From the NCBI GenBank assembly GCA_037043015.1, contig CM073324.1:20476097-20540096 (forward strand): DNA of 64,000 nucleotides, written 5' to 3'. Positions 1-64,000 of this stretch are shown here, one piece after another (position 1 is the stretch's first letter; each line of letters starts with the position of its first letter). The position numbers and the translations under genes are program-made. The notes below the pieces were generated by a model. It had not been told where the DNA came from and did not search any database. It worked only from the letters and a program-made list of their open reading frames with translations. The stretch is from Bryum argenteum (lineage: Eukaryota; Streptophyta; Bryopsida; Bryales; Bryaceae).

Positions 1-917
1 CCACCTTCAAGGGGTCCACAGCTCGCTCACAGTCATCAAGGCGACCATAGACTGGCAAACGAACGTACACTCTGCGCCCGCCCACTCATCACTGGAGCAA
101 TGTCCGGGAAGCACCAGCAGCATGAGAACCAACCAATCAAAGCAAAACGTACCACTGACACAACTGAGCTCGAACTATTCCCCAAATCAAACACTGGAAA
201 TGAAGTTATGACTCGAACAACTCCGCATTGAAGTTGGTATATGGTAAGATTGGCCATACCTTCCTCCCGCCGTCTTCGAGGAGTTCCCTGGAAATTCTTC
301 CTCGAAGCAAGCTATCCACTACAGCCTGCTGATCTCGGTTTACTGACTAACTCATCTTGCTCGCTAGTCAACGCTCAATTCGTCGTTACACTCTGCGATG
401 GTACTGTATCTCGCAAGCTCTGAAAATCGCAGTATGAGAACTCGACTCAGTATTCGATTACCTCCACAGAGATTGCTGCAAAGAGGTCGAAATACCCACC
501 TCTTTTTTCAAGTGAGCTAAATGTTTGCGGCGCCTCTGTCATTCCCGTTCTAGAACTGGCCTGAAAGATTGTGTCGCTTGGATTTCTAGTGCATCGAGCT
601 CCAGACCTCTCTGACTCACCAGACTCCTCTCAATCATCTTTGTAAGTGCGTGCTTCTCATAAATATTGCATTGAGTAGCACGTTGTTATCTGGACACATT
701 TCTTAACGGGTGAAAACAGTGCTGTATAGCAAATCCTCTTTAGTTGGAGTAGAAGGCGATTTCTCAATCGCTCTCTTACTCCTAGTAGCAGATCCTGTTG
801 AAAGGAGTTCGATCTCTTACGGGATTCGATTAGGGCTTGTATCGATCTGAGCGAGCGGGGAGGTTTGATCAATCAAGCTACACCTGTGCAGAGATTGAAA
901 TGCGAAATTGACGAGTG
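1..917. other. Upstream region of the LRR gene, no gene seen
   Basis: I see no coding region with recognisable homology here. The last few hundred bases presumably hold the promoter and 5' leader of the LRR receptor-like gene that starts at 918, but no clear TATA box or other element could be assigned. Short open frames on both strands look like chance. Confidence 0.4.
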
Positions 918-3900
918 ATGAAGATACTTGTGATTGTGCTGGCGATTTGTCTGTCGCTTTCGGCTGTTGCTGAGGGGCAAGCAAGCCTCGATGACAACAA
1001 TGGGCTGCTGGAGTTCAAGGGGAGCGTTGCTGATCCGAATGGCACTCTCAGTTCGTGGGATCCCGTCCGAAATGCAAATCACTGTACGTGGGTGGGCGTC
1101 ACCTGCAGCAACTCCACCATCCCTCGGGTCGTCTCTCTCAACCTCACTGGTAAGCCTGGGATGCCGAAGAGGCTTGACAGTCATGATTTTTAGTGTACTT
1201 TGACAACCTTGGGCATTTAAGGGTTGATGGTGCCCATAAACTCTACTTCCTTTTCAAATGTGACTGTAACCTCTGAATGAGAGTTGACCACCATTCAGTG
1301 ATCTTCACACAAGTGGTCACCTCTTACTCTAGCTCATATTGGTCATGTTTTTAGATTGATAAAAGTGAACAGTGAATTGATGAAATAAAACATAAGATAG
1401 TCTGGGGAGTCAACACAGTCAACTGCTAGGTGACTTGTAGTCATGTTGGTGATGTACCAAGATTATAACAAAGATCGAAGCTCTTGAAACCATCCCAGTT
1501 TCAAGCAGCCCGCTCTCAGAGCCGAGCTCTCGAATGAGTCTCGCAAGGCATTTCAGAACTTGATGGCCATAGCAACTTCTGTTGATTTATCAAGAAACAA
1601 AATGAGTAGACAATCCTAATTACTGCCACTCCATCATGCGTTTGAAATCGGAAAATGATAAATTCAGAGGAGCATGTATTTATTGTTTGTAACTGATTCA
1701 GCTATGGCGCGTGATTGCAGGCACGGCGAATGCAAGACTAGTGGGCGGATTATTCACCGACATCTCCTCACTCTCCGCTCTAGAGAATCTGACACTCTCT
1801 AATCATCACTTCACGGGCGCAATTCCGAGCTCGTTAAGCGATCTTCTCTCTCTGCGGCTCTTGGATCTCAGAAACAATGGCTTTAATGGCTCCATCCCGG
1901 CGGGGCTATCCAACCTCCGCATTCTCAACTTGAATTCCAATCTATTAACAGGCTCCATTTCCCCGAGCCTCTACAAGTTGCAGAAGCTGCAGCTCCACGG
2001 TAACAACCTCTCGGGCACCATCCCGACACCGAGCTCCTGTGGAGACCTTCGGGAACTCGACTTGGGGAAGAATAATTTTACTGGGCGGTTACCCTTCGAG
2101 TTTTCGAACTGCAGGAACTTGACCTTCATCGACATGGCGGAGAATAATCTCGTCGGTGAGATTGATCCCAGGTTCGGGAATCTGCCTAACTTGGCAGGAT
2201 TTCTTGTGCATCAGAATCAGCTGAATGGTACGATTCCGGCTAGCTTTGGCAACTGCTCGAAGCTGGCCAGCTTCTCGGTGCACACGAATCACTTGGAAGG
2301 CGAGATTCCGACCACGTTCGAGAATTGTCCGGAGCTTCAAGGCTTCCTGGTGCAGGGGCAGAACATCAGTGGGCCCATTCCCGCAGGATTCGCGAAGCTG
2401 CAGAAGTTAGACGTGTTATATTTTCAGAACAACAAGATTACTGGGCGGTTGGATCACCTGGAGAATTGCAGTGCGATGATGCAGATTCATGGCGAGAATA
2501 ACCTAATGGAAGGACCGTTGCCAAAGTTCTTCGGCACGAAATGTGAGAAACTTACGCACTTGTTCGTGTCAGGGAACAGGTTCACGGGTGGAATTCCTCC
2601 CTCGCTCGCAGATTGCCCCATGCTGGAGAATATCGGTGTAAGTTGGAATCGTCTGAACGGGACCATTCCGACCGAGCTTTCGAAGTGCAAGAGAATGGAG
2701 AATTTTCAAATCGATAATAATCAGTTTACGGGAACCATACCGCCGGAATTTGGTCAATGGTCGACTTCCATTCACATCATGTACTTGCAGAACAACAACC
2801 TCTCCGGCTCGATACCAAGAGAGCTTGCGAATTGCACTGAGCTCGAGCAATTTCATGCTCAGGAGAATCCGCTTCTGTCAGGAATCATTCCTCCCGAGTT
2901 CGGCAACATGCAGAAGCTCGAGAATCTGGTGATATACAACACAAAAATCTCCGGTGAGATCCCTGCCTCGCTCGGCAACTGCACGAGCTTGAAGTACCTT
3001 GTCCTCAGCAACAACACGCTCAGTGGAAGCATACCGCCCAGCCTTGGAGCCTGCTCCAACCTCGACCTCCTTTTATTATCGAACAATCGATTGGAGGGGT
3101 CGATTCCCGAGTCGCTCGGCAACTGCAGCAACCTCCAGAGCCTCGATCTCTCGATGAATAACTTGACCGGACCAGTCCCGTCATCGTTACAAAGCTGCTA
3201 TTCATTGAGAATCATTTTCCTGAACCGGAATGCATTGTCCGGAGACTTCGAGCTCGACATGAGCAACATGAGCAGCATTCAGTCGGTAGCCGTGGCGAAT
3301 AACGCGATTACAGGGGACGTGTTTCAGTCACTGGCGACGTTGGATGCGAAGATCAATCTCACGGCAGTGGACTTCACGTCGAACTCACTCACCGGCGAAA
3401 TACCTGCACATTTTGATGCGAGCAAGCTTGCCAATCTGAAGCTACTGTTACTCGGCAATAACCAACTTCGTGGACCGATCCCTCGCTGGATCTGGAGCCT
3501 CCCGAAACTTCAATTTCTGGAACTTAAAAACAACTCGCTGTCAGGACCACTGGAGGATGCCGAGTTCGGCAACCTCGTCGGTTACATCAACGAATCCGTC
3601 TCCGGTGCGGATCAAAATCTCACGATTGATTCGCCTTACATTCCTAGCGTGGAAACCACTGTCAGTGGATCCAATGTGAAGTACACAAATGATATCGATT
3701 ACGTGATCTCCATGCAATTGTCCCACAATCAATTGACTGGTTCGATACCCAACGGCATCACGAAGCTTCCAAGAATGAAGTTTCTGGCTTTGTCAAACAA
3801 TTTGTTCACCGGAGAGATTCCGGAGAATATCGGTGCTCTTGGGAAGCTCGAGTCTTTGGATTTGTCGCAGAACCGTTTGACGGGCTCGATTCCGTACTCT

Positions 3901-4239
3901 ATGACGAAACTCTTGGTTCTGAGTCGACTGTTCCTTGCGGGGAACGATCTGTCGGGACCAATACCTGATGGATCCCAGCTCCAATCTTTCACTGATGAGC
4001 ATTGGCATCCCGGGAACGAGGGTCTCTGTGGCCCGCCTTTGAGTGTGTTGTGCAGCAATGGCGGCTCGTCGAATGTCTTGATCGCCGTCCCGGGGCTCGT
4101 GATTGGATTCTTTTTGGGATTTGCTACAATGGCGGTTCTGTTCATTGCATGGACGCCGGCTCGGCATTTTATACGTCCTAAATCTGCTGCTTCTGGAGCA
4201 ACTAGCTTGTGGCAACCCAGAAAAGAGCCAGTTCGTTAA
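918..4239 (+). CDS. Leucine-rich-repeat receptor-like protein (no kinase domain)
   Basis: Two exons, 918..1149 and 1721..4239 (GT at 1150, AG at 1719-1720; frame continues across the junction), give 916 aa. The start is ATG 918, preceded in frame by a GTG. Seen in order: a hydrophobic signal peptide (about residues 1-22), an LRR N-terminal cap with paired Cys (SSWDP..HCTWVGVTC), roughly 30 plant-type LRRs (LxxLxLxxNxLxGxIP), a non-LRR island before the last repeats (around GNLVGYINESVSG), a C-terminal cap with the GNEGLCGPPL motif, one transmembrane helix (VLIAVPGLVIGFFLGF) and a short basic tail ending KEPVR. There is no kinase domain. This is the layout of receptor-like proteins that sense ligands at the plasma membrane and signal through partner kinases. 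The ligand cannot be inferred. Family call is firm, function open. Confidence 0.9.
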
Positions 4240-5418
4240 TCGAAAATTTCTACATACACTATGAGCTTTTGCTCTTTCTGGTACCCAAGATCATCATGTA
4301 TCACAGAACTCGCGACTGCTACAATCGTAGCAAACAAGAGAATGGTACAATACTGAATTGCATCATTTCTCTGTGTATTCTGAATCCAGAATTGCTGGTT
4401 ACAAAATTGATAGTGAAGGAAACATAAACTTCATCTGCTGGAGATACTTCAGTGGAGGACATCACCGACGAAGAGTATGTAGCATTACATTGGTCGGTGA
4501 TTAGATGAAGAGGCTCTATTTCCTTTCACGCTGTGATCCAATGAATCTGAAGACGTGTTTGAGGCAACTTATGGAAGTTAAAGCATCCTCTTTTCAGATT
4601 ACATATATGCTAATCATCACAATTTGTTAACTGTCCTCGATTTCGTAAAAAACTGTCAATATATAGTGTCATTCTACCATACGAAAAACTGCCATTTTAG
4701 TGTGAAGTCTCATTTTAAAGACATATCTAGTATGCCAAATTCACAAACAGTATCTTGTTTGATGACTTCTTATTGAGATCCAATGTCCTAGAAAGTGTCT
4801 ATTTGGTGTATTATTCTCATTGTAACAGAATTAGATACACGAGCATGAGGAGGTTACTCTCGGAGGGTAGACACAAGCTCCAAATGTGGGGTGAAGTTAG
4901 GGAGCTGAGCGCTGGATTCTGGATTTACATCATCCAAGACATACATTCATCCAAAATCATAATTCATCCAACTTCAGCTGCCCTAATTTATGGAATATGC
5001 GATAATAAAGAGGGTGATAAAAAGGAGTAATAGGGAAGTACAGGCCAGCAAAGCAAGCCAGATGCCCAGATGCATTGCATATAGTCAAGATGTCCAATGT
5101 TCGAATTGCTGCTCAGAATCTTCAACGAGGCTGATCCAGAATCATTTATTATTTTGGATATTTTGGATACAACAGTAACAGTTTCCTTTTTCTGGTCCCA
5201 GCTTTTCTTTCAACCTATCTTTTCAAAAAATGGCACAGGATCAACCTTGTGTATGCTTAGGTTGTAGAGTAGTCGGTCAAACAAAAATATCAAAATGCTT
5301 TAAGCTCTAAGTCTCTCTCGAGTCATCTAAATATGGTCACTTCCTAAATTTTATGTTTTAATTTTCTGATGTTGAGATTTTATACATTATTGAGGTACTT
5401 TAGTACATCCCTGGCTAA
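4240..5418. other. Intergenic, AT-rich, no gene seen
   Basis: This stretch follows the LRR gene stop and probably begins with its 3' untranslated region. Small open frames here have no recognisable domain, and nothing else stands out before the MITE at 5419. Confidence 0.4.
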
Positions 5419-5780
5419 GAGCATCTCCAACGGTGCCACTGGGAAATGGCTCTGCCAGAGCCTCCCTTGGAGCTCGCGGAAAGTGGCAGAGGCCTTAATT
5501 TTCGGGCCAGTGCCACGGCACCCACCGGTGGCTCTGAAACCACCTTATCTGTCTCCCACTTCCCGCCATCCTTCCCGAAAAGGAGCAAAACACAGGAATA
5601 TCCGCTTTGACCGGCTCTTACAGAGCTCTGTATATCTTGCAATTTGGCCGTGCCCTGGGCGTCCTTGGCCGAGCCCGACTTTCACGCTAACGTTACAGAG
5701 TTAACGGTGCGATAATATATCCTGCGTTTCCCAGCAGGTTACGGTTTTCCTCCCTCCCAGAGTCTCCGCTGGAGAAGCTC
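5419..5780. mobile_element. PIF/Harbinger-like MITE (362 bp)
   Basis: The element starts GAGCATCTCCAACGG (5419) and ends CCGCTGGAGAAGCTC (5780). The end is the reverse complement of GAGCTTCTCCAGCGG, so the terminal inverted repeats agree at 13 of 15 positions. It is bracketed by the trinucleotide TAA on both sides (5416-5418 and 5781-5783), matching the TWA target duplication of PIF/Harbinger elements. The GAGCATCTCCA terminus is common in plant MITEs. It has no coding capacity, so it would be non-autonomous. Confidence 0.72.
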
Positions 5781-5783
5781 TAA

Positions 5784-6347
5784 GGGCCTTGTGTTGTGAA
5801 CCACTCTGTATGATTAGGGTTTGCTATAACTTTTTACTTTTGATAAATGTTTTGGCTAAGCCAAGAACTACTTGTAGTACTTGAAGGGGGGCAAAACAAT
5901 GAACATAGTTAATGAATTCTTTGATCAAAAATAAAAATTTATAGAAATTATATGTCAATTAGCGTAGATAACACTAAATATAAAGTTTATTGTAGTTCAA
6001 TTTGGTCTGAAAACGCCATTTGAAACAAATAAAATTGAAGGCAGAACAGGCAAAGTCATTTCATAATTTCTTCAAATGGCTGCCCAGCCCCGCCCAAGCG
6101 TTCCCCTGTTTCTGATCCCAATGCACGCACCCAAAGGAGCAAGTTCTCGAAACCGTCGATCTGGCAGCCCACATCGACGGCCCCGGATCGCCTATAAGCT
6201 CGATTCGCGGTGAGCTCTGCTGATGCTCGGGGGTCGTACAGGGAGCAGCTTGTGAAGGTTCCACCGTTTCTCGCTCAACAAGGGCGGCAATCCTCTCATT
6301 CCCTTCTCTCATCGCTCATTTCGTTTTTTTGCTCAATCATCGTCGCC
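5784..6347. other. Promoter and 5' leader region of the cysteine synthase gene
   Basis: Non-coding. The distal part (5830-6060) is AT-rich. The proximal part (6070-6347) is GC-richer and leads into the ATG at 6348, whose context (GCCATGGCT) is a good plant start context. No specific regulatory site could be assigned. Confidence 0.4.
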
Positions 6348-9091
6348 ATGGCTCAAGCTTTGTGCCAAGCTACGAGTGCGGCCGCACTGGGCTGCGTTGC
6401 CCAGGCGCCCCACCTCGCCAAGAGCTCCTCCTCGTCTGTCAAGATGGCCATTGCGCCCTCCTCCATGGTCGGCACTCCCTTGGCAATGCGAATGGCGTCC
6501 CAGAAGCCCATGAGACCCAGATTGTGCCAGGTTGTCAGCCAGGCTGCTATCCTTGAGACCGAGAAGGACCTCGAGATGAACATCGCCGACGACGTCACTC
6601 AGGTTCGCTGCTTGCTCACTCTTTCATTCAATTCTGGCTGCGCCCGATGACTGCCGCAAATGCTCAATTTCTACTGCTGCTGTTATCTTAGGTCGTAGAA
6701 TCCTTATTTTTGTCTTAGATCTTAAATTCTTCAAAACCCAACAGCCTTGTTCGAGCATCGCATATATTATTCTCTGTTCCAAGTCGCAGATTCTGTTGAA
6801 ACCCGAATTCTTTGGGAGACTGGATGCGAGCGCTTGGGTTTGATCATAAGAGTGCATTTTAGTGACAGACTTCGTCGCTTATCTGTAGATATTTCGACGG
6901 CAGGGTTTGGTTTATTGATTGATTTTTGAGTGTGAACGATTAATCTCTGCACACGCAAAATTTGATTCAGATCATTTCTGATGCCCACAATGCGTTTGGT
7001 TCATGGCAGTTGATTGGCAAGACGCCCATGGTGTACCTCAACACGGTTGTGGAGGGTTGTGTCGCTAATATTGCGGCTAAGTTGGAGATCATGGAGCCTT
7101 GCTGCAGTGTCAAGGACAGGTTTGTCAATTGGAGCTTTTATATGCATTTGACGATGCTGGAATTTCAGGTTGCAAGTCTCTCGATTTGTGACGAGTGGTT
7201 GAATAACAACGCCCAGTCTGCCTTCTTTTGAGCACTAATTCTTGTCAAGCTGTGTCAAGTAAATCGTGTATTGAGATCGTTTGAGTAAGCTCTTCAAAAT
7301 TGGGCTACACTGAGGTATTTCATTTTCTTCAATGTGCAGAATCGGCTTTAGCATGATCACTGATGCTGAGGCTAAGGGTGCGATTACCCCTGGGAAGGTA
7401 CTTGGCTTTCTGCACACCGCTATCTGAGTTCTTGTAGCATCTTCTTGTTATGGTGGTCCTTGACAATAGCTTTCTTCTTATGGGAATGGCATTCGCGCTG
7501 GTGCTTCGTACAATATGTATCTTACTTCATGTGAGATATTACTGTATTTAGCGTATACTTTTTAGGATTCTGCTTCATGCTCTTTGGGCAACCAGTTTGT
7601 TTCCCTTGTATTTTCCATCCTTGTCCAGATTGGTTTCTCAATAATTCGCTGTCCATTTGCGAGAACAGAGTATCCTTGTGGAGCCAACCAGTGGAAACAC
7701 GGGTATTGGTTTGGCTTTCATTGCCGCTGCCAAGGGTTACAAGCTCATCCTCACCATGCCTGCATCCATGAGTTTGGAGCGACGTATCTTGTTGAGGGCC
7801 TTCGGTGCTCAGCTCATCCTCACAGACCCCGCGAAGGGAATGAAGGGCGCTGTGCAGAAGGCTGAAGAAATCGTGAAGAAGACTGCCAATTCCTACATGC
7901 TCCAACAATTCGAGAACCCAGCAAATCCCAAGGTATCTCAATCGATCTTCTGTTATCCAAGGATGGTTCATTCCTAACAGGGTCTCGTGTCTAATAATAT
8001 ATTCTTTTTGTTGCGCAGGTTCATTTTGAGACTACTGGACCTGAGATCTGGGAAGACACCGCAGGAAAGATTGACATCTTCGTTGCCGGTATCGGAACCG
8101 GTGGAACGGTAACTGGAGCTGGTCGTTACTTGAAGAGCAAGAACCCTGACGTGAAAGTGAGCACTTCGGCTATCAGTCTCTTGGTTGCATCTTCTCTTAG
8201 CTCCTGTGGACAATACTTACGGTATTTTTGTTTGCAGATCATTGGTGTGGAGCCAACCGAGAGCAGCGTTCTTTCAGGAGGCAAGCCAGGTACAGAGCTC
8301 TTCCCTTTTGAGGCTCCCTTCCCGTATTGCATCACTTTGATCTGCAGGAAGAATCAGTTACGTCGATGAAATAACTTCAGCATTGTAGTAAAGATTGTAC
8401 CAGTATTGTATTCAACTTTCAACCTGTTTCCGGTGACAGGGCCTCACAAGATCCAGGGCATTGGAGCTGGGTTCATCCCCGGAATTCTCGACGTGGAGAT
8501 TCTTGACGAAATCATCCAGGTTTTCTTCTGTTTCATGGAACTGTCAATCGTCTCGACATTAAGGAGTATTTAGAGAATAACGGCTATTGTTACCGTGAGT
8601 CCTGAGCCTGTCTTGTGTTTTTTTTGAGTCACAGATTTCCAGCAATGATGCCGTGGAGATGGCCAAGCAGCTTGCGTTGAAGGAAGGATTGTTGGTAAGT
8701 CGTTCGTTGGAAATGTAATTTGCATAGGAAATAATCTTGTCTATGGTTCGATATCTTAGCTTGTGATGGAACTGTAAGGAAACTTCTGAATGTTGGATCT
8801 TGTGTGACAGGTTGGTATCTCGTCCGGAGCCGCGACAGCTGCTGCCATTGAGGTTGCGAAGAGACCAGAGAACAAGGGAAAACTCATCTGCGTAAGACAC
8901 TTCAACCTCTCATTCAATTCCTTATCGTGCAAAAACACAGCAGCTTGTACCTTTTCTTGTAATGGAGCATGCAGCTTATGTAGTTATGGGTGCCTCAGGT
9001 GGTTCTTCCCAGCTTCGGAGAACGATATCTGTCGTCAGTGCTTTTCCAATCCATCCGGGAAGAAGCCGAGGCAATGACGGCAGAAGCTTAG
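6348..9091 (+). CDS. O-acetylserine (thiol) lyase / cysteine synthase, plastid-type
   Basis: Ten exons: 6348..6602, 7010..7119, 7340..7397, 7669..7932, 8019..8156, 8238..8289, 8440..8519, 8635..8694, 8811..8891, 8999..9091. All have GT-AG borders and the phase is kept throughout, giving 396 aa. The first ~75 residues are Ser/Ala-rich and basic, as in a plastid transit peptide. The mature enzyme begins at [16 protein letters not shown]. It contains the PLP-binding lysine in CCSVKDR, the substrate loop PTSGNTG, the PLP-phosphate loop GIGTGGT, and the C-terminal SSGAA and PSFGERYL blocks. The family makes cysteine from O-acetylserine and sulfide and binds serine acetyltransferase. One small oddity is IGFSMI where most relatives have Tyr. 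Plastid location is inferred from the N-terminus. Confidence 0.95.
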
Positions 9092-9825
9092 ATAGTTCTG
9101 AGAGTGTATGGCGGTCGGATGTCGATCGGCGAATGTGAACCTTTTTTGTACAACGTAATCAATGAGATGAGTTCATACCACGTGAGTATGCAACCGGAGC
9201 TTCTGATGTCACATAATATTATATGTTATGAACTTCGCTCGTAACCAGCATGCTTGAATGTTACTCAGATCTCGTAGTGTTTGTATCATTTACGCACAGG
9301 GGACACTTCTGTACTCGTGTGAGGGTAAAAATTGTAAGGGCCACTTTATATTAGGGCCCATTTCCAAACCCTAGGCATCAACCTAGGAGAATGCTTAGAT
9401 TGCCCAAATGGGCCCTAACAAGTACATGTACAAGTTAATGATAAGGAATTTGAATCTAAGATTCGTAACAAGTACATGTACAAGTTTGGTTCCAAATCCT
9501 TCCGTCGTATTTCGATGGACGATGCGTTGATTGTAAGATAGCATAAATACGTTGGAATGAAGTCCCGTTGATAATGAACCATGAGTGGCCAGACCTACTT
9601 GAACGTGAAGGTTTCCATACTTTTCAATACATACGAATGAAACCTTAATGACCACACAACATAACCCTGCATGCTCACTTCTCACTCGGATCATCGTACC
9701 TTGATAAACTATTAAGACATTGAAGCAAACTAACAACACGGGAAGGATCCAAAATGCCTTGTGAGAACTACCCACATGAAAATATACAGAGGAAATGAAT
9801 GCAAAGAGTACAAGTGAAAGGAGAG
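9092..9825. other. Convergent 3' region between cysteine synthase and VPS11
   Basis: This region holds the 3' ends of two convergent genes. An inverted repeat TTAGGGCCCATTT (9351-9363) / AAATGGGCCCTAA (9406-9418) encloses a 42-base loop that contains CCTAGG twice. It could fold as a hairpin and may act in 3' end formation or be a small MITE remnant. No coding region is evident. Confidence 0.5.
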
Positions 9826-12800
9826 TCAAGTTCTCAAACTATTTCCTCTGCTAAGTGAAGTGGCAGCACCAGCGCGAGGTTGAGCAGGCTTGTTCAGGAT
9901 GCCTCGTCCGAAATACTCCGCAATGACGGAGAATCCATCGTCGGAGTTCCGGAGCAACTGGAAGAACGTGTCATGGTCGTTCACGTTGGCCTCCAGGGAA
10001 CGCTTCATGTCCAGCACATGGCGGTTGGCAGGGGCGCACACCGGGCACTCCTTCTCATTGTCGCCCAGACAACGCTGATGGAAGGAATGCATGCACAAGA
10101 AGTGCACCGCCGGCAGATCCAGCGCCGATGTGCACGCCGTGCACTTGCTTAGCTGAAAGATGCGTGCATGTGATCGCAGCTCTTGCACCTCCGCACGCAT
10201 TGCAGCTGTCTCCTCCTGAGCAATGCCCACCATTCAGATTTCGTTAGAATCCATAGGTCTTTAGCCACTACAACGATGTATTATTATCCCGATTGTAACA
10301 CAACCCTCTCTCGATCCTGAAAGCCAAGTAGCGAACTCCAAGAGAAAGTGAACTCATGATATTCTATCACTTAATGAATCATGCTTTGTCGAAGTTAAAC
10401 GCATTGAGGACACTACTGTGGCTTTCCCCAGTTGAAGAACAGTACGCTTTCGATCTGCAGGTCTTATCGGGTCTCAGTTGACTTCAAGGAGGTCTTTCTA
10501 GAGAGGGAACTTCGGACTTGTTTGAAGGTAACGATGGAGAGGTGAAAATAGATGCTTTGAGCTCGAGTATTATTTCAAGATTTTAGATATAGAAGGATCA
10601 ACCTCGAGGTAAGTGAGTATAGGTGAGTAAATGAATTTGCAAGACACTGATGAATTTACAGTTTGAGGGTTTCACGGGGAATGGTTACCTGATACTTTTC
10701 AATGGCTTTCCGGTCCTCATCAATCAACCGAGTTTCCTGCTGCAATTGCCGAGCGACGTACTCTTTCACCACTGCCAGCGTAAGGTTGAGATTCTTGGAC
10801 AACTTCTGGAGAACAATCAAAGGAGGGAGCAGCTCATCACGCTCAATATGCACCAACACTTCCCGCACTTCATCGGAGCAGTTCTCACCGTGCTCCCCGA
10901 AGTATGACAACACATCGTTCCACAGGGACGGATCACCACCTCGAGCAGATTCGCCGAGACGTTTACAAGTTGTAATCAAGCCTTGGTAGTCATGGTCTTT
11001 CATGTACACAGCCAAGACCTCCTTGTACAGCTTCATTTTCTCATACAGAAACAAAAGACCGTCTCGAAACTTGTGCATCTGGCACAACACCAAAGCAAGG
11101 TCGACGTCGTAGCGTGGGGCGTTTTCATGAGGACCCCAGCCGGATTTCAGCAACGTCAAAGCTTTGGCACGTCTCTCAACTTGATCTTCAGTAGGCACAA
11201 CCTCAATCTTTTCGATCTGATGCTCCTTCTGCTCCTCGTCTGGGTTAATATCAGCCACGGCTTCTACGGATTCTTTTCGTCTGTGAATCGGTAACACAAG
11301 TCCTCCTATCTTCCCTACTGCTTTGATCACTTGGCCGCCAGCGGCTATCACTTGACCCCCTGCGGCTATCACTTGACCACCAGCTGCAAGTATCAGGTTT
11401 CCGTGATGATGCTCCTCTGAACCTTCCTTCACATCTGGCTCCTGTATGTCTTCCGGCTCCTCCGGTGGAGGAGACTCTTCCGGAAAGTCTGGTGTGCGGA
11501 GATTCTCGGATAAGTAAAGCTCAAGCAACGTATTGTAAAGCTCAGTGTGTTGAGGAGAGTCTTTCACTGCTTCGATGTACTGCTCCAGAAATACCATCAG
11601 CCACTTCGGTTGGTCGATGAACACGTGAATGAACTCAACAGGGGAGGGTAACAAGCTGGAGAGCCTCCCACTGCTGGAGGAAGCACCAGCAGCAACTGGT
11701 GGTGGAGTACTCGCTCCAGTGTTTGTACATAGCTTCAGAAGCGCTGCAGTTGTTTCGGCAGGCTTGTGCTCCACGAGTACTTTCCCGTATTGTTTCAACG
11801 TAATGGTAGACTCATACAACGAAAGTCCTGTTATGTACTGCAGAGCTTCCTCGTACCGCTTCAAGTCCTCCAGCAGTATTTTCAAGTACCACTCGTGTTC
11901 CCCTGCTCGCATTGCCACGAAGAGAGCGTGCTGGTAGTATCCAGCTGCCCTGCAGACCCTCACAGCTGTTTCCACGTCAAACCGAGGCTCCCCTTCCTTA
12001 CCTTCCTCTCCTTTAATGAACTCGTCCAGTTTCGAGACGTCTTTCAGTTTTGTGTAGCAATTGAGAAGCAGAGTGGTGTGATCAGCTGTTGCCAGTCCCT
12101 TCTCATGCAATTTCTCAAGGTAATGAGTCAAGTTGTGTATTCGCTGCGCATCGAGGAACTTCTGAATCACGTAAGATGGCTCCAGTTGCCCTATCGTGCG
12201 AATGTACTGCGACATCGCCTCGTCGTAGCTTTGCTTGCTGTATAAGTGGTCACCGTACTTGCGCATCACCTCAGCCGTAGCTGCAGCATCGGCTTGATTG
12301 TTTTGAACCTACCAAACAATACCAAGGTTCGATCAGGCTATGAAAAAGTGCTGTAATTCGTGCAACGAGGCTTGAGAAGCACGCACTTACCAGATTGATA
12401 GCAACAGTGTACAAGCTCTTGCGAAAGAGCATGTCGAGTTTACTGCCCATGTCCTTCTCAGCAATGCATAATATTCGCTGATCATTCGTAAGCAGTATGA
12501 TTGTACCCCACTCACACAAGATGTGTGCAACGTCCGCCACTGAGTTGCTGTACACAACGAGCTTGTTTTTGAGGTCGTAAATGTAAAGAACGTTCTTGTT
12601 CGGCTTGCGAGGATCTGCTGAGACCACTACGAGGTAGCCACGAAACCAAGCAACGTTCTGTTTGCTCCCTTCGAATGCATAACAGGGTCCGCGGCCATCG
12701 ACCTCGTAGAAGAATACCGCCTCTAGCCGCCCCACCACAAGATCCTGGCAAAGATCACCCAAAACCATATATCAACATAAGCTATACCGTACGTTCATTC

Positions 12801-14585
12801 AATAGACTTCGGCAATCTCTTTTACGTTCTTTTCTAGGGTTTCAGCATTGTCCTTTAGCTTCTATTCACGTAGTCACCGTCTTTATTATAAATTTCTTGC
12901 AATTTGATTATATTCTCTTATTGAACATTATATATTGTGATTTATGTTCTATCCCACTATTATAATAACATAGTAAACATTTATCTTGAGTTCCTCTTAG
13001 ATTCATAAGATTGTATTTGATGTTTGATATGTTTACGTATTATAATAACATAGTAAACATTTATCTTGAGTTCCTCTTAGATTCATAAGATTGTATTTGA
13101 TGTTTGATATGTTTACGTGGGAGACATAAGTATCCCAAGTCAGCACTTGGGAGGCCCAAGTATCCCAAGTAAGGGGTGTTGGCTATTACTTTCAACTAAA
13201 ATCACACACATTTTTACATTTTAGAGCTAATTCACATAGAATGATTACACCTTTAATTTTTTAATATACACAATTAGAACAGTTAGAACAATACTTTGTA
13301 GTTGAATAATGCTTAACTAGCAATAGTACCGATGAGTGCAACATAAATTAATTCTGCAAAGTCTTTTTTTACTAATATTCAGAATGTTCAGATATTCAGC
13401 AACTTGTGATGAAAATTTCCAAAAATCTAGGCTATTCTGAATATAATTCATTCATATGCCAGAACAGAGGGGCAAAGTAGTATCCTTATTTTGTTCGTTT
13501 ATAGAATTCAACATAAGCAATATTCTTATTTGATTCAATCATAATAATCCAAGCGAAAAGAGATAGGGACCTGATTGTCACTCATGGCAACGCAACGTCC
13601 ATCGGCGCCACTGTGGTCGATGACAGTTTTATGCGGCGATGCGTGGTGCATATCAAAGGAGTTTACCGATGAAGTGGTCACAGCAAAGAGCTGGAGAAGT
13701 TGGCCTTCAACTCGGAAACCTAAGCCTGTCACAGGAGAGGCCGGGGTCTTCCCATCGGCAGAGGCAGGGTCCACTGAAAGCCGCGAACGAGTGACTCGAT
13801 TCCGGGCGATATCACCTCGTATGCAGTAGATTTCGCCCGAGTCAAGGCCTATGCACACGAGCAGAATCGGAGGAGCCTCTTCGTATACCAAAAACGACGT
13901 AATCTGGTCATACAATCCAAGCCAACTTCAGAAAACTTCCCGTAGCTGCAATCAACTGTGCAAAAGTTCTCATACAAACCTGCGCTTCGGGATACTTGGA
14001 GTCGAAAACGCGAATCGATCGAACACACGCAGGTCCCGTAGTACTCGAACCTTCCGGTTGAATCTTGTCAAGGTCCCACATCTTGAGATACAACCCCGAT
14101 GCAGGCGCTTCATCCTCTCCCAAAGAGATCAGAACTTGACGTTGCTGTCAAATCCTCCAACAAAAGCTTCAGTTCAAGAGATTTGACAAAAGAAGTGTAA
14201 GATTCTGTTGAGATGCAGCTTGCGACAGCTCGAATTAGTTAGTTTCCGGATGATCAAAGGGCTAAACCCTAATTTACATGTGAGAGCCAAGGAATCCATT
14301 GGATTAGAACCAATGGCGTGCAGCAATCGGACGATACCATACCCTAATTGACTAAGTGCAGAGTACCTTGAGCTGCTGGATGTGGAGGACGCTTTCGGAA
14401 TGGGCCTGAAAGCTGTAGTTGAGCTTCAAGCCGCGATCGAGCACATGCAGCATGGCGTCTTCGGCGCCAAGCACGATTTGGCCACGCCCGCTCGTACTGC
14501 AGACGACTTTCTCTTTCACTTCCTCCGCCACCGCCGGCCCCGCGGCCTTCTCCTCGAAGAACTGGAACTTCCGCCATTGATACAT
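9826..14585 (-). CDS. VPS11: Vacuolar protein sorting-associated protein 11 homolog (HOPS/CORVET subunit)
   Basis: Six exons on the minus strand: 14585..14367, 14144..13980, 13903..13571, 12744..12391, 12308..10689, 10215..9826. All have GT-AG borders and every junction is in phase, giving 1026 aa. The N-terminus MYQWRKFQFFEEK and a beta-propeller part (RGDIARNRVTR, YEVDGRGPC) are followed by a clathrin-like helical repeat region (MRKYGDHLY, NYNLTHYLEKLHEKG-like block). A C-terminal RING (CTACTSALDLPAVHFLCMHSF then CPVCAP) and the conserved tail FSVIAEYFG follow. VPS11 is a core subunit of the HOPS and CORVET tethering complexes on vacuole and endosome membranes. An acidic, His-containing linker carries a triple AAGGQVI repeat not usual for the family. 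Divergent from PNPase, with the giant palindrome between their promoters. Confidence 0.95.
11325..11387 (-). repeat. 21-bp coding minisatellite in VPS11 (AAGGQVI x3)
   Basis: Three 21-base units encode AAGGQVI three times in a row in the linker between the helical repeats of VPS11. The units differ only at third codon positions, so the peptide is kept while the DNA has drifted. A related KAVGKIGG segment follows. Confidence 0.9.
12745..13570 (-). other. Long VPS11 intron carrying repeats
   Basis: This is the largest VPS11 intron (826 bases) and is AT-rich. It contains a perfect 80-bp tandem duplication and a CCCAAGTATCCCAAGTAA / ACTTGGG palindromic patch around 13127-13172. The patch resembles the 21-bp minisatellite found in the palindrome arms. 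Confidence 0.8.
12958..13117. repeat. Perfect 80-bp tandem duplication
   Basis: Copy 1 (12958-13037) and copy 2 (13038-13117) are identical by eye, each starting TATTATAATAACATAG and ending ATATGTTTACG. Perfect identity in non-coding DNA points to a recent duplication. Confidence 0.92.
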
Positions 14586-15738
14586 CGCGCAAAAACCCCC
14601 TCCACAAATCTACTCGATCATAATAGACCGGCGCTCGCTACATGGAATCCATTCAATCGATTAGACCTCGAATGCACCTACAAAAGTGTGACCTCTCAAT
14701 CGAGCTCTACCTTGAAACGTAGAAAGCAATCAAAGAGAGCAGTTGTTGTTCTTCTAGATCAAACAAGTGTTGTTTCCGACAAATTTGAGATGAGTAGACG
14801 CTCGAGCTCAAGATCGAAAGCTTCGGCGAGCTCCAGCGCAACAGGGTCTTACCGGGCGACGGGCCGGGTAGAGTGCGTCCGATGGAGTATTACTTTGTGC
14901 GCTCTCCTTTAGCGTTGTCCTTCCGGGTCAAGATTTCATGCCAACTAGGTAACTTGGTGCTACCACTATAACATTATGGTTCACCCGATTATGGTGGGCT
15001 TCACCATAAGGGTACCAAAAACTTCTCAACATTCAATAATTTTATAGCACTTTATGTAAAATAATGTGGAGATAATTTTAAGTGTTGTGCAAAGGTGGCA
15101 TAAGGTTGGCATTGAATGATAAAAATATTTTAGAGTGTTATACTTATAAATAAAAATAGTCGCTAAGCTCCCTAGTTACTCAAATCTAAAATGATACACC
15201 AAGAGCTCAAGGACAATTCTAAAATGTATAAGGTCAATTTTGACGCCCTAGGCATAATAAATAAATAAGAACAAGAGACCCTTGTGGGGTTGGTGTGAAT
15301 AAAATGCCCGTTCGACCCAACCTTCCGACACCCCTGGCACATGGATATTCTTGAAAGGGGCAATGGATAAGCCTTATATTCTTTGGGAATCAACATGTCC
15401 GCAGTCTTTAGACCCAAAATATTGTCCCTTGTGAGACACATATTTGAAATCCTATACTAGTTCATGTTCTATAACATAACAATCAAGAATAAGGTAGAGT
15501 AAAAAACAATGGCTCTAATTTCGACATGGGAAATTTGTAGCGAAGTTAACAACATAGTGTAAGCACATTTTTGCATGGGGAAAAGTAAGTAAACAACTGG
15601 CCTAGTGGAATCATCATTCTTACACTCTCTTACAATTTGTTATAAAGATGAACTTGTGGATTGTAATAAATGGTGTATGAAATTGAAACCCTATAATGTT
15701 TGTTATGAGTACATGATACTATTGGATTGCGAAGCTAT
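14586..15738. other. Upstream of VPS11, left flank of the palindrome
   Basis: Non-coding. The part next to 14585 should be the VPS11 promoter. AT-rich sequence runs up to the palindrome edge at 15739. With 48539-48858 it probably formed the original intergenic region between VPS11 and PNPase. No gene is supported here. Confidence 0.5.
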
Positions 15739-15800
15739 GGGGAATGCTAGGACATGAGCGATGAGCCATGAGCCATGTGCCGTGAGCGCGATTCCATGAG
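15739..15800 (+). repeat. Terminal inverted repeat, left end
   Basis: This is the outermost sequence of the left arm. It is rich in tandem ATGAGC/ATGAGCC words and is repeated inverted at 48477-48538. A partial copy lies at 33962-34010. Confidence 0.75.
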
Positions 15801-16137
15801 CTGTGAGCGGATGACTTACTTTATTTAGTATATGCAATTCATCCATCAATGAGGATGAACTCATCCAGAATGAATGAATAATTTGCAAATGAACAAAGCA
15901 TTCTTCAAATGAAATGATGATTTGTATTCCGACATGTCAAATTAAATCATTACGATTGGAAAGCTTAGGTTAAAAAAACGGCTAATAAAACCTCTAGAGC
16001 CACTTGCAAGCCATGGCCAGGGATATCTCAAACATGGATTTCTGAATGGCAGCCAATTAGAGTTTACGAGAGTTTGTGGTCAGGTCCTAGACTAAAGGAT
16101 ACCAAATTTGAGGCAAGTGAATCTGTAGATTGCAGTG

Positions 16138-17172
16138 ATGGAGAGGGGTGAAGTGGAGAGAGGGAAGGAGCCCTGGTTTGCATTGGAGGTTTCTTTGCCC
16201 AACTGGGGGCTGGATCCTTCAAGAGATTGCAACCATGTGCAAAATTATGAGCTGGTAAGAATGTTCGGTGAGAGACAAAAGAAGAAAGGATATAACTATC
16301 TAGTAGCGAAGTCTGATAGAGTTAAACAGCGTGTGGAGGAATTGTATCCTACCATTTACCAGTGTAGTAAGATGCCCAAAAATGAGTGTATCTCGGAGAG
16401 TTTAGCAAGAGCTATTGTGTTTGAGGTTTGCTACGGCCATCCAATGAACTGGGCACAGTATGCGTCCGAGAGATGGAGAGTAAAAAGAAATGGGAAAAAT
16501 GAGGCGGTGATAAAGTATGGAGGAAAAGAGTCCAAAAATTCCTATTATCAATTGGTAAAGGCAAAAGTTGAGGGAGAGTTAGCAAAAACAGAACTGCAAC
16601 ACAGCGAGGTAGAGGCCGAATATAGCAATCGACATGTTTTCATTAGTAACCTGATGTCATCGCCGAAGATTCCAGCCAGTGGAGCCGAGGAAGAGAGAGT
16701 GAAGATACGGATATCTAGGCTCCGAGAACAGTTGCAGGTTTCAGAGGGTAATCTAAATACAATCGTGGAGAGTGGTCAACACGTGGATGAAAGATCAAGG
16801 AGGATCTAGCGACTTCAATCTATAATGCAGGACCTACAAGAGAAATCCGATCGATTGAGAGAGAAACTTTTGAAGATGGCCGAGAGACTCAAGATTCCCT
16901 TTACCATGCGCGCAAGTCAGCATGCTGAAGATTATCAATCGGCTCGGAGCACATCCCAGGTGACAGTTAAAGCATGTGCATTGTGTAATTCCAATTTCCG
17001 TCACATGGACATCATAGTTGCACCATGCAAATGCACATACCACCCTTGGTGCGTGGTCATGCAAAGCATGCAAAGCATGACAGAAGACCAGTGTGCCGAC
17101 AAGGAATGTAAGGAGAAGTTCACAGACAATTGGATGAGGAGTCTCGGCCTCGACAAAACGCTAGGTATTTAG
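16138..17172 (+). CDS. Coiled-coil and RING-like zinc-finger protein, one in-frame stop (left copy)
   Basis: The frame runs from ATG 16138 to TAG 17170-17172 and is broken once by TAG at 16807-16809. Before that stop lies a charged N-terminal region (YNYLVAKSDRVKQRVEELYP, MNWAQYASERWRVKR) and a long heptad-like coiled coil. After it the coiled coil resumes (LQEKSDRLREKLLKMAERL). It is followed by a Cys/His module CALCN...CKCTYHPWC...CADKEC, with spacing like a RING/C3HC-type finger. The uninterrupted coiled coil across the stop says this is one gene with a nonsense codon, not two. The other arm has the same stop. Zinc binding and ubiquitin ligase activity are inferences from spacing; no named family is claimed. 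Confidence 0.7.
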
Positions 17173-18261
17173 AGAAAACCATCTAAACTTCGAGCCAATG
17201 ACATCATATACAAAATCATGCATTGGTATGTTTGCATTTTCTCTACTGCATTTGAATAAATAACAAAGCAGTTGAAATAATGTATGGACAGAATATTACT
17301 TTGAAACGCAACCATCTGAAGGTCAACTGCCCCAGAGGAAGCGCAAGCATCTCAGCTCAGACATTGGAGGTGTTAACTTTTCCAAAAGGAAAAATAAAAA
17401 ATAGATGAGTCGGATCCAAACCGGTGAGTTTAAATTCCATCTGATTGAAATTATTCTGTTTAGTAGGATATAAACAATCAAAACTAACTCACGTATTAAA
17501 ATGCGGCACGACATGGTAAAATATTTCTCAGATTTGCAAGATAAGTTGTTCCAAACTAGACATCATAGGCTGTCACAAGGATCAGAATGGACAATGTACA
17601 ATTTCACACAAACTAGTACATGTTATAAGTTGTAAGTAACATTTTGTGGCAATATTATTCTATAACATCTAAGCATTTCCAGTGTTGGACTGTTTATATC
17701 TAAAATTTTGTTTTTGAATCAATTAGTGTATGAGGTCGGAATTGTAAATTACTAAAGTAGTTAATGATTTATGTGCAGATCATAGGATTTGAAGAGAAAA
17801 CCTAAGAGTACATGGCTGCCTAGGAGGAACACAAATTTGAATCATTGAATAGTATGATGATGCCTTCAAGGAATCAATGCAGGATTTAGTTCTTAACTCT
17901 TGAGAGAAACAATTCTACATAACTGGATATATGTCACTCCTTCACACATCGCGGTGAACAAACTTTTTGGAGAGAAGTGTTGAAAAACTAAACATCTTTG
18001 ATTTTATATTCGTAGGATATGGTACTAAATGCAAGAACCTGAAATGAAGGTTAAGTTGCTACCGGTGGCACTAGTGTAGAACACAATGAAATTGTATGAG
18101 TAAATATTGAATAGTAATATTGAACTCAAATAAGTTGCTTTGTATCCAGTCGGCACAGAACGCCTCATACACAATGGATAGCCAATGTTAATTGAAACAT
18201 CAAAGTCGCAAATATTCTAACAATGTGTTCTGTGGAACTATCAAAATCAATATAGTCTACA

Positions 18262-18420
18262 TACCCATTCGGCACCGAACGGGGTAGGCCAACCCAATTG
18301 TATGGGGTTGTTTGAATTGAGGGGAACGTGCTCTTTGCATGAAGACTATTGGATGAAATACACTGAGGACACCCATTCGGCACCGAACGGGGTAGGGCAT
18401 CTCAATTGCATGGTGACGTC
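18262..18420 (+). repeat. Two ~108-bp degenerate units with the TTCGGCACCGAAC box
   Basis: ACCCATTCGGCACCGAACGG at 18264 and at 18371 is followed in both by GGTAGG and a CAATTGTATGG/CAATTGCATGG word. The rest of the two units is only loosely alike (CTCTTTGCATGAAGACT against CTCTTTGCATGGAGACT). The same pair occurs inverted in the right arm. Confidence 0.75.
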
Positions 18421-19079
18421 TCCTCTTTGCATGGAGACTTGTGGGCCAAGACATAAAATACATGTTAGTTCGGGAGAGTAAACAACCGCATTCTGTACCG
18501 AACACTACACTCGGCCATAATTTGTTTGAGGTATTGAATCCATATTATCACGATGGAGCCTTCTCGAAATTGAGCCTCACTGTAGCTGTTCTTGCCGAAC
18601 AGCTTGTACAATACTTTATTTATTCTTAAAACATATAAGTTAATTGACGTAGACAATAATTTTAACAAAATGAATAACACTATTTATTTTCATAGAAATA
18701 TATAAATTTTTATTTACACTCTAGGAAAACACAATAAATTCCATGTAAGTATTCACTATATTGAAGATCTATATAAATTGTATAAAGTTTGAAAGTGTAT
18801 GAAAAAATATTTGGGATGTATTTGAATAAAATGATCTTAATCAATCAAAATTATGTGTTTATTTAATTATACTATGAGCTAGTCAAAGCTATCTCTATAT
18901 ATAAAAGAACACAATTAGGGTTTTGTCTGTCCGTCCTTGGTGATCCTTCCCGGTGGTAGGGCGGTTGCCGGTGAGAGTCCGGTTTGCTTATGTATACACG
19001 GTATGAAGAGTTTTAAAGATTTTGAAGGATTTCCGTAGGTGGTATTTGATTGTTATTAAGAATTTATTAAATCCCATTA

Positions 19080-19550
19080 ATGTAACAAGGAGTCGAAGGG
19101 ATATGGAATATAGAACATGAAAATGGGAGCAAAGTAAGGAGTGAATGGGAGATCAAGGAAAAATCGGAGGGGAACTATGAACGAGAAACAAAAGATAGGA
19201 AATGGGATCGCAAGATGGGAACTATGAACAAATAATAATATCCAGGAACAAATGATGGAAACTAGGAATGAATGATAGAAACCAGTAAGGGGAGGTGGAG
19301 GACAAGAATGGCGAAAATAATGGGAACCGGGAATGGGAGTTTGGAAATAGGGAACCATTAACAAGGAAAAGGAGAACAGAGAACTAGCACAAATGAGTGG
19401 GAACTAGGAATATGGGGACGAGGGAATAGAGGACATGCTATAAATCTTAAAAAGCGGGGGGACCATCGACGAGGGAACCAAGGATGATGGGTAGTATTTG
19501 AAGAGCACCAAATAAAGAGCTTACCCATGGGGACGAGGGGGACGTTACTC
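19080..19550 (+). repeat. Purine-rich degenerate repeat field
   Basis: The plus strand is strongly A/G-rich with recurring words such as GGGAACTATGAAC, GGAACTAGGAAT, GGGAACCGGGAATGGG and GGAACCATTAAC. The complement in the right arm (44710-45180) is accordingly C/T-rich. It looks like an old simple-sequence expansion of a GGGAACTA-like unit and has no stable coding frame. Confidence 0.7.
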
Positions 19551-19624
19551 ACAAATTAATTAAATACTATTTTTATTTTGTTTTTGTCCAAGAGACATCG
19601 GTATACAGAAGTCCTAACATGTAT

Positions 19625-20183
19625 CCTTCGGACTCGGACATCAAAAGGTCATATCAAAATTTAAAAAAACATATTAAAAATCCAAACGTAGGTATAAAAA
19701 AAATACGTAGTTGGAGGATTCTCAATAGGGTATAATTATTTTTTATACCTAGGTCTGGAATTTTGCATGGTTTCATAAATTTCAATCGAAGTTCAGGTTT
19801 AGACTAGGGCCAAGGCCAATTGAAAATGAAGGCCAATGCATCCTATGTGGCATGCACCAAAGCCTCCACTCCCTCATTAAATCATGAGCTTTAAATGGCC
19901 TGACATGGCCCCAAGGAAATGGAAAGAAATGCTCATTTTGGGAGCCCTCTTTTGAGAGGCTTGGGGCCATGTCAGTGGCTCTTACATGCTAATAAAAAAA
20001 TAAAATAGTGTAAGAAGGATACCATAAAATACTATTGGCCTCCATTCATGTATAAACTCAATGGGGCTGGCCTTAACTTCTACACCAATGGGGCAGCTCC
20101 ATTTCAGTGGCCCCAACCTTAAAAATTGGCCTTCACCCCAGTGTAAACCCGCCCCTAACCTTTTTGATGTCCGTGTCCGGAGG
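19625..20183. mobile_element. Nested MITE-like inverted repeat
   Basis: The ends are related as inverted repeats: CCTTCGGACTCGGACATCAA and onward (19625-19649) against the reverse complement of 20159-20183 (CTCCGGACACGGACATCAAA and onward). The interior contains another palindrome, TGACATGGCCCCAAG near 19903 with CTTGGGGCCATGTCA near 19960. The right end forms a strong hairpin (CCGTGTCC / GGACACGG). There is no coding capacity. Confidence 0.5.
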
Positions 20184-20649
20184 GACACGGGTTTACGACT
20201 TTTGTATGTATATAAAGTCTTCATATGTAATTATTTATTTAATATGTATAAAACATTTGGAATACAATGTATAAAACTACCTTTTAGATATCTATCAATG
20301 AATACATCTAGATATATAATTATATATCAACATATATCTACATTTATACTAATGACGACAAAATTGGAAATAGAAATACATTTGTAACATATGTCGTTGA
20401 ATATATAATTAGAGTAAAATGTGGAATCATAAATATATCCATGTATAAAACTAATCTCAAATTTATAAGGTTAAAAAATTATATATACCATATTCAATAT
20501 AAACATATCGATGTTAGTATTGTGTAATTGATAAATACATGATATAAACTTGACACTCGAAACATTAATACACTCATACATTCGAATCCATTGTTTTTGA
20601 ATTGTGCATGATGGTATAATATCTCAAAGATCAAATTACTCATTTTTGA

Positions 20650-20830
20650 AATGTGTTTACAGAATATTTAAAAACAAATATCACAAATAAATTATATATA
20701 TATAAATATATATATATATATAATTATAATTAGTATATTTTATATGCATATATTTAATATAATCTATACCATATAATAATTTTATGCATATATATACATA
20801 TATAATTATAAATATATGTGTAAAAACACA
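20650..20830. repeat. TA-rich low-complexity tract
   Basis: Long runs of TATATA and AATTATAATTA with almost no G or C. The inverted copy is at 43435-43580. It would melt easily and may be a breakage-prone site. Confidence 0.85.
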
Positions 20831-20939
20831 TAATGATTATCTTGTCCATGGTTGAATGAGTAATTACCTAACATTATTAATGAATTTAAATTTACTTCTA
20901 ATATTAGGAATAATAAGACTTGAGTTAAGTTTGGACATA

Positions 20940-21225
20940 ATGAATTTGGCCAAAATTGATTAGAAAAGTGCGCACATTACTAAATTTGCACCCAATTCAT
21001 TAGAAAATTTGGCACATTGTGAATTTGGAAATAATTCATAAGAAAAGTTTGGAGATAATGAATTTGGAAAAAAATTCATAAGAATAGTTGGTACATGTAG
21101 AATTTTGAATGAAGTGATAAAAACTTTTTGTACATTATAAGTTTTGCATCAATTGATAAACAAGTTTTGTACCACTTTGAAGAGAAGCATCAATTGATAA
21201 GCAAGCTTGTTAGAGAATATAGTTG
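20940..21225 (+). repeat. Degenerate ~40-bp tandem array (about 7 units)
   Basis: Units start near 20942, 20982, 21021, 21060, 21101, 21140 and 21181. Each has the form GAATTTGG..AAATTCATAAGAAAAGTT, grading into AAGTTTTGCATCAATTGATAA. The spacing stays at 39-41 bases although the sequence has drifted. Confidence 0.7.
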
Positions 21226-21309
21226 AAATTATGTTAGGCATTATGAAGAGAATAATTGCATTAGGCATTATAAAGAGAAAATTTCGTACACATATGCCCA
21301 AGTACCCCA

Positions 21310-21393
21310 AGTAAGTACTAGGGATGCCCAAGTAAGTACTAGGGATGCCCAAGTAAGTACTTGGGATGCCCAAGTAAGTACTTGGGATGCCCA
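21310..21393 (+). repeat. 21-bp minisatellite, four full units (left arm)
   Basis: Unit AGTAAGTACTAGGGATGCCCA, two units with TAG and two with TTG at the centre, with a partial fifth. The right arm has one full unit fewer, at about 42888-42955. The CCCAAGTA word also occurs in the VPS11 intron. Confidence 0.9.
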
Positions 21394-22148
21394 AGTAAGT
21401 AGCACCATACCTTCACTTTCATGCGTCTTGTAATGGAAAGTAGGGTACAATGACTTGAGTTAACACTTTGAATCATTGATCCTACATCATTAAAAATTAA
21501 TGCCCTTACTACGCACGCGAGCCCACGTACGCTGATATTGGCAAATTAAGCCGGTGCTCAAATTCGACCGCGCTCAATGGATACAACTATTGGAAACTGA
21601 TAGTAGAATATTCGACACCATAGTTACTAACAAAATATTGTGCCTTCACCCGATGATTCAGGAGTTACCAAGTCTACCGTTCTACTTCCAGACTCGGATT
21701 CGGAAGCTTCGTTGTCCACGAAGATGTTTCCTCTGTTGAGCCTTCCTTCTCTGTGGAAATCATCTTTGGGTGAATCTTGGTTTGCAAGTACATGTGCCAT
21801 CGCCGCAAATGTGGGGGAGGGAGTAAGTTGGAGACGGACTTCTGAAGAAGTCTGGATCCGCATAAAATGGTCTGAGAAAGGCACAAAGACCTGCAGAGGA
21901 CCGAATATGGTTCGATCATGGACCATGTGACAACATACAACAACGACGACAAGATGGTTATCGAATGACTGCAATTGCAAGTGAATGGCAACAACGACTA
22001 AAATGGTTCCTTCATCTAAATCTACAATAGACGAGGTCAACTATGAACCAAACTCAAAGGCGAATATCCAATGTTTAATTATAGGCTCAGGTGAACCGAA
22101 TTACAAAAAACGGCGACCTCGTAAATGTGCCATCAAAGGTAATAGAAT

Positions 22149-25100
22149 TCAGGGGCTCAAGAGCGCAGCGTCCATACCCCTTCCGTTGCGTGGCTTTGGA
22201 GATTCAGGTGGTTTTGCCATTGGCATCAAGACTGTCTGGAACATATTGTAATCCTCCTCGATTCCGAAGAAGTGACGACCAGAGGCACGGCAGGCACGGA
22301 GCGAAGCACCTGTAGATGCGGTAAGATCAACCACAATGTCCCCTTCTTTGGAGCACATATCTATGAGTGTTTGAAAGAAGACGTCTGACTTCTCGTGTGG
22401 ACCTCGCATTGGTTTTCGGTCAGCTCCAAGAGTGGGTGCTTGAACATCATTTCGGAGGCTCAAAAATCGCAACGGATCCTCTGGAGTGTTGGCTAGCAAA
22501 GGGTCTGAATTTAATTTCAGAGGCTTCGGAATTCGGTCCCAATCTGGTTTTCCTTGTGCGCGGCCAGTCTTCAACAGCAAGAGCGCCGAGAACATGTAGG
22601 TCTACAAATACAAAACAAGTAAATGTTAGATTAACTTCTACAACCCCTCCTAGTTCAGTTTCCATTATACGATCACATGCTATATGGATTTAAAATTATT
22701 GACACTAAAGAGAGTTAATAACCATACCATCATATCATCGTAAAGAGGATGTGTGAGGGGTTCTACTTGATGGCACGACCATTCGCATTTGGTCTTCAAT
22801 CTATGCTTCTCAATCCACCGCATAATCTCCCAGTTCATTCCCGAGGGCATGAAGATCAATATTCCTCCATCGTCATGGAGGAATCGAGATGCAAATTCGA
22901 AGCGGATGGTGTACCATTCTTTTGGTTTCCCACCCATAGAGTTCCACTGAGGGACTTGATTGCCAAATCCCGAGACAATGGAGTCAAACGGAGTATCAAT
23001 AATGATCAAGTCAACACATGGGAACATTCCCCTTTTGCCTCCAATGTAAGTCTCCTCATTACCGCGTGCCTACATTTTACATATAGAATATGTTATACAA
23101 GATTCATTCAAGTATCCAAATGAAATTTGCAAGAAATGACGGCATTTTGAGCAAGAAGTAGGTCGTGGCTCACACACCTTTCTGGCAAATTCTTCGAAGA
23201 CCCCATAATCAGACCCAAGGAAACTAGCCACTGCCTTGTTCTCAATCTGCTCATGGTAATCTGCTCCATGTGGAGCTCGACTAATCAGGCTGGTCCTTTG
23301 GACCGATGCCTGCGCTCCACCGAAACTACGGGCAGTGTGGGAGTGGGATCGAGAAGACCGAGCCTCTGATTGAGTCACCTCAACCAATTCGGTTTGGTCT
23401 TGGGCGTCCCCTTCAATGTGCTTACCTCTTTTTACGATCTCGTCTTCGAGTGGAGGCTGTTGTGCGCTGCGCTTGTTGCTCTTGGGAGCAACATCTCGAA
23501 GTGAATCCCGAACTGCTGGTGCCGAACGTGGACCCTTGGCGACTGTCGACAGACCGGTCCTCCCCTTTGCTTTATGGACTCGACCAACCACCACATCATG
23601 GGCTTGAGACTTGCCAGCACCTGGAATTTGAACTGGCGCTTGTCGATGGAAGGTAGGTTCAACTTGCTTTCTTAATTCGACAAGATGAGGTGGAGTTTCA
23701 TTCGGGTTCATTTCAATGTACCAATGGCAGGCGAAGAGATGGTCTTCTGACCAGTCGCCTGCCTGGTCCGCCATAAACATGGTCTCAGCATTGTGGATGT
23801 CTAACCACGAGGCAAAGCATGGATGAGCGTCCTGCACAACTCCTTCCTTGAGCAGATTGTGCGTCCAATACCTGGACAAAAAACCACCACAAAATGAGCA
23901 CATTCTGAAAGAAATTTGCATGTAGTATGGACTAAACATGAGAATGGCTTTGAATTTTTATGATCCAATCACCTGTAGATGAGTCGGTTCATTCTTTGGC
24001 TCCCCGTGCGGTTGTTTCGGTGAATCCCATTCGGCGGACTTGCTTATTTCCTTCCTCATAATTGGGAGATTAAATGCATAGTCCCATTGGTGAATCTTGT
24101 GGTAATCAATGTACTTCTCCAAGGACTGGGAGCATGGTTTTCCCGAAGTGGGGTAATCCATCATAATGGAATTGAACAACTGTAACGATGCTACCTTCAG
24201 CTGATACCAAAAGATATACTTGTGAAGGTAATTAGTGAATACGACGTCATTGATAGGGGATATAGGAAATTTTTTCATCTTACGATCCGATTTTGTTGAG
24301 TTCCAAAGCTTGAGTAGATACTCCTTCTCCGATGGTGGAAGGCACGCCGAAGCTAAGTTCTGGAGCTTCTCTGTAGTCATCTCCGCATTGATATTGGTTG
24401 ACCAGTGCTTTGCTATCTGCCGTGTTATCCAAATGTACATGTTAGCTAAACTTGAATAAATCAACATAGAAAATCAACTCGAATAGTAACATAGGACAAG
24501 GAGACTCTGGGACGCCGTTCGGCAACGATAGAGGGGTTCAGGCCTAGCATCGGCCACATCAAAAATTGCTGGTCTTAGGAAACAATGTCAGCGGAGTGGC
24601 AGTCCAATGCTGACGGAGAATGGAATGAACATGCCGTACATCCAGATTTTTAACTTCTGAGTCATCGTTCGGTACGGAACAGTTACTTAAATTGTAGCCA
24701 CTGGGTTTGTACTTGGCTTGCGAAAATTGACCATACTGACCCTATTCGGCACAGAATGACTATTACAAGGACGCCATATTCTAGATAATTTCCTAGTAAA
24801 CATCTTGAAAAGACCTTACCTCAGCCAAGAAGTTCTTCCCATTTGCAGGATTAGCAATCGCCAAGTGCTTATTGAATGGAGCCGTAAGAGCCTTCCTCTT
24901 TGCCTCCATGGCCCCGTTAATGGCCGCATTGAGCCCCTGAGCTGTTCGACGTCTTCTTGGAGTATCTTCTTCATACTTTCGTTGGCCCTCATCTCCAGCC
25001 TCCATGATGTCTTGCTGTCAATACGAACAAGGATGAATCAGCTTAGGCCGATCAATGATACCCTCAAACACTATAATGAAATTGGGAGATGGCTTACAGT

Positions 25101-26600
25101 GTGGATGAAGTCAAGAAACTTTGCCCTCGAAATAGGATACCATGGCCTCTTCTCAAGTGGGACATCTTGTTGTTTTCTTGCAACTACCATCTCGTCGTAG
25201 CTGAGAATGTCTTTAAACTTATCGAGCGATAGAGATCCAATCTTTTGAATGCGGTGCAGCGTATGCACAAGATTCTGCTTGACATGGCTGTTTTCGTTCG
25301 ACTTGTTTATATCATGCATGGCTGTTAAAACGTCTGTTACGTCCTCAGCAGTCCGGAGGACGATTGACCGAACCCGATAATGCCAGTCCAAGTCGTGCTT
25401 ATGAGATCTCCGAATGAAATCATACCATGCCACAAGTCGATGGTTACCGTCCCATACATAGAAGAATTTGTTGGAAAGCGCGGACAATTCTGGGTCTGCC
25501 TTCAGGAAAGCTTCAAACTCCCTGTCCCTTGTGCGCCAGTGTGTACTCCACTTTGCTCGATCCGCTTCAGATACCGTTTTCTCCTGGCCCTCGAAGTTAG
25601 TGATTGATACATAGAAGACCGACGCTCCATCCCGGTACCCATGCGAGAACTCAGCCTGCATCTTGGCGACATCATGCTCTAAGGCAGGTCTCACAACTTG
25701 AAGCTTGCGCATTCGACAGAGCGGAATATGCATCTGTGACTTCCCGGGACCAAACATCTCAAGCCTTTTGAGTATCTGGATCGAATTGACACGCGTCTTC
25801 CGATGGGCCACGATCATTCCATATTCCTCCTTCGGGTCTAACGGCATTGGTCTCGGGCCACCATCTCCATTTGATACGACATCGTCTTCATCGTCATCAT
25901 GTTCTTGATTGATGTCATCAAATCCACGACCTTCCGGATCACTTAGTCCTCCCTCATCATGGTCATGGTCAGAATCTTACTCGTGTCCCTCGTCCATTCC
26001 AGAGCTCTCACCTGACTCATCATGCGTAATGGGGACTGCACAACGCCGGTGAACACATGAGATTTTTAACATAGAAATTAATTAGTCAGAAGGCACAGAT
26101 CAAATCAACATACATCCAGCGTTCGGTGCCGAACTCGTCATTCACCGTGATACGAATGTAGATGCTTAGTACCTTGGATAGCATTGGGTGCAACTTGCAA
26201 ATCTTGATCTTCGATATTGTTGCCATGGTTGGAGTGCTCATCATCAGCTTGCGACCCTAGAATAATCGACCACTTAGTTAGGTTTCTTTGAAATGAATCC
26301 ATAACTCAACGAAAATTTAGATAGCTTCAATGAATAATCAAACCTGCCGCATGAGTTGCATTGGGGTCGTTGTCGTAGTCAAAATCTTCAATACGCGGAC
26401 TCTGTCGGTCATTCCACGAAAAGGATATGCGAGACAATGATTTAGAAAATGGAGTTCGTCACGAAACTTCATTCAAGACTCAATATGAAGCTTGGATATC
26501 TTTACGGATCTTACCGTAATTGTTACCAAAGTTCAAGTTTGACTTATCCGAGCGATGCAGAGACACCCCTCATCATCACTGTCGGATTATGCCGCGCCAT
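22149..26600 (-). CDS. ParB/Srx-like domain plus beta-class DNA methyltransferase, left copy (partly intact)
   Basis: Exons d-i on the minus strand: 26035..25098, 25014..24820, 24416..23973, 23871..23178, 23069..22728, 22601..22149. Three short 5' exons start at ATG 26600; exon c is 26256..26173. Exon d encodes an acidic linker, then a ParB/sulfiredoxin-like region with FYVWDGNHRLVAWYDF, the GxHR-type motif of that fold. Exon h has LIIIDTPFDS, a DPPF-like motif IV. Exon i has VVDLTASTGASLRA..GRHFFGIEE, an AdoMet motif I. The order IV then I is that of beta-class N6A/N4C methyltransferases. Problems: TAA at 25977-25979 in exon d, shared with the other arm; a phase mismatch between the third and fourth of these exons (24416..23973 and 23871..23178); and exons a/b damaged (stop, lost AG). 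The domain calls come from motifs; substrate is unknown. Confidence 0.65.
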
Positions 26601-27755
26601 TGGATATGCTCTCTACAAAACCAATAATACATCGCTGTCAGGCACTCTTAATTACACAAGAAGCACCCATTCGGCGACGAATTCATATTGGACGAATACT
26701 TTTGCGTGATTACAATGTTAGCATGATCACCTGTTCCGTACATAACATGACCCTATTCCCTATTCGATGCACGAACATGACCCTATTCGGTACAGAACAC
26801 CGTTTTATTTAAGCGCGTCGAACCCAATAGGGTCACACCACTCACACTGCTATACATAAATATACTTATTATAGCAATCGTATTGAGTAATCGAGCAATT
26901 CACATGGATATAGTCCAATAAATCAATCAACTCAACTAATTATTTCACAAGTACTTGTCGTTCGGTACAGAACTCCATAATTCACCCATAAATATAGAGG
27001 AACTAAGTAGATCAGCTGTTGGTGTTCGTCACATAATGGGTGATGTAGTCTACTAGCATGCAATATGAAAGAAAAAGGGAATGAAAACTCATTAGACACA
27101 GTGAAGGTGTTCATCACAAAATCAGGGCCGAATAGAGAATTTGATCATATATCAAAGCCATGGAAAGATGGTCGTAGAAAGTTAATCGATCCTACAACTG
27201 ATACGATATCTTGAGTTCGGTGCAGAACGTGTCACTTCTCTCTAATCTACCAGTCCACACAAACAAGTGACTGCACAGACGGCATAAATTTCGCATCAAG
27301 ATTAATATCAATCCAATTAGACGTTCGGCACAGAACTAGATCTGAACATTAAGATCGACCTTCATATTGAGATCGACCATCATACATTGAGATCGACCAT
27401 CATACATCAGAAACTCACCAGAATGCAAACTCGGTTACAGCTACTTCACAAACATGTAATACTTTGGCCTTCTAGAACTGATATATACACAGAGGCCACT
27501 CATTGTGGTTGCCGTTCAGAATTGGAACCCTAGCACTAGTAGCCGCCAAATGTATTTTTCGGCAACCTAGCCAATGATTACCATTCATCCAAGCATCCAA
27601 TTGTCGACGAATGATGTGATAACTTCCTATCATTCCTAGTGAGCTACATTCCTTGTCGAGCCTATTCAGTTACTCATCAGTGTAATCACTATCATTGGAT
27701 GAGTCACCTCTCCATGCATATCCGGATGCAGCAGGATTAAACCGGATCTAGAATC
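26601..27755. other. Upstream region of the left ParB-methyltransferase gene
   Basis: Non-coding. It contains at least five copies of the TTCGGTACAGAAC-type box (26734, 26786, 26961, 27216, 27324) and a short direct repeat GATCGACCATCATACATT near 27370-27410. It ends at the LTR-derived block. It probably includes the promoter of the ParB-methyltransferase gene. Confidence 0.5.
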
Positions 27756-28082
27756 TGTAAGATCGTGGATTTTGTTTATGACATAAGAAACGAAAATCAC
27801 ATTCAGGACGATTACTGTAGGAAATAATAGTTTCATACAGAATAATACTGTAAGAGTCTAGCTGTCAAAACAAGCAAAAACTACAAAAGAAATATATTGA
27901 TCCAAGACTTAGGTTTACAATGAATAAGAGTCCCTTATATACTAACCTCTTGGCTCAACTGCCGAGGCTATACTTTAGCTCTACTGCCGAGGCTATACTT
28001 TAGCTCTACTGCCGAAGTTCTATTTATAAAATTAATAGCGAGTGAACATCCGAGCTTATCAACGAGGCCTTGGCCCATGACA
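27756..28082 (-). repeat. LTR of a Ty3-type retrotransposon at the inner end of the left arm
   Basis: Read on the minus strand it begins TGTCATGGGCC and ends CGATCTTACA, the TG...CA form of an LTR. It has a TATATAAG box and two copies of GCTAAAGTATAGCCTCGGCA. It matches the 3' LTR at 36200-36527 with several clustered differences. No internal retrotransposon sequence adjoins it on this side. Confidence 0.8.
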
Positions 28083-28120
28083 AATACATTAAAGTTCGAA
28101 CATGAAACAAACTTACCACT

Positions 28121-28284
28121 TCGTTTATGGTAGAGAATGGTTGAATCTCCCTCCGTTTGTAGGTATTCGTGAAGAACTCCAAATCGCCTCCTCTTGATGA
28201 GAGTGGGTCGCTTTCTCTATTCGAACTCTCAGCTAAACCCTCTAACAACGCCTTTGCTCTCCTAACTGCTCTTGTCTCGACCAT
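28121..28284 (-). CDS. First exon of an unknown gene (MVETRAVRRAKALLEG)
   Basis: ATG at 28284 on the minus strand opens MVETRAVRRAKALLEGLAES. The exon ends at a good donor (GTG|GTAAGTTT) near 28120, shortly before the arm junction and LTR at 28082. A TATA-like CCTATAAGAAG lies about 60 bases upstream. The remaining exons are not visible, so the gene is probably cut off by the rearrangement at 28085. The start is vaguely like some Ty3 gag N-termini, but the upstream intron signal argues for a spliced gene. Identity unknown. Confidence 0.4.
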
Positions 28285-28973
28285 ATCTTAGAAGACAATG
28301 AAACTATCATCTTGATTTGAAGAGAGGTGTGGTTTGGTGCCCTTCTTATAGGGTCGGGGCTGTTGTACACATGTCCGAGGTGGCACAAAGGTTTAGCTAA
28401 AATGAAAGTTTTCGGCGCCTTCAATCATTAATACTATAATGTTTTGAATTAAAGTGAAAATGATAAACGCGGCCGATTAATAATGGACAGTTACGCATAA
28501 AGTTAGAGCATTTTGTAAGCACGACTTTGGTGGCATAGCACACTGTTGTGCTCTAGGACGGCGATACCCCAAAATATTTGATGCCATTTGTCACTATTTA
28601 ATTCAATAGATGCCCATATTTGTTTTATTCGCTTATCACACCTATTAGTAGTACTAAATATCACCAGGCTATAGCAACCTCTAACAATCCTATCTAATAT
28701 TGACTTCTAATATATTCCACGTCGCATTCTCAATTATTAAATTACACGTCACTATTTTTAACTATGCCTTCTTATAGTCCTGACTCCGTGAAAGGCCATT
28801 ACATACGAGAATGCCAAATTGGTTCATAATTTTTACAGACGTCCTAAATGTAGACTTCCAGCCGCCATCTACCAGCCCACAAAAATTTGGGGTTCTGACG
28901 TATCTATCTACCTAGCATCACAAAATAAGCTCTATTAGCTGGCCATTGTTTTGTAAGTTCCAAGTACTATTGA
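28285..28973. other. Divergent promoter region between the MVETR exon and the transposase
   Basis: About 690 non-coding bases between two divergent start codons (28284 minus and 28974 plus). AT-rich, with no repeats I could place. Confidence 0.4.
28343..28353 (-). promoter_or_regulatory. TATA-like box upstream of the MVETR exon
   Basis: Minus-strand CCTATAAGAAG, about 60 bases before the ATG at 28284. The distance suits a plant core promoter with a short leader. Confidence 0.4.
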
Positions 28974-31900
28974 ATGGCCTCGTCCTACTCCATACTCACT
29001 CATTGTAACTTCCACAATGGCGCATCCAATGTTGTTTCCTTCCGTCTCATGTCTTCGTCTCTTCCCTTTGTACTCCATGTGGACGATGATGGATTCATAG
29101 TTGTCGATGAGAGAATTCTTTGTCTTAGATTTCAACTGCAAGAGTCATCTTTGATTGTTGAGAAAGAGGAGTTTGATAGGGATGGAGCTGTTGTACGAAC
29201 TATATATCAGAAGCCTCATGTCGTGGATGGCAAGACCACCTATAGACTTACTGCAGGAAACTATACAATCATTGGTGGCCTACAGTCACTACATTTGTCA
29301 CAGTCGTCTAGTGCGACTCCCCGAAGAATGTCATGTCCAGTGCGTCATCTAAAGAGTAGATTACCCACGGTCAGTGAAACTCCTGAGAATGCAATTCATA
29401 TTGTAAGTTCTGACGATGAAGACAGCGAATCTGATGGATATCTTCAGGGTCCATCCCGGTCTAAGGCTGATGGAGTTAAGAAGGAGATCGACAACGCATT
29501 AAAGGTGATCAACACTCCATCCTCGGACAGCTTCAGTGAAGATTCGTTTTTGAGAGCAGATACGTTGTCCAGAACAATTGATTCTGAGACTCCATCATGT
29601 GACACCCCTCGATCGACTTCCTCAAATCGCAGTTTCTCAAAGGCACCATCGACTACGAGCCCGCTTTCCATTTCCACAGATTGTGTTGTTCCCAATACTC
29701 AATCTCAGGATCCCCATCCGTCTGTCTCATCAGAAGGCATTATTTCAGGGACTCCATCGCCTGCCATTGTGAACAACGATTCGAGAGACTATACGACCAG
29801 ACTCTCTCCTGACTCTCAGAGATCCATACCAGATGCAGTGACACCTATATTAGATTCTTCTGAAAGGAGGTCTAAGAGTCTGAGCTTGGCGGACACCTCA
29901 CTATCATCATTCGTGAGCATTTACGATTCGATTGTGGCATTGGGGAATCAGCGGATGTCCAAGAGTGACTTGAAGTCTGCCGATCTTGCTTCATTCTCAC
30001 ACCACAAGGTGAAGTATCTCCCTGTCAAGTTCAATGGGAATGTTATCTTCGAGTTGCCAAATTTACCTGCTGTGAAGGAGGGAGGAGCTGGATTGTTGGA
30101 CGGAATGGATCGTAGAAGTGATGGGCATGCGTGGACTGAGACAGCTACTACAAATATTTGAGATCCTAAATCCCAGCTGTCATTTAAATATGTGAAGTGT
30201 CTTGGGCACTTACGGTGTTTGAATAGCACTTGCCCTCAGATTGAACCGACTGGAGATTATAACGACCTGTATTGGGAAGGATCTACTCCTGAGGTTCTTA
30301 CCCCAGGCCCTAACCCTCAAATTCCAAAGAAGTGGTCACTTGTTTGTCGTTTCTGCAAGTCTCCACCATCATGTCTGAAGTTGTGCTTTTGCAAAATGTA
30401 CTACATAGTGTCCAAAAATCCTGCAATGTCAAGAGCGGCTGTTCATTTTGGCTTCCATGATCATCCCGTTGCTACAGGAGATTGTAGGGAAGCTCTAGAT
30501 CTAATTCGTGAAGAGATTCTAACTCAAGTGTCCCGGACACCAAGTGCAAAGGTTAGTGCCATTGGCTTGGCAGTTGGTCGACAGTTGCTTTTGAAGGGCC
30601 TTGTGGATGAGAGTTGTGAAGGAAAGAAGTTATCAGATGATGAACTGAAACAAATATTTGATAAGTGGGCAAAGCTGAGCACTCCTAGTATTCGGAATAT
30701 GATAGCTGAGGCTAGGAGTTTTTGTGGTCAAGGTGGATATATTGACAACATCTTGAAGTTGAAGAAGTCGTCGACTTATGACTATATTCACGACAGCGTT
30801 TTTCCTGGGCAAGGCAAAGACTTGGTCTACCTCTTCAAGATGTCAACGTGTGGTGTTGGAAGTGGAGTTGACCTTGTTAAGAGGATGCAAGCAGGTGGGG
30901 ACTTGGAGAACGAATGGGCAATGTTCGACCACGTGAAAAGAGTGAAGGAGTGGACCACTCTTGGCATCCACATTTACGATCCGGACTATCGAAAAGTCAT
31001 GACCATTGCTGTTTGTGATATGCAGTCGGAAACTGCAGAGGCCCAAGAAAGGATGTGGATGTCCATGTTGAATATTCTAGACAAGCATGGGGTCACCAAC
31101 GTTAATTTCAAAGGGTTTATGGCGGACTCTGCGCAAGCAAACTTTAACGCTGTTCGTACCATATTCGGATCGGGAAATCCAAAGGAGAAAATGGAGGGGA
31201 AGGAGCGCACTTGTCAATTCCATTGGTCAATGGCTCTTGACAGGCACACAAAGCAGCTTATCAAACCAGAACTCCAACAAATCCATGTGAAGCTTTGTCA
31301 AGATTACCGGAAGTCCCGATCAAAATCGGACGCTGATGCTGCTTTGGCCTCTATTAAAGCTTGGTGGTTTTCTTCCGGTGCTGTTGCGGAAGGGTCCTTG
31401 AAAGAGCTCAATGACTGGATAAATTTCTGGCATTTTAGATTTCACCAGTGGGGCTCCCATGTTTCAGAGGTAAATCACCGAAACCCTTGAAATTCTTTTT
31501 TGACTTCCAAATTTCCCCGTTCCACAAGTTTGCCCTAAATTTAGGCATTCGTTACAGAACTACTACAATGCAAACCCTAAATTGTGTCGTTCGTTACCGA
31601 ACTGCTAGACTTGGAACCCTAAAAAGTGTAGTTCGTTACAGAACTACTATATTACAACCCCTATTATTCGTAGTTCGTTACCTATCAGCTGTATTCCATG
31701 CCCTACTTTTGTTAGTTTGGTACCGTACGGCTACAATCAACCAATACCTTATAAGGTATTGGTTGATTTATCATGGTTAGAATTGGACCTTGCTCGGCGA
31801 TTTCTGTACAGAACAGTGTTCCATTGTATAATTTGCCCTGCTAGTTCCATAGCATAATTTGCCCTTGTAAATGCTGTTCTTTACAGAATGACATATGATT

Positions 31901-33579
31901 GCTAATTTGAATATTGCAATGCATTTGTTTGCCTCTCTTTTAATGACATGTTTTTTATTTTTTTGATTACTCATGTATTCGACACGTACTCTGATCGATT
32001 CATTATTCTGAACTTAGTTGAATATTCTCATACTATTGTAGATTTTACTTCTCGTACTTAAATTTGTCGTTTGCCCCCTCTTGCAGTTCCTCTCTCTTGA
32101 AGAAGAAGCATCTATGCCCACATGTAATTTGTCTGAGACTGTGCATAACAAGTGGCTGCAAGCTTCAGGCAACAATATGGTTGACTCTCTGACGCTTCGC
32201 CGGGGCGATTCATCAGAGAGCGGCTTTACAATCGACTCAATTCCACAACTTTTTGAAGGGACACCTTGGAGGATCCGGGGCCTTGTAGGAATGTCACCGA
32301 AGTTGCGCGCAAATGACTTCGAAATGGTAATCCGGTGAAAGTAGCTCAAATTGTTGGTCGATCTCGATTGATCTTTGGTTTAAACTCACGGGTTCCTCAT
32401 CCGGAAGGTGAGAGTATTTTTGGGTCAACAAAACGTAAGTTGGACCTTCCTCCTGGCGATGACGATGATTCGCGTCGGCATGATCGAATCAACTTCTCCA
32501 TTCCAAAATTGGGAAAACATTCGACACTAGGGGCAACGCGTTGCTTGAAGCGATCTCCAAAGACAACCGACGTTGTTTCAGATACTATGCCACCTGTTGT
32601 AGCAGTGGTAACTCGCAACAACTTGCCTATCCGAGAGTCACCATGTACTAATCCTTTAGAATGGCGCATTGAGCGTATTTCGCCACAATGCAAGGACCAG
32701 TGTAGGGGATACAATGGTGATGGCAAGAGGTGCAACGCTCGCATTGCCAAGTACAGGCGACCTACTGCTGCTCCTACATTTACTGGAATTCAAAGGAAGT
32801 TCAAATCGAATGACACCGAAAGAAAGCAATTACGGTTTTGTCCCACTAACCTTGAGGCTTGTGTGATGGGTGGACGTTCGAAATACATCATGCATTATGC
32901 TGATGTGCCAGAAGTTTGGCCAGTCATGACGGGTACTAATTTGTCCCGGATTGAAATTCAAGGTCTAGAGTCCGCTGGTTTTAAGCTTGATGAAGGATTT
33001 GTGAGCCACGTCAAGGACAAAATTGGTTTTAAACTTGAAGGTCATGCACCGGCAAACCGTGGAGGAACACCAGTGGACCGCTTTCAGTGGAGTGATCCAA
33101 TATACTCTGAGAGCGATGTCAACAATGTTCCCAGGCCACCCAAGTCATCTGGGGATTATAGGCCCACAATGCGAGAAGGTAAGAAATTCAAGAATGTTGC
33201 AGAGCCATCATCTGAGCATATTGCAAAATTTAACAGATCCAAGACAATCGAGTGTTCTCTCCTGAAGGCGAGAAAGGTCCCTCGTCGTGGTTATGGATAT
33301 ATTTTTACTATCCACACTCCGGGATCTATTGCCAAGAATCAGCTATACGAAGTGACCATTGGTGATTTTCCAGCATGCACGTGTCTCGACTTTGTCACAA
33401 TGAAGACCAGTGCCCTAGGCCGTGGCCAGAAGAAATGGATCCTCTGCAAGCATCTTTACTTCTGCCTGCAGAAGTTCATGGATTGTACGATGGAGGATAA
33501 GTTCATCCATCGCCCTGCTTGGACGTTCAATGAAGTCAGTATGTTGACAAATAAAGCTGATTGGTCTGGTTACACATAG
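28974..33579 (+). CDS. Mutator-like transposase with SWIM zinc finger (one stop, one frameshift)
   Basis: Exon 1 28974..31469 and exon 2 32087..33579 (GT at 31470, AG at 32085-32086, phase kept). The first ~390 residues are Ser/Thr/Asp-rich and likely disordered. TGA at 30159-30161 is in frame; the frame then continues into a Cys/His region (KCLGHLRCLNSTCP, CRFCKSPPSCLKLCFC, FHDHPV) resembling WRKY/GCM1-type DNA-binding modules. The catalytic region follows: IHIYDPDYRKVMTIAVCD, FKGFMADSAQANFNAVR and ERTCQFHWSMALDRH, as in DDE MULE transposases. Exon 2 shifts frame near 32323. It ends with a SWIM finger, CTCLDF...CKHLYF. SWIM plus a MULE core is typical of MuDR/FAR1-type proteins. Probably inactive as sequenced. 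Confidence 0.8.
31470..32086 (+). other. Intron of the transposase gene with a 42-bp periodic box array
   Basis: A GT-AG intron of 617 bases. Its first part holds five 42-bp units, each with a TTCGTTACNGAAC-type box. Single boxes follow at 31802 and 31877. A hairpin AACCAATACCTT / AAGGTATTGGTT lies near 31738-31766. Confidence 0.8.
31548..31757 (+). repeat. 42-bp tandem array of the TTCGTTACMGAAC box
   Basis: Boxes start at 31548, 31590, 31632, 31674 and 31716, exactly 42 bases apart (four helical turns). The sequence between them is poorly conserved but keeps a CCCTA word. The fourth and fifth boxes are degenerate. In one frame it reads as a 14-residue repeat (VVRYRT...). Confidence 0.88.
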
Positions 33580-33961
33580 GATTTTCAACTATGATGGTCT
33601 TCATTAGATATTTCAGCAAGGGTGCACTACTATGCTATAGAATTCTATACTTCGGGATGTTCAAATAGAGTAGTTTGATTTGTTACTTTTAGCATTCCTA
33701 TTTATATTGGCAATTTGCATTGCTTGGTTTTGATTGGATTTATGCCAATTAAATAAGCATCCTCTATTTGTTTGTTAATTTAATATTAATATATTTTTTT
33801 ACTTTATATCACTTATTCATATTTACTTAGTGGCACCTTCTGTATTGTACATTTCTCCTTCCAATATGAGATGAATGTCATCTATGACAAATATTCTGTT
33901 CCATTTCATCCACAGTCTACATCCGGAAAAAAAACGTGAAATTTACTAAAATTAGAAAAAT
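33580..33961. other. 3' region of the transposase gene
   Basis: Non-coding, AT-rich sequence between the transposase stop and the terminal repeat at 33962. No boxes or other genes seen. Confidence 0.5.
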
Positions 33962-34010
33962 TACATGAGCCATGAGCGCCCATGGCTCATCGCTCATGTC
34001 GTAGCCTCCC
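33962..34010 (-). repeat. Third copy of the element terminus
   Basis: CATGGCTCATCGCTCATGTC and the following TAGCCTCCC match the outer end of the right arm (CATGGCTCATCGCTCATGTC then TAGCATTCCCC). The block also holds an inner inverted repeat (ATGAGCCATG / CATGGCTCAT). Its right edge is directly followed by retrotransposon coding sequence, marking a sharp insertion boundary. Confidence 0.8.
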
Positions 34011-36176
34011 GATTGATCGATTGAAGGAGGCATTAATTCATGCGCCGGTGCTCGTTAAATGGACTCCAGGTTTGGAAACAACCATTGAATGTGATTCCTC
34101 TGGTTATGCTGTTGGTGGCACCTTAATGCAATAGGTGGACGGACTTTGGCATGCGGTTGCTTATTTCTCGAAGAAACACACGATCCAAATGAGTCCAATT
34201 ATCCGATTCATGACAAGGAAATGCTAGCGATTGTACATTGCATCCAGCGAGTGGCGTACATTACTTGTTGGCCAACATTTTGAAGTGAGTTCAAATCATC
34301 GCAATTTGGCTTATTTTCGAAGAAGCAACATTTGAGCGAGAGAGCAAATGCGTTGGGCCTACGAGTTGAATGATTTTGACTTTGAGATCGTGCACAAGCC
34401 TGGCAAGGATCAAGTTCAATCGGATGCACTTTCTCGTCGGGAACAGGATCTTCCCAACACGCAGATGATGATCGAATCATGAATCGATATCATCGACTTT
34501 TGGACGGAGATGATGGCGCTTTGAAGGTTGTCGCTAAATCCGCATGGATCACGAGATGGTGATGCGATTCGAAAAAGAGGCTCGCCTTTCTGAGTCGATA
34601 ATGACCCCGCGTCCCATATGTCCATTTATTGACGCAGAGATGATTGCATTATGGGATGTTGCCCCGCAAACAAATCATCGTTATTGGAAGATGCGAAAGC
34701 GGTTATGGATGGTGAGCGCCGACTACCTAAAGAATGGGGCTTACCTATCACGATTAGTGAGTGTTACGTAGATTCGGTCATCGATTGCGTTGGCGTGGAC
34801 GAATATGGATTCCGCACACGAACCTCTTCGGACGCGTTTGATCCAATCTACTCATGATTCACCACTAGCGGGACATCCAGGTCGTGAGGGTACGCGTGAC
34901 TTGATTGCACGTGAATATACGTGGCGCAGGTTGACACAAGATGTTCGGAGATTTGTGCGGAATCGCAACGTGTGTGGAAAATCGAAGATTTGGCGGGAGC
35001 GCGAAGCGAGGTTGCTAAAACCTTTGCCAATTCCGCACGGATTTGGGTGAGCTCTCTATTGATTTTATTACGGATTGGCACTGCTAATGATCGAAAATAT
35101 CATGGTTGTGACGGATCGTTTGTCCAAATCTATCATTCTTTGTGCCTATGAAGACAATTCGTGCACTTGATGTGGCTCACAAACTTTTAGAGCAAGTTTT
35201 TCAAAGATCGCGGATTGCTGCAGCAATTGTGTCGGATCGTGGTAGTCAATTTGTTAGTCCGCTTTGGGCCAAGTATGCAGATTGATGAAGATTACGCGCG
35301 TCGGTTGTCGGCGACTTTCCATCCGGAGATGATGGTGCAACAGAGAGGGCGAATCAAGAGCTTGAAACATATCTTCGTATTTTCACGACATTTGAGCAAG
35401 AAGATTGGGCTTTTCGATTGCCGATCGCGATGATGGCGTTGAATAATCGTGTGTCGCGATCTATAGGTATGTCGCATTTTTATGACTCACGGTTATCATC
35501 ATTCGGTCATGAATATTACTATACCCGAGGAGGCGGGTTCTTCGTTGTCACCGGCGGAAAAAGGACGCAAGCTTGTTGAGCAGATCGGCGTAATTCAAGT
35601 GAATCGGCAACAACGGCAATGGCCATTGCGCAAGAGACTCAAGAACGTCGACCAAATACACGACGCCTTTCGGTGGCGAGGATTTTCGTCCCGTGATCGT
35701 GTGTGTTTGAAGTTGAAGAACATCAACACGTCCGGCCAATCAAGAAGCTTGATTGGATTGCTCTTCCTTATCGTGTATTGGAGTGCGTAGGTACACATGC
35801 GGTTCGTTTGAATACACCGTCGGTATTCATCCTGTTTTTTTCATGTGAGTTTAGTGAAGAAGGCGGTGAGGATCCGTTGCCTTCCCAACTACCTCATGAT
35901 AATGAGTCCGGTGTTGTTTTGAGCAATCCCGCTTTGAGGCATCCACTAGCGAGGACGAGTATCTTTGTTGAAAGAGTGTTGCAACATCGACGTCGTGGCG
36001 CGGTTGGCAACTACTTGTAAAGTGGACGGGATGGCCGGAGCCTACTTGGGGAACCAATTTGTCAATTACAAAATGTCATGGCCTTAGACGCGATTACGAG
36101 CGCTTGCGCGCGCGTCTGTCTTGATATTCCTTGGGCACATTCTCTTGTATGACACTTGTTAATTCATCAAAGACAT

Positions 36177-36194
36177 GAGGAGGAGGAGGAGGAG
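36177..36194 (+). other. Polypurine tract
   Basis: GAGGAGGAGGAGGAGGAG run just before the LTR, in the position expected for plus-strand priming of a Ty3 element. Confidence 0.65.
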
Positions 36195-36199
36195 ACATT

Positions 36200-36527
36200 T
36201 GTCATGGGCCAAGGCCTCGTTGATAAGCTCGGATGTTCACTCGCTATTAATTTTATAAATAGAACTTGGCAAAGAGAGCTAAAGTATAGCCTCGGCAGTA
36301 GAGCTAAAGTATAGCCTCGGCAGTTGAGCCAAGAGGTTAGTATATAAGGGACTCTTATTCATTGTAAACCTAAGTCTTGGATCAATATATTTCTTTTGTA
36401 GTTTTTGCTTGTTTTGACAGCTAGACTCTTCTGAGATATTATTCTGTATGAAACTATTATTTCCTCAAGAATCGTCACGAATGTGATTTTCGTTTCTTAT
36501 GTCATAAACAAAATCCACGATCTTACA
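36200..36527 (+). repeat. 3' LTR of the chromovirus (inner end of the right arm)
   Basis: Starts TGTCATGGGCC after the polypurine tract and ends CGATCTTACA. It has TATATAAG at 36341 and two GCTAAAGTATAGCCTCGGCA units. It is 328 bases, against 327 for the copy in the left arm. The sequence after it (GATTCTAGATCCGG) is the same in both arms. Confidence 0.85.
36341..36348 (+). promoter_or_regulatory. LTR TATA box
   Basis: TATATAAG inside the LTR about 140 bases from its start, a plausible U3 promoter element. Confidence 0.55.
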
Positions 36528-37686
36528 GATTCTAGATCCGGTTTAATCCTGCTGCATCCGGATATGCATGGAGAGGTGACTCATCCAATGATAGTGATTA
36601 CACTGATGAGTAACTGAATAGGCTCGACAAGGAATGTAGCTCACTAGGAATGATAGGAAGTTATCACATCATTCGTCGACAATTGGATGCTTGGATGAAT
36701 GGTAATCATTGGCTAGGTTGCCGAAAAATACATTTGGCGGCTACTAGTGCTAGGGTTCCAATTCTGAACGGCAACCACAATGAGTGGCCTCTGTGTATAT
36801 ATCAGTTCTAGAAGGCCAAAGTATTACATGTTTGTGAAGTAGCTGTAACCGAGTTTGCATTCTGGTGAGTTTCTGATGTATGATGGTCGATCTCAATGTA
36901 TGATGGTCGATCTCAATATGAAGGTCGATCTTAATGTTCAGATCTAGTTCTGTGCCGAACGTCTAATTGGATTGATATTAATCTTGATGCGAAATTTATG
37001 CCGTCTGCAATGTGCGATCACTTGTTTGTGTGGACTCGGTAGATTAGAGAGAAGTGACACGTTACGACCGAACTCAAGATATCGTATCAGTTGTAGGATC
37101 GATTAACTTTCTACGACCATCTTTCCATGGCTTTGATATATGATCAAATTCTCTATTCGGCCCTGATTTTGTGATGAACACCTTCACTGTGTCTAATGAG
37201 TTTTCATTCCCTTTTTCTTTCATATTGCATGCTAGTAGACTACATCACCCATTATGTGACGAACACCAACAGCTGATCTACTTAGTTCCTCTATATTTAT
37301 GGGTGAATTATGGAGTTCTGTACCGAACGACAAGTACTTGTGAAATAATTAGTTGAGTTGATTGATTTATTGGACTATATCCATGTGAATTGCTCGATTA
37401 CTCAATACGATTGCTATAATAAGTATATTTATGTATAGCAGTGTGAGTGGTGTGACCCTATTGGGTTCGACGCGCTTAAATAAAACGGTGTTCTGTACCG
37501 AATAGGGTCATGTTCTGTACCGAATAGGGAATAGGGTCATGTTATGTACGGAACAGGTGATCATGCTAACATTGTAATCACGCAAAAGTATTCGTCCAAT
37601 ATGAATTCGTCGCCGAATGGGTGCTTCTTGTGTAATTAAGAGTGCCTGACAGCGATGTATTATTGGTTTTGTAGAGAGCATATCCA
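36528..37686. other. Upstream region of the right ParB-methyltransferase copy
   Basis: Inverted counterpart of 26601-27755. It holds TTCTGTACCGAA-type boxes near 36947, 37317, 37493 and 37516. Some left-arm boxes are altered here; for example the 27216 box reads GTTACGACCGAAC in this arm. Confidence 0.5.
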
Positions 37687-40600
37687 ATGGCGCGGCATAA
37701 TCCGACAGGTGATATGAGGGGTGTCTCTGCATCGCCTGGACAGTCAAACTTGAACTTTGGTAACAATTACGGTAAGATCCGTAAAGATATCCAGCTTCAT
37801 ATTGGAGTCTTGAATGAAGTTCTGTGACGAACTCCATTTTCTAAATCATTGTCTGCATATCCTTTTCAGGGAATGACCGACCAGAGCTGCGTATTGAAGA
37901 TTTTGACTACGACAACGACCCCAATGCAACTCATGCGGCAGGTTTGATTATTCATTGAAGCTATCTAAATTTTCGTTGAGTTATGGATTCATTTCAAAGA
38001 AACCTAACTAAGTGGTCGATTATTCTAGGGTCGCAAGCTGATGATGAGCACTCCAACCATGGCAACAATATCGAAGATCAAGATTTGCAAGTTGCACCCA
38101 ATGCTATCCAAGGTACTAAGCATCTACATTCGTATCACGGTGAATGACGAGTTCGGCACCGAACGCTGGATGTATGTTGATTTGATCTGTGCCTTCTGAC
38201 TAATTAATTTCTATGTTAAAAATCTCATGTGTTCACCGGCGTTGTGCAGTCCCCATTACGCATGATGAGTCAGGTGAGAGCTCTGGAATGGACGAGGGAC
38301 ACGAGTAAGATTCTGACCATGACCATGATGAGGGAGGACTAAGTGATCCGGAAGGTCGTGGATTTGATGACATCAATCAAGAACATGATGACGATGAAGA
38401 CGATGTCGTATCAAATGGAGATGGTGGCCCGAGACCAATGCCGTTAGACCCGAAGGAGGAATATGGAATGATCGTGGCCCATCGGAAGACGCGTGTCAAT
38501 TCGATCCGGATACTCAAAAGGCTTGAGATGTTTGGTCCTTTGAAGTCACGAGATGCATATTCCGCTCTGTCGAATGCGCAAGCTTCAAGTTGTGAGACCT
38601 GCCTTAGAGCATGATGTCGCCAAGATGCAGGCTGAGTTCTCGCATGGGTACCGGGATGGAGCGTCGGTCTTCTATGTATCAATCACTAACTTCGAGGGCC
38701 AGGAGAAAACGGTATCTGAAGCGGATCGAGCAAAGTGGAGTACACACTGGCGCACAAGGGACAGGGAGTTTGAAGCTTTCCTGAAGGCAGACCCAGAATT
38801 GTCCGCGCTTTCCAACAAATTCTTCTATGTATGGGACGGTAACCATCGACTTGTGGCATGGTATGATTTCATTCGGAGATCTCATAAGCACGACTTGGAC
38901 ACTGGCATTATCGGGTTCGGTCAATCGTCCTCCGGACTGCTGAGGACGTAACAGACGTTTTAACAGCCATGCATGATATAAACAAGTCGAACGAAAACAG
39001 CCATGTCAAGCAGAATCTTGTGCATACGCTGCACCGCATTCAAAAGATTGGATCTCTATCGCTCGATAAGTTTAAAGACATTCTCAGCTACGACGAGATG
39101 GTAGTTGCAAGAAAACAACAAGATGTCCCACTTGAGAAGAGGCCATGGTATCCTATTTCGAGGGCAAAGTTTCTTGACTTCATCCACACTGTAAGCCATC
39201 TCCCAATTTCATTATAGTGTTTGAGGGTATCATTGATCGGCCTAAGCTGATTCATCCTTGTTCGTATTGACAGCAAGACATCATGGAGGCTGGAGATGAG
39301 GGCCAACGAAAGTATGAAGAAGATACTCCAAGAAGACGTCGAACAGCTCAGGGGCTCAATGCGGCCATTAACGGGGCCATGGAGGCAAAGAGGAAGGCTC
39401 TTACGGCTCCATTCAATAAGCACTTGGCGATTGCTAATCCTGCAAATGGGAAGAACTTCTTGGCTGAGGTAAGGTCTTTTCAAGATGTTTACTAGGAAAT
39501 TATCTAGAATATGGCGTCCTTGTAATAGTCATTCTGTGCCGAATAGGGTCAGTATGGTCAATTTTCGCAAGCCAAGTACAAACCCAGTGGCTACAATTTA
39601 AGTAACTGTTCCGTACCGAACGATGACTCAGAAGTTAAAAATCTGGATGTACGGCATGTTCATTCCATTCTCCGTCAGCATTGGACTGCCACTCCGGCCG
39701 ACATTGTTTCCTAAGACCAAAGAATTTTTGATGTGGCCGATGCTAGGCCTGAACCCCTCTATCGTTGCCGAACGGCGTCCCAGAGTCTCCTTGTCCTATG
39801 TTACTATTCGAGTTGATTTTCTATGTTGATTTATTCAAGTTTAGCTAACATGTACATTTGGATAACACGGCAGATAGCAAAGCACTGGTCAACCAATATC
39901 AATGCGGAGATGACTACAGAGAAGCTCCAGAACTTAGCTTCGGCGTGCCTTCCACCATCGGAGAAGGAGTATCTACTCAAGCTTTGGAACTCAACAAAAT
40001 CGGATCGTAAGATGAAAAAATTTCCTATATCCCCTATCAATGACGTCGTATTCACTAATTACCTTCACAAGTATATCTTTTGGTATCAGCAGAAGGTAGC
40101 ATCGTTCTGATTGTTCAATTCCATTATGATGGATTACCCCACTTCGGAAAACCATGCTCCCGATCCTTGAGAAGTACATTGATTACCACAAGATTCACCA
40201 ATGGGACTATGCATTTAATCTCCCAATTATGAGGAAGGAAATAAGCAAGTCCGCCGAATGGGATTCACCGAAACAACCGCACGGGGAGCCAAAGAATGAA
40301 CCGACTCATCTACAATGATTGGATCATAAAAATTCAAAGCCATTCTCATGTTTAGTCCATACTACATGCAAATTTCTTTCTTTAGAATGTGCTCATTTTG
40401 TGGTGGTTTTTGTCCGGTATTGGACGCACAATCTGCTCAAGGAAGGAGTTGTGCAGGACGCTCATCCATGCTTTGCCTCGTGGTTAGACATCCACAATGC
40501 TGAGACCATGTTTATGGCGGACCAGGCAGGCGACTGGTCAGAAGACCATCTCTTCGCCTGCCATTGGTACATTGAAATGAACCCGAATGAAACTCCACCT

Positions 40601-42133
40601 CATCTTGTCGAATTAAGAAAGCAAGTTGAACCTACCTTCCATCGACAAGCGCCAGTTCAAATTCCAGGTGCTGGCAAGTCTCAAGCCCATGATGTGGTGG
40701 TTGGTCGAGTCCATAAAGCAAAGGGGAGGACCGGTCTGTCGACAGTCGCCAAGGGTCCACGTTCGGCACCAGCAGTTCGGGATTCACTTCGAGATGTTGC
40801 TCCCAAGAGCAACAAGCGCAGCGCACAACAGCCTCCACTCGAAGACGAGATCGTAAAAAGAGGTAAGCACATTGAAGGGGACGCCCAAGACCAAACCGAA
40901 TTGGTTGAGGTGACTCAATCAGAGGCTCGGTCTTCTCGATCCCACTCCCACACCGCCCGTAGTTTCGGTGGAGCGCGGGCATCGGTCCAAAGGACCACTG
41001 ATTAGTCGAGCTCCACATGGAGCAGATTACCATGAGCGATTGAGAACAAGGCGGTGGCTAGTTTCCTTGGAGTCCGATTATGGGGTCTTGAAGAATTTGC
41101 CGAGAAGGTGTGTGAGCCACGACCTACTTCTTGCTCAAAATGCCGTCATTTCTTGCAAATTTCATTTGGATACTTGAATGAATCTTGTATAACATATTCT
41201 ATATGTAAAATGTAGGCACGCGGTAATGAGGAGACTTACATTGGAGGCAAAAGGGGAATGTTCCCATGTGTTGACTTGATCATTATTGATACTCCGTTTG
41301 ACTCCATTGTCTCGGGATTTGGCAATCAAGTCCCTCAGTGGAACTCTATGGGTGGGAAACCAAAAGAATGGTACACCATCCGCCGTCAATTTGCATCTCG
41401 ATTCCTCCATGACGATGGAGGAATATTGATCTTCATGCCCTCGGGAATGAACTGGGAGATTATGCGGTGGATTGAGAAGCATAGATTGAAGACCAAATGC
41501 GAATGGTCGTGCCATCAAGTAGAACCCCTCACACATCCTCTTTACGATGATATGATGGTATGGTTATTAACTCTCTTTAGTGTCAATAATTTTAAATCCA
41601 TATAGCATGTGATCGTATAATGGAAACTGAACTAGGAGGGGTTGTAGAAGTTAATCTAACATTTACTTGTTTTGTATTTGTAGACCTACATGTTCTCGGC
41701 GCTCTTGCTGTTGAAGACTGGCCGCGCACAAGGAAAACCAGATTGGGACCGAATTCCGAAGCCTCAGAAATTAAATTCAGACCCTTTGCTAGCCAACACT
41801 CCAGAGGATCCGTTGCGATTTTTGAGCCTCCGAAATGATGTTCAAGCACCCACTCTTGGAGCTGACCGAAAACCAATGCGAGGTCCACACGAGAAGTCAG
41901 ACGTCTTCTTTCAAACACTCATAGATATGTGCTCCAAAGAAGGGGACATTGTGGTTGATCTTACCGCATCTACAGTGCTTCTTCTCCGTGTGCCGCCGTG
42001 CCTCGTCGTCACTTCTTCGAATCGAGGAGGATTACGGATGTTCCAGGCAGTCTTGATGCCAATGGCAAAACCACCTGAATCTCCAAAGCCACGCAACGGA
42101 AGGGGTATGGACGCTGCGCTCTTGAGCCCCTGA
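37687..42133 (+). pseudogene. ParB/Srx-like plus DNA methyltransferase gene, right copy (decayed)
   Basis: The 5' exons are in good order here: 37687..37771, 37870..37941, 38029..38112, then 38250..39190, all in phase, and they define the gene start (MARHNPTGD). The same in-frame TAA as in the left arm lies at 38306-38308. Later parts are broken. There are frameshifts near 38540 and 38900 in the ParB-like exon. There are changes in the next large exon and its donor (CAGGTGATT became CAATGATT near 40313), and a premature stop after SVQRTTD (near 41003). The AdoMet motif I in the last exon (41694..42133) is destroyed by small indels. Exon 41216..41557 with the DTPF motif remains open. This copy cannot encode a working methyltransferase as sequenced. 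Confidence 0.75.
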
Positions 42134-45100
42134 ATTCTATTACCTTTGATGGCACATTTACGAGGTCGCCGTTTTTTGTAATTCGGTTCACCTGAGCCTA
42201 TAATTAAACATTGGATATTCGCCTTTGAGTTTGGTTCATAGTTGACCTCGTCTATTGTAGATTTAGATGAAGGAACCATTTTAGTCGTTGTTGCCATTCA
42301 CTTGCAATTGCAGTCATTCGATAACCATCTTGTCGTCGTTGTTGTATGTTGTCACATGGTCCATGATCGAACCATATTCGGTCCTCTGCAGGTCTTTGTG
42401 CCTTTCTCAGACCATTTTATGCGGATCCAGACTTCTTCAGAAGTCCGTCTCCAACTTACTCCCTCCCCCCCCCCCGGCTGCGGCGATGGCACATGTACTT
42501 GCAAACCAAGATTCACCCAAAGATGATTTCCACAGAGAAGGAAGGCTCAACAGAGGAAACATCTTCGTGGACAACGAAGCTTCCGAATCCGAGTCTGGAA
42601 GTAGAACGGTAGACTTGGTAACTCCTGAATCATCGGGTGAAGGCACAATATTTTGTTAGTAACTATGGTGTCGAATATTCTACTATCAGTTTCCAATAGT
42701 TGTATCCATTGAGCGCGGTCGAATTTGAGCACCGGCTTAATTTGCCAATATCAGCGTACGTGGGCTCGCGTGCGTAGTAAGGGCATTAATTTTTAATGAT
42801 GTAGGATCAATGATTCAAAGTGTTAACTCAAGTCATTGTACCCTACTTTCCATTACAAGACGCATGAAAGTGAAGGTATGGTGCTACTTACTTGGGCATC
42901 CCAAGTACTTACTTGGGCATCCCTAGTACTTACTTGGGCATCCCTAGTACTTACTTGGGGTACTTGGGCATATGTGTACGAAATTTTCTCTTTATAATGC
43001 CTAATGCAATTATTCTCTTCATAATGCCTAACATAATTTCAACTATATTCTCTAACAAGCTTGCTTATCAATTGATGCTTCTCTTCAAAGTGGTACAAAA
43101 CTTGTTTATCAATTGATGCAAAACTTATAATGTACAAAAAGTTTTTATCACTTCATTCAAAATTCTACATGTACCAACTATTCTTATGAATTTTTTTCCA
43201 AATTCATTATCTCCAAACTTTTCTTATGAATTATTTCCAAATTCACAATGTGCCAAATTTTCTAATGAATTCAGTGCAAATTTCGTAATGTGCGCACTTT
43301 TCTAATCAATTTTGGCCAAATTCATTATGTCCAAACTTAACTCAAGTCTTATTATTCCTAATATTAGAAGTAAATTTAAATTCATTAATAATGTTAGGTA
43401 ATTACTCATTCAACCATGGACAAGATAATCATTATGTGTTTTTACACATATATTTATAATTATATATGTATATATATGCATAAAATTATTATATGGTATA
43501 GATTATATTAAATATATGCATATAAAATATACTAATTATAATTATATATATATATATATTTATATATATATAATTTATTTGTGATATTTGTTTTTAAATA
43601 TTCTGTAAACACATTTCAAAAATGAGTAATTTGATCTTTGAGATATTATACCATCATGCACAATTCAAAAACAATGGATTCGAATGTATGAGTGTATTAA
43701 TGTTCCGAGTGTCAAGTTTATATCATGTATTTATCAATTACACAATACTAACATCAGATATGTTTATATTGAATATGGTATATATAATTTTTTTAACCTT
43801 ATAAATTTGAGATTAGTTTTATACATGGATATATTTATGATTCCACATTTTACTCTAATTATATATTCAACGACATATGTTACAAATGTATTTCTATTTC
43901 CAATTTTGTCGTCATTAGTATAAATGTAGATATATGTTGATATATAATTATATATCTAGATGTATTCATTGATAGATATCTAAAAGGTAGTTTTATACAT
44001 TGTATTCCAAATGTTTTATACATATTAAATAAATAATTACATATGAAGACTTTATATACATACAAGTCGTAACCCGTGTCCTCTGGACACGGACATCAAA
44101 AAGGTTAGGGCGGGTTTACACTGGGGTGAAGGCCAATTTTTAAGGTTGGGGCCACTGAAATGGAGCTGCCCCATTGGTGTAGAAGTTAAGGCCAGCCCCA
44201 TTGAGTTTATACATGAATGGAGGCCAATAGTATTTTATGGTATCCTTCTTACACTATTTTATTTTTTTATTAGCATGTAAGAGCCACTGACATGGCCCCA
44301 AGCCTCTCAAAAGAGGGCTCCCAAAATGAGCATTTCTTTCCATTTCCTTGGGGCCATGTCAGGCCATTTAAAGCTCATGATTTAATGAGGGAGTGGAGGC
44401 TTTGGTGCATGCCACATAGGATGCATTGGCCTTCATTTTCAATTGGCCTTGGCCCTAGTCTAAACCTGAACTTCGATTGAAATTTATGAAACCATGCAAA
44501 ATTCCAGACCTAGGTATAAAAAATAATTATACCCTATTGAGAATCCTCCAACTACGTATTTTTTTTATACCTACGTTTGGATTTTTAATATGTTTTTTTT
44601 TAAATTTTGATATGACCTTTTTGATGTCTGAGTCCGAAGGATACATGTTAGGACTTCTGTATACCGATGTCTCTTGGACAAAAACAAAATAAAAATAGTA
44701 TTTAATTAATTTGTGAGTAACGTCCCCCTCGTCCCCATGGGTAAGCTCTTTATTTGGTGCTCTTCAAATACTACCCATCATCCTTGGTTCCCTCGTCGAT
44801 GGTCCCCCCGCTTTTTAAGATTTATAGCATGTCCTCTATTCCCTCGTCCCCATATTCCTAGTTCCCACTCATTTGTGCTAGTTCTCTGTTCTCCTTTTCC
44901 TTGTTAATGGTTCCCTATTTCCAAACTCCCATTCCCGGTTCCCATTATTTTCGCCATTCTCTGTCCTCCACCTCCCCTTACTGGTTTCTATCATTCATTC
45001 CTAGTTTCCATCATTTGTTCCTGGATATTATTATTTGTTCATAGTTCCCATCTTGCGATCCCATTTCCTATCTTTTGTTTCTCGTTCATAGTTCCCCTCC

Positions 45101-47097
45101 GATTTTTCCTTGATCTCCCATTCACTCCTTACTTTGCTCCCATTTTCATGTTCTATATTCCATATCCCTTCGACTCCTTGTTACATTAATGGGATTTAAT
45201 AAATTCTTAATAACAATCAAATACCACCTACGGAAATCCTTCAAAATCTTTAAAACTCTTCATACCGTGTATACATAAGCAAACCGGACTCTCACCGGCA
45301 ACCGCCCTACCACCGGGAAGGATCACCAAGGACGGACAGACAAAACCCTAATTGTGTTCTTTTATATATAGAGATAGCTTGACTAGCTCATAGTATAATT
45401 AAATAAACACATAATTTTGATTGATTAAGATCATTTTATTCAAATACATCCCAAATATTTTTTCATACACTTTCAAACTTTATACAATTTATATAGATCT
45501 TCAATATAGTGAATACTTACATGGAATTTATTGTGTTTTCCTAGAGTGTAAATAAAAATTTATATATTTCTATGAAAATAAATAGTGTTATTCATTTTGT
45601 TAAAATTATTGTCTACGTCAATTAACTTATATGTTTTAAGAATAAATAAAGTATTGTACAAGTCGTTCGGCAAAGAACAAATACAAATGAGGCTCAATTT
45701 CGAGAAGGCTCCATCGTGATAATATGGATTCAATACCTCAAACAAATTATGGCCGAGTGTAGTGTTCGATCTGAGAATGCGGTTGTTTACTCTCCCGAAC
45801 TAACATGTATTTTATGTCTTGGCCCACAAGTCTCCATGCAAAGAGGAGACGTCACCATGCAATTGAGATGCCCTACCCCGTTCGGTGCCGAATGGGTGTC
45901 CTCAGTGTATTTCATCCAATAGTCTTCATGCAAAGAGCACGTTCCCCTCAATTCAAACAACCCCATACAATTGGGTTGGCCTACCCCGTTCGGTGCCGAA
46001 TGGGTATGTAGACTATATTGATTTTGATAGTTCCACAGAACACATTGTTAGAATATTTGCGACTTTGATGTTTCAATTAACATTGGCTATCCATTGTGTA
46101 TGAGGCGTTCTCATGCCGATTGGATACAAAGCAACTTATTTGAGTTCAATATTACTATTCAATATTTACTCATACAATTTCATTGTGTTCTACACTAGTG
46201 CCACCGGTAGCAACTTAACCTTCATTTCGAGTTCTTGCATTTAGTACCATATCCTACGAATATAAAATCAAAGATGTTTAGTTTTTCAACACTTCTCTCC
46301 AAAAAGTTTGTTCACCGCGATGTGTGAAGGAGTGACATATATCCAGTTATGTAGAATTGTTTCTCTCAAGAGTTAAGAACTAAATCCTGCATTGATTCCT
46401 TGAAGGCATCATCATACTATTCAATGATTCAAATTTGTGTTCCTCCTAGGCAGCCATGTACTCTTAGGTTTTCTCTTCAAATCCTATGATCTGCACATAA
46501 ATCATTAACTACTTTAGTAATTTACAATTCCGACCTCATACACTAATTGATTCAAAAACAAAATTTTAGATATAAACAGTCCAACACTGGAAATGCTTAG
46601 ATGTTATAGAATAATATTGCCACAAAATGTTACTTACAACTTATAACATGTACTAGTTTGTGTGAAATTGTACATTGTCCATTCTGATCCTTGTGACAGC
46701 CTATGATGTCTAGTTTGGAACAACTTATCTTGCAAATCTGAGAAATATTTTACCATGTCGTGCCGCATTTTAATACGTGAGTTAGTTTTGATTGTTTATA
46801 TCCTACTAAATAGAATAATTTCAATCAGATGGAATTTAAACTCACCGGTTTGGATCCGACTCATCTATTTTTTATTTTTCCTTTTGGAAAAGTTAACACC
46901 TCAATGTCCGAGCCGAGATGCTTGCGCTTCCTCTCCGGGGCGCTTGACCTTCGATGGTTGCGTTTCAAAGTAATATTCTCATCCATACATTATTTCAACT
47001 CGCTTTGTTATTTATTCAAATGCGGTAGAAAAATGCAAACATACCAATGCATGATTTTGTATATGATGTCATTGGCTCGAAGTTTAGATGGTTTTCT
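42134..47097. other. Gene-free part of the right arm
   Basis: Inverted counterpart of 17173-22148. It holds the 21-bp minisatellite (three full units, near 42888-42955), the 40-bp array (43055-43340), the TA-rich tract (43435-43580), the nested MITE (about 44093-44655), the pyrimidine-rich field (44710-45180) and the box-bearing pair near 45870-46005. A run of C residues near 42465-42476 is longer than in the left arm. Confidence 0.6.
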
Positions 47098-48139
47098 CTA
47101 AATACCTAGCGTTTTGTCGAGGCCGAGACTCCTCATCCAATTGTCTGTGAACTTCTCCTTACATTCCTTGTCGGCACACTGGTCTTCTGTCATGCTTTGC
47201 ATGCTTTGCATGACCACGCACCAAGGGTGGTATGTGCATTTGCATGGTGCAACTATGATGTCCATGTGACGGAAATTGGAATTACACAATGCACATGCTT
47301 TAATCACACCGGGATGTGCTCCGAGCCGATTGATAATCTTGACAGATCTTGACTTGCGCGCGCGCATGGTAAAGGGAATCTTGAGTCTCTCTCGGCCATC
47401 TTCAAAAGTTTCTCTCTCAATCGATCGGATTTCTCTTGTAGGTCCTGCATTATAGATTGAAGTCGCTAGATCCTCCTTGATCTTTCATCCACGTGTTGAC
47501 CACTCTCCACGATTGTATTTAGATTACCCTCTGAAACCTGCAACTGTTCTCGGAGCCTAGATATCCGTATCTTCACTCTCTCTTCCTCGGCTCCACTGGC
47601 TGGAATCTTCGGCGATGACATCAGGTTACTAATGAAAACATGTCGATTGCTATATTCGGCCTCTACCTCGCTGTGTTGCAGTTCTGTTTTTGCTAACTCT
47701 CCCTCAACTTTTGCCTTTACCAATTGATAATAGGAATTTTTGGACTCTTTTCCTCCATACTTTATCACCGCCTCATTTTTCCCATTTCTTTTTACTCTCC
47801 ATCTCTCGGACGCATACTGTGCCCAGTTCATTGGATGGCCGTAGCAAACCTCAAACACAATAGCTCTTGCTAAACTCTCCGAGATACACTCATTTTTGGG
47901 CATCTTACTACACTGGTAAATGGTAGGATACAATTCCTCCACACGCTGTTTAACTCTATCAGACTTCGCTACTAGATAGTTATATCCTTTCTTCTTTTGT
48001 CTCTCACCGAACATTCTTACCAGCTCATAATTTTGCACATGGTTGCAATCTCTTGAAGGATCCAAAATTCCCGGTTGGGCAAAGAAACCTCCAATGCAAA
48101 CCAGGGCTCCTTCCCTCTCTCCACTTCACCCCTCTCCAT
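47098..48139 (-). pseudogene. Coiled-coil and RING-like gene, right copy
   Basis: Inverted copy of 16138-17172. It shares the in-frame TAG (47466-47468). It has an additional frameshift near 48060-48070, where the segment after LPN differs by two bases, and a block of changes just before the zinc finger (around 47305-47365). The finger itself (CALCN...CKCTYHPWC...CADKEC) is unchanged. Confidence 0.75.
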
Positions 48140-48538
48140 CACTGCAATCTACAGATTCACTTGCCTCAAATTTGGTATCCTTTAGTCTAGGACCTGACCA
48201 CAAACTCTCGTAAACTCTAATTGGCTGCCATTCAGAAATCCATGTTTGAGATATCCCTGGCCATGGCTTGCAAGTGGCTCTAGAGGTTTTATTAGCCGTT
48301 TTTTTAACCTAAGCTTTCCAATCGTAATGATTTAATTTGACATGTCGGAATACAAATCATCATTTCATTTGAAGAATGCTTTGTTCATTTGCAAATTATT
48401 CATTCATTCTGGATGAGTTCATCCTCATTGATGGATGAATTGCATATACTAAATAAAGTAAGTCATCCGCTCACAGCTCATGGAATCGCGCTCACGGCAC
48501 ATGGCTCATGGCTCATCGCTCATGTCCTAGCATTCCCC

Positions 48539-48858
48539 GGCATTCTTGTGCTCTGCTTCTGCACCATCAGGATGAATGCTCTCATCCAAAAGACGGATGA
48601 TTGCATCGTTCTGAACCGAGAGTGCTCGCTACATTCGGATAACCCCCAATTCTTGCTCTTTCTACGACTGTCTCCGTGTCCAGTCTAGCAGCCTTAATTC
48701 ACAATTCGGCGAGAGAGCTCGCATTCCTCATTATTCTCTTTAGATTCTAGTTTGCACAAGAGTTTTCATCGCAGAAAATCTTCAGCTCGCCAGAGAGCAG
48801 CAGCAGAGCCAGCATATATTTGACAGTGCAGGGCCGACACGGCGGAGAGCCTGGGACA
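48539..48858 (+). promoter_or_regulatory. PNPase promoter and 5' leader, next to the palindrome end
   Basis: Only 320 bases separate the palindrome edge from the PNPase ATG. The last ~120 bases are CAG/AGC-rich and look like a 5' leader. No TATA box was identified. Confidence 0.4.
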
Positions 48859-51800
48859 ATGTGGGGCGTACAGGCCCCTCAATTGTCAGCTGCCACAGGA
48901 GGATTGCGCAGTCTTGCCTTCCAACGGAGCTCATTCGTTGAGCGCGTCATCGCCACTCGCGTCGCGGGACACCGCGCTGTCCATGGCCCCGGAATTCTTG
49001 TCGTGGAATGCAAAGACGAAGGCGCCAGGTACTCTCAGCACATTTATCAAATCAGCTCATGCTCTCAAATCAAGTTCCGGAGCAAATTTCAAAGTTCAAG
49101 AAAATGAGGCTATGTACCTGCTGAAATGTAGCATTTCAATCAACGAGTTTCTACCATGACTCTTGTAGCAATCTCTGGCTAGGTGTTAGCTGGAATGAGG
49201 TAGGTGGATGCAATCAGTATGAGCAATATTGTTAATCTTGAGGCGGTGTTCATTCTTGAAATCAATCAACAATTATACTAGCTGTGCAAGGTTTTGGAGC
49301 GTGGCGAGCTAGTGTGAAATGGCGTGAATTCTTTTAGGACTGAGCGGGGATCGTTTCTTAGTCTGATTTGCGCAAATGAAGGAAGATCAATTGCTGAGAT
49401 TATGTTATCAACCTCTCTTCAGACGAAACTCCGGGTGATGAGTGGAGATAATTTTTCTTGGAGATTTGTAATTTAGGGTTAGACTCTGATAATGTTATGA
49501 GATTTTCCAGGGTGAGCGAACCAGGGAGCGGTGTGAAGGTAGCCAAGAAAAGAGGAAAGAAAGCAACCGATAGTGCCGCTTCTTCAGCTCCCTCACAGCT
49601 ACTTCATCCTGTTTCTGTGACGATTCCAGTCGGCAACCGAGAGGTAGAGATTCACGGATCAACTTCTTCTAGTCAAGTGATTGTTTCGTAGTTAGCAATC
49701 ACTTTTTATGAGTTTCTGGCATTTGATTATTATACTGTATTTCTCCGTCAATTTAAGGTTGAGCACTTGAGGATCATGATTCCAGGAGCCTTTGATTTTT
49801 CACTGCTTTGCAGATAGTGGTGGAGACTGGTTTGATCGGAAGGCAAGCCAATGGCGCCGTCACAGTTACAGATGGCGAGACGGTACGTGGCGAACCTTTG
49901 ATTCCACATGGTCTTCGTCGTCGTATGTACTGTAAATAGATTACACACCTGAAAGAGTAGCTCAGCAACTTCAAAATGCAGACTCGTATTGTTATCGAAG
50001 CCTTGAAGCTTTTGCAAGTATCTCCGTGATGAATGTCCAGAGTTCCAGTTGTCCAAAGAGTGCGAGTGTTCATATAGTAAGATTATAATCTTTGACTCTT
50101 TGGAGTAGGGCATGATTAACTGAATCTAAGTCTCTGGCACATATTTGGTTAGTTTGTGGAGATGACGTTCGCTGTCAATGGCATCCCCAACGTAATTGAT
50201 CATAGTAATAGTTGTGAAGTCTATAATAGAATTGAATATTACTAATAATAAGAATAGTGAAGTGCATGCGTTTCTTTCATTTTATGATAGTGAATGACCT
50301 TTGTGCCTGTCGGTAATTTTTCTGACCTTGCTTCTGCTCTTGTATTTTAGGTGCTTTTTACCACTGTGTGTGCATCGAAGGAGCCAAGTGAGCCATCGGA
50401 TTTCGTTCCCCTCTCTGTCCAGTACCAAGAACGCTTTTCGGCTGCAGGTCGAACAAGGTTAGCTTGAAATGCAGCCGATACATTGAGACTAGGTCTATGC
50501 TTTGGAGTAGTTTCAGTAACTCAATGCAACGAGAGTGAGTGCGGTTAGTGAGTTAACGTAGAACCTTTTTTGTTTAGTGGTAGAGTTGAGATTGAATTTT
50601 CTATGTTTTGACTCCTCCTGCGACTAACATATTTCTATGCATTGATAGTGGCGGTTTCATCAAGAGGGAAGGAAGGGCTCGTGATCATGAGGTATGAATG
50701 ATCTAAGATTTCAGTGGATATTGTATGACAGCATTGTGTTTATGTCACCAATGAGGACGCGTTCTAATACATGACATGCTGTGGGCGAACAGATCTTGGT
50801 GTGTCGGCTGATTGATAGACCAATACGCCCTATGATAGCCCATGGATTCCATCACGAAATTCAAATTCTAGTCTGGGTAAGCCCAGAATATTTCGTTCAA
50901 TACTCGAAATATGCTTGGTTTTTTTGGAGTTTTTGTCGAAAGAACATGAGATAAATGTTGTGGTCCTCATTTGTGTGCAGGTTCTTAGTTACGATGGCAT
51001 CCATTCTCCTGACCCTTTGGCTATTATAGCAGCTGGGGCAGCCTTGTAAGTTTACGATGACACTATCCAGTATGATCTAGTTTCCAGTTGCCGTTCAGTC
51101 TATCAACGGGCTCCTTGACCAAGTTTGTAATGTATTGATCAGAACACTTGATACTAAATGATTCATGGCTTACGTATGCGTTCTCCTATCAGGGCGGTAT
51201 CTGATATTCCAATGTCAAAGCCAGTGGCTGGTGTGCGTGTCGGTCTTCTGAACGGTCAGTTCGTAGTGAACCCGACAATTGCTGAGATGGAGCGTTCAAC
51301 TCTGGACCTTGTAGTTGCAGGGACAGCTGATGCTGTGCTTATGATTGAGGCAAGTGCGAGAGTATTTGTATCTTCATAGTGCTTGCTGTTTATCTCATGC
51401 GCTTTTTGCTCGATTTGTCGAGGATAGCATTTGGTAACTCAATGGAATGCAGGTAACCTGGGTCTAAGAAAATTAAGTTCTTATCTCTGTACTTTGGATT
51501 GAGTGCAGGGCTACTGTGACTTTTTGACAGAAGAAGAGTTGATACACGCTGTTGAAGTTGGCCATGTAATCATCTATTCTCGTTGGTTTCGCACTCTCAA
51601 TAAGATTTTATTTGCTACATGTTGTAAAGTGGCAATATCTAATCAGCTAATAACTGGACTTGTCGGTTTCAGGGTGCCGTAAAGACAATCTGTGAAGGAT
51701 TACAAAGACTAGCGGAGATGGTTGGTGCAAAGAAGAACGTAGATGCAATTCAATTACCTCCGGCTATAATCAGGGACTACATAGAGGCAAGTTCATTTGT

Positions 51801-54800
51801 CATCATTCATATTTTGCAGAACTTTCTTTGCTTATCTCTAAGATGTTGAGATATTGATCCACTCGATCTTACATATCTAATACTTAAGTGTTCACGTGTG
51901 GGTTTTATATCCAACAGGAACTTGTTGGCACACAATTAGAGAAAGCGTTGCAAATCGGCATAAAGCAGAAGCGAGGTGCTGCAATTAAGGAGATCGAAGA
52001 GACAGTGCTGTCAGCGTTGACAGTGGAAGGATTCAGTAGCAAAGAACAAGTTGGTTTGCCAGATCAAATTCCTGAAGAGGTATTGCCAGGCACATGGGAA
52101 GATGAGGAGGAGCTGGAGGAAGATGGTTTGGTAGACGAGAGCGAAGTGCATGTCACATCTGTGGTGCCGAAGAAACCAGTGGTCGAGGTGTGCCAGGATT
52201 TTTATTTTCTTCTATTCTGGAATTGCATCATTAGCTCTATCCGACCCAAAGAATTGAATCCGTAGCAATACTGACCTCTCTTTGTTTTGTTATTGTGAAG
52301 CTTTTCGACCCTATCGATGTGAAGCGAGTATTCAAGGAAGTCTGTTCTCAGGTTCTGCGAAGATTAATTGTTAAGGTATACAAATACTGTACTAACAGGT
52401 TACATCGATTGTCTCACGAAAAGTTGTGTCTTTTGTAGGATTTGACTGCAGCTTGAAATTGGTGCCCTGACCAAAGAATGTGGTTTTCTGCTTTTGTGTT
52501 GAATGCAGACGGGAGTAAGAAGCGACGGTCGGAAGGTCACTGACGTTCGACCGATTCAAAGCATATGTAGTCTTCTTCCACGAACTCACGGGAGTGCTCT
52601 TTTCACTCGAGGGGAAACACAGGTCCTTTCTTTTTCACCTTACTTTATGCTGTCATTCGACTTTTCACGGCTGTTGCTGTTTCTCATCGTTTTCTCAACA
52701 TTCATTCGCTATGCAGGCATTGGTTGTGACAACACTAGGTGGAGACAATATGGGGCAGCGTATTGATAATCTCACCAGCACAGAAGATCTTAAACGCTTT
52801 TACTTACAAGTGCGTTACTTACTCATCTCGGGCTATTCTTTATTTGTAGTTGGTGTTACTTTACTCATATATCAGTTTGTGTGGTTTCCAGTATTCATTT
52901 CCTCCATCGTCTGTTGGAGAAGTGGGAAGGGTTGGTGCACCCAGTAGGCGAGAAATAGGACATGGAACACTGGCTGAGCGGGCTTTAGAACCAGTTATCC
53001 CAGACGAAGAGAAATTCCCTTACACCATCAGGGTGGAGAGTGCCATTACTGAGAGCAATGGCTCATCCAGGTATCACGTACTTTCAGCTTCCCTCTATTT
53101 GTTGATGGGAACCAGTGTCAATTAAGTTGCTGTCTTTTGAGTATTCTCCACTTATCAGTCGTGATCCTCATTGTCCTTGTAGTATGGCCTCAGTCTGTGG
53201 AGGTTGCCTGGCTATGCTGGACGCGGGTGTTCCACTTAAAGCGTCCGTGGCTGGTATTGCCATGGGCTTGATTTTGAATACGAGAGATTGTGGTGGGGAT
53301 GGCGAGCCACTTATATTGAGTGACATCTTAGGATCAGAAGATGCCTTGGGAGATATGGACTTTAAGGTGAGGAGCATATCTTTTTCTTCTTCTTGCTGTC
53401 GGTACTGTGTACTTTTTAGTATCGGTTACCAATTTGTCACTTATTTACATCGATGCGTCTTGGCAGGTTGCTGGGAATGATACTGGAATCACGGCCTTCC
53501 AGATGGATATCAAGGTGTGTAAACTGGTGTACCTACCTAAGATCTCTAGTTAGCAATTTCTCTATCGAGGATGCAGGCTCTGACTTAAAGTGGTTTGGGT
53601 TCTTATAGATCGAGGGCATTACAGTTTCTGTAATGAGGAAGGCATTGGAACAAGCCAAGGCTGGTCGCCTTCATATACTCGGTATAACCTCATGATAATT
53701 ATGTACTCCAGTTGCTCAATGCAGAACAATTTTGCTTATTACTCTCCTCCTGCCTGTTAGTGTATGGTTGCTTTTGTCAATGTAGCTTGGCTTGGCTGTA
53801 ATGTTATCATCCTTTTTCCAGGTGAAATGTCGAAAAGCTTGCCTCCTCCAGCTATGGAGGTGTCAACACATGCACCAAGAATTACGATGTTAAAGGTAAT
53901 TTCGGTGGTGTCTGATACACAATCTTAAGTTATCAAGACGCCCTGCAAGTTTGCTAAGACTGCCACTGGACTCCAATCAGTACTTTTTTCGTCGTCCTCC
54001 ATGTTATGCAAGTCTCGGGGTCTGATATTACAACAATTGATGGTGGTGCAGGTGGATACTGACAAGATTAGTGTAATCGTTGGACCTGGAGGGAAGACAA
54101 TCAGAGGCATTATTGAGTCCTCTGGAGTTGAGTCGGTCGATGTTAGTGATGATGGTTCTGTAAGTACTCTTTCCTGTTCTGTTTGCTGAGAGTGTGTATG
54201 ATACCAACTCTTAAGGTTTAGTTTTTTTCTTGTATGCCAATGCCATCTTCCGGCTTTTGCTTCTTTTTGTTGAAGCTGTTTTGATATCTGGTTCGGCGAT
54301 TGCAGGTTAGGATTGTAGGGCGATCTATCCAAGGAATAGAAGCTGCTAGGGCCAAGATTTTAGGTTTGACAATGGTTCCTACAGTGGGAACTATTTATAG
54401 GTATTGATCTTCTCCCTTCCTGGTCCAATTGAAGTTGCTGAGCATATCCTGGTTCCAAATTCATATGGTGGCCGATGAGACTTGGTTATTCAACGGGTTT
54501 CTAAGTCATGTGAATGCTTGTGCAGGAATTGTAAGGTGAAGACAGTGACCACTTTTGGATGTTTTGTAGAGATAGCTCCAGGGAAAGAGGTCAGTGCCTA
54601 TCTTCACTCTCCCTAGCATTACCCCGTTGCGTATTTACATTGCATGCTTCTGTCCATACTTTTTGGGAAGTTCTCAATTATGTTCTTACAGATTCTATAA
54701 ACCGAATCGAACTCTGACCATTGTTCTTTCACTAATTCTCGGCTTGTGAATGCAGGGCCTATGTCACATTAGCGAATTAACTGGCGCCAAGAAACTGGCA

Positions 54801-55236
54801 AGAGTTGAAGATGTAAGTTCCTCCCGGCTTTTAAATCCTCGAGTTCAGTAGAGAGCTCGTCTTATAGGAATCAGATGTCTGGTAGCTACGATTTCTTGCT
54901 TTTAATGGTATATTTCATCAACCAGTTCCAATGTGCTGGCTGTAGGAAGGTTTTTTGTATGTAATGAAGTGATTAGTACTGAATGACTGATGTTTCCATG
55001 TGCAGTTTGTGAACGAGGGAGACTATTTAGATGTCAAATTAATTGAGGTACGTATCATTGGGACTACATTTTGATGCTCTCTGTCATCTTCAGATATTAA
55101 TTGGAATAACATCTTACCAATGGTTGTACAGATCAATGCAAGAGGTCAGCTGCGATTGAGTCATCGTGCATGCTCCGAGGATGAGGAAGAGAAGAGTGCA
55201 CCAGAGCTTGCGGGTGTCACCAAGGAAAATGCTTAA
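48859..55236 (+). CDS. PNP: Polyribonucleotide nucleotidyltransferase, plastid-type
   Basis: Twenty-five exons: 48859..49028, 49511..49643, 49814..49882, 50351..50457, 50649..50691, 50793..50876, 50981..51045, 51193..51349, 51509..51565, 51673..51786, 51918..52187, 52301..52375, 52509..52622, 52717..52809, 52892..53070, 53183..53366, 53467..53514, 53609..53681, 53822..53895, 54052..54159, 54306..54400, 54526..54589, 54756..54812, 55006..55047, 55132..55236; 859 aa. The N-terminus looks like an organelle transit peptide. Two RNase PH domains follow (first: [10 protein letters not shown]; second: [25 protein letters not shown]). Next come a KH domain ([11 protein letters not shown]) and an S1 domain ([20 protein letters not shown]). 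The enzyme degrades and polyadenylates organelle RNA with phosphate. Two introns use GC donors (51350, 51787). Plastid location is inferred. Confidence 0.95.
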
Positions 55237-56792
55237 TTCGGAAGTGCTCACTTTCATTGTTTGGTTCTAAGAAACCTCTGTCTATCATACACATCAACAA
55301 AGCGCTCATTCAAGAAGTTTCCTGGACGTGTGTAGCAAAATTGTAGCAAAATCTGCCGACATAGAATGAAGATAGTCGAGGAGCACTTTTTCAATCTTTG
55401 CCCTCGTACTCCTTACTTTTACTTCGGAGGCATTTGAGATTGTGTATCATGTAGATCACACTCCATTTCCTTCTGCCTCTGATGGAGGAGCTTCGTTTCC
55501 TTGAAGTGGTGAGCACACGTTCCTCACTTCGTCCATAAGATTCATTCCAAATTCTCCCACCTTTCTAACCAGTAAGAACTAATAGGGTTTCATAAATTTC
55601 CTGATTTTCACTAAATGTCACCTTGCATCTGTTCAATATACGTTTGAATTCAGAATCGTTGGTAGAATGTAGAGGTATAATTCAATCAGAGATAGTTTTT
55701 TTAAGCAAACGGACTCGATTGAAGCTCCTCTTTCTTTTAGGGGTTGATAATTTATGTACTCATAGCAAACATGATTGGGTCCCATTTTAGCACACCATTT
55801 TAGCAATGTCAGTTGACATGGGTTCTTATCAAAGTGGCAACATTCGAAGGATTCCAATAAGATCCCATATTGGGTCCCATTTTAGCACACCATTTTAGCA
55901 ATGTCAGTTGACATGGGTTCTTATCAAAGTGGCAACATTCGAAGGATTCCAATAAGATCCCATATTGGGTTATGTAGAAGAGATAACACTACATTGTGCC
56001 AAGATTACCAAAAAAGAAACTTTATTCTTCCATAATCTACACTTGTATGTTTGCAAATTGGCAACTCTATGTAATATCACCAAACGCTCTACAATATCAC
56101 TCAATTACGAACTATTACTGGCATGTTTTATTTCTGATATCCCTGCCCCGTTCAGTAACATCACTTTTTCAAATTCAGCCTTAGCAAAGTATTAACACTG
56201 TAATTCACTTCTTGCCCAAAATGACCCTAACTCACACCTTGTCACATTTATATTCAATTCCTTTGTTCTCGCCACACTACCACAACCATTTGTGTAGAAT
56301 GTGGCAATTTGGATAATAATATCATAGGTTATGTCAAGAGAGTTACCAAGAAGGTTTATGCTATGGGCCACTAGCATTTACACTAAGAGATTGCTCCAGT
56401 CACCATCTTAACCACCTGCGTTGTGACACTGATATAGAACATGGTAACAATCAAGGTGCCCAACCTCCGGTATAAGTACAGTGCAGAAGATGGTCAAAGT
56501 GAGACGGCCGCCCACCCGATTTCAATAACATAGCTACATTCTTCGACACCACATGAAGTGACAGAACAAGAAAAGAATTGGACAATGTTATATATAAGCA
56601 ATGGAACCCTGAGCCAAGACGGAGGACATGGACTCAAGGATCTAAGGACTAAAGGTACATTGACAATACACATACTGATAGTCTTAAAATATTGCACATC
56701 AAGCAGAAGAAGCCAAGCCTTAGCCTGCTGTCCTGAAAAGATGTGTTTTGTCAGAATTCCGAGCGTGCAAGTAGACCAAGTAGACCGAACTC
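55237..56792. other. Intergenic between PNPase and the OGDH fragment
   Basis: It starts with the PNPase 3' untranslated region and contains a perfect 95-bp tandem duplication. No gene is supported; small open frames here have no recognisable domain. Confidence 0.5.
55774..55963. repeat. Perfect 95-bp tandem duplication
   Basis: Copy 1 (55774-55868) and copy 2 (55869-55963) both start ATTGGGTCCCATTTTAGCAC and end AAGATCCCAT, followed by the start of the unit again. They appear identical, so the event looks recent. Confidence 0.93.
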
Positions 56793-57750
56793 TTACATAG
56801 AACCTGCTGTTACGTGTGGTTCAATGTCCACTCTTTCCTCCAACGTTTCAATGTCCTTGAGGTCGAGATCAAAAGCAGCATTGGTGATGGCCTTCATTTC
56901 CATTAGATGGACTTGGAAGCTCCCGGTTGCGGTAGTAGCGCTGGTAGCACGACCGACGTATCGGACGTGTGTGTGCTCCCGTCCTCGGCAGAGCTCACGT
57001 AGAGCGGTGGCTAATCTCGGTTGGACGTATGCCCATGCTCCCATGTTCTTAGGCTCCTCCTGAATTCCAATGCTTTCAGTATAGTATTCAAGCAAGACTA
57101 TACCATTGAAGGGATACATTGAGGAGAAGCGGTCCATACCTGAACCCATGTAAGCTGCGCATTCGGGTAGCGGTTAATAATACTCGCTACACGATCAAAC
57201 GGAAAGGGTGCGATCTGCTCCAGACGGACTATGGCAACATCTCGCACTTTCCGACTGCGCCTGGTATTGCTCAGCGAGTAGAAAATCTGCATCCATTCTG
57301 TAGGTCAGATTACACTTCAGGAAATATCGTTTCCTCACGGTCCTACTGGTTAAGCAGAAACTATACAAGTGGAGTCAGAAGGGATGATTCTACGACCTTT
57401 CCAGAACACAGAAGTACACTTTGTATTTCTTTGCGTGGGAGCAAGTCAGCTGTATGGCGACAATTATCTGCGATGTCTCCATCTGCAATCACTCGCCTGA
57501 GGGAGTGAAGGAAACATGAGAAGCTGGGAGTGAAGGAAACATCATCCGACAAATGATGCGCGGGCTCAGAGGTCTCATAGTAGCCAGGGGAAGGAAAACA
57601 ACGAGAAGTTGAGATCAAAGCACAGCAAAAGAAAAAAGTTAAGAAGTAACACCAAGGCGAGCTAAGTGTAAAGTACTGCAAGGACCTGAAATAAGTTCCT
57701 GGAGCCATATCCGCGAGCTTGGAAACACATGGCTTGTGATGTAGGAGATA
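56793..57750 (-). pseudogene. 3' end of a 2-oxoglutarate dehydrogenase E1 gene (last four exons only)
   Basis: Minus-strand exons 57750..57686, 57496..57397, 57286..57140 and 57059..56793 have GT-AG borders and matching phases, giving about 192 residues. They contain LLHHKPCVSKLADMAPGTYF, VLLCSGKVFYSL-like junction sequence, DVAIVRLEQIAPFPFD, YPNAQLTWVQ and EEPKNMGAWAYVQPRL, then RYVGRATSATTATG near the C-terminus. These are the conserved last part of the thiamine-diphosphate E1 subunit of the TCA-cycle 2-oxoglutarate dehydrogenase complex. I found no upstream exons (the family is about 1000 aa) in 57.8-64 kb. Retained introns mean it is a DNA-level fragment or a gene with a very distant 5' part. 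The first exon border is uncertain. Confidence 0.8.
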
Positions 57751-59560
57751 CTGCATCACCAGTAGAAAGATACTGTAAGAAGCACATCAGGAAATGCTCA
57801 CCGAATCAAAAAAAGATTCAGCTGACGCCTGTTGTTCAATGAATAGTATTCTACATACTGTAACTTGATTGCAAACTCCCCTTTCAAGCGACCCACTTAC
57901 ATATACCATGCGCTCAGAAACGGATATTACCAGGTGGTTCTAGAGAATTCATGAGCGTTCTTCACCGACCGATTCAACATGTAGTTGCAATCAACTGACT
58001 CCTATAGTAAGTAGTTTCATGAGAATGATGACCAAAAATTGACATCAGCTTAGACACAGGAAAACAAAACTGAGTTGCATAATTAACTTTGAGACCCAGA
58101 ATGGCGTGTTAGTACGCAGTATATTATAAAGCCTTAATATTAGGAAGTCATGAGATATTAATACATAAATTCGAACTCCCGAAGGCAGCTAGCATCAATA
58201 CAATCCCAAATGCCCAATGTTTTTGGTTTTATGCCCTGAATTGATCAGAAGTCAGATTTTTAAAAAGTGGGTAATCATCATATTACTCTTCATCTGCAAA
58301 TTAAGAGTGTCATAGCAAAGTAACCATTGTTTGAAGATTTGAGCGTCAATTGGTATCACTCATCCATTTGTTGTTGTCTAATAGTATTTGTGACATTCTT
58401 GCACGATATTGACTGCACGTAGCAATGAAATGAAAAGCGATTTAATAATTATGATATGTTTTTCTTTCCGTCAGATTCAAGACGATGAGTGAAAATATCA
58501 CAATATTGCGGGTGTCCATTCTACGGTGAATCGAAGTCGAGAAAATCTATAGCATCGGGAAGCGCAATCAAGGATTCCGCACATTTTGGGTCTAGGATGT
58601 GCGCAGGGTGGGGATGTTGAGGGCGTGGAAAGGGGCAGAATGTCCGGATTCTAAGACTTTGGAAAGAAACGATAGTCTACGCCGTAGGGTGTTAGTTCAC
58701 CTACCCGCGGCAGTCGCAGTTGGTGTTTGTCAGACACTGTCACCCATGCAATGCAATTTTCTTTCACGTAGGCTTCCACTGACTTCCACACGTTGCATGA
58801 ATCACGCACATCAATGTGATCGCGGCGAAGTTGACGAAGATGATGGATCGTGCATGATTTGATTTGAGATACATAGAAATCACGATGATTGACATTTACC
58901 CATAACATGCTCAATGAAACATACAGACGATCAGTTGAACAGTTTGACATGAAAGTAACCCATGGTTATCCTCTTTTTCATCATTTAATTATCGATGTTT
59001 GTCACTTTTGAATTCATGAAAATGGACCAGTATTGTATCGTTCTTACGACTCTTTGAGTCTTTGACAATGTCCAGAACTCCACATTCCACAACCGCAAGA
59101 ACTCAACTTTTGACAATCGCAAGAACTCAACTCTCCACAATCGCAAGGCCAACAAACTGTATTTTGAGGAGCAGTTGACTTAATATACAAACCATGGGAT
59201 TAGGAAGTACTAGAAACAGTTGAGACAGTCTTTATATGAATCATTCATGAGAATGATAATGTAACTCAGTCTTTCAAAAGAAGATCAGGTCCTTTAAGTA
59301 AAATCAATCACCTTCATTAGGGTCACTTAACTTGCTCAATCCAGTCAATTGGGTTCTTCTTCGTTTATCAAATCCATACTATTGATCAGTATTTGTTGAC
59401 TGTATAAAAAACCAAGAATTAAAAAAAAAACTAATATAAATATAAATAAATTAGGATTGGTTGTCTGGTTCTATGAAAGTTCTTCATAACTGTCCCCCTA
59501 TCTTCAGTTCTTCACAATTGGCAAGAATCGCTTATATATATTGAAATTTAGATTTCATCA
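57751..59560. other. No gene seen
   Basis: If the OGDH gene were complete, upstream exons should lie here, but no OGDH-like coding was found. Short repeats of CAATCGCAAGAACTCAAC occur near 59085-59150. Open frames here have no recognisable domain. Confidence 0.4.
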
Positions 59561-59659
59561 AAATGGCAATATTAGAAATTCAGGAGATAGTGCCAAATGT
59601 TTGACATACCAAATTAAACTAGCATGTTATTTATCATAGTGTCATTTTAGAAGCATATC

Positions 59660-60010
59660 GATCAACCAGATTGGTTGAAGAAATGGCACCTCTCAAACCA
59701 TCATTTTGGCGACATTTATATTTGGTCATGCTTCTCAAATGTCGCTCTTCTCAAAACCTGCAATTTTGTCACAGAGCCTCAAGTGCCATTTTGGAAGTAT
59801 GATAACCAAATACCAAACATGTCACCCAAATGGCACCTCTCAAAACTACAAGTGCTTTACAAAGTACCACTTTGTTGACATACTTTTAGGTTATGCTTTT
59901 AAAAATGCACAAGTTTTCGCAAAGCACCATTTGTCACAATGTGCCATTTTGGTATAATTGGTTACATATGCTTCCAAGATGGCACCTTACAATGGACGCC
60001 ATTACAAGGC
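59660..60010 (+). repeat. Degenerate repeats of AAATGGCACCTCTCAAA / GCCATTTTGG
   Basis: AAATGGCACCTCTCAAA occurs at about 59682 and 59829. Related words (GCCATTTTGGAAG, GTGCCATTTTGG, ATGGCACCTTAC) lie between and after. The pattern suggests an old tandem expansion of a unit near 145 bases. Confidence 0.5.
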
Positions 60011-61530
60011 AGTGAAGGCACCAAATTTTACTTCTATGTAACATTACCAACTATCCAACCCCTGTGATATGATTCTCTCTTTTTATGGTCTTATTCCTAA
60101 CCCTTTCAATCAAAAGTACCATAATTTCCTATGAAATTATGCCATTTTATCGGAGTTAAGGTTCTAAACATTCTTATTATAGTTGCATGATCTTTCCTAT
60201 GTTTCATAAGGTATCTCAAAATGCTTAGTATGGCAAATGTCATTTATACAATGTAAATCATTTTCAATTATACGCTCTTAACTTGCTTGTAAGGGTTACT
60301 AAAATCTAAACTTTAGATTAGTCGACTTAACATCACGTAACCTCTCTGATTCATGAGATCAACATAGGATCGAGCACTTAACTTTCATGAGACATGAGAT
60401 TAGTTAGCATAAATAAGACTAGCTAATTAAGAAGGACCAACTAACTTAAATGAGAATAAAGTACTAACTAGATGGACAAGTTTTGATATGCAAATCTTTG
60501 AACTTCAGAAACTTATTTGGTTGACTCAAGTCAACTCAATTATGATATCAGTTGAATTGAGGCCACTCAGAAATGTTGAGATCAAATAACCGATTGGCTA
60601 AGTTCCATATTAACAATAAGCTGTGAACATAATATCAGTGAGAAAAAGGTAGAGTAAGTTACATCGAGTGACTCGCTAATCATAAATAAGTTTGACAGTA
60701 AACCTCAGCCCCAAGTCCTCAATTTGACTATTATCAGTTGAATCAAGATCAGAAACTGAATTGTTCAACCTTAGTTATGATCAACCTTAGTTAATCTTAA
60801 GTTCAGTTAAGCTGAATAAGCGTTAGGCTTGTTAGATTCTCTTTTGTTTTCACAGTTCATCTGGAATGTAATATCGTACACTCAAAGTAATATCAAGACT
60901 TTCCTTCTGATTTACCAATTGGGCATGCAGCCCATGCAGACTCTGTTGAGAAGGCCCATGTTGTGTGACTGCCGGAATTCCACTCTCGATGGGCATTCGA
61001 TATACGCAATTAAGCCCTGCCAGCTTTTGAGTCCTGACCCAATACACCAATGCGTCTAAAAAGAAAGCTTAAGTGAACTGCACGTACCGAAAATGATCTC
61101 AGAACTCTCACTTGGCGAAGTACGGTTCCTAGCATCGTGAATGGCTGAATTTCCTTGCGATGGGATCCCTCCTTGGCCACGAGTTGCAGCACACAGCAGC
61201 AGACTTTGTACATTCAAGCACACCCATTCTGAATATAATTCGATATAATTCACTAGTAGATATTAAGAGATCATTGACGAATTTAAGGGCGTGGCCAAAA
61301 TGAATCAGATAAAATAACAAAACCAGTGAGTTCATGCAATGACGTACAGGCTTCAACCTCCGTAACATAATACGAGGTGAAGTACATATATTGCGATGTA
61401 CTGCCATTCTAGACCTTCAAGACTTTTCAACTTATATTTTCTCCAATATCTGCCAGTTTGAAAAAAGTAACTTCTCGGATAATAAGGGTTTCGATACGCA
61501 CTCTGCAAGGCAGATTGTAATCATGCACTC
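60010..61530. other. No gene seen
   Basis: AT-rich non-coding sequence. No protein family, RNA gene or transposon terminus was recognised. Confidence 0.4.
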
Positions 61531-61533
61531 CAG

Positions 61534-61830
61534 ATGTCCGGACGCTTTCATTGGAGTAACTAGAGGTGGCAACTCAACAACTGATGTACATAGTCCGGGC
61601 CGCTCCATAACGTACAAGGTTGAAATACCTGAAAAACTGAACATCATCCTGAACAACTGTCAAACGGTTCGTGAGCAGCCAGATAAAATGTGCTTACTAG
61701 CATTGTCGACCAGTCGTCCTGTAAGTATGGCTGCGAATCACCGACATCCTTGTCTCAGTATGGTACCATCATCAACCCCGTACACTAACGAACGTTGTGA
61801 TCCTTCCATTTACTGTCGCAAACTGATGTT
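61534..61830 (+). repeat. Diverged dispersed repeat, copy 1
   Basis: Starts ATGTCCGGACGCTTTCATTG, followed by GAGTAA. Further shared words with copy 2 are ACGTACAAGGT, GAAAAACTGAA/GAGAACTGAA, GGTTCGTGAGCA/GGTTCATGAGCA and CGTTGTGATCCT. Unknown element. Confidence 0.7.
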
Positions 61831-63723
61831 AACTCAGGTATATCATAACCTGGTCCAACTGTCTGAAGGATAATTCCTCATAACCTGGTAACGCGCACTA
61901 CCGACATAATCGGCCATTGCTAATTCCTCATTCGAGTATAGAGCTAATGAAAGCGACTGGAAATCGGGTGGTACAGATCGCTCGGACCTGACTTCCTTCA
62001 AGAGCATTCATTGAATGTGTGACTCACACACGATTTCAGAAGCTAAAAAAGGCCACGCAACGATGGTGTCCGGCCGTCAAATCCAGGATACTGTGTAAGT
62101 AGTCTTCTTGTCAAGTCAAAGGAGTAGTACTCTTCTCGACCCCATGTCCCCATGAACGATCAGTAAGTAACAACCTCAAACAGATACCTTAGTTAGAGAA
62201 GTCCTGCGGAGTATTATCTAGCGCGCGTTCAAAGTGGAATTATTGAATTGGACATGGGATCTGGAAGGAGCCAGGGAATATGTAGTACCTCACGTTCTGG
62301 TGCCGTAGCTTCAGTATGGTTTGCCGCGGTTCGTAAACAGGCTCTACTTCACTTCAGCTTCCGGCGATCAATGTTGTCGAAGCTCGAGTGCGAAGATGTG
62401 CTCAGTTCTCTTCAAGATTTTTACCTTCTCAAATTAGAACTGCGCGCTCGAATTTCTTGCTACCACATGAATGCCTGCATAGCTTCAAACTGCCACAACT
62501 TAAATCGAAATTCACTTCAGCGACTTCATTCAGGACTTCATAAGTATCGTTTCCTTCAGATTGACTTCCCTTTAGGTATCCAACGGCAAATCTAACATGC
62601 AGCTACCAATACATCTGATCATGGAACGTAGTATAGAGTCTGACTCCCCTTTCAAAGAATCGCGTACAGAGCCTCAATAGCTGTAAAGAGTCCTGACGCT
62701 AAGTAACCATTTTTCGAGTACTTAATTCACGTCCACATCACAAACTACGCAGTTGGTAGATTTCTTAGCATATGAACTAAGTTGGAGATCATCGGGGGTG
62801 GCTGAAGAAATCATACCCGACGAAATGAGTTCCTGAGTGCTCACGAACCCCTCTTGCACGCGGATTCGCACAAACCTTAGATCCTGTCCGGACTTCGTTT
62901 TCCTTAGTGAGTGACATGGTAAACTGTGTAGTAACTCCTCAATGCGAGCAGAGTTCAACTGTTCAAGGCAGGTCGAAGCAGGGGATCTTCGGAATTCCGA
63001 ACGCATGCACGACGTTGTCATCTAGATCGGGTCGTTCCGATGCAGCTACATAGTGCACCTGACTGTTCTTTTTCTACGCTCGTTCTTCTACGGTCGCTTA
63101 TTTTAGGCTGGGGTGTACGATTCTCCTCACTCAGGATTGCTTCCTTCAGGAAGCGGAAGAGTTTCCAAGATACCGCTCTTAATGTGTCACTCTGACTCAC
63201 CGTATGTCTTCTATCCTCAATGTATCCATGACTGTTGCTGCTGCAGAGAAACCAACCCTCAGTCACACATCATCAGAAAGTTTCATGATATCTATTACTA
63301 CTGTGAGTGCCTTTTCTCGTGAGGGCGGATTGGCACTACTGTGACTGATATTCCCTTGATGGCCGTTTCTTCAAAGAATACTCAGTCATCCACTGTGGAT
63401 GCAAGAAATCCCCTACCAAGCAATTAGAAATTTAGAACCAAAGATAAGCTCGGCAATGTAGAGCAAGAGGTGTGCCCCTCGTATTATTGCGCGCTTACTA
63501 CGGATCCACGATGCCATACGCATCCCTCTACAGTCGTTAAGTTGATGTTGACAAGGTTTTGATGGCGGCGTTAAACAGCGACACTGGCACACTCGCTGTC
63601 GTCCTTGTTCATCGTCTCCATGATGATAGTACGCTCGGCAGTATCCTCCGATCGATGATCATGACAGTGCGTAGCAAATAGCCAGGCGTTGATCGATCAC
63701 CAAGGCAGTGGGAGGGTAATTGG
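61831..63723. other. No gene seen
   Basis: More balanced base composition than the preceding AT-rich DNA, but no recognisable coding or RNA gene. It lies between the two copies of the dispersed repeat, so it may be the interior of an unknown transposon. Confidence 0.35.
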
Positions 63724-64000
63724 ATGTCCGGACGCTTTCATTGGAGTAAGGTGGCAAACTCATCAACCAAAGTACACACTCCGGTTCCATGACGTACAAG
63801 GTAGGATTGGTGCAACCTGGAGAACTGAAGTTACGGTTCATGAGCAAATACACATGGTTACTCCGTCGCATTTCCGGATCCTTCTGTATGGTCACTGATC
63901 AACATCGACTCTCAAGACCGTAATTACACACGTAAGTTACCCCAGGCAGACACTGACGTTGTGATCCTGCCTGGCTGTCAAGTTCCGTCTGCTGTCACCA
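63724..64000 (+). repeat. Diverged dispersed repeat, copy 2 (runs to the window end)
   Basis: Same start as copy 1 and the same order of shared words, with several small indels. The end is not visible because the window stops. Confidence 0.7.

Follow-up and report, generated by a model that had tools for sequence, protein, structure and literature searches.

A MULE-like DNA transposon family of the moss Bryum argenteum with a predicted methyltransferase-fold second gene and dispersed palindromes

The genome of the moss Bryum argenteum contains a family of MULE-like DNA transposons with two core genes, a transposase gene and a divergently oriented second gene predicted to encode a permuted amino-methyltransferase fold. 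In several subfamilies, palindromes are dispersed through non-coding DNA close to the second gene; they share a CGGTRCCG-like core, while their flanks are specific to the subfamily. The analysis started from a window of 64,000 nucleotides (assembly GCA_037043015.1, contig CM073324.1, positions 20,476,097 to 20,540,096) and was extended to matches across the same genome. Our preferred reading, to which we assign a probability of roughly 0.45, is by analogy that the palindromes are docked by the second protein of their own element, which would serve in anti-silencing or as a transposition helper. The features of the window are as follows.

15739-34010: element copy A, a MULE-like DNA transposon of ~18.3 kb with ends GGGGAATGCTAGGACATGAGCGATGAGCC (left) and GGGAGGCTACGACATGAGCGATGAGCC (right, inverted)
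16138-16806, plus strand: 223-aa ORF within the element; distantly related sequences occur at many further loci of the genome
18148-18503: four GTTCGGTACMGAAC-like palindromes in the left non-coding part
22149-22601, minus strand: last exon, methyltransferase motif I (DLTASTGAS) and stop codon
22728-23069, minus strand: methyltransferase exon with motif IV (DTPF)
23178-23871, minus strand: middle exon, start conserved, followed by a linker
23973-24416, minus strand: middle exon, kept in relatives
24667-24757: two intronic palindromes, methyltransferase gene
24820-25014, minus strand: middle exon compared with relatives, no family found
25098-26035, minus strand: GNHR exon, ParB/Srx-like only as a candidate, with an acidic part upstream of the domain
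26121-26134: one palindrome directly upstream of exon 25098-26035
26733-27336: five palindromes between the divergent genes
28974-33579, plus strand: transposase gene, oriented divergently from the methyltransferase gene
31547-31889: six palindromes in the transposase intron, some in 42-bp tandem repeats
36197-48538, minus strand: element copy B, inverted and truncated, covering the left two thirds of the element

Assignment to MULE-like elements is based on a further copy, C7, which measures 18.8 kb, is collinear with copy A and has terminal inverted repeats GGGGAATGCTAGGACATGAGCGATGAGCC and GAGGGAGGCTACGACATGAGCGATGAGCC. It is flanked on both sides by a 9-bp target duplication, TTTGTTTTG. 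The passage of PMC6446971 on MULEs gives target duplications of 8-11 bp, usually 9 bp, and the C7 copy agrees in both duplication size and terminal inverted repeats. No target duplication was assigned to copy A, since its flanks have no word of at least 6 bases in common, and comparison of copies A and B at their outer ends revealed none between them. Copy B, overlooked by the sequence-only reading of the window, was found by self-BLAST and is 98.4% identical to copy A across 12.4 kb. Only 7 of the 60 substitutions in the gene region are isolated and the rest are clustered; dating of copies A and B was dropped because the clusters may be assembly errors. The 223-aa ORF, perhaps a captured gene, lies outside the conserved gene pair.

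The core exons of the second gene span positions 22149-26035 on the minus strand and carry GNHR, DTPF and DLTASTGAS. The gene is multi-exon and lies, introns included, inside a eukaryotic transposon, as the sequence-only reading had proposed; its placement of the gene in a plant also fits. The window copy of the gene is broken, as assembled. An in-frame TAA interrupts the acidic part of exon 25098-26035 in copies A and B, where the C7 copy has CAA, and one extra base relative to the C7 copy shifts the frame of exon 23973-24416 in the window copy. None of the window-subfamily copies examined is intact. A Pfam search with the joined middle region of a relative, L069, gave no match. The transposase gene has an in-frame TGA at 30159-30161 and an intron at about 31470-32086. 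Candidate D, D and E residues, a CxxH past the second D and a SWIM-like CxC..CxH at the C-terminus were recognized in its product by eye; no Pfam match exceeded the cut-off, no meaningful PDB match was obtained, and no relatives were found in viral contigs.

Matching stretches in the moss genome numbered at least 172 for the GNHR exon and at least 150 for the methyltransferase exon. For linkage analysis 133 listed GNHR-exon matches were used, two more fragments of copy B and matches to the exon end only being excluded. Among these, a GNHR exon lies within 20 kb of 32 of the 95 scored transposase matches (chance mean 2.06, maximum 8 across 500 trials), and 30 of the 32 pairs are divergent. Likewise, 63 of the 150 listed methyltransferase-exon matches are preceded on their strand by a listed GNHR exon no more than 8 kb upstream, at a median of 2.1 kb (chance mean 0.29, maximum 3 across 300 trials). 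Over nine elements, GNHR-exon identities correlate with transposase identities (Mantel r 0.86; 6 of 2000 permutations as high). Median dN/dS for the GNHR exon and the transposase, respectively, is 0.144 (48 pairs) and 0.111 (49 pairs) at dS 0.1-0.4, and 0.25 (29 pairs) and 0.236 (28 pairs) at dS 0.01-0.1. The second gene is under purifying selection and diverges together with the transposase. The earlier suggestion that it is kept as cargo is contradicted by the many copies that share it, by the fixed divergent arrangement and by the co-divergence. MULEs do tend toward acquisition of host gene fragments, according to the portion of PMC6446971 that deals with this; cargo or capture as the entire story was nevertheless rejected because the gene is linked to the transposase, diverges along with it and is under purifying selection, and a passenger without function for the element is highly improbable.

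The two joined methyltransferase exons match PF01555 (N6_N4_Mtase) in Pfam with an E-value of 1e-7 over profile positions 1-214 of 221, scoring 32.6 bits against a curated threshold of 26.7; exon 22149-22601 by itself gives 3.5e-6. Four of five aligned family members match PF01555 at E up to 1, and a profile of the five matches bacterial DpnA and CcrM. The order of motifs is permuted, with motif IV (DTPF) preceding motif I (DLTASTGAS), and the beta-class layout read earlier from these two motifs is upheld by the profile match, which covers them in the order described. The second gene is therefore predicted to carry a beta-class amino-methyltransferase fold. The window domain is 22-31% identical to phage methyltransferases (best 20 of 390; top E 1e-5), that of L069 has no phage match at E 10, and viral contigs yielded one methyltransferase relative.

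Could the second protein be an active DNA writer, methylating adenine N6 or cytosine N4 and so marking or hiding the element, as the sequence-only reading suggested? The beta-class form of motif IV is (D/N/S)-P-P-(Y/F/W). The DTPF of the window subfamily retains the acid, the proline and the aromatic residue, as against DIPY, DIPY, DLPY and SPPY in the four phage enzymes compared. The match to PF01555 is nearly whole-domain and extends to CcrM, and E229, which we take to be the usual SAM-binding acid following motif I, is invariant among the sequences compared. However, the aromatic residue is absent from all five relatives examined that fall outside the window subfamily, a near-identical pair among them; these have DYPD, DAPE, DLPE or a stop at motif IV, and D-Y/F-P-D-G codons are present in 55 of the 150 methyltransferase-exon matches listed. 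As the window copy is broken and these five relatives are without the motif IV aromatic, methyl transfer activity is doubtful for many family members. Since, in addition, the window subfamily offered no intact copy among those examined, we consider an active writer unlikely.

The GNHR motif is present in 29 of 29 translated loci and in 8 of 8 aligned members. It agrees with the GxxR definition of the P motif in the section of PMC12704722 on the ParB-CTPase fold, which also describes phage fusions of this fold to PF01555. A true ParB/Srx NTP-binding fold would allow the second protein to load at the palindromes as at parS and to spread as a clamp, and the closeness of palindromic sites to the second gene is consistent with such behavior. 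Sequence tests for ParB were, however, all negative. ParB was found neither by Pfam in eight family members nor by PDB profile search, and PF02195 (ParB_N) gave one weak sub-cut-off match across the moss genome, at an unrelated place (E 1.49). In hhalign against 79 bacterial ParB proteins the probability was 0.1, with a query of low diversity (Neff 1.84). In hmmsearch, run with 536 background ORFs and 1000 shuffles as controls, the best moss score of -0.6 bits was not above that of the shuffles (best 4.3). An AlphaFold2 model of the GNHR exon alone from single sequence had a pLDDT of 36.8, too low to inform on the fold. Because all ParB sequence tests were negative, the ParB/Srx label stays a conjecture from the motif, and a ParB-type clamp seems quite improbable. 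Of the ParB/Srx-like domain claimed by the sequence-only reading, only the GNHR motif is recovered. The old bacterial acquisition of a ParB-methyltransferase fusion, also proposed there, is unsupported: outside the moss genome, the GNHR exon has no relatives in the viral contigs, bacterial genomes, plasmids and phages searched.

The palindromes were counted in the window, which contains 59 matches against 3.53 expected (none of 100 shuffles as high). None of the 18 sites of copy A falls in a predicted exon; the sites are internal to the element, intergenic and intronic, away from its ends. The C7 copy has 15 sites (maximum 5 in 10 shuffles). The CGGTRC core occurs 14 times across the whole of element A, against 6.05 expected and a maximum of 15, and is not above chance alone; the signal in element A is the longer palindrome rather than CGGTRC. 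In its exact form the window palindrome occurs at 2 places in the genome, fewer than the 21 of its reversed word.

In four 7.5-kb relatives (L068-L071), whose sequence begins at or close to the GNHR exon and extends downstream, no palindromes were found, and the clusters of the relatives emerged only when the region upstream of this exon was scanned (control: one shuffle per locus, maximum 4). Summed over 25 loci, CGGTRC, a core picked after inspection of these same loci, occurs 129 times upstream of the GNHR exon against 14.9 expected and 6 for reversed words, and 8 times downstream against 9.2 expected; a perfect CGGTACCG scores twice in this tally, in shuffles likewise. At 11 of the 25 loci the count fails to top all 200 shuffles, and three of these 11, L018, L024 and L030, have no CGGTRC. 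The counts are not independent, since the loci are copies related to one another and some contain tandem repeats. A 16-bp palindrome occurs at 48 places genome-wide, its reversed word at none. Forty of the 48 lie 0-5 kb upstream of listed GNHR exons, at 15 genes (chance mean 0.16), 33 of these in sequence unseen when the motif was defined; none lies downstream of listed GNHR exons, and three of the 48 have no listed exon nearby. For a 14-bp palindrome, 30 of 50 places among the matches listed are in ~190-bp-spaced arrays away from listed exons.

The palindromes could instead be bound by the transposase, the second gene being a transposition co-factor without a role in silencing, a part commonly ascribed to MURB and TnpA. 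Repeated transposase-binding sites are common in plant transposons, and the transposase of the moss elements is conserved equally. The position of the palindromes between genes and in introns, away from the element ends, argues against this, as does the enrichment of CGGTRC upstream of the GNHR exon and not around the transposase exon (30 loci: 19 against 20.9 expected downstream, 13 against 15.4 upstream). Such an arrangement is, in our view, not likely.

The two conserved genes of the family lie divergently. One encodes the transposase; the multi-domain product of the other combines a GNHR domain, possibly ParB-like, with a middle part that is also conserved and with a methyltransferase domain of the permuted N6/N4 type. 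Under the preferred reading, docking by the second protein, a dimer of that protein would dock at CGGTRCCG-like palindromes in its own element and may help the element to evade silencing or to transpose, much like VANC in VANDAL MULEs. Its methyltransferase domain might act there as a DNA-modifying enzyme, which is possible for the window subfamily with its DTPF, or, where the motif IV aromatic is lost, a SAM- or DNA-binding module without catalysis. More tentatively, the family may constitute a self-recognition system, in which a methyltransferase-fold protein resembling ParB would co-diverge with palindromes resembling parS, their core fixed and their flanks specific to the subfamily. The protein of each subfamily would then recognize the DNA of its own elements and modify or occupy it, lifting silencing or guiding transposition.

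The methyltransferase fold has been kept as a core gene throughout subfamily divergence. This makes testable the writing of 6mA or 4mC by such elements in a land plant, the use of a degenerate methyltransferase fold as a self-recognition factor, and an independent origin of VANC-like anti-silencing in another plant lineage.

Among known systems, the VANDAL MULEs of Arabidopsis with VANC, in the sections of PMC5735166 that describe them, likewise combine a MULE-type transposon, an accessory gene and short, clustered, often tandem motifs that lie in non-coding DNA, introns and upstream regions among it, and differ between related families. The moss accessory protein, by contrast, has a predicted methyltransferase fold and GNHR, the sites in the moss elements are palindromic and similar in core, and binding and anti-silencing are putative. 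Phage ParB-CTPase-PF01555 fusions, as presented in part of PMC12704722, also join a GxxR domain and PF01555 in one protein of mobile elements. The moss gene differs: it is eukaryotic and contains introns, its middle region is long, motif IV is atypical in the relatives examined, and profile and HMM tests found no ParB sequence relation. The bdelloid rotifer N4CMT, a permuted PF01555 enzyme, and the bacterial-origin 4mC methyltransferase of Marchantia are eukaryotic too; the relevant text of PMC8885841 describes them as host genes outside transposons, and N4CMT as active. Multicopy transposable elements with a DNA methyltransferase domain are covered in a section of PMC5890265: SymbioLINE-Dnmt, SymbioDIRS-Dnmt3, KnitGypsy-Dnmt3 and DIRS with Dam-like genes, with a mention of marine-virus DNA transposons with DNMT. 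Most of the elements in that account are retrotransposons that encode C5-cytosine or Dam-like enzymes, whereas the moss element is a land-plant DNA transposon whose permuted PF01555 domain sits in a gene of its own, oriented divergently from the transposase. As far as the literature searched shows, the setting is new for this fold: a DNA transposon of a land plant in which a permuted methyltransferase fold of bacterial type has been kept as a core gene and palindromes lie in the element's non-coding DNA.

The window carries two copies of one MULE-like element, arranged head to head, with a transposase gene divergent to a second gene of methyltransferase type:

15739-34010: element copy A
36197-48538: element copy B, truncated and inverted, 98.4% identical to copy A
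28974-33579, plus strand: transposase gene
25098-26035, minus strand: exon with the GNHR motif (GNHR exon)
22728-23069, minus strand: exon with the DTPF motif
22149-22601, minus strand: exon with the DLTASTGAS motif

The copies form an inverted repeat of 12.4 kb (arms 15739-28085 and 36197-48538). In the gene region 7 of 60 arm-to-arm substitutions are isolated and the others are grouped in small patches, a pattern expected from errors of assembly or polishing. A gypsy retrotransposon-like remnant (34011-36196), recognized by eye from RNase H and integrase motifs, lies between the copies and adjoins the right end of copy A. The flanking host genes encode a leucine-rich-repeat protein (1693-4239, by eye) and VPS11 (10656-12771). 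The element also contains a 223-aa open reading frame (16138-16806), perhaps a captured host gene. Its match at C10:8427474 is 96% identical and contains a stop; many further loci of the same genome match it more weakly (23-36%).

A third, collinear copy of about 18.8 kb starts at C7:9871193 (the C7 copy) and is flanked by a 9-bp duplication, TTTGTTTTG. No such target duplication was found at copy A, nor any duplication when the outer end of copy A was compared with that of copy B. The ends and duplication of the C7 copy fit Mutator-like elements as parts of PMC6446971 describe them. Because the transposase had no meaningful match in Pfam or PDB, the element was called a MULE from its ends, the duplication and motifs read by eye. 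Copy A has an in-frame TGA in the transposase; in the methyltransferase gene it has a TAA, which copy B shares, and a frame difference of one base. The C7 copy is free of all three; exon 24820-25014 there contains a TGA, the frame differs close to the end of exon 23178-23871, and the transposase frame is broken. No intact copy of the window subfamily was seen.

The minus-strand methyltransferase gene (22149-26035) includes six core exons, whose GT-AG boundaries were set manually with reference to the C7 copy; additional 5′ exons likely extend the gene to about 26600. The sequence-only reading had proposed a ParB/sulfiredoxin-like domain followed by a methyltransferase, and profile searches bore out the second part and gave no ParB match. 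Exon 22149-22601 by itself matched PF01555 (3.5e-6); joined to exon 22728-23069, it covered positions 1-214 of 221 (1e-7). A five-member profile compared with solved structures matched DpnA (5e-8, at the end of the domain) and CcrM (9.3e-7, nearly the whole profile length). On these matches we regard the permuted amino-methyltransferase domain as established. Searching the genome exon by exon with the PF01555 profile gave only two hits, one in copy A and one in the C7 copy; no host exon from this methyltransferase family turned up that way.

The GNHR motif was present in 8 of 8 aligned members and at 29 of 29 loci. It agrees with GxxR, the P motif of the ParB-CTPase fold, which phages join to PF01555 (both from parts of PMC12704722). 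Every statistical test run for a ParB relation (Pfam, PDB profile, hhalign and HMM searches) was negative, and a single-sequence AlphaFold model of the exon was unusable (pLDDT 36.8). With these tests negative, the ParB assignment was withheld.

Motif IV reads D-T-P-F in the window subfamily, and D-I-P-Y (twice), D-L-P-Y and S-P-P-Y in the four phage enzymes compared. Related loci have D-Y-P-D (L069 and L070, near-identical to each other), D-stop-P-D (L068), D-A-P-E (L071) and D-L-P-E (L072). Codons for D-Y/F-P-D-G occurred in 55 of 150 methyltransferase matches; the pattern was found at 88 places, 33 of them outside the listed matches (reversed control, 26). The acidic residue through which enzymes of the N6/N4 methyltransferase family bind SAM is invariant. 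Copies without the motif IV aromatic may bind SAM and not methylate. Downstream of the L069 methyltransferase gene lies a 472-aa open frame (L069 100-1515, minus strand) with weak coiled-coil-type matches.

The methyltransferase-fold gene is a core gene of the element family. The genome (258.8 Mb, 25 contigs) contains at least 172 stretches matching the GNHR exon (134 of 1564 first-look candidates scored), at least 95 matching the transposase exon (95 of 1326) and at least 150 matching the L069 methyltransferase exon (150 of 703). A listed GNHR-exon match (n = 133) lay within 20 kb of 32 of the 95 transposase matches (by chance, mean 2.06, largest 8 in 500 trials), and 30 of these 32 pairs were divergent. 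For 63 of 150 methyltransferase matches a listed GNHR-exon match was found upstream on the same strand, at a median of 2.1 kb (chance mean 0.29). The four relatives covering the range (L068-L071) share one exon order: GNHR, then middle, then methyltransferase. Across nine elements GNHR-exon and transposase identities were correlated (Mantel r 0.86; 6 of 2000 permutations as high), the exception to co-divergence being L012/L065 (about 95% versus 63% to nearest kin). Median dN/dS of the GNHR exon was close to that of the transposase, both at dS 0.1-0.4 (0.144, 48 pairs, versus 0.111, 49 pairs) and at dS 0.01-0.1 (0.25, 29 pairs, versus 0.236, 28 pairs); the pairs are non-independent and come from the best-scoring loci.

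The element is rich in a 14-bp palindrome family, GTTCGGTACMGAAC. Scanning both strands with up to 3 mismatches yielded 59 matches in the window versus 3.53 expected, a count reached by 0 of 100 shuffles. None of the 18 sites in copy A falls in a predicted exon (P 5e-5 under random placement); the C7 copy, scanned separately, has 15 (largest of 10 shuffles, 5). The exact word occurs at two places genome-wide, both in the window, and is rarer than its reversed word (21); this version is therefore peculiar to the element. Other versions were found upstream of the GNHR exon in relatives:

GTCTCGGTACCGAGAC: L012 and L026
TGCCGGTACCGGCA: L017
TGCCGGTGCCGGCA: L019 and L023
GTGCCGGTGCCGGA: L031

They have a similar core, CGGTRCCG (sites listed for 6 of 25 loci). 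Over the 25 loci CGGTRC was counted 129 times upstream of the GNHR exon versus 14.9 expected, each perfect CGGTACCG scoring twice, and 8 times downstream versus 9.2 expected; reversed words occurred 6 times. The count exceeded all 200 shuffles at 14 loci and was zero at 3. No excess was seen in the flanks of 30 transposase loci.

Since the core was chosen on the same 25 loci, the genome-wide count is the fair test. GTCTCGGTACCGAGAC occurs at 48 places and its reversed word at none. Forty places lie 0-5 kb upstream of 15 of the 133 listed GNHR exons (by chance, mean 0.16, largest 2 in 500 trials) and no place lies within 5 kb on the downstream side; of the 40, 33 are new relative to the motif-defining sequence, as are 4 of the 15 genes. 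The remaining places comprise 5 upstream of methyltransferase matches and 3 unexplained. TGCCGGTACCGGCA occurs at 131 places versus 1 for the control. Among the 50 listed, 20 lie on the upstream side of a listed GNHR or methyltransferase exon; the other 30 are elsewhere, in arrays of about 190-bp spacing. Such arrays, off listed element exons, were observed at C1:679339, 10429006, 13693015, 19561325, 19979339 and 20024751; the sites may have persisted there in a satellite or in a non-autonomous derivative.

Among the papers listed, the literature searches found no description of such an architecture; they did not extend to the study of adenine methylation in eukaryotes by Iyer et al. 2016, which may mention it. 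The words methyltransferase, ParB, Physcomitrella and moss are absent from the main text of the MULE survey PMC6446971. We think that the protein encoded by the second gene would dock on the element that carries it, the palindromes being putative sites, and would help this element to escape silencing or to transpose. This reading is drawn by analogy, because VANDAL elements show such site clusters for VANC: according to parts of PMC5735166, their short sites cluster in non-coding DNA and differ between related subfamilies. The moss palindromes likewise cluster in non-coding DNA and change from one subfamily to another.
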